Source: a virus. Taken from it: a stretch of 24,811 nucleotides of DNA. The position numbers and the translations under genes were made by a program. Below are positions 1 through 24,811 of this stretch, one piece after another. Under the pieces are notes generated by a model, which was not told where the DNA came from, did no database searches, and worked only from the letters and a program-made list of their open reading frames with translations. How positions within the stretch are numbered: the first letter of the stretch is position 1; each line of letters starts with the position of its first letter. The DNA lies in IMG/VR virus record IMGVR_UViG_3300010354_000609, positions 1 to 24,811 of that record; one strand, given 5' to 3'.

Positions 1-1
1 C

Positions 2-1090
2 TTTACAGGAAAAGAAGGATTTGTGTGGTGGCACGGTGTGGTAGAAGACACCGCCGATCCGTTGTTTTTGGGCAGATGTCGTGTTCGTATTTTTGGATTC
101 CACAGCGAAAACAAAGTAGAACTTCCAACATCGTCTCTGCCTTGGGCGTATCCCATGCAGCCACTAACCAGTGCTGCACTTTCAGGAGTTGGAACTTCTC
201 CTACTGGATTGCTTGCTGGTTCTCATGTGTTTGGTTTTTTCCGAGATGCAGAAGACGCACAAGATCCAGTAATGATTGGATCGTTTGGCGGGTATCCGCA
301 GAGAGAAGCAGACACAAGTATTGGATTTGATGACCCATCGGGCAGATATCCTGCCAAAACAGAAGATGTGGAAAATGGATTGTTTCCAATTGGAGTTTCT
401 GTAGTAAACGAATGTGATACCAACCGTTTGGCTAGAAATGATGCTGATGCTGTTGGAGAGGGCACAGTTGTTCAAAAGAAACTCCAAGAGGTAAAGCAGA
501 ATATCCAAAGCACCCCTGGAATCAAAGACGGCAAATCACAATGGAGCGAGCCTGCCACACCATATAATGCTGTATACCCAAAGAATCATGTTCTGTATAC
601 CGAGAGTGGACATATCAAAGAATACGACGATACCCCAGGTGCTGAACGCATACACGAATACCATAAGTCAGGAACATTTACTGAAGTAGCCAACGGATGG
701 GAAACTAGTCCTGATGGAACCCGTGTTCAGAAGATTGTTGGTGACGATTACGAAATCTGCTTGGGCAACAAAAAGGTATACATTGGCGGTAAAGAGGGCT
801 TGAATGTGGTGGTTGACGGCCCTGTAAATCTCACCATCAACGGAAACGGCAGCAACATTCAGATAGACGGCAACATCAATATCTTTGCCAAGGCTGAAGT
901 GAATCTGCAATGCGAAGGCAAATTCCGAGCGTCAGGCAAGCAGATGGAATTTTTTGCTGCTGACAGTATTGCGTTCTCGGGTAAGACTGTTGAGTTCATC
1001 TCTGACGGTTCTGTTGCAGTGGTTGGAAGCCGTATTGAATTGAATTCTGGTCAGCCTTCTGTTAGACCCTCCAAGGTTCAACTACAATGA
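2..1090 (+). CDS. gp5: gp5-like baseplate hub / tail spike protein, 5' truncated
   Basis: Trimeric central hub and needle of the contractile tail, which carries the membrane-piercing spike. The frame is open to the window edge and reads FTGKEGFVWWHGVVED, so the true start is probably upstream; a GTG at 23 is an alternative start but its SD-like AAGGA (15-19) is only 3 bases away. The N-terminal OB-fold matches T4 gp5: WWHGVVEDTADPLFLGRCRV, then LPWAYPMQPLTSAALSGVG and a GSHVFGFF strand, covering about the first 100 residues. A short charged linker follows. The C-terminal part starts at WSEPATPYNAVYPKNHV, passes through DDTPGAERIHEYHKSGTF and becomes a repetitive beta-prism (short valine/asparagine/glycine strands) to the end. 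The lysozyme domain that T4 gp5 carries between these parts is absent. The stop overlaps the next ATG as ATGA. The family call is sure; the start is not. Confidence 0.92.
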   Translation, partial: FTGKEGFVWWHGVVEDTADPLFLGRCRVRIFGFHSENKVELPTSSLPWAYPMQPLTSAALSGVGTSPTGLLAGSHVFGFFRDAEDAQDPVMIGSFGGYPQREADTSIGFDDPSGRYPAKTEDVENGLFPIGVSVVNECDTNRLARNDADAVGEGTVVQKKLQEVKQNIQSTPGIKDGKSQWSEPATPYNAVYPKNHVLYTESGHIKEYDDTPGAERIHEYHKSGTFTEVANGWETSPDGTRVQKIVGDDYEICLGNKKVYIGGKEGLNVVVDGPVNLTINGNGSNIQIDGNINIFAKAEVNLQCEGKFRASGKQMEFFAADSIAFSGKTVEFISDGSVAVVGSRIELNSGQPSVRPSKVQLQ

Positions 1091-1308
1091 ATTACAGAGG
1101 CGACCATCGCAAATACGAACCAAACACTTCGGTATATCGTGTTTACAATTACGGAGATGTTGTAAAACGGGACGGTTACTATTGGATTTGTGGGATTACT
1201 CAATCCTACGGTTATTTGCCAAGTGAAAGCAATTCTGGATTTACTTTAATGTCTATAACGATTGACCCGTCGCCAAACCCAACAGTAATTGATGGAGGGC
1301 TTGTCTAA
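1087..1308 (+). CDS. small protein, possible carbohydrate-binding-module-like fold
   Basis: A 73-residue protein between the hub and its PAAR tip. Its ATG overlaps the gp5 stop (ATGA) and its TAA overlaps the next ATG by one base, so it is probably translationally coupled to both. The core YNYGDVVKRDGYYWICG resembles the YxxGDxVxYxGxxYxC strand pair of small CBM5/12-like and fibre-associated beta domains. This is a resemblance by eye only, and the protein is too short to assign firmly. It is rich in Tyr, Ser and Pro, with no signal peptide or membrane segment. Its position suggests a small virion or spike-associated protein. The tight overlap and ordinary composition favour a real gene. Confidence 0.7.
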   Translation: MNYRGDHRKYEPNTSVYRVYNYGDVVKRDGYYWICGITQSYGYLPSESNSGFTLMSITIDPSPNPTVIDGGLV

Positions 1309-1568
1309 TGCCAGGAGTTTGTAGGGCTTACATAGATACTGCTGGAGGTACTATTCTTATAGGTGATTCTTCCGTCCTTATAGAAGGACAGCCAGTTGTT
1401 GTTGAGGGCAACCCTGTAGAAAATCACGGAAAAGACGAGCACAGCAACGCAGTTATGATTAACGGTAATCCACGAGTTGTAGTCAATGGAATTCCTGTCT
1501 GCACTGAAGCCAGTCAGGCATCGTGTGGAGATGTTCCAACAGGTTCACCACGAGTAATAATAGGATAA
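1308..1568 (+). CDS. PAAR-domain spike tip protein
   Basis: An 86-residue PAAR-family protein. These form the sharp conical tip that caps the beta-prism of the gp5/VgrG spike and bind a metal near the apex; T4 gp5.4 is the phage counterpart. The whole chain is one PAAR domain: MPGVCRAYIDTAGG, then the paired turns VLIEGQPVVVEGNPV, a conserved His region (NHGKDEHSN), the second turn MINGNPRVVVNGIPVC, and the closing SCGDVPTGSPRVIIG. The visible His and Cys residues (VCR, NHGK, DEHS, VCTE, SCGD) include the likely metal ligands. There is no C-terminal effector extension, so this is a pure tip and not a toxin carrier. It follows the gp5 homologue after one small gene, as expected for partners in one spike. 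The start overlaps the previous stop by one base. Confidence 0.93.
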   Translation: MPGVCRAYIDTAGGTILIGDSSVLIEGQPVVVEGNPVENHGKDEHSNAVMINGNPRVVVNGIPVCTEASQASCGDVPTGSPRVIIG

Positions 1569-1571
1569 ACT

Positions 1572-2405
1572 ATGGCGTGTCCATGCAAGCAAAAGTTGAC
1601 CGATGAGCAGAAGGCTCTTATAAATTCTCAAAACGGCAGGTCGTTTGTCAGAAACACCACAGGCGGACAAGCGGGTGCTGTTGGTAGTGGTTTATCGCAG
1701 TCTGTGTCGAGACTCACTGCTCTGGCAGCGGCAGTTACCAATCCTGGAGGTGCAGGAACAATTGGAAATGCCCTTGGACAGACTGGTGTAAATATTGCTA
1801 CATTAAACAATGTTATTGGAAATGTAAACACTCTGCAAACTGCCGTCAACGCTTTCAAGTCTCAAGCAGACCGATTGAGCAATCCACAAACTTTGATGAG
1901 CACCATCGGCAGCATGAATTTTTATGCTAATTTGGGATGTGCTTTAGGCATAGAGGGTTTAGATGTTACACTTTCGATAGGTGTGTTGACTGGAAACGGA
2001 CAAAACGCAATAAGTGTGGCAGGAAATGTTAATTTGGATTTGGAAAGACTGCTTGATAATTTTTCAAGAAATCCATCGGGCACTGGTGCAGAATCCGCTG
2101 CAAGAGATTTCAACGCTGGTTTGGAAGGGATTGTTGGCAAGATAAATCAGGCAACTGGTTTGCTGAACGATGTGACTAATAAAAGTGTTTCTATGATTAA
2201 CCAAGCCGCAGCAGCAATTCTTAACTATTCCCAGATAAACTTTTTTAGCAATTTGGTAGGAGAGGCTAATGACCCTTGCAATAAAATGGGGGTTGCTGTG
2301 AATGGGGCTGGAATACTTACACCAGAATTTCAACAGTTAGCAGGGGCAGCAAATGCTTCGGTCGCATCTCCATTTGTAAATTCAGGGAGTGTTACAACCA
2401 GATGA
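1572..2405 (+). CDS. Gly/Ala-rich hypothetical protein of the baseplate hub cluster
   Basis: A 277-residue protein I do not recognise. AGGA (1562-1565) lies 6 bases before the ATG and serves as its ribosome binding site. The N-terminus has a CPC pair (MACPCKQKL) followed by a charged helix. Residues 25-110 are rich in Gly, Ala, Asn, Thr and Val and look like a low-charge amphipathic helical stretch. A central segment (SMNFYANLGCALGIEGLDV) and a later one (INQAAAAILNYSQINFFSNL) are the most hydrophobic, but neither is a clean transmembrane helix. Further Cys residues occur in LGCALG and NDPCNKMG. It sits between the spike tip and gp25, so a virion, hub or tape-like role is plausible, as is a hub chaperone. 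The stop overlaps the next start as ATGA. Confidence 0.75.
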   Translation: MACPCKQKLTDEQKALINSQNGRSFVRNTTGGQAGAVGSGLSQSVSRLTALAAAVTNPGGAGTIGNALGQTGVNIATLNNVIGNVNTLQTAVNAFKSQADRLSNPQTLMSTIGSMNFYANLGCALGIEGLDVTLSIGVLTGNGQNAISVAGNVNLDLERLLDNFSRNPSGTGAESAARDFNAGLEGIVGKINQATGLLNDVTNKSVSMINQAAAAILNYSQINFFSNLVGEANDPCNKMGVAVNGAGILTPEFQQLAGAANASVASPFVNSGSVTTR

Positions 2406-3055
2406 TAGCGTCTATTTCATCGTATTCAAACTTGATTTATTCCATCGGTGAAATTGTTGGAGTGTTTGTTGTTGGTATTGTTGTTGGTTTTGTGACCACA
2501 ATCAAGAAGAAAAAAATATCTGCTATCGTGCAGAACAGAAAAGAAGAGCGGGCTGCATTATCACACAGCCAAGTTCACGAGTCTCTTACAGAACTTCGTT
2601 TACTGGTTCGTGCTTCACGGGCAATGGTTTTTCAGTTCCACAACGGTGGTAAGTTTGCAGACGGCAGTTCCATCAAACGGTTTTCTGTGACCCACGAATC
2701 TTGTGGAGCAGGAGTTCAGGGAATGCTTTTGGAATCGCAGGATGTGCTGCTTACCCGCTACAAAGAGTTAGTGGATATTTTAGATACCCGCAGTAATAAA
2801 ATAATCAGAACAAGTGACCTGCCCCAGTGCTCGTTTCGTTACGGGCTTGAAATAAATAATGTACTGTGCTTTGCTTTGAGTCCTCTCCGTTGTGAAGACG
2901 GATTGACTCCTATGGGTTTCATATGCTGCCATTGGTGTGATTTTTCAGAATTAGACGCTGTTCACGCAGAAGGAATATCTGAAAATTCTCTTGGAGAAGT
3001 CATTTGCACATCTGCAAAAACAATAAATTCACACCTTACTTTTGGTAAACCGTAA
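2402..3055 (+). CDS. membrane-anchored protein with GAF-like domain (FHNG motif)
   Basis: A 217-residue protein. Residues about 12-34 (IYSIGEIVGVFVVGIVVGF) form one strong transmembrane helix, followed by a KKKK cluster that predicts an N-out, C-in topology. A charged helix (40-70) then leads to a soluble domain whose signature is ASRAMVFQFHNGGKFADG at 71-88, followed by SVTHESCGAG and a C-terminal core strand VLCFALSPLRCEDGLTPMGF. An Arg-rich helix, a hydrophobic strand, FHNG and then SxTxE recall the GAF-like sensor fold; I judge this by pattern only. There are seven Cys (six in the soluble domain, two adjacent at 175-176). It is not a typical structural baseplate protein, yet it is embedded by 4- and 1-base overlaps between tail genes, so it is made at the same time. 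It may act at the inner membrane late in infection; its ligand is unknown. Confidence 0.78.
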   Translation: MIASISSYSNLIYSIGEIVGVFVVGIVVGFVTTIKKKKISAIVQNRKEERAALSHSQVHESLTELRLLVRASRAMVFQFHNGGKFADGSSIKRFSVTHESCGAGVQGMLLESQDVLLTRYKELVDILDTRSNKIIRTSDLPQCSFRYGLEINNVLCFALSPLRCEDGLTPMGFICCHWCDFSELDAVHAEGISENSLGEVICTSAKTINSHLTFGKP

Positions 3056-3465
3056 TGCCCATAAAAATCTCATCATCTCCACAAGAGCCTGTCTACACAG
3101 ACATCGACCCCACCATGACCCGAAATCTAAAGTCGGGAGATGTGAATATCTTAAAAGACACCAAATCCATCAAGACAGCCATCCAAAATCTCCTGTCTAC
3201 CGCGTTTGGCGAGCGGTTGTTTCAGCCACAGGTGGGTGCGTCACTCCGTCCACTACTGTTCGAACCCGTGGATGCCATTACAGCATATGAAATACGAGAC
3301 AGAATTACTGAAACTATCCGAAAGAACGAGCCGCGTGTAAGCAATATAATAGTGGATGTTGTGTCTCCACCTGACTCTAATGAGTATCAGGTAACGGTGG
3401 AATACACTATTCAGTCTATTGGTGCGGTTGAACGGCTAACAACGCTGCTTGAAAGGATACGCTGA
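3055..3465 (+). CDS. gp25: gp25-like baseplate wedge protein
   Basis: A 136-residue homologue of T4 gp25 (132 residues), the conserved wedge protein at the centre of every contractile injection baseplate. It initiates sheath assembly and holds the gp6 dimer to the inner baseplate. The core motif is at residues about 50-71 (AFGERLFQPQVGASLRPLLF followed by EP): it carries the invariant Glu-Arg of the family and the LFEP that precedes the long helix AITAYEIRDRITETIRKNEPRV. The chain then ends in two beta strands (VSNIIVDVV, YQVTVEYTI). The N-terminal PTMTRNLKSGDVNILKD segment is typical of aquatic T4-like phages. It overlaps its neighbours by one base at both ends, and AAAGGA near its end serves gp6. 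Confidence 0.95.
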   Translation: MPIKISSSPQEPVYTDIDPTMTRNLKSGDVNILKDTKSIKTAIQNLLSTAFGERLFQPQVGASLRPLLFEPVDAITAYEIRDRITETIRKNEPRVSNIIVDVVSPPDSNEYQVTVEYTIQSIGAVERLTTLLERIR

Positions 3466-5303
3466 TGGCAGAAAACTCAAACAATTTGAATGTTGTTGGT
3501 CTTGACTTTACCGAGGCAAAAGCGTCTCTACAAGCGTTTCTTGAGTCTCAAAGCACACTAAAAGACTATAACTTCAACGGCTCTGTGTTGAGCACCATTT
3601 TGGATGTAATGGCATACAATACCCATTACCAAAGTTTTTACGCCAACATGGTGGCAAACGAAATGTTCTTGGACAGTGCTGTTACCCGCCCGTCAATCGT
3701 GTCTCACGCCAAGCAGTTGGGATATACTCCACAGTCAGCACGAGCCGCTACTGCCACCCTGACTGTGCCGTTGAGTGGAGTTGCTGCTACCACAAACACC
3801 TATCTGTCTCGCGGAAGTGAATTTATTGGAACCGATGACGAAGGAACCCAATACAAGTTTGTGCTGCTAGACAATGTATACGCAAACACCGAAACTGATG
3901 CGTTTGAAAATATTGATGTATACGAAGGCAGCATTCGCAGAGTAAGTTACATCTACGACCGAAACAAGAAGGACTTCTCTGTTCTGCTGATTCCCAACGA
4001 TAAGATTGACACCACAACCATTCGTGTTCGTGTTCAAGCATCCGTGACCGACACTACAGGTGCTTCTGATGTGTGGAGTGAAGCCACTTCGTATATTAAC
4101 CTGACCCCCACCTCCAAAGTGTTTTTCTTGCAGGAAAAAGAGAAGGGGCTATACGAACTGTATTTTGGCGACGACTTCTTGGGGAAGCAGCCCGCTACAG
4201 GAAATCTTGTTTCCATCGAATATTTGGAAACTAACGGAGCGGTTGCTAACGGAATAGAATCGTTTTCTAGCAATGTAGCAAATTTGGGAACTCCCCAAGC
4301 AGCAGAGCCGTCTTCAGGCGGTGCTGATGCTGAAGCGTCCACTCGTATCAAGTTCATGGCTCCCAAGTACTACAAGTCACAAAACCGAGCAGTGACCGAA
4401 GGCGATTACATCACAGCAGTAAACAAATACTACACCAATGCTGCCTCGGTGTATGTGTATGGTGGAGAAACTACAACGCCTCCACAATATGGAAAGGTGT
4501 TTATTGCCATCAAGCCACAGTCGGGTTCTGCTCTGTCAGACAGCGAAAAGCAGAGTTTGGTTAGAACACTTCGTGAGAACGCATCTGTGATGACAATCAT
4601 TCCAGAAATAGTTGATACAGACTATCTTGACTTGGTAGTGGATTCCAAAATCACATACAACCAGTCTGCTCTAAATATAACACCTGGAACGCTTAAAGCA
4701 CTTGTGGTGTCATATGTGTACTCCTTCTCTAACTTGACTCTAAATTCGTTTGGTTCAAATTTTTATTATTCTCAACTTATCCGTGGTATCAGCAATCTAC
4801 ACCCATCAATTTTGAGCAACCAAACAAAAATAATGTTGAGAAAGACAGTTGAGGTTGGCAGAATCATAGAATCAAAAGGAATCTATATTGATTTCTCTAA
4901 TTCCATTTATCATCCCCATGAAAATCACAGTGAAATCGTGGTGTCATCAAACATGTTCCCACATAAAAATATGGACGGAAATACTGTATACAACTGTATA
5001 TTAGAAGACGATGGGAACGGAAATTTGAATGTGGTTAAATATAATACCCACATGGAAAAAGAAATTATTATGTCTTCCGTTGGAAGTGTAGATTATGCCA
5101 AAGGAATAGTCAGAATGGGTTATAAGTTTGTTCCGCAGATATCTTCCAATCTTGTTTATGGAATAACTATAACTGTAAAACCAGAGAATCAGGATTTGTT
5201 TGTTCGTGAAAATAAAATTATTCGTGTAAACAGAGGCTATTCTGATTCTGTTTCTGTTTCTCTAACGACAGAATCAATTTCTCGTGAAAGTTCTAACACA
5301 TAA
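3465..5303 (+). CDS. gp6: gp6-like baseplate wedge protein
   Basis: A 612-residue homologue of T4 gp6 (660 residues), which dimerises to form the inner ring joining the six wedges; it belongs to the same family as phage P2/Mu gpJ. Diagnostic segments are the N-terminal helix block (TILDVMAYNTHYQSFYANMV, then NEMFLDSAVTRPSIVSHAKQ at about 46-85), which packs against gp25, and the central J-like domain (YELYFGDDFLGKQPATGNLV at about 224-244, then KYYKSQNRAVTEGDYITAVN). A C-terminal beta region follows (NCILEDDGNGNLNVV). The start is fixed by the TGATG overlap with gp25 and the AAAGGA before it. Codons are C-rich in the first two thirds and clearly more AT-rich after about 4650, where the less conserved C-terminal part begins. 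Confidence 0.95.
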   Translation: MAENSNNLNVVGLDFTEAKASLQAFLESQSTLKDYNFNGSVLSTILDVMAYNTHYQSFYANMVANEMFLDSAVTRPSIVSHAKQLGYTPQSARAATATLTVPLSGVAATTNTYLSRGSEFIGTDDEGTQYKFVLLDNVYANTETDAFENIDVYEGSIRRVSYIYDRNKKDFSVLLIPNDKIDTTTIRVRVQASVTDTTGASDVWSEATSYINLTPTSKVFFLQEKEKGLYELYFGDDFLGKQPATGNLVSIEYLETNGAVANGIESFSSNVANLGTPQAAEPSSGGADAEASTRIKFMAPKYYKSQNRAVTEGDYITAVNKYYTNAASVYVYGGETTTPPQYGKVFIAIKPQSGSALSDSEKQSLVRTLRENASVMTIIPEIVDTDYLDLVVDSKITYNQSALNITPGTLKALVVSYVYSFSNLTLNSFGSNFYYSQLIRGISNLHPSILSNQTKIMLRKTVEVGRIIESKGIYIDFSNSIYHPHENHSEIVVSSNMFPHKNMDGNTVYNCILEDDGNGNLNVVKYNTHMEKEIIMSSVGSVDYAKGIVRMGYKFVPQISSNLVYGITITVKPENQDLFVRENKIIRVNRGYSDSVSVSLTTESISRESSNT

Positions 5304-5308
5304 TTCAT

Positions 5309-8300
5309 ATGGTTGATATAAAGAACATAGTATTGAATACTCCTGTTGAAACGCTAGAGCGTTTGTTGTCTCCGTTTATAGAAGAACAGTTTCCTTCTTT
5401 CATGCGTAGAGACTATAGAAAACTAGTTCTCTTTATCAAAGCGTATTATGAGTGGATGGAGCAGAGAGATAACCCTGGATTTGTTTTGTCTCGTTTGGAT
5501 ACCATCTATGATATTGATCGTAGTTTGGAAGAATTTTACAATCACTTCAAAGTAACATATTTGGATGGGTTTCCAGATATTTTGGCAACAAATACAAGCG
5601 GAAACAAACCAAATAAGAATACTCTCTTAAAGCATATACGCGACTTCTACGGTAACAAGGGAACCGAAAACGCCTATAAATTTTTGTTCAGAGTTTTGTA
5701 TGATAGTGATGTAGAGTTCTATTATCCAAAAGAAGATGTACTAAAAACATCAGATGGTAGGTGGGTTGAAAATGTTTCCATAAAAACAACATCTTCTAAT
5801 GGTTCCGTTCTGTTTAACGCTAGAGGAACAACTGTATACCAGTATATCGGAAACGCTCTTGTTGCATCTGCTGATATCGACAGCGTTGTGCAGTACAATC
5901 AAAACGGATACGAGATTACAGAATTTTTCTTGAAAAATTTGATTGGAAATTTTGTTAGTACTGATCCAATCGTTTTACTGATTAACGGAGAGCAGTATAC
6001 TGAAAATTTGTACAGCGTGCTTTCTGAATTTTTCATCGAAACCCCTGGAAAAAACTTTAGAGTCGGTGATGAAGTTTTTATCACAGATGAAAAGGGAACT
6101 GGTTTTTCTGCGTTTATTGAACAGACAGGTCTTGGTGGAACCATAAAGAAAATAGGCGTAAAAAACTCAGGCATCAACTATTTCAACACGGTTACGGTAT
6201 CGTTTATAAGTGAAACAGGAGATTTGAGTTCTGCTGTTGTATTTGCTTCTCCTACTGCGATAACCCGATACCCTGGATTTTATACAAACAATAGCGGAAA
6301 ATTGTCATCTACCAAAAAGATACAGGACGGAAATTATTATCAAGATTTTTCTTATGTTTTAAAAACAGCAGTAAGTCTTGACACCTATTTTCAAATTTTG
6401 AAAGAATTGGTTCACCCTGCTGGAACGCGAATGTTCGGGTCTATTTTGGTCAAAGATGTGTTGCAAAATGAACCAAACACATCTGTTCAAGGCACAGTTT
6501 TCCGAAACCCAATAGTCGGCAATTACACGCCATACGCTCTTCGCACATTCACCAATCTTCGCAACTCGACATTCTTGCCGAATCAAGTTGTTGGTGCAAC
6601 TCTTCAGGTGTGGTTGAGCACATACAATATCAATGGTGGTATTAGTGCTGGATTGACTGCAAATTGGGGTTACATTTTGCAAAATGGAACGATTGGATCA
6701 GACCCAGGTGGCAGAAGTGTAACCGTTGAAGATATTTTTGGTGTAAAGGATTGGATTAGTTTGGTTGGTGGACACACTTTTTCTCATGTGAATCTTTATC
6801 CCAATTCTAATGTTTGGTTGACTCCACATTTCAAGAAAGAAGCAATAAACACACACGCTTCTATAAATTTTAGACCAGTACAATACAACTTTAGTGGACC
6901 ATCACAGTTTAGTTCTCTGTGTTCTCATGGGTTTAGTGGACCGACTATGGGGCGTTTGGGTCTTACAGCATCTATTTCTTATTTTGCTGTAGTAAAACCA
7001 AACAGACTGACTACCGCAAATAATTATGGAGCGTATCAGACTGGTAATGTGTTGCTTGCTGACCACGGTGCTTGGGGTGGTTTGTTTTTTGGAGTGACAG
7101 GAAGCGGAAACAGTTTAAAAGATCCAAAGGTTTTTGCGTATGTTTATGCGTCCGCTTCTGCAATATCTGGTGTTTCTGGTAGCATAGGAACAACTGGTGA
7201 TTGGAAAATAGTTTCTAACACACACAGTATAGGTTCTGGAAATTCTGGACCATTTTCTTTGTTCTTGAACGGTGTGTGCTTGGGAACTGTTTCACAGGCT
7301 TTAGCAAAAAACAACAGTAGCGCAACCGCAACACTAATGATAGGTGTTGCAAAGAACGACTCTTTAAACGGAGCATTTGACGGAGAATTAGCAGAGATAA
7401 TTGCGTATCAAGGCGATGTTGGAGAAATCAACCGACAAAAAGTAGAGGGGTATCTTGCTCACAAGTACGGGCTTGCAGCCAACCTGCCGTCCACCCATCC
7501 GTACAAAACCACACCTCCTGGCGGCTCGTATGGCAGCGGAAAATGGTACGGAAACACAGGCGACTTTTATCCTAGTGGCTACAATCCGTATATTGGCTCA
7601 ACCGCAGAAGTGGGAATAAACGGAACCACTGCTCCTCTTGGTTCTGGATTCTTTTATACTCAACTTGGTTATACTTACACGGTTTGTGATGAGTTTGGCG
7701 TGACTGCACACAACCCTATTGGTGCTCCTCTAGGCAGCACAGCCGCTTGGTTTAGAGGCAGAGAAACCAACTTGTCTCCTGAAGGTATGCGTGGGCTTGT
7801 GTTGTGGCTCAAGCCTGAAAATATTGGTGTTTGTGGTTCTGTGGCGAATGGTGTCAGCGTTGATGTGTGGAGAGACGCATCACCATCAGGCAACGATGCC
7901 ATGCCACCCACATGGGACAAGTGGAACGGTGTCGCGCACATTACGCATACTGCAACTACAATCAGTGGCTGGACAAGACAGGTATATGACAATACAAATC
8001 CTGTCACAAAGATAGCGTTTGTGTTTAATGGTCTGTGTGGGGGATTCACACAGGGTAGACGCTGTAAGGTTGGTTTGAATACTGCTTCAGATGTAACGAC
8101 TGGCAATTATTATCCTGGAAATTGGGTGTATTCTCTCGGTCCAGTGGCAAGTGATACAACTGCCATACGAAGAGTCTATTACATAAACTTCGACAGTTCT
8201 GGCAACTATGAACAATCTAGTGAAATGTCTCCAACAATGGATGGATTCGATAATTCTGTGTTTGAAATGGAATATGTTGAGCCGAATTTGATTTGGAGAA

Positions 8301-11107
8301 AAGACGGCGTGGTAAAGCGTCAGAAGAATGTTGGTTACGGACAAACTTTTTATATGGATTCTGCTTTTTACTTGGAAACAGCAGACTCAAGCAGAACTGG
8401 CACATCAGTAACTATTACTGAACTATCATACAACGGCAACCCAGTAAATCCAACATTCACAGTATCTTCTGGAATGTCTGCCGTTAAATACGCAGGAGTC
8501 ACCGTAGACAAACTTCGTCCAACCCTTCAAACCGCATCAGCCAGCGGTGCTACAGGTGTGTCTTTCAACGGCGGCTTGGTGTTCTCACCACAGACCACAT
8601 ATCGTGGGGTCAGCCTTGCAGCAGGCATCTGCATGGGATTCACCGCAGCAGGTAGTAGTGCTGAAAAACTAATGACAGGTCAACACATGTATCTGAAGCG
8701 TCCTCTAAAGATTACAGACGATGCAGATATTTTTGTGGTGTATCGAAGCACACTAGAAGGTTTAAGTTACGGTTACGGGCTGCTAGCGTCTCGTAATACC
8801 AATGTTGCATACGGAAACAACCTGCGACTTGACTCGGTGCTGTTCAACCGTTCTTACAACGCAGAAGACCGAAATCCGTCACTACAGAACTCTTCGTATT
8901 ACACCATTCTGCCAAATGGAACTGTTCTGTATCCAGGTTCGTCGCTGCCTCCTGTCGGGCTTGTGGGTTTCCGTCCGCAGGGCGATGCTGTTGGAGCAGC
9001 ACAGAATTTTATTGCTTATGACCCACACCTTTCAGGTGTGTGCATGGGAACCTGTATTGGTGAGGCTCGCCGCGATTCTAATAACAAGATTGAGTCGTTC
9101 TTGAACGGAGATATTGCCACAAACTCGTCTCCTGTGACTGGACGCAGAATTGTTTCCGTATCTGCTCCACCAACAGACGATTTCATAATAACAAAAAATC
9201 TTGCAGTTCATTTTGACGCAGGAAAAACTAATTCTACAAGTTCTTTTACAAACGCTTACGATAAAAACCTTTTGTCTCTTTCTTCATTAGTTTTGAAACA
9301 AACGCCTATAAGTGTCATTTATCCAAATCAGGTTTGGAGCACTGATGGTCCTGGTGGTTCGGTTGTGGATTTTGGAGGAGAAACATATGGAACCGAGGTA
9401 GTGTATAAAGTGAATTTGGGCACAGGAACAGACAGATCAGTTTATCTAAACAATTTTGGCGGAACAAGATGGGACACTTCTTCAAGCGGATTAAAATCCC
9501 GCACATGGACTTTTAGCGTTTTGGTAAAAAGAAGTGATGGAGCAGCAATTACATCTGCCTCTGTTGCCATGTATACTGGTTCTTCTTACGGACAAGATAT
9601 CAGTATTGAACCAGCAACAAATATAACACCTGTTGGTAGCGACTGGTATCGGATTACAAGAACGCGAGTATTGAGTGACCCATATGTTCCTACTTTGGTT
9701 GGTCTTGCTTATTTCCAATCAGGAACAAACGAAATTTACATATCGCAAGCACAACTTTTACCGTTTGGTGATACTACAGATTTGTCTGGTATTGGCGGAA
9801 GAACCCTCGGGTCTTATCCATCAGGATATTCTATAAACGGTTCAATATCGAACAATTCTATCATTAGTTCTATAAATCCTTGGGGGTATGAAGAATTTGT
9901 TTGGGACACAAAAAATCACAACACACCAACCAAAACATCGTGGGCAAATGGTGGTTTTGATGTGGTTCCAAGGTTTACAGTAGATAACACTAAAACTTAT
10001 AGATTCTCTATATGGGTAAATAGAAAAGTTCTTGGAACCGATGGACGATTTTATCTTGGAACTTATGGTAGAAATTCTGCTGGAACCAATGTTGGTTTGA
10101 TACAGAGAATCTCGGGCGCAAACGATACCAATCCATATTTTGCATATCCAACACCACAAAGTAGTGCCTTTTCTGGAAAACAAAACCAATGGATATTAGT
10201 TGTTGGTCACATTCATCCCGCTGGAAGTGGTGTCGGTTCTGACCACCCTAATAGTGGATACTATGTTCGCTCTGGTAGTGGTTTGACCTACGCTTCATTA
10301 AGGCTAGCAAACAACAATGGTATGGGAGACTTTGTGTTCAGAACAGATACCCAAAATGTAGCATTTAGAACATATTTGTATTATTGCACAGATAATACTG
10401 TGGTTCAGCAAACGATGCGTCCACGAATTGATTTGGTTGACGGAACAGAACCAACAATAGAAGAGTTACTGAACAATCAAGACAGAACAATCTATGATGC
10501 AAGCCCAAACGGTAAAAATTTTGTGGCTACTAATTTCCCAATATGGTCATCAGAAAACCGTGGTGTTTTAACTTTTAGTGGTAGGAGAGATACTTTAAGT
10601 GCTGCCAATCTAAATGTTCCAAATCCAAACACCATGACATTTGAAGCGTGGATAAATCCAACATCTGTTCCATCAGGGATGTTCATGGGTTTTGGCGGTT
10701 TGCCATATTTTACAACTGATTACGGTAACAGTTATTTTCTTTCTTTAAACATATCAGGAAGACAGGTTGCTTATTCTAATATTGCATCTGGAAAAATTTT
10801 ACCCAATTCATGGCATCATTTAGCAACAACTATAGAACCAAACGATGGTGGAGTGCTCATAAAATCGTATTACAACGGAGAATTGGTGGATACTCGTCGT
10901 GAAATCGGAAACCATGTTTTAGAAAGTGGTAATGTGTTTTGTTTAGGAGACAGATTCCCTTCTTCTGGGTGGTTCCCACCACACATGGACGGAGGAGATT
11001 ATGCGTATAACGGTAAAATTTCAAACGCTAGGGTGTATTCTCGCACACTTACTCCAATTGAAATCAAGCAAAACTTCAACTCTTTGAGAAACAGATTCGG
11101 ATTATAA
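5309..11107 (+). CDS. gp7-position wedge protein fused to multiple LamG/ConA-like lectin domains
   Basis: A 1932-residue protein in the slot of T4 gp7. Residues 1-395 are a wedge-type N-terminus known in aquatic T4-like phages: an N-terminal helix (LVLFIKAYYEWMEQ), IRDFYGNKGTENAYKFLFRV, the FYYPKEDVLKTSDGRWV segment and LVHPAGTRMFGSILVKD. About 428-735 is a first LamG/ConA jelly roll ending in the typical LAEIIAYQGDVGE, GYLAHKYGLAANLPSTHPY tail. About 828-1285 is a second (GLVLWLKPENIGV, DASPSGNDA, then RPTLQTASASG, VSFNGG), interrupted at about 875-1062 by another ConA-like module and lacking its C-terminal strands. About 1291-1932 is a third, starting NLAVHFDAGK, interrupted by two sugar-binding-like modules, resuming at IYDASPNGKNF and finishing normally. 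It should anchor in the wedge and expose lectin-like domains outward. Domain edges are read by eye. Confidence 0.9.
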   Translation: MVDIKNIVLNTPVETLERLLSPFIEEQFPSFMRRDYRKLVLFIKAYYEWMEQRDNPGFVLSRLDTIYDIDRSLEEFYNHFKVTYLDGFPDILATNTSGNKPNKNTLLKHIRDFYGNKGTENAYKFLFRVLYDSDVEFYYPKEDVLKTSDGRWVENVSIKTTSSNGSVLFNARGTTVYQYIGNALVASADIDSVVQYNQNGYEITEFFLKNLIGNFVSTDPIVLLINGEQYTENLYSVLSEFFIETPGKNFRVGDEVFITDEKGTGFSAFIEQTGLGGTIKKIGVKNSGINYFNTVTVSFISETGDLSSAVVFASPTAITRYPGFYTNNSGKLSSTKKIQDGNYYQDFSYVLKTAVSLDTYFQILKELVHPAGTRMFGSILVKDVLQNEPNTSVQGTVFRNPIVGNYTPYALRTFTNLRNSTFLPNQVVGATLQVWLSTYNINGGISAGLTANWGYILQNGTIGSDPGGRSVTVEDIFGVKDWISLVGGHTFSHVNLYPNSNVWLTPHFKKEAINTHASINFRPVQYNFSGPSQFSSLCSHGFSGPTMGRLGLTASISYFAVVKPNRLTTANNYGAYQTGNVLLADHGAWGGLFFGVTGSGNSLKDPKVFAYVYASASAISGVSGSIGTTGDWKIVSNTHSIGSGNSGPFSLFLNGVCLGTVSQALAKNNSSATATLMIGVAKNDSLNGAFDGELAEIIAYQGDVGEINRQKVEGYLAHKYGLAANLPSTHPYKTTPPGGSYGSGKWYGNTGDFYPSGYNPYIGSTAEVGINGTTAPLGSGFFYTQLGYTYTVCDEFGVTAHNPIGAPLGSTAAWFRGRETNLSPEGMRGLVLWLKPENIGVCGSVANGVSVDVWRDASPSGNDAMPPTWDKWNGVAHITHTATTISGWTRQVYDNTNPVTKIAFVFNGLCGGFTQGRRCKVGLNTASDVTTGNYYPGNWVYSLGPVASDTTAIRRVYYINFDSSGNYEQSSEMSPTMDGFDNSVFEMEYVEPNLIWRKDGVVKRQKNVGYGQTFYMDSAFYLETADSSRTGTSVTITELSYNGNPVNPTFTVSSGMSAVKYAGVTVDKLRPTLQTASASGATGVSFNGGLVFSPQTTYRGVSLAAGICMGFTAAGSSAEKLMTGQHMYLKRPLKITDDADIFVVYRSTLEGLSYGYGLLASRNTNVAYGNNLRLDSVLFNRSYNAEDRNPSLQNSSYYTILPNGTVLYPGSSLPPVGLVGFRPQGDAVGAAQNFIAYDPHLSGVCMGTCIGEARRDSNNKIESFLNGDIATNSSPVTGRRIVSVSAPPTDDFIITKNLAVHFDAGKTNSTSSFTNAYDKNLLSLSSLVLKQTPISVIYPNQVWSTDGPGGSVVDFGGETYGTEVVYKVNLGTGTDRSVYLNNFGGTRWDTSSSGLKSRTWTFSVLVKRSDGAAITSASVAMYTGSSYGQDISIEPATNITPVGSDWYRITRTRVLSDPYVPTLVGLAYFQSGTNEIYISQAQLLPFGDTTDLSGIGGRTLGSYPSGYSINGSISNNSIISSINPWGYEEFVWDTKNHNTPTKTSWANGGFDVVPRFTVDNTKTYRFSIWVNRKVLGTDGRFYLGTYGRNSAGTNVGLIQRISGANDTNPYFAYPTPQSSAFSGKQNQWILVVGHIHPAGSGVGSDHPNSGYYVRSGSGLTYASLRLANNNGMGDFVFRTDTQNVAFRTYLYYCTDNTVVQQTMRPRIDLVDGTEPTIEELLNNQDRTIYDASPNGKNFVATNFPIWSSENRGVLTFSGRRDTLSAANLNVPNPNTMTFEAWINPTSVPSGMFMGFGGLPYFTTDYGNSYFLSLNISGRQVAYSNIASGKILPNSWHHLATTIEPNDGGVLIKSYYNGELVDTRREIGNHVLESGNVFCLGDRFPSSGWFPPHMDGGDYAYNGKISNARVYSRTLTPIEIKQNFNSLRNRFGL
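6590..7515 (+). other. LamG/ConA-like domain 1 within the wedge protein
   Basis: Encodes about residues 428-735 of the 1932-residue protein. Its first strand is LQVWLSTYNIN, the sheet region includes INFRPVQYNFSGPSQF, the penultimate strands are FSLFLNGVCLGT and ATLMIGVAKND, and it closes with LAEIIAYQGDVGEINRQKVE and GYLAHKYGLAANLPSTHPY. The FxGxxxEII, YL..KYGL and LPSTHPY signature is what complete copies of this jelly roll in phage fibre and wedge proteins end with. It is therefore a useful internal standard for spotting the truncated second copy. Confidence 0.7.
7930..8495 (+). other. ConA/SPRY-like module inserted inside LamG domain 2
   Basis: Encodes about residues 875-1062. It separates the opening strands of LamG domain 2 (LVLWLKPENIG through SGNDAMPPTWDKWNG) from its continuation (VTVDKLRPTLQTASASG). 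The insert has its own jelly-roll signature: CKVGLNTASDVTTGNYY, then MEYVEPNLIWRKDGVVKR and GQTFYMDSAFYL. These resemble the surface strands of ConA/SPRY-type domains found free-standing in phage adhesins. The boundaries are approximate. Confidence 0.5.
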
Positions 11108-11111
11108 GGAA
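9165..11111 (+). other. putative inserted cassette: LamG domain 3 with two nested carbohydrate-binding-like modules
   Basis: The stretch after the truncated LamG domain 2 up to the next gene start. It opens with the first strand of a LamG domain (NLAVHFDAGK). It then holds a jelly-roll module at about 9400-9780 (GSDWYRITRTRVLSDPYVP, EIYISQAQLLPFGD). A second module at about 9880-10470 follows (TYRFSIWVNRK, FYLGTYGRN, ILVVGHIHPAGSG, YLYYCTD, PRIDLVDGTEPTIEELL), a form recurring in aquatic phage adhesins. The LamG domain resumes at 10470 (IYDASPNGKNF) and finishes at 11104 (ISNARVYSRTLTPIEIKQNF). By eye it is more AT-rich than both flanks (8500-9160 and 11120-11480). Insertion is inferred from the domain order and composition. 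Confidence 0.45.
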
Positions 11112-11117
11112 GCACCA

Positions 11118-11669
11118 ATGGCTGACGATACATTCCTTCCACAACAAGAAGACCTGTTTGCTGCTGGACCAGAACAGTTCAACCCTGTGGACATTATTTT
11201 GGGCAGAATTGGAGCCAATGTTAGTTCGGGTGCAACAGGCACAGGTGTAACAGGTTCGGCTGCGTGGATCACATCGCTTCAAACCAACACCCCATCGTAT
11301 TCGTTCGGTGGCGTAATTAGTGAAATAATTGTGTTCGACCGTAAACTTCAAGAGGAAGAACGCCAACAGGTCTACGGATACCTGTCTCGTAAATACAACC
11401 TAGACTCCAAACTTCCTGATTCATACTACCTGTCACACCCAAGCACAAGCGAGTTAGGTTTAACATATTGGCAGATTGCTCACCACCCCAACTCTAAAGA
11501 CCTGTCTACGATTCCTGATGGTTCAGAATTTGCAGGCATAAATATCACAGATTTTTTCAATATACCAGAACTCATATACAAGTCCAAAGACACCGTTCTT
11601 TCTAGCGGAATCACCCTTGCGGGCGATACATATGGATATCTTGGTGTTAGTGGTGCTACTGGCACATAA
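11118..11669 (+). CDS. C-terminal half of a LamG domain plus conserved-looking tail, possibly split from the upstream gene
   Basis: A 183-residue protein that starts after its own SD (AAGGA at 11106-11110, 7 bases from the ATG). Residues about 25-105 are the end of a LamG jelly roll without its beginning: DIILGRIGANVSSG, then SFGGVISEIIVFDRKLQEEE and GYLSRKYNLDSKLPDSYYLS. This is the part that LamG domain 2 of the upstream protein lacks. The remaining 75 residues (YWQIAHHPNSKDLSTIPDGS, then GINITDFFNIPELIYKSKD) are not LamG and may be the C-terminal part of the ancestral wedge protein. Codons are C-rich in the first half, like the region around 8500-9160. Most likely a functional fragment started separately after an insertion; an independent small lectin-like virion protein is the alternative. 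Confidence 0.85.
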   Translation: MADDTFLPQQEDLFAAGPEQFNPVDIILGRIGANVSSGATGTGVTGSAAWITSLQTNTPSYSFGGVISEIIVFDRKLQEEERQQVYGYLSRKYNLDSKLPDSYYLSHPSTSELGLTYWQIAHHPNSKDLSTIPDGSEFAGINITDFFNIPELIYKSKDTVLSSGITLAGDTYGYLGVSGATGT

Positions 11670-11680
11670 AGGGAGATCCA

Positions 11681-14071
11681 ATGCCTGCTTATCTAAAAGC
11701 GTCAATTAAAAGATCATATGCCGAAGGCTTCCTTAACGAATTGGAACGCAACGATAATCAGTATTTTTTCTTTGTTGCTAAAACAACTGGATGGAGCGAT
11801 GACAACTCTCCACCTGCTCCTGGAACTGCTCAATATCCAGATAGTGATGAAAATGAACGCGAGATAACTCGCAATATTATAGGATATAAAAAATTAAATC
11901 CTAAAAATATTTTGTTTGCTATTCCTCGGTATGAATGGACTAGTGGAACAGTATACGATCAGTACGATGACAGTATTGGTCTATTCGACACAGACGATCC
12001 ACAGATTTTTTATGTTGTCACAGACGAAAACAATTTGTACAAGTGCTTGAGCCGCCCAACGATTGATGGAACATATAATGGACAGGGCAAACCGTCCACA
12101 GTTAAACCTTCAGGAACACTTACTGTACCAGTTACACTAAGTGATGGTTATGTTTGGAAATATTTGGCTACTGTTCGTTCTTCTGACCTACCTTACGAAC
12201 TAACGGACTACATTCCAATTGATTTTGTTTCTAGCAGAGACGATACAGAAACCACTAATCAGTATGCTGTTCAGCAAACTGCTGTTTCTGGACAAATAAC
12301 AAGATTGAACTTTATAACAAATGGTGGGGCCTCTGCCGCTGAATATAACGGCACAGAACTTGCTTTAGGAAATAAACCTATTCGTTTAGGCAGTTACACT
12401 ACAGACGGTGGAATAAAACTTGTAAAAATATTGTCTAGTGATACTGGAAACATAACCGACCCAAATGTTTCAAAAACTGGTTACATTTTGCGAGTAGTGG
12501 AATCAACCACAAATCCACAAACCAACAATAACTACGGAATCATCACCGAAAGTGGATTGACTAATGGAGTGCCGTATTTTATAGTCAGAGACGACGCTAT
12601 TGATTTTTCTGTGACCAACCCAACGCTAAACGGATTGGATTTTACTAAATTTCAAGTTCTGCCAAGAATTAGATTTTTTGGTGACGGCACAGGTGCTTAT
12701 GCTTTCCCTGTAATGACAGGAAAAAAGATTACAGGAGTTCAACTTATAAATGGTGGCGAAGACTATACACAAGCAAGCGCGGCAGTAACAACATCAATTG
12801 CAACACAACCAACAAAAATCCACCCAACAATAACACCAGTTCTGTCTCCTAAAGGTGGTCACGGTAGCAATATTTTGAAAGAGTTGAATGCAAAAGATGT
12901 CATAATTATTGTTGAGGTTTTGGAAGACGATGAGGACAAGTTTATTGGCGGTGGATCGTATCGTCAAATTGGCATAATAAAAAATCCAATACTTAACGAC
13001 TCTTCTAGTTCGATTGCTGGTGCTCAATCTGAATATTACAGAGATGTTTCTTTGTTATACGAAGGAACTGAAACGACTAGAGATTTAGATACTTGGAAAA
13101 TAAATGGTTTTGATGGTTCTTCTAAAAATTTTATATTAGGAACCGAATCTTCCGTTGGTGCAAAAATATCTCAATTGAAGTCTGTATCTACTTTGAACAG
13201 TGAGCGTAGGCTTGTAATCAAGGTAAAAAATATTGGTGGTAATTTCGTAACATATCAAACTAGACCAAACGATTTTATTGTGAATGTTGGAAACCCAACA
13301 ACAGCATCTAATTTCATAGTTGGAGAAGTTGTAACTCAAAACATACCAGCAGGAACGGTAGTCAATTACGGTGGTTTGTCATATGGGTATGCCATAGAGG
13401 CAAGCGGATTATTGGTTAAAAGAGACGCAGCCAATCTAATAATAAGAACCAACAAAAACGCTTTTGTTGCTGGAACACAAGCCATAGTTGGAACCGTGAG
13501 TGGTGCTAGTGCAGCACCATCATCTATTACTCCTCTTTATGGTGAATATGCTTGGATTTATGACAACAACAGAAAAACATTCATCAATGAAAGCGGAGTA
13601 TACGATTTATTCAAAGTGGTGGAAGTTGGTTCTCCGTATTTTGACCTGAATGAAACTCCTGCTTATACAGGGCTAACAGTTTTGGAACTAGGAACAAGCA
13701 TAAGTGGTGTAACTGGTGGACTAGACATTACATCTGCGGAATTAACCCCCAATTCATATTTCAATGGAGATTTTATTCAGCAGGGATTGAGCGGAGACGC
13801 TATTGGGAATTACGCAAACGGCACGGTGTATCATTGGGAATTTATAAATTCGTCCTATGGAAAACTGTATGTGACCGATGTGTTTGGCTCGTTCAGAAGC
13901 GTTGCCAATAATGGACTGACAGGAAGCACTTTGGGGGTACATATAGTAACATCTGTGACCCCACCCGAGATTGATCCTGCTTCTGGCGAAATCATATACA
14001 TAAACAATATACGCCCAATCTCAAGAGTAAAAGGTCAATCTGAAGAGTTCCGCCTGCGACTAGGCTTCTAA
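11681..14071 (+). CDS. gp8: gp8-like baseplate wedge protein, extended
   Basis: A 796-residue homologue of T4 gp8 (334 residues), a wedge component at the baseplate periphery. The conserved part is residues 1-200: the N-terminal helix (RSYAEGFLNELERNDNQYFF), the ILFAIPRYEWTSGTVYDQYDD motif, DPQIFYVVTDENNLYKCLSR and the closing SGTLTVPVTLSDGYVWKYLA. The rest, more than twice the length of T4 gp8 in total, is beta-rich with glycine turns. It includes GVQLINGGEDYTQASAAV, a repeat type seen in extended wedge proteins of aquatic T4-like phages, and ends with RPISRVKGQSEEFRLRLGF. The start has a strong SD (AAAGGGAG, 11668-11675). The gene follows the gp7-position genes as in T4. Confidence 0.9.
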   Translation: MPAYLKASIKRSYAEGFLNELERNDNQYFFFVAKTTGWSDDNSPPAPGTAQYPDSDENEREITRNIIGYKKLNPKNILFAIPRYEWTSGTVYDQYDDSIGLFDTDDPQIFYVVTDENNLYKCLSRPTIDGTYNGQGKPSTVKPSGTLTVPVTLSDGYVWKYLATVRSSDLPYELTDYIPIDFVSSRDDTETTNQYAVQQTAVSGQITRLNFITNGGASAAEYNGTELALGNKPIRLGSYTTDGGIKLVKILSSDTGNITDPNVSKTGYILRVVESTTNPQTNNNYGIITESGLTNGVPYFIVRDDAIDFSVTNPTLNGLDFTKFQVLPRIRFFGDGTGAYAFPVMTGKKITGVQLINGGEDYTQASAAVTTSIATQPTKIHPTITPVLSPKGGHGSNILKELNAKDVIIIVEVLEDDEDKFIGGGSYRQIGIIKNPILNDSSSSIAGAQSEYYRDVSLLYEGTETTRDLDTWKINGFDGSSKNFILGTESSVGAKISQLKSVSTLNSERRLVIKVKNIGGNFVTYQTRPNDFIVNVGNPTTASNFIVGEVVTQNIPAGTVVNYGGLSYGYAIEASGLLVKRDAANLIIRTNKNAFVAGTQAIVGTVSGASAAPSSITPLYGEYAWIYDNNRKTFINESGVYDLFKVVEVGSPYFDLNETPAYTGLTVLELGTSISGVTGGLDITSAELTPNSYFNGDFIQQGLSGDAIGNYANGTVYHWEFINSSYGKLYVTDVFGSFRSVANNGLTGSTLGVHIVTSVTPPEIDPASGEIIYINNIRPISRVKGQSEEFRLRLGF

Positions 14072-14081
14072 AGAGGAAACA

Positions 14082-17000
14082 ATGGCTTACGATCCAAGTA
14101 TCTTCAATATTAACCCGTACTACGACGACTACGATCCTGCCAAGTCTTTTCTCCGAGTGCTGTTCAAGCCTGGATACGCCGTTCAGGCTCGTGAACTGAC
14201 CCAAATTCAGTCTATTCTACAGGATCAGGTGTCCAAGGTTGGAGATCACCTGTTCAAAGACGGTTCTCGTATTGTTGGTGGGGCTATAAGTGTTCGAAAC
14301 ACCAACTATCTTATGGTGCAACCCAACACTAATGGACTGACCAATATTACGGATTATTCTTTTGTTTTGGGTAGCACAATAAAATTTGGACAGGGTGCTT
14401 CTGCGGCACAGCCTGAAGGGCGAGTAGTCCACTATATTGAACCAGACTCCACAGACGGTAAATTGGTGTTGGTTGTGGACTTTATCTCTGGTGCTAGTTT
14501 TGACACATCCACACCTGTAACTCTTACAACATCTTCTGATACACCAACAGACTACACTCTTACTCCTGTACCAGAAATATGGGCAAATGGTCGTTGCAAG
14601 TTGGTTTCTGTGGACGATGGAATTTTTTATGTTGACGGATTCTTTGCCCGCAATCATTCCCAATATTTTGTTCCAGGAAGAACACTTGAAAACGCAACCT
14701 ACAATAGCCGTAGAGATTTTGAGTACGGAGTAGCATTCGCAGATTTGACAACCAAAGTCGGTTTAGCAATTACTCGTGACTCTGTAACAGAAAGCGAAGA
14801 TTCAAGTTTACGAGATCCTGCAATTGGTTCTTATAACTATAACGCTCCAGGTGCTGACCGTTTTAAAATTGATTTAAGCCTAGAACAACGCCGCACTGGA
14901 GAGGACACAGACGATTTTGTTGAATTGCTTCGATTTGAAAATGGAAAAATTACTAGAAAAGTTGAACGAATTACATATGGCGAAATTGAAAAAACCTTGT
15001 CTCGTAGAACATACGATGAATCTGGTTCATATGTAGTTAATCCATTTGACATAAAAATTAGTTTGAGTGGACCTACACTAAACTATACTCTTAGTTCTGG
15101 TAAAGCATATATTCAGGGATATGAAATTGAAACTCAATATCCACAAACAATTTCTGTTCCTGCTGCAAGAACCACAACCACAGAGAATTTGAATTTTCCG
15201 TTTGCGATTGGTAATTGGATCGGTGTTTGTGCTGGTTTTGGTGCAGAAGGAATCACTGCTTGGGGAAGCACATTTAGCAGTTTACTAGGAACCACTTTGA
15301 ATAGTGGATCTGTTGATGTTTATTTTAGAAATGCTTCAAATGCAGTGGTAGGACAGGCAAAAGTTCATGGACTCATTCCTTTTGGTTTTGCTTCTACTTC
15401 TGGTTTGACTGCTCGCGCCGTTTATAAGATGTATCTTTATGGAATTTCTAGTGGTTCCACTATTGCAGGAGCATCAAGTGCTGTTTTGATGCCGCATGGT
15501 TTTGGACTCGGTAGTGGAAGAACTCTTGCTGTGTTTGGGCTTACTTTGTCTAGCACTGGAGTGACATTAAACGGAAGCAACGACATGTCTTTGCTTTATG
15601 ATGTTAGACCTGGATATGCAGTTGCAGGTTTTAGTGCAGCACAGTTCTATAGCAAAGTTGTAAGCGATCCAATAAACATAACTGAAATATCCACATATAA
15701 TGCTGCCAATCCCATAACATATCAAGTAACCAAATCAAATTTTGGTGGTATTTTTTCTGCTCAATCCAATACAGCCGTAAAATTCCCATCCCAATATACT
15801 AATGGAACCATAAATCCATCAGATGTACAACAAGTAGTCTTGCTGTCTACTGGTTTGACTGGAACAACCGCATTTGCTTACAGCCCAGGTCACGAACCAT
15901 CAACTACTGGTATAACTCTTTCTTCTGATATAAATGGATCAATATTGAGGCTGCAAATTCCTGGAAACAGACATCCTGCTGGTTACACACAAGGTCTAGT
16001 CAGAATGAGTGTTCCATTATTCTATGATTTGGACAATTCTGCTCTAACTTCTTTTGCTTCTTCTAACATAAGAACAAAACACTCGACTAGACAACAGGCT
16101 ACTATAATTAGTATTCAGGCAGACCCGTCTAGAAACAATAGAAAATTTATTCAACTTCCACACTGGGATGTTTACTCTATTATTGGTATAACTTTTACTT
16201 CAAATATTTCTGGCTCAACACCAACACCAGCCACTTCTTGGTTTGAGTTGGATGATGGACAAAGAGAAGCAAGTTATGAATATTCTAGACTTTATGTTAA
16301 ACCACAAAGAGATGTGGATGCTGGCAATGGAACTTATGAAGTGCTATATGATTACTTTGCACATCGTGGTTTGACTATGGCTCCATTTGTTGGTTCTAAC
16401 TCATATATTGGTGTGACATACAGCCACATACCTCTTTACACAAACACAAGAACAGGAAAAACTGTTCCGTTGGCTAACTGTTTGGATTTCCGTCACTCTG
16501 GTCCAACTCTAGATCATCCTGTATTGAAACCATATGGTGCTTATGAGTTCCCATCTGCTTTAGCAAACACAAGAGTTTCTTACTCGCACTATCTTCCAAG
16601 AATAGACAAGATCAAAGTTAAAGCCGATCCCAATACTGGTTCTCCTCTGTTTACAGTAGATCAAGGAATTCCAGATTTGGTTCCAGTTGCTCCACCAGAC
16701 AGCGAAGACGCACTCACACTCTATACTGTTTTGGTTCCTGCTTATACTCATAAAGAATCTGATGTTGTTGTTACGGCACACGAAAACCGCAGATACACAA
16801 TGTCTGATATTGGAAAGATTGAAAGACGAGTCGATGATGTTGAAACATACGCTTCATTGTCTATATCAGAAACAGAATTGGAAAGTAAACAACTGATAAA
16901 CCTTGCTCGTGCTCTTGGATATACACAAACAATTGAGCCTCTAAAAACATCTATGTTTGTTGATGAGTTTGTGGGTCACAACTCTGGAGATGTTGTTTCA

Positions 17001-19172
17001 GACGAGCATATCTGTTCTGTGGATTATGAATATGGAGAACTCCGTCCGTTCTTTAGTTCTTCTCAAATAGAACTTACATCTCTTGCTAACGATCCCAACA
17101 CAGCAGTCTCTATGGACGGTATTTGTACACTTGCGTACAATAATGTTGTTTGTGTTGAAAATTTGGGATACAGTACAACAGTTAAACCAAACCCAACCAA
17201 CACAACAAATTGGCTTGGTTTCTTGAATCTGTCCAGATCCATAGACACTCGGTGGGACACTTCATATCGACCATTAGTGAAAACTAATACTTTGGGAGAA
17301 AACGATAACTGGATTTCTTCAGACGCTAGAGATTCTCGTGGGTTCGGAACACAATGGAACGATTGGGAAAGTTTGTGGACAGGAATTGAAATACGAGAAG
17401 AAGATAGTGATTCGATTCAAAGAGCAATTCTTGAATTGCCTCGTTCTGCCGTTCCTTCTGCTGTTGCTGGAGTTGATTCTGGAAATCCGTCTATAGGTGT
17501 TAATCGAAGAATAGATTCTACTATAACTGAAAAGATGATGTCGTATGTGAAATCCAAGCGACTGAAGAATAGAATAAAGAAAGTCTCGGCTAATAGAACT
17601 GTTGATAATAGTGTTCTTCCTTATATCCAAGGACAATCTATCAGCATTACTGCACATGGATTGAAACCAAATACGACAGGGCTTTCTATTTTCTTTGATG
17701 GTGTTGTTTTGGCTTCTGGTTTGTCTAGTTCTTCTGATGGAACTTTGATCGCAACTTTTACTATTCCACCGTCAACATTTACAGTTGGCGAAAAGTTAGT
17801 CAGAGTAAGCGATTCGTTTGATCCTCAAAGTGCATCAACAGCAGCAGATGCAATATTCTATTCAACTGGAACATTTCAGCAAAGAGATTCTGGATCATAC
17901 TCTACTCGTCCTCCAGTATTGAGAAGACAGAGTGTTTCCAGTAATGGAATAATAAAAACACCATTTAACCGTGAAGTTTCGTATGATAGTATTCCCGACA
18001 CAGTAGAAAACAACCAATGGTCAGATCCTCTGTGTCAAACATTCATAGTGGACAAGAAGGCTTATCCAGATGGATTGTTCTTGAGTAGTATTGATTTGTA
18101 TTTTGCTAAATCTGATCCTCTTCTACCAGTTACCGTTCAAATAAGACCAACAGTTAATGGATATCCTTCGCCTTCTGTTTCTCTTCCGTTTACAACAGTA
18201 ACAAAGAGAGCATCTGAAGTTATAGTGAACTCCAACAATGGCAACCCTCTTCCCACAAATTTTGCATTTACAAGCCCAGTTTATCTTGAACCTGGAGAGT
18301 ATGCGATTGCTGTAATTACAAACAGCGGAAAATACGAGTTGTATGCTTCTGCTGCCTCTATTAACACTCTTGCTGGTGGACGAGCAGGTAATGTTTCTAA
18401 TGTTGGAACTCTTTATGTGCCACAAAACACAAGCACATGGGTGATAAACAACAATATAGATGTTGCATTCAGGATAAATCGTTGCAATTTTACTTCGTCT
18501 TCTGGATCGCTGCCATACAACGGTTCAAACTGGGCGGGAGCAGCAGAAATTATAAAAATATCCAACACCGAAATAATTCCTGTTGGGTGTTCTGTAACTA
18601 GAAGGATTGGAACAGATTTGGTATTAAACAACCAAAATTCTTATTTCTCAACTCCTAAATCCTCTTCTCCTATAGTTTATACCTTGACGAGAGGAACTAA
18701 TACTGCTGTGTCGCCAGTTATAGATGTTGGAACATTCTGTGGAATAGCAGTTGATATGTTTATCAGTCCTATACCTTCAACCACTTCTGCTTATTCTACA
18801 TCTTCTTATGTTTCTCGTTCTGTTGTGTTGCCCACAGATGCCACATCTCAAGGAGTATTTGTGTTTACAAACGCTTTGGTTCCAACTGGAGCAACAGTAA
18901 ACATGTATTGCAAATATTCAACTAACGGAGAAAGTGGACTGTATCAATCGCCTTGGAGGCTTATGAGTCCTTTGGGTGCTACATTCACAAGTGCAACAGA
19001 GAATGATTTCCGAGAGGCAATTTACGGTATCCGTGGATTTACATCGTCCACTACCAATTTGGCAAACAACATTAGTGCCTATCAGATCAAAGCAGAGTTT
19101 TTGGCTCCAAGTGGAGCAGATTACAGCAAAACACCTGCTTTAAAGAATATTCGCGTGGTTACATGGAGATAA
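14082..19172 (+). CDS. DUF4815-type giant virion protein in the gp9/gp10 position
   Basis: A 1696-residue structural protein. The N-terminus (FNINPYYDDYDPAKSFLRVL, then FKPGYAVQARELTQIQSILQ and KDGSRIVGGAISV) is the DUF4815 signature of T4-like phages from aquatic hosts. Residues about 365-500 form a beta-sandwich (GSVDVYFRNASNAVVGQAKV, VYKMYLYGISSG). About 905-935 is a helical segment (NRRYTMSDIGKIERRVDDVE then TYASLSISETELES) expected to form a trimeric coiled coil. A later beta module begins SDPLCQTFIVDKKAYPDGLF, with SSIDLYFAKSDPLLPVTVQI and YLEPGEYAIAVITNSGKYEL. It is probably a trimeric peripheral baseplate or fibre-base protein linking wedges to fibres; the exact T4 equivalence (gp9 or gp10) is not certain. 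AGAGGA (14072-14077) is its ribosome binding site. It ends one base before the next ATG. Confidence 0.88.
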   Translation: MAYDPSIFNINPYYDDYDPAKSFLRVLFKPGYAVQARELTQIQSILQDQVSKVGDHLFKDGSRIVGGAISVRNTNYLMVQPNTNGLTNITDYSFVLGSTIKFGQGASAAQPEGRVVHYIEPDSTDGKLVLVVDFISGASFDTSTPVTLTTSSDTPTDYTLTPVPEIWANGRCKLVSVDDGIFYVDGFFARNHSQYFVPGRTLENATYNSRRDFEYGVAFADLTTKVGLAITRDSVTESEDSSLRDPAIGSYNYNAPGADRFKIDLSLEQRRTGEDTDDFVELLRFENGKITRKVERITYGEIEKTLSRRTYDESGSYVVNPFDIKISLSGPTLNYTLSSGKAYIQGYEIETQYPQTISVPAARTTTTENLNFPFAIGNWIGVCAGFGAEGITAWGSTFSSLLGTTLNSGSVDVYFRNASNAVVGQAKVHGLIPFGFASTSGLTARAVYKMYLYGISSGSTIAGASSAVLMPHGFGLGSGRTLAVFGLTLSSTGVTLNGSNDMSLLYDVRPGYAVAGFSAAQFYSKVVSDPINITEISTYNAANPITYQVTKSNFGGIFSAQSNTAVKFPSQYTNGTINPSDVQQVVLLSTGLTGTTAFAYSPGHEPSTTGITLSSDINGSILRLQIPGNRHPAGYTQGLVRMSVPLFYDLDNSALTSFASSNIRTKHSTRQQATIISIQADPSRNNRKFIQLPHWDVYSIIGITFTSNISGSTPTPATSWFELDDGQREASYEYSRLYVKPQRDVDAGNGTYEVLYDYFAHRGLTMAPFVGSNSYIGVTYSHIPLYTNTRTGKTVPLANCLDFRHSGPTLDHPVLKPYGAYEFPSALANTRVSYSHYLPRIDKIKVKADPNTGSPLFTVDQGIPDLVPVAPPDSEDALTLYTVLVPAYTHKESDVVVTAHENRRYTMSDIGKIERRVDDVETYASLSISETELESKQLINLARALGYTQTIEPLKTSMFVDEFVGHNSGDVVSDEHICSVDYEYGELRPFFSSSQIELTSLANDPNTAVSMDGICTLAYNNVVCVENLGYSTTVKPNPTNTTNWLGFLNLSRSIDTRWDTSYRPLVKTNTLGENDNWISSDARDSRGFGTQWNDWESLWTGIEIREEDSDSIQRAILELPRSAVPSAVAGVDSGNPSIGVNRRIDSTITEKMMSYVKSKRLKNRIKKVSANRTVDNSVLPYIQGQSISITAHGLKPNTTGLSIFFDGVVLASGLSSSSDGTLIATFTIPPSTFTVGEKLVRVSDSFDPQSASTAADAIFYSTGTFQQRDSGSYSTRPPVLRRQSVSSNGIIKTPFNREVSYDSIPDTVENNQWSDPLCQTFIVDKKAYPDGLFLSSIDLYFAKSDPLLPVTVQIRPTVNGYPSPSVSLPFTTVTKRASEVIVNSNNGNPLPTNFAFTSPVYLEPGEYAIAVITNSGKYELYASAASINTLAGGRAGNVSNVGTLYVPQNTSTWVINNNIDVAFRINRCNFTSSSGSLPYNGSNWAGAAEIIKISNTEIIPVGCSVTRRIGTDLVLNNQNSYFSTPKSSSPIVYTLTRGTNTAVSPVIDVGTFCGIAVDMFISPIPSTTSAYSTSSYVSRSVVLPTDATSQGVFVFTNALVPTGATVNMYCKYSTNGESGLYQSPWRLMSPLGATFTSATENDFREAIYGIRGFTSSTTNLANNISAYQIKAEFLAPSGADYSKTPALKNIRVVTWR

Positions 19173-19173
19173 T

Positions 19174-19380
19174 ATGAGTAAATATATTCGTGATCCTAAT
19201 ACGGGGGCATTATATCTAAAAAATAAAGAAGCCCTAGCCCAAAGGGCACACGAAGAAACGGTGAATATAAATTTACACCATTTACAAGAACAGATAAATA
19301 CATTGACGGCACGGATAAGTGAACTAGAAACTCTTATAAGCACAGGACACAAATGGCAGCAAGCACAGGCCCAGACATAA
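19174..19380 (+). CDS. small coiled-coil virion-cluster protein
   Basis: A 68-residue protein starting one base after the preceding stop. The N-terminus YIRDPNTGALYLKNKEALAQ is a short motif (RDPxTGAL, then a charged helix) that recurs in small proteins of aquatic T4-like tail clusters. Residues about 30-58 form a heptad coiled coil (VNINLHHLQEQINTLTARIS, then ELETLIS). It overlaps the following fibre gene by 28 bases in another frame, so the two are probably translationally coupled and the fibre's ribosome binding site lies inside this gene. It may be a fibre-attachment or fibre-assembly protein; this is inferred only from position and coiled coil. Confidence 0.75.
   Translation: MSKYIRDPNTGALYLKNKEALAQRAHEETVNINLHHLQEQINTLTARISELETLISTGHKWQQAQAQT
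19293..19300 (+). promoter_or_regulatory. candidate T4-type late promoter element (GATAAATA)
   Basis: An exact NATAAATA match, the -10-like element of late promoters in T4-like phages, 52 bases upstream of the fibre gene that starts at 19353 and inside the small coiled-coil gene. By base composition about four such matches are expected by chance in a window this size, so its support is its position before a fibre gene only. Confidence 0.3.
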
Positions 19381-22148
19381 GCACATACGCCATTCCTGAA
19401 GTGGCACTTGGCGACACCTTCAACACTTGGAGGGATGTTACCAATACAAGCATTTATAAATTGAATAAAATGCGTGTGTACGATGGAGTTTCGTCTTCAT
19501 CTATCAGTATGTCTGTTGCTGGAGGTGGAACTCTTTCCGCTGATATTGCAGACAATGTTGATAAAGGCGTTAGTTTTATGCAACCTGTGGTGTTTCAGAG
19601 TGGTGTCACTTTTAATGGTGATGTTACATTCAACGCTTCCACATTTACCGTAAACGCCAACATAGTAACCATTGATGATTACGCTCTGATTCTTGGAAAC
19701 ACTGCTTCTGGTTCAAGTGATACTAAAATAAATCAAGCAGGTGGTGGTGGACTTCTGATTGACCGTGGTGGAAGCGGAAACACCGCAGAGTGGCTATGGC
19801 TACCACAAAGCATTCATGGCGTGACTGGCATGTGGCAAGCCAATGCCAATATTGGTATTAGTGGATCTACTTTTGGAATTTACGCAAGTGGTGCTGGTGT
19901 GCTACCAGTTCACGGTACTGGAATTCGTTTAGATGGTGGAAGCACAACCGACCACGGGCTACTAATAGAACTTACATCAACTGGTGCTGCTGGAATCACA
20001 TCCAATAGGTCAATTCAGTTTGAACGATATTCTCCCAGTGGTGTGACATTGTTTATGGAAGTTCTCAGCGGAAGCACATATGGTGCTCGTCCGTTTGTGA
20101 ATATCTCTGATGGAGCCAATCGAAAAACTATTTTTCAGAGCGGACACCCGTTTCAATTTGGTCAGGCAGTAAGATTTGATGGAGCGGTTTACCAGTTAGC
20201 ACAGGGAAACAATCCTGATAACGCAGAAGTTGTTGGAATTGTATCCAAAGTGATAAATGGAAACGAGTTTGAAATAACTTTCTTGGGTGAAATTTTTGGT
20301 GATTTTAGCGGTGCTCTTGTTGGTGGTGTAACAACACTTTCATCTGGTAAAACATACTATCTTGCACCTGATTCTGCTGGTAAAATCACAGCCACACAAC
20401 CAGTAACTCCTGGACAGATACACAAGGCACTTATGGTTTCTACTGGAACCAATTCTGCTGTTGTTCTTCCTTTTACTGGTGGTGTGTTGCAGAGTCCTAT
20501 TCAGATATCGTCTTCGTCTTCTGTTTCTACTAGAATCTCGCAGTTGAACAGATTTGTTCCTGGAGATGTTGTTAGATTTAAGGCATATCCTGGACCTGGA
20601 ATAACTCTTCAGTATTGGTTGCCATCACTAGGAGCAACCGCACAACAATATTTTTCGGATGGCATTTATGTAAAAGCACAAGCCAACACACCAGAAGAAG
20701 CAGAGGTGGCTGGAATGGTTGTGGCTGTTGGTGCAAGTGGTGAAGTAAATGCTTCGTTTGATGTGCTGATGGACGGATTTTTCAATCTGCCTAGTTTGCC
20801 GTATGGTTCTCCTCTTACTCCTGGAAGCGTTTATTTCCTTGGTACAAATTGTGTTGGTACAAGTGGATCTTTTGAAAGTTTGGTCAGTCCGCTATCAACT
20901 TCGCCAGCGTCAACAGAAGGACAGGTAAGAAAGCCACTGTTCATGGCCACATCTTCTGTTGGTGGATACTTGTTCTCGTATCGCGGAGATGTTCGTGGTG
21001 CTGCAACTGGAATTAGTTTTGCAAATCTAGACTTTTTCTTGATTCAGAATATTTTAGATGGTGTTAGTGGAGATTTAAGACTCGGTGTGTACAACGGTAT
21101 ACAATACGGTCGTGAGGTTATGCGTTTTGCTGCTGGTCAAAGTGGATTTGCCACAAGTGTTGGTGTAACTGGAAATGTTGGTATAGGTGGAGGATGGTCA
21201 GCACTAAATTCTGGCGCAAATGGAAATCGGATACTTTCGCAGTTGGATGTTCGTGGAGATGTTCGTGTTGGTGTTACTTTAGATAGTCTTGCTACACCAC
21301 AGGGTCGTGATCTTATAATTTCTAGATATACCACAGATGACATTTTATCAAATGGTTTAACTGCTGCTACATTTAATGTGGTTGGAACTAGATGGGGTAG
21401 TTCTAGTCTTGCAATAGGTCATAGTGTTCGTTCTGGTTTGAATTCAGATTCTTGGATTAGCAGTAATCCTGTAACCGTAGCCAAGAGTGCATTGGTTGTT
21501 GGTGTAAGTGGAAGTGACCCTGCATTGGTTTGGAAAACTGCTCCATCTGGTGCAGTTGCTCTTGGTAACACGGTTACTATGACTGACCGATTTAGCGTTG
21601 TTGGAAATACTGCTTCTTTTTCTAACATTAGTATTGTTGGAAATACTGCTTCTTTTTCTAGAGTTGTGACACTGGCTGGAGCAACTTCAAGTGCAATTAT
21701 TAGTTGTGCTACTGCTCCAACAGAAGGACAACATTTAACAAATAAAACTTATGTGGATAGTAATAGATTTGTTGCTGGAATGGTTGTTTATATGGCAGCA
21801 GGACAAGGCGCACCCGCAAACTTTTCTATGACTCTTCCTGCTGGAAGTTATAAGTATCATGTGCAACAAGACGGCAGAGTCAGCACAAATAAAGATGCGG
21901 CTGCTACCACGATAAGTGTAAGCACCTCTTGGAACGGAACTGTGGCATCAATAACTCAAAGTTTTCAAGAGTCTACAAGTGGTGGCGGTTGCGGTTGTGG
22001 AACATCCATGTTGTCTTCTGCCAGTGTTTCGGCAGTTTCTAATGCGTTTACTTTATCATCGGCAACAACTGCAACTTTTACATGGACTGCTTATACTGGA
22101 TGGAATGCTTATGGTTCTTGGAAAGTTATGGTAATTAGAACAGCATAA
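19353..22148 (+). CDS. tail fibre protein with repeated beta modules
   Basis: A 931-residue fibre protein. The N-terminus (VALGDTFNTWRDVTNTSIYK then LNKMRVYDG) is the attachment head found in many aquatic myophage fibres, followed by DVTFNASTFTVNANIVTIDD and the YALILGN beta-roll. Two copies of a module follow at about 264-379 (FGQAVRFDGAVYQLAQ, AEVVGIVS, KTYYLAPDSAGKI) and 397-548 (PGDVVRFKAYPG, AEVAGMVVAVG, GSVYFLG). The GNVGIGGGW repeat and LTNKTYVDS lie before a C-terminal receptor-end-like domain (AGSYKYHVQQDGRVSTNKDA, a GGGCGCG turn, then WTAYTGWNAYGSWKVMVI). A 12-codon tandem duplication lies near residues 749-769. AGGA at 19344-19347 is its SD. There is no S74 chaperone or collar domain. 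Probably trimeric; the receptor is unknown. Confidence 0.88.
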   Translation: MAASTGPDISTYAIPEVALGDTFNTWRDVTNTSIYKLNKMRVYDGVSSSSISMSVAGGGTLSADIADNVDKGVSFMQPVVFQSGVTFNGDVTFNASTFTVNANIVTIDDYALILGNTASGSSDTKINQAGGGGLLIDRGGSGNTAEWLWLPQSIHGVTGMWQANANIGISGSTFGIYASGAGVLPVHGTGIRLDGGSTTDHGLLIELTSTGAAGITSNRSIQFERYSPSGVTLFMEVLSGSTYGARPFVNISDGANRKTIFQSGHPFQFGQAVRFDGAVYQLAQGNNPDNAEVVGIVSKVINGNEFEITFLGEIFGDFSGALVGGVTTLSSGKTYYLAPDSAGKITATQPVTPGQIHKALMVSTGTNSAVVLPFTGGVLQSPIQISSSSSVSTRISQLNRFVPGDVVRFKAYPGPGITLQYWLPSLGATAQQYFSDGIYVKAQANTPEEAEVAGMVVAVGASGEVNASFDVLMDGFFNLPSLPYGSPLTPGSVYFLGTNCVGTSGSFESLVSPLSTSPASTEGQVRKPLFMATSSVGGYLFSYRGDVRGAATGISFANLDFFLIQNILDGVSGDLRLGVYNGIQYGREVMRFAAGQSGFATSVGVTGNVGIGGGWSALNSGANGNRILSQLDVRGDVRVGVTLDSLATPQGRDLIISRYTTDDILSNGLTAATFNVVGTRWGSSSLAIGHSVRSGLNSDSWISSNPVTVAKSALVVGVSGSDPALVWKTAPSGAVALGNTVTMTDRFSVVGNTASFSNISIVGNTASFSRVVTLAGATSSAIISCATAPTEGQHLTNKTYVDSNRFVAGMVVYMAAGQGAPANFSMTLPAGSYKYHVQQDGRVSTNKDAAATTISVSTSWNGTVASITQSFQESTSGGGCGCGTSMLSSASVSAVSNAFTLSSATTATFTWTAYTGWNAYGSWKVMVIRTA
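21598..21660 (+). repeat. 36-base in-frame tandem duplication in the fibre gene
   Basis: Two perfect 27-base copies lie at 21598-21624 and 21634-21660, giving a period of 36 bases (12 codons). They encode VVGNTASFSNIS followed by IVGNTASFSRVV. Identity at third codon positions shows that the duplication is recent. It lies just before the LTNKTYVDS motif. Confidence 0.9.
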
Positions 22149-22162
22149 CCAAAAATACTTTT

Positions 22163-22171
22163 TATAAAATA
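22163..22171 (+). promoter_or_regulatory. near-match to a T4-type late promoter (TATAAAATA)
   Basis: TATAAAATA sits in the 39-base gap before the collar fibre gene, with an SD (AAGGA) 5 bases after it and the ATG at 22188. It has one extra A relative to TATAAATA. This gap is the second largest in the window and unusually AT-rich, which would fit a promoter. The evidence is weak. Confidence 0.3.
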
Positions 22172-22187
22172 ATTTCAAGGAACACAA

Positions 22188-24545
22188 ATGGCATCATCAC
22201 TCGTATTAACAGGTGGCGTATCAATAGCAAAGACTCTTAAAGAGAGCATTGTTTTGCCTGCTCACGGGTTTGCTGTTGGTGATGTGTTGCGATGGAACAA
22301 TGGAACTCCTTCTTATGTGCGAGCAGTAGCCGATTCTGCTGTTAATGCAGAAGTTCTTGGAATTGTTAGTGCCAATACCGATGTTAATACATTCGAATTG
22401 ACTTACGCTGGATATGTTGACCTTCCGCAATATGCTGGACTTTCATATCCTATACTGTTCCTGTCTGGAGTATGTGCTGGTGGTTTAACACACAATCCAC
22501 CAAGTGCAGTTGGCACGGTAATTAAACCCGTAGTTTCTCGTCACCCAACATCTCAAGGATTTGTGATGCACAATTATTTGGGCACACAAATTGGTGGCTC
22601 GTCCACTATTGCAGTAGATGAGATTCAGCCTGTGGGCACAATCATGCCGTTTGCAGGCACAATGGTTCCTGAAACATGGTTGCGTTGTGATGGTGCAAGT
22701 TACGGAATTGGTTCGTATGCCGAACTGTATAGTAACCTGTTGTATTCATCAGGAGACAGAACTCCTATTTACGGGTATGTGGCTACTCTAACAGGAACCA
22801 ATCTTAACAATTTTTCGGCTGGTGATGTACTACAATTTAAAAACAATACAAACGCGTGGTCTGGTGGGCTATACGATTCCAACGCAGAGATGATTGGAGT
22901 TATTCTATCGGTCACATCCACAACTGCTGTGGTTCAAACTCTCCCTGTTTATAATTCATCAGACAAAACTCTGTCTGTTCCTAGTATCATATTCAAAGCA
23001 GGAAGTGGCACATCAACTTCGACTGGAAATTCTCAGTATCGAGTTCTAAATTCTGCTGGAGTAATCAGAGGGTCAACTCCTGTTGCTACAGTTACTGGCA
23101 TAGCAATAACACACTTCAACACACCCGATTTGCGTGGTCGTGTTGCATTAGGTGTGAATCAAACAACTCTTGCTGACCTTGAAGGTGATGCTACCAATCT
23201 ATCTGCAATCAGCGGAATCTACCCGCTTGGTTCAGAAGGTGGCGAAGAGAAACACACACTCACAGAAGGCGAGTTGCCGTCTCATAGTCACGGAGTTGAA
23301 GCAAAAGATTTTGATGGGGGCAGTCCTAGCAGTACCTCTGGTAATACAAATCCAAATACTGGTCCGTCAGACCGTCCTTATGGTAGTGGTTCCAGTGCAG
23401 CAGATTTTAATAGAATAGTAAGAAGAACAAAGGTTGGAGAAACGAGAACCGCAGCAGGCGCGGATGCTGACACATCAGCACTTCAATTAGATGTGCTTGC
23501 TAGTGCTGTTTTGGTGATTGGTAACACTGGTGGTTCCTCTTCCCACAACAACATGCCACCGTATGTGGCACTTCAGTACATTATCAAAGCCAAGCCGTAC
23601 ACCCGTGCTGCTATTATTGACGGGGTTGATGTTCCGTACAACAATTTGTTGATTCGTTCCACCGATTCAGACACCTTAAAAACTGAATTGATGAGTGGGT
23701 TTAGTGGCGGCGATTTGGTGTTCTACACCAACAGCGGCGAAGCATCAAAACGCGGAACAGAGCGGATGCGAATCGAAGTTGGTGGAGAAGTTGGTATTGG
23801 AACAAACGCACCCAGTCAAAAACTTCATGTGTACGATGGAGCACTCCGAGTTGACCTTTTGTCTGGTACTAACTCTGCAATTTTGGCTGGTCCTGGAAGC
23901 AATTTGCAAATCAAGCACACTTCTGGAAATTCAAATCTTACAATGTATAACAGTAGTGGTGGAGGATTTATATTTTCCACATTCCAAAGTGGAACAGAAG
24001 GTGAAAGAATCCGAATCACTGGAGACGGAAGACTTGGAATAGGAAAAAATAATCCATCGGTAGCCCTTGATGTGGTTGGAGAAGTCCGCTCCTCTACAGC
24101 CACAACCAGTTCTTCTGATGGAAGCACATTGGTCACAAAAAGTTATATTGACACTTTAAACACCACATACAACAACAAATTCAGCACGCGATATGTATTC
24201 TTGAATGCTGGAGGACACCAACCAGGAGTGCCAGCAAACACTTGGTTCAAACTTTCTGATTACGGTGTTCCTGTTGGATCTAGAATCATTAGAGTTCTTC
24301 TTGGAATTCACACTGGACAGGGACCAGATTACGCTTATGGGTACTCTAGACGAACAAATGGAAATATTTTATGTGATCGTAGAGTACTGGTGGGTGCTGC
24401 TGCATTGGCTAGCGGTGACAATGCAGGAACATTTGGAATTGGAGAAATTCCTATTGCGGGCTATTTTGGATTTAATGAGGACACAGAGATATATTTGCTT
24501 GGAAACAGTTTCTGGTTTGGTATTGATGGATATTGGACAGGATAA
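22188..24545 (+). CDS. short-tail-fibre-type protein with collar domain (gp12-like)
   Basis: A 785-residue fibre. Residues about 20-135 are the same beta module as in the preceding fibre (AVGDVLRWNNG, AEVLGIVS). The phage collar domain starts at VGTIMPFAGTMVPETWLRCD (149-168), is interrupted by about 110 residues, and resumes at HFNTPDLRGRVALG. GGEEKHTLTEGELPSHSHG follows: H366 and H368 are the HxH metal ligands of T4 gp12, where a trimer binds one metal with six His. The domain closes with SHNNMPPYVALQYIIKA. Two fibre repeats come next (GEVGIGTNAPSQKLHVYDG and GRLGIGKNNPSVALDVVG), then LVTKSYIDT and a unique C-terminal domain of about 125 residues. In T4 gp12 the collar is near the C-terminus; here about 310 residues follow it. 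AAGGA (22177-22181) is the SD. Confidence 0.9.
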   Translation: MASSLVLTGGVSIAKTLKESIVLPAHGFAVGDVLRWNNGTPSYVRAVADSAVNAEVLGIVSANTDVNTFELTYAGYVDLPQYAGLSYPILFLSGVCAGGLTHNPPSAVGTVIKPVVSRHPTSQGFVMHNYLGTQIGGSSTIAVDEIQPVGTIMPFAGTMVPETWLRCDGASYGIGSYAELYSNLLYSSGDRTPIYGYVATLTGTNLNNFSAGDVLQFKNNTNAWSGGLYDSNAEMIGVILSVTSTTAVVQTLPVYNSSDKTLSVPSIIFKAGSGTSTSTGNSQYRVLNSAGVIRGSTPVATVTGIAITHFNTPDLRGRVALGVNQTTLADLEGDATNLSAISGIYPLGSEGGEEKHTLTEGELPSHSHGVEAKDFDGGSPSSTSGNTNPNTGPSDRPYGSGSSAADFNRIVRRTKVGETRTAAGADADTSALQLDVLASAVLVIGNTGGSSSHNNMPPYVALQYIIKAKPYTRAAIIDGVDVPYNNLLIRSTDSDTLKTELMSGFSGGDLVFYTNSGEASKRGTERMRIEVGGEVGIGTNAPSQKLHVYDGALRVDLLSGTNSAILAGPGSNLQIKHTSGNSNLTMYNSSGGGFIFSTFQSGTEGERIRITGDGRLGIGKNNPSVALDVVGEVRSSTATTSSSDGSTLVTKSYIDTLNTTYNNKFSTRYVFLNAGGHQPGVPANTWFKLSDYGVPVGSRIIRVLLGIHTGQGPDYAYGYSRRTNGNILCDRRVLVGAAALASGDNAGTFGIGEIPIAGYFGFNEDTEIYLLGNSFWFGIDGYWTG

Positions 24546-24577
24546 TTGTATCGGTGTAGTCACCCACACGGAAAACA

Positions 24578-24585
24578 CATAAATA
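24578..24585 (+). promoter_or_regulatory. candidate T4-type late promoter element (CATAAATA)
   Basis: An exact NATAAATA match in the largest intergenic gap of the window (24546-24592). If transcription started about six bases after the element, as for T4 late promoters, the mRNA would begin within a few bases of the ATG at 24593. That would also explain the missing Shine-Dalgarno sequence. A chance match cannot be excluded. Confidence 0.35.
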
Positions 24586-24592
24586 ACCACAC

Positions 24593-24811
24593 ATGACCAA
24601 CTTCTCTCCAATCCCGTTCCCAAGCAATACGCCACTGCAAAATCTAAAGATTGTTGCAACGGATAAAACTATCTACATTGCTCCAGGGTGGACAGGATCG
24701 GCAGGCAAGACAGGCTCGGCAGGTTCGTGGACAGGTCAAACCCTCGGAAACGACACCACAGGTGACGGCACAATAGGCAAGCCCTTTGCCACCCTGAAGA
24801 AAGCGTGGGAA
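24593..24811 (+). CDS. N-terminus of a further fibre/tailspike protein, 3' truncated
   Basis: An open frame of 73 codons running off the window. The first residues (MTNFSPIPFPSNTPLQNLKI) form a short anchor-like segment. A Gly/Ser/Thr linker follows (WTGSAGKTGSAGSWTGQTLG), then NDTTGDGTIGKPFATLKKAW. The pattern D-x-TGDGT-x4-PFATLxxAW is the usual entry motif of pectate-lyase-like right-handed beta-helix tailspikes, often enzymes that cut surface sugars, so a depolymerase or adhesin is plausible; the catalytic part lies beyond the window. An in-frame TAA at 24584-24586 excludes an upstream start. No Shine-Dalgarno sequence is visible before the ATG, unlike most of the other genes here. Confidence 0.8.
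   Translation, partial: MTNFSPIPFPSNTPLQNLKIVATDKTIYIAPGWTGSAGKTGSAGSWTGQTLGNDTTGDGTIGKPFATLKKAWE

Follow-up and report, generated by a model that had tools for sequence, protein, structure and literature searches.

The host range of T4-like phages is mostly looked for in their fibres, where modular exchange of tail-fibre tips keeps a conserved anchor and replaces the distal part. The baseplate wedge protein gp7 is present in six copies per T4 virion, one per wedge, and we take this number over from T4 for the locus described here. Homology between T4 gp7 and the protein analysed here is found in a wedge core that begins near residue 644 of T4 gp7, which places T4's extra domains N-terminal of the core, and T4 gp7 is without a LamG match. 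The gp7 of Prochlorococcus phage P-HM2, a giant marine cyanophage protein of 4454 aa, resembles the present protein in having the core followed by a long C-terminal extension, but its domains are others, YHYH and a weak CBM_5_12-like match, with no LamG match in the 4376 of 4454 aa scanned. In non-cyanophage T4-like phages, gp7 and other large structural proteins are described as divergent, with up to nine clusters (PMC3037559). In jumbo phages and pelagimyophages, LamG/ConA and YHYH domains are known from proteins associated with the tail or baseplate, and a role in host recognition was proposed for them (PMC7824862, PMC7029224). As those reports present them, however, these domains are not placed on gp7 and come without an exchange hotspot or a split domain (PMC7824862, PMC7029224), and one report describes T4 gp7 as absent, with VrlC in its stead (PMC7029224). 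The head spike fibre of RcGTA (rcc01080), a tagged form of which is reported to bind capsulated cells (PMC10218006), belongs to a family that one module of the present gp7, M3a, resembles, but it sits on the head of a gene transfer agent rather than on a baseplate wedge.

That baseplate modules of T4-like phages can contain carbohydrate-binding domains has already been published. What is new here is an exchangeable, gene-splitting cassette, and a literature search of open-licence PMC papers returned no paper on an exchangeable or split lectin carried by gp7. We propose that gp7 in this phage group holds a replaceable adhesin cassette between its wedge core and a conserved tail motif, the "dock", and that this cassette most likely binds host-surface glycans; we consider this reading reasonably probable.

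The gp7 locus and its nested modules

The window, by which we mean the whole stretch of DNA analysed, is a 24,811-base record of an uncultured virus and contains a T4-like baseplate cluster (Table 1). The T4-type gene order gp25-gp6-gp7-gp8, of which T4 shares gp6-gp7-gp8, is present, with a small gene, ORF183, between gp7 and gp8. The window also encodes a 1696-aa protein (DUF4815/PHROG 358), a 931-aa fibre-like protein, and a 785-aa fibre with a collar domain. The closest cultured phages are ~36% identical in a gp6 comparison. Searches for repeats, promoters, terminators, and Rfam families gave short or chance-level matches at most. A sequence-only reading of this DNA had described one protein, lying between gp6 and gp8 and reaching position 11669. 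Its placement of the gene agrees with the flanking gp6 and gp8 homologues, but the span holds two genes: gp7 meets its stop at 11105, ORF183 has a new start at 11118, and 24 loci of relatives in which the tail gene is likewise separate ("split" loci, as opposed to "fused" ones) are arranged alike. The recurrence of this stop and restart in the 24 split loci also led us to reject an assembly or sequencing artefact.

The window ORF at 5309-11107 can be identified from profile comparisons as a homologue of T4 gp7 through its first ~400 residues. The N-terminal 395 residues, which the sequence-only reading had called wedge type, match Pfam Baseplate_wedge (PF23786) with 34.3 bits (cutoff 27) and PHROG 17744, "baseplate wedge subunit", at 6e-63. 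A profile of 40 relatives matches T4-type gp7 in the PDB (9f4a 733-831, E 3.7e-8), and hhalign aligns the core to T4 gp7 644-922 (E 1.2e-7). Because of conservation in 28 other complete gp7 genes, chance is excluded as a source of the gp7 observation. The ORFs at the gp7 place are short in Pseudoalteromonas phage XG4 (419 aa), Stenotrophomonas phage Marzo (503 aa), and Pseudomonas phage pf16 (523 aa), and since the cultured phage XG4 has only a 419-aa ORF there, the extension that follows the core, which we call the cargo, is dispensable for a wedge.

Beyond the core, gp7 carries three LamG/concanavalin-type domains and three other beta-rich modules (M2, M3a, and M3b). Their presence was compared over 29 complete gp7 genes (17 fused, 12 split), comprising the window and 28 relatives, which are labelled with L-numbers; the 46 relatives collected at core identity >50% included the window's own copy and 17 genes truncated at contig ends, which were dropped. 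The modules form nested insertions, with M3a and M3b within LamG3, LamG3 within LamG2, and M2 also within LamG2. Among the 29 genes, the block of residues 1287-1932 is restricted to the 12 split ones, in a long form of ~600-675 aa in 10 genes and a short form of ~220-235 aa in L102 and L105, where it is an uninterrupted LamG domain. When the short form is aligned to the window, the first strand of LamG3 falls at 1287-1309 and the remainder at about 1743-1932; the ungapped score of window residues 1287-1309 against the uninterrupted LamG3 of L102/L105 is 49, with a maximum of 37 in 500 shuffles. In the predicted model of the window protein, the structural alignment of LamG3 spans model residues 552-1192, with only ~190 residues aligned. 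M3a and M3b are placed within LamG3 because the short-form alignment and the structural alignment are both interrupted there. Scanning the inserted block (1287-1932) against viral contigs gave one pattern match and no relative, and tblastn with the LamG2 region (L003 gp7 396-969) gave no match in 50,697 phage records.

Table 1 Features of the baseplate cluster, with positions in the window and module counts among 29 complete gp7 genes.
Feature	Position	Strand	Evidence or remark
gp5-type hub	2-1090		
PAAR	1308-1568		
gp25	3055-3465		
gp6 homologue (wedge), directly upstream of gp7	3465-5303	+	PHROG 219, E 4.5e-160; Pfam Gp6-like_1st
gp7, single ORF, 1932 aa	5309-11107	+	
Wedge core, gp7 residues 1-418	5309-6562	+	Homologous to T4 gp7 ~644-922; 29/29
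M1 = LamG1, gp7 residues 419-738	6563-7522	+	Present 8/29, absent 21/29
LamG2a, conserved LamG2 entry and putative left recombination shoulder, gp7 residues 739-872	7523-7924	+	29/29
M2, inserted within LamG2, gp7 residues 873-1060	7925-8488	+	12/29
LamG2b, LamG2 interior, gp7 residues 1061-1286	8489-9166	+	29/29, four partial; two allele classes (split/fused)
LamG3 first strand, start of block inserted in LamG2, gp7 residues 1287-1309	9167-9235	+	
M3a (GTA head-spike-like) and M3b, nested within LamG3, gp7 residues 1310-1742	9236-10534	+	
LamG3 remainder, gp7 C-terminus, residues 1743-1932	10535-11104	+	Pfam Laminin_G_3; structure match
gp7 TAA stop, AGGA-like ribosome site, ORF183 ATG; 10 nt between genes	11105-11120	+	Sequence
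ORF183, separate 183-aa gene	11118-11669	+	
ORF183 residues 1-16, own N-terminus	11118-11165	+	No counterpart in fused gp7
ORF183 residues 17-93, LamG2 last strands and terminal helix	11166-11396	+	Putative right recombination shoulder at ~65-69
ORF183 residues 94-183, conserved gp7 tail motif (dock)	11397-11669	+	With YWxIxHHPN
gp8 homologue, downstream neighbour	11681-14071	+	PHROG 438, E 5.6e-74; Pfam Phage-Gp8

Replacement of the gp7 interior between close relatives

Sister pairs with similar flanks differ in the interior of gp7. Between L003 and L117, the flanks are 94.2% and 93.6% identical, and the gp7 stretch that they enclose, of 749 nt in L003 and 1877 nt in L117, is left unaligned as a block by blastn. 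Between the fused L104 and the split L084, flanks of 89.2% and 84.3% identity enclose 1426 nt in the former and about 2.75 kb in the latter, where the stretch ends near ORF183 residue 65. A comparison of the lectin part with the N-terminus for faster change, which the sequence-only reading had proposed, bears that reading out: in seven of the eight pairs whose cores are 88% or more identical, LamG2b is 37-59% identical, and the eighth is a near-identical pair. In the same pairs, LamG2a is 87-98% identical in seven and 100% identical in the eighth. L085 and L086, for example, have cores that are 98.5% identical and LamG2b segments that are 40% identical. In a control pair, L097 and L099, both of which are split, the rest of gp7 is 86.5% identical and the core 86.6%. 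Because the rest of gp7 in this control differs no more than the core, the interior change is attributed to wholesale replacement and not to fast point mutation.

The same pairs change in their fibre genes. Every divergent block of 150 nt or more falls in the gp7 interior or in two fibre genes, homologues of the window's 931-aa and 785-aa genes, in the comparison of L117 with L003 (3/3, with about 650 nt of the 19.1-kb contig lying outside both pieces) and in that of L104 with L162, which is 99.99% identical to L084 (5/5), one block overrunning the 931-aa homologue by about 40 nt. No divergent block of this size was found in gp25, gp6, gp8, or the 1696-aa gene in either pair. The lectin-bearing protein had been described as independent of the fibres encoded downstream; in evolutionary terms it is not, with the fibre genes diverging in the very pairs in which the gp7 interior does. 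Like a receptor-binding protein, gp7 has a distal part that is exchanged between close relatives. The divergence shared with the fibre genes is the strongest evidence for a role in recognition, although fitting to changed fibres could also explain it. In such an explanation, the lectin-type folds would be structural, stabilising the baseplate or setting its periphery, and their diversity would reflect loose constraint together with co-fitting to swapped fibres. ConA-type folds are able to act as protein-protein modules, which counts for this alternative, and co-fitting, too, would predict the joint change of the fibre genes seen in these sister pairs. However, the modules are freely present or absent on near-identical cores, and gp8, gp6, and gp25 have no divergent block in the pairs where gp7 does. 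We consider a purely structural role unlikely and favour an exchanged adhesin.

Division of LamG2 between gp7 and ORF183

LamG2 is divided over two genes, with most of the domain in gp7 and its last strands in ORF183, which also holds the conserved gp7 tail motif. In L003 and L117, the gp7 C-terminus shares 61-62% identity with residues 18-180 of ORF183 and closely follows the homologue of window gp7 ~1283-1286. An interpretation of ORF183 as an unrelated small gene was rejected on the basis of this homology to fused gp7 C-termini. In an AlphaFold2 model of gp7 residues 396-1303 from L085 (mean pLDDT 67, which is modest), the split junction (about model residues 731-751) falls between strands within a single confidently predicted region, with a pLDDT of 85-92 in the flanking block and block values of 65-92 over the region that holds the breakpoint (model residues 681-830). 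Because of the C-terminal homology and the location of the junction inside one confident region, ORF183 is concluded to supply the last strands and the helix of LamG2. The dock that follows has an HPN that is invariant in 36 of 36 aligned rows, the short gp7s of distant relatives included. An equivalence of the dock with domain VI of T4 gp7 was considered, and hhalign found no similarity to the last 113 residues of T4 gp7 (920-1032, the C-terminal domain VI region; E 0.56). In Pfam, PF21456 matches neither gp7 nor ORF183. Relatives of the window contain 57 distinct docks, of which 28 are fused in gp7, 24 are in a separate gene, and five are not surely classed, and the gap from gp7 to the tail gene is 2-18 nt in all 24 split loci.

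Phylogenetic trees of the different parts disagree about the history of this division. On the gp7 core tree, the fused/split state needs seven changes, at least five of them forced by starred branches, and both a single clade of all split rows (p-AU 1.5e-56) and a grouping of the window with L084 (p-AU 1.1e-5) are rejected. On a LamG2b tree of 25 rows, which omits four fused rows with too little overlap, there is one change, with support of 100/99 and recovery in 100% of 200 bootstrap trees, and the split allele branches deep. Larger sets give eight changes on the core (46 rows) against one on LamG2b (48 rows), where the split/fused branch has an SH-aLRT of 92, below the starred level; this LamG2b tree had no row omitted for coverage, and five of the 24 split docks are without a complete-enough upstream gp7. 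A C-terminal tree, which has few strong branches and omits L109, L019, and L086, gives two changes, with the tails of the window and L084 grouping with fused kin (92/99). Pairwise identities vary along the locus in the same manner. Between the window and L003, identity is 85% in the core, 48% in LamG2b, 36% in ORF183 17-68, and 74% in ORF183 69-183, whereas between the window and the split L086, L088, and L116 the corresponding values are 59-61%, 65-68%, 65-75%, and 55-67%. By these comparisons, gp7 and ORF183 of the window are a mosaic. The seven to eight changes on the core against one in the LamG2 interior, together with this mosaic, point to roughly a single origin of the split, which was then passed on by exchange of the cassette. 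As judged from sequence, the mobile cassette extends from the LamG2 interior to about residue 65-69 of ORF183 and is exchanged between phages. Co-inheritance of LamG2b with ORF183 17-68 is also expected from physical linkage and is therefore no proof of contact between them.

A domain cut inside its fold looks like the result of a disruptive insertion, and ORF183 and the LamG2 half of gp7 might then be decaying remnants of a broken gene that do not reassemble in trans. Against such decay, all of the separate docks (24/57) are intact ORFs of 172-181 aa, the split allele has deep branches, and ORF183 has a dN/dS of 0.069 between the window and L084, a value for which dS is saturated, as it is in several pairs (dS over 1, or -1). 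Decay is, in our judgement, quite improbable, and we read the two genes as parts of one working adhesin.

Folds of the lectin-type modules and a proposed adhesin

The sole Pfam family in the gp7 cargo is Laminin_G_3 (PF13385, cutoff 27.6), with its best stretch at residues 1761-1920; the whole protein scores 83.3 bits and the LamG3-holding segment 71.9 bits. LamG1 of L085 scores 31.4 bits against this family, and the window's LamG1 segment alone and LamG2 segment alone (740-1286) gave no Pfam match. For structural comparison, the L085 model was complemented by a predicted model of window gp7 740-1932 (mean pLDDT 55, also modest), with the VIA structure lists covering residues 22-355 of the former and 552-1192 of the latter and barely covering other parts. 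LamG1 in the L085 model has a VIA Z of 18.5 to the domain 4 region of the arabinanase AbnA (200 residues, 2.5 Å) and a Z of 17.3 to the tailspike chain of the cyanopodophage Pan3 (236 residues, 4.4 Å), and LamG3 in the window model, also of ConA type, has a VIA Z of 20.5 (189 residues, 2.5 Å). On these models, LamG1 and LamG3 are ConA-type folds. LamG2 is probably a LamG/ConA-type domain as well: it aligns with LamG1 over its final 35 columns (E 5.6e-7), and LamG1 is picked up in several gp7s by a profile built from the C-terminal part of LamG2 (in the window's own copy, L001, at 659-730, i-E 8e-9), while a profile search of the PDB with LamG2 returned nothing. M2, M3a, and M3b are beta-rich in the predicted model and had no significant profile match in the PDB. 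In profile searches, M3a is similar to the family of the RcGTA head spike fibre, with six of seven M3a rows matching GTA_spike_fiber (NF048003) at E<=0.01 (best 5.2e-10) and the window copy falling below the cutoff of 36 (33.4 bits alone, 28.2 in the whole protein). The description of the protein as mostly a chain of lectin-like folds thus holds, by model, for LamG1 and LamG3, but for LamG2 it rests on sequence, and M2, M3a, and M3b are better called beta-rich.

Sialidases and arabinanases with ConA-type domains are among the top fold matches, as might be expected if the cassette were a depolymerase-like or trimming enzyme set and not a binder. However, the top match, AbnA, is matched in a separately solved domain 4 in complex with arabino-oligosaccharide, and no enzyme family was found in gp7 with Pfam, NCBIfam, or PHROGs; an enzymatic cassette is highly doubtful. 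The names botulinum, tetanus, and sialidase in the structure lists denote fold matches only, and a common fold does not show sugar binding.

In the adhesin that we propose, the ~400-residue core would build the wedge and the dock would close gp7, the two together holding the protein in place. The conserved first and last strands of LamG2 would form a socket, and the interior, with the modules plugged into its loops, would be exchanged by recombination at the shoulders. In the window allele, the plug, consisting of LamG3 and its two nested modules, brings a stop and a new start, so that gp7 ends in LamG3. LamG2 and the dock are then made as two polypeptides, gp7 and ORF183, that would reassemble in the baseplate, with ORF183 completing LamG2 and carrying the dock. 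Outward lectin faces, probably six sets per virion by analogy with T4, would most likely attach to capsule, LPS, or exopolysaccharide, either ahead of the fibres or together with them, and the baseplate itself probably helps the virus to grip its host. More tentatively, and at slightly less than an even chance, the wedge protein would be a second host-recognition locus whose lectin is cut in nearly half of lineages and assembled in trans, the smaller product bearing the dock. The sequence-only reading had also proposed an adhesion device. Its core idea survives in that gp7 has appended ConA-type folds that may serve adhesion, but its one-protein wording does not, and its "dozens" of sugar-binding faces are unsupported as written, presupposing six sugar-binding modules times six copies per virion. 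The same gp7 anatomy would fit adhesion to mucus, particles, or aggregates instead of the host cell, but this is very unlikely indeed, since an exchange that goes in step with the fibre genes speaks for host recognition.

Should the wedge protein carry such an exchangeable adhesin cassette, gp7 must be taken into account when the hosts of uncultured phages are predicted. Exchange of fibre tips in T4-like phages is alike in its conserved anchor and exchanged distal part, and the sister pairs concerned also vary in their fibre genes, but the present exchange differs in that it lies inside a wedge protein and inside one folded domain and alters the number of genes. It occurs within that folded domain at conserved edges, rather than between domains. 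The split/fused polymorphism provides a natural experiment, in which cores that hardly differ (98.5% identity between L085 and L086) carry the same LamG domain either in a single chain or in two, and makes the assembly of a folded lectin in trans directly testable.

A possible gp7 in the Pelagibacter phage HTVC008M and the giant gp7 of the Prochlorococcus phage P-HM2

T4 gp7 is stated to be absent from phages of the HTVC008M kind in PMC7029224. In HTVC008M, however, a 1016-aa protein annotated as a putative structural protein is flanked by gp6 and gp8 and matches the Pfam family Baseplate_wedge (8.3e-13), at odds with that statement; this protein looks like an overlooked gp7. The gp7 of P-HM2 is a further giant gp7 with carbohydrate-related cargo: its 4454 aa include a YHYH domain spanning residues 975-1106, and it also matches CBM_5_12 weakly.

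Insertions within gp7 of relatives

In the relative L109, an insertion of ~85 residues interrupts the conserved C-terminal tail motif of gp7 itself, leaving two profile matches (1200-1324 and 1410-1452). The LamG/ConA-type domain LamG2 has an additional insertion site, at window gp7 residues ~1098-1115, where L117, L104, L082 and L005 carry ~200 extra residues.

Coordinates of the proteins and insertion discussed
Feature	Sequence	Position
gp8 homologue	window	11681-14071
931-aa protein	window	19353-22148
1016-aa protein	HTVC008M (L170)	8566-11616
gp7	P-HM2 (L171)	11440-24567
gp7 with interrupted tail motif	L109	11861-16222
Extra insertion in LamG2	L117	5083-5763 (approx.)

Other proteins of the window

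The 931-aa protein of the window has no family match at the thresholds applied. Among close relatives it is 66-70% identical over residues 1 to ~770 and divergent at its C-terminal end, which makes it a probable fibre whose tip can be exchanged. At 796 aa, window gp8 is over twice as long as its T4 counterpart, whose coordinates give 334 aa.

Follow-up and report, generated by a model that had tools for sequence, protein, structure and literature searches.

Proteins made in two pieces are known from T4-like phages, where nrdA of Aeh1 is split by insertion of mobE, gene 43 exists as 43A/43B, and the topoisomerase genes 39/60 of T4 are a further case; active enzyme is reported to form from the paired polypeptides of nrdA and of gene 43 (PMC2988022, PMC3653736). 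Similarly, the mitochondrial cox2 of scoliid wasps was split by insertional fission into two complementary genes (PMC5374615). The phage locus described here resembles the split genes of T4-like phages in that an inserted gene interrupts one that is otherwise contiguous, and each piece has its own start. The insert in T4-like phages is, however, a homing endonuclease or an untranslated spacer in an enzyme gene, whereas the present locus has received a lectin gene that is joined through its 5′ end to the gene it interrupts and retains its own stop, and the interrupted gene encodes a virion adhesin; moreover, unlike the T4-like cases, the split allele has lasted and is shared and exchanged across many lineages. 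The scoliid cox2 also differs, because it encodes a respiratory enzyme, its fission is attributed to a nuclease-bearing insert, and the split is found in one lineage.

The two chains of legume lectins are cut from one precursor. In the lectins of pea and lentil and in favin, these chains are joined non-covalently into a ConA-like jelly roll (PMC6359319). A comparable two-chain fold would be formed here, but from the products of two genes with a second lectin between them. That second lectin is, nearly end to end, one of the stand-alone phage LamG proteins (GPxIVTxGLVLxLDAxN...QNFNAxRGRFG); these are encoded by free genes, whereas the cassette is embedded in the LamG domain of another gene and has lost its start. 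Our search of the open-access literature turned up neither a report of LamG in the wedge of a phage baseplate nor a lectin-caused, horizontally exchanged two-piece protein in a virion adhesin.

The window, i.e., the whole 24.8-kb virus record from an environmental sample that was analyzed, carries a T4-like baseplate operon in the order gp5, gp25, gp6, a wedge gene, a 183-aa gene, and a gp8-like wedge gene. Its gp6 is only ~36% identical to that of the nearest isolates, which are Pelagibacter and Methylophilales myophages. The wedge gene (5309..11107, plus strand; 1932 aa in the ORF list) matches the baseplate wedge profile PHROG 17744 with an E-value of 6e-63 and lies between gp6 and the gp8-like gene, the combination that characterizes a T4-like baseplate wedge, so that it fills the gp7 slot of the order gp5-gp25-gp6-X-gp8; its C-terminal end is the inserted lectin. 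Elsewhere in the window, a 931-aa protein from a predicted fibre region (19353-22148) gave no PHROG match at E 1e-5. The wedge protein contains a first LamG domain, LamG1 (~6545-7557), which is itself an in-frame insertion that is found in the related loci L026, L027, and L035 and is missing from L002, L005, L006, and L007.

The second domain, LamG2, is the one divided between two genes. Its 5′ part (7793..9172, plus strand), as defined by alignment with intact and split relatives (A2, A7) and by the HMM matches h1 and h2, comprises all strands up to the loop after TGRRIVS; this half ends at ~9172 after ...NGDIATNSSPVTGRRIVSVSAP, where the domain breaks off in the long protein following ...SPVTGRRIVSVSAP. 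The strands that are known from relatives to come next (VDIILGRIGAN, FGGVISEIIVFDRKL, and the helix to LPDS) occur in the window only within the 183-aa protein, just as the original prediction, made from the sequence alone, had claimed in describing a LamG domain split between two genes by a lectin insert. The gene for this small protein (11118..11669, plus strand), delimited by alignments, the structural model of L005, and dN/dS, begins with a new leader of ~20 residues, followed from ~11157 by the last three strands and the helix of LamG2 (to ~11423) and then by a C-terminal linker shared with the backbone. A nested module of ~190 aa within the 5′ part of LamG2 (7926..8488, plus strand) has no counterpart in L005, as seen from the alignment and from the blastn segments shared by the window and L005 (7558-7925 and 8489-8523); it is also lacking in L016, L036, and L041, and its presence or absence is independent of the split.

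A search of IMG/VR with the 183-aa protein retrieved seven loci (L001-L007). In L005, L006, and L007, the homologue forms the C-terminal end of one undivided wedge gene (969-1361 aa), whereas in L001-L004 it is a separate gene, as in the window. Extending the search with the wedge N-terminus as query yielded 80 loci; of those complete enough to be judged, 29 are intact and 26 split; the latter count includes the window, L001, and a few near-duplicates. The uninterrupted orthologues (942-1755 aa) align end to end with the window 5′ half plus the 183-aa protein, and the split point is identical in all 26 split loci, a recurrence that places the pattern far beyond chance. The uninterrupted gene that the original prediction proposed to look for in related phages thus exists in L005, L006, and L007 and in 26 more loci, and the contrary arrangement, a small protein that is always separate and lacks a LamG partner upstream, was not seen: in 25 of 25 split loci with the upstream gene in view, the 5′ half of LamG2 is followed by the cassette, a stop, a spacer, and the tail gene. 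As with the split genes of T4-like phages, a contiguous orthologue is found in relatives, and both pieces are equipped with a stop, a ribosome site, and a start of their own. In the window, a TAA is followed by GGAAGCACCA, in which the Shine-Dalgarno (SD) sequence overlaps the stop (TAAGGA), and then, after a 10-nt spacer, by the new ATG (11105..11117, plus strand). This layout is common to all split loci, with 1-18 nt between stop and start in 26/26 and an SD-like site in 25. Two oddities were met among the relatives: the wedge N-terminal region of L079 lies in two overlapping frames (10001-10513 and 10402 onward), which may be a frameshift or another fission, and L025 has a second tail-profile match (388-699, E 7e-10) upstream, near the contig start and apart from the wedge gene. 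Searches of GenBank phages gave no match for the region at the nucleotide level or for the intact LamG2 protein, and only a 35-residue match for P0002, in Rhodothermus phage RM378.

The inserted cassette (9173..11107, plus strand) is missing from the intact relatives and, as had been foreseen, encodes another complete LamG with nested modules and a proper stop. It matches PF13385 with an E-value of 1.8e-19 (70.8 bits against a cut-off of 27.6; positions 5-151 of 151). An HMM built from 61 stand-alone phage LamG proteins (~230 aa, GPxIVTxGLVLxLDAxN...EIxQNFNAxRGRFG*) matches window aa 1727-1932 with profile positions 32-230 (E 1.4e-33) and aa 1293-1312 with positions 9-29, a short stretch that is weak alone (iE 1.1); the gap between them (~9245-10486, ~aa 1313-1726) is filled by two nested modules. 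The last residue of the HMM coincides with that of the long gene, i.e., the cassette ends exactly where stand-alone LamG genes end, and because of this match we conclude that a whole lectin gene, minus its first ~8 codons, was fused in frame to the 5′ half with its own TAA kept. One gene thereby became two. Scans of close relatives with the cassette alone gave no matches. The insert had also been described as AT-richer, which is correct relative to the halves of LamG2 (38.7% GC vs 49.5% and 47.2%); it is nevertheless close to the window average of 41.6%, the GC-rich outliers being the halves, and no consistent bias was found in the cassettes of other split loci. GC content was consequently rejected as a sign of recent insertion, and composition is weak evidence for insertion at all.

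An AF2 model of the intact LamG2 of L005, built on an alignment of 35 rows that included intact domains as well as the two halves of split domains, has a pLDDT of 90.2 and a pTM of 0.90 and shows the two sheets of a ConA-like jelly roll. Over residues 1-375, it resembles the tailspike of cyanopodophage Pan3 (VIA Z 16.2, rmsd 3.3, 217 aligned) and the lectin-type domain of an arabinanase (Z 14-15). Because PF13385 gave no match for LamG2 in the window half, the 183-aa protein, or intact L005, L007, and L016, the domain is named by its fold alone. The 5′ half in the window corresponds to residues 1-291 of the model, the split point is the loop at residues 291-296, and the strands 308-313, 317-321, and 345-354 together with the helix 360-373 come from the part encoded by the tail gene in split loci. 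AlphaFold modeling of the split L041 as a read-through product of 1072 aa, in which Gly replaced the TAA and the alignment had 12 split rows, was uninformative, with a pLDDT of 48 overall and ~30 in LamG2. We infer, rather than predict, a closed two-chain LamG2 domain.

Both halves are under purifying selection: dN and dS are 0.025 and 0.464 for the tail strands between the window and L001, and 0.124 and 1.64 for the LamG2 5′ half between the window and L002. Across 20 split loci, 5′-half distances and tail-strand distances show a correlation of 0.77, and the partial correlation after removal of the backbone and cassette distances is 0.60, a value reached by none of 2000 permutations. The tail strands correlate at only 0.15 with the C-terminal part of their own protein, which tracks the backbone, not LamG2. 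Individual pairs show the same pattern. L026 and L027 have 99% identical backbones, halves that are 85% and 100% identical, and cassettes at 30%; the window and L038 share both halves (81% and 89%) and differ in cassette (38%) and backbone (59%); and in L042/L036 and L024/L025 the backbones and tail C-termini are near-identical, with both halves changed jointly. A sign test on independent backbone pairs had only three pairs, all concordant (p 0.25), with type classes drawn after the tree had been seen. Furthermore, crossovers at conserved outer sites would on their own move the halves jointly and account for some of this pattern, which weakens the co-variation argument, although the co-variation is still strong support. 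The split could also have been conserved while its halves became uncoupled, with LamG2 closing with strands of its own and the 183-aa protein kept as an independent baseplate protein for its C-terminal connector. The new leader and the connector of the small protein, whose C-terminal part follows the backbone, would fit such independence. This explanation is unlikely, however, because the strand segment is the most conserved part of the small protein, co-varies with the 5′ half on the other gene and not with its own C-terminus, and is needed by the intact model. Reassembly in trans is likely, given that both halves are under purifying selection and co-vary despite the swapped cassette; on the evidence of co-variation and modeled structure, the two products would together complete LamG2. 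As to the cassette LamG, its dN/dS values are 0.64 (L075/L042), 0.44 (L041/L048), and 0.43 (L024/L078), and the split LamG2 5′ half evolves more slowly in two of these three pairs (dN/dS 0.08 and 0.06), the counts for L075/L042 being too small. In L075, L042, L041, and L048, the inserted lectin, LamG3 (9173-11107 in the window), appears to be under relaxed constraint or diversifying and is exchanged among phages, which is what a receptor-binding tip would be expected to show.

Introns and inteins abound in T4-like phages (PMC3653736), and a single protein might in principle be restored by an intron, an intein, a frameshift, or read-through of the stop. This is highly improbable: relative to the frame of the upstream gene, the tail gene is in frame 0 in 14 loci, in frame 1 in 5, and in frame 2 in 7, each with a stop and a start codon and 25 of the 26 with an SD, and these facts exclude read-through, frameshifting, and splicing as a general mechanism. 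Group I/II introns and inteins were rejected on the same distribution of frames, on the lack of any Rfam match up to E 1, and on the absence of an intein or HNH domain. Pfam, PHROG, and NCBIfam revealed no homing endonuclease in the insert, in which Pfam and NCBIfam found only lectin- or spike-type domains. The event is thus a gene fission caused by insertion, and neither an intron, an intein, a frameshift, nor an assembly error explains the split.

The direction and history of this fission were examined from the allele trees. On the wedge N-terminal tree, with or without an outgroup, the split and intact states change nine times, at least six of the changes being forced by well-supported branches, whereas the tree of the LamG2 5′ half requires one change, with weak support for the split-clade branch (56/67), and the tail tree is compatible with a single split clade (AU p 0.53). 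This difference makes it most likely that the split allele arose once and spread among phage lineages by homologous recombination. Split L002 and intact L013 share 89% and 84% identity in the flanks of L002:5377-8133, and L078/L020 and window/L005 likewise combine opposite states with similar surroundings and breakpoints within LamG2. The right crossover falls repeatedly in the conserved SEIIVFDRKL region of the tail gene (11322..11362, plus strand), where blastn places the breakpoints of window/L005 and window/L006 at 11322, of L002/L013 at L002:8133, and of L024/L078 at L024:12841. The usual exchanged unit is not the cassette alone but most of LamG2, the cassette, and the first ~66 residues of the small protein. 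Since unrooted allele trees alone give no direction and intact alleles may replace split ones by recombination, the split could be thought ancestral, with the intact genes derived by deletion of the cassette. That order of events has very little probability, because ConA-like domains, among them LamG1 of the wedge protein and those of the stand-alone LamG genes, are contiguous, the cassette constitutes an entire gene from a different family, and one group of intact alleles still has a linker (L064 IAASESAYNSEPVSLSRFG) similar to the leader found in split tails (L035 FPAAPEQYNSAPITISRFG); this similarity places the insertion just upstream of that stretch. An assembly or gene-calling artefact, conceivable because all data are metagenomic contigs, is the least credible explanation, since a variety of metagenomes yielded the arrangement on numerous independent contigs, and both parts are under purifying selection. 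The original view that an insertion cut the ancestral gene is thus borne out by the intact orthologues, but the cut is no private event of this phage: it is an old allele, common to about half of the family and moved by recombination.

Taken together, we consider it probable that a stand-alone LamG gene split LamG2 once, that the allele then spread by recombination, and that the two products are made together and co-fold as one jelly roll. LamG2 is located near the C-terminus of the wedge protein in this lineage, and in one allele class the loop ahead of its last strands contains a stand-alone phage LamG gene. The 3′ remainder restarts from its own SD and ATG within 1-18 nt of the stop and supplies three final strands, the helix that follows them, and a putative baseplate connector. 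Coupled translation across the 10-nt spacer could deliver both products side by side, and they would then join non-covalently. LamG2 would be a conserved scaffold completed by the 183-aa protein, which would pin the domain to its neighbors with its C-terminus as the baseplate connector, while the inserted LamG3 would be a free, fast-evolving, and exchangeable adhesin tip. A more tentative proposal, on which we are rather undecided, is that the two-gene lectin is an obligate two-part baseplate scaffold, secured by the small partner protein, with a free, fast-evolving, and swappable receptor-binding tip, and that the split allele might have been selected and have spread because it adds an adhesin while leaving the baseplate connection undisturbed.

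The locus offers a natural example, sampled many times, of one folded domain that two genes encode between them and that has survived both horizontal transfer and divergence to ~50-60% identity. Because intact and split alleles exist in very similar surroundings (L002/L013 and L078/L020), the cost, benefit, and assembly of a split domain are directly testable. The findings also suggest a route by which a phage baseplate may gain new adhesins, namely, that an entire lectin gene inserts within the loop of a lectin already present.
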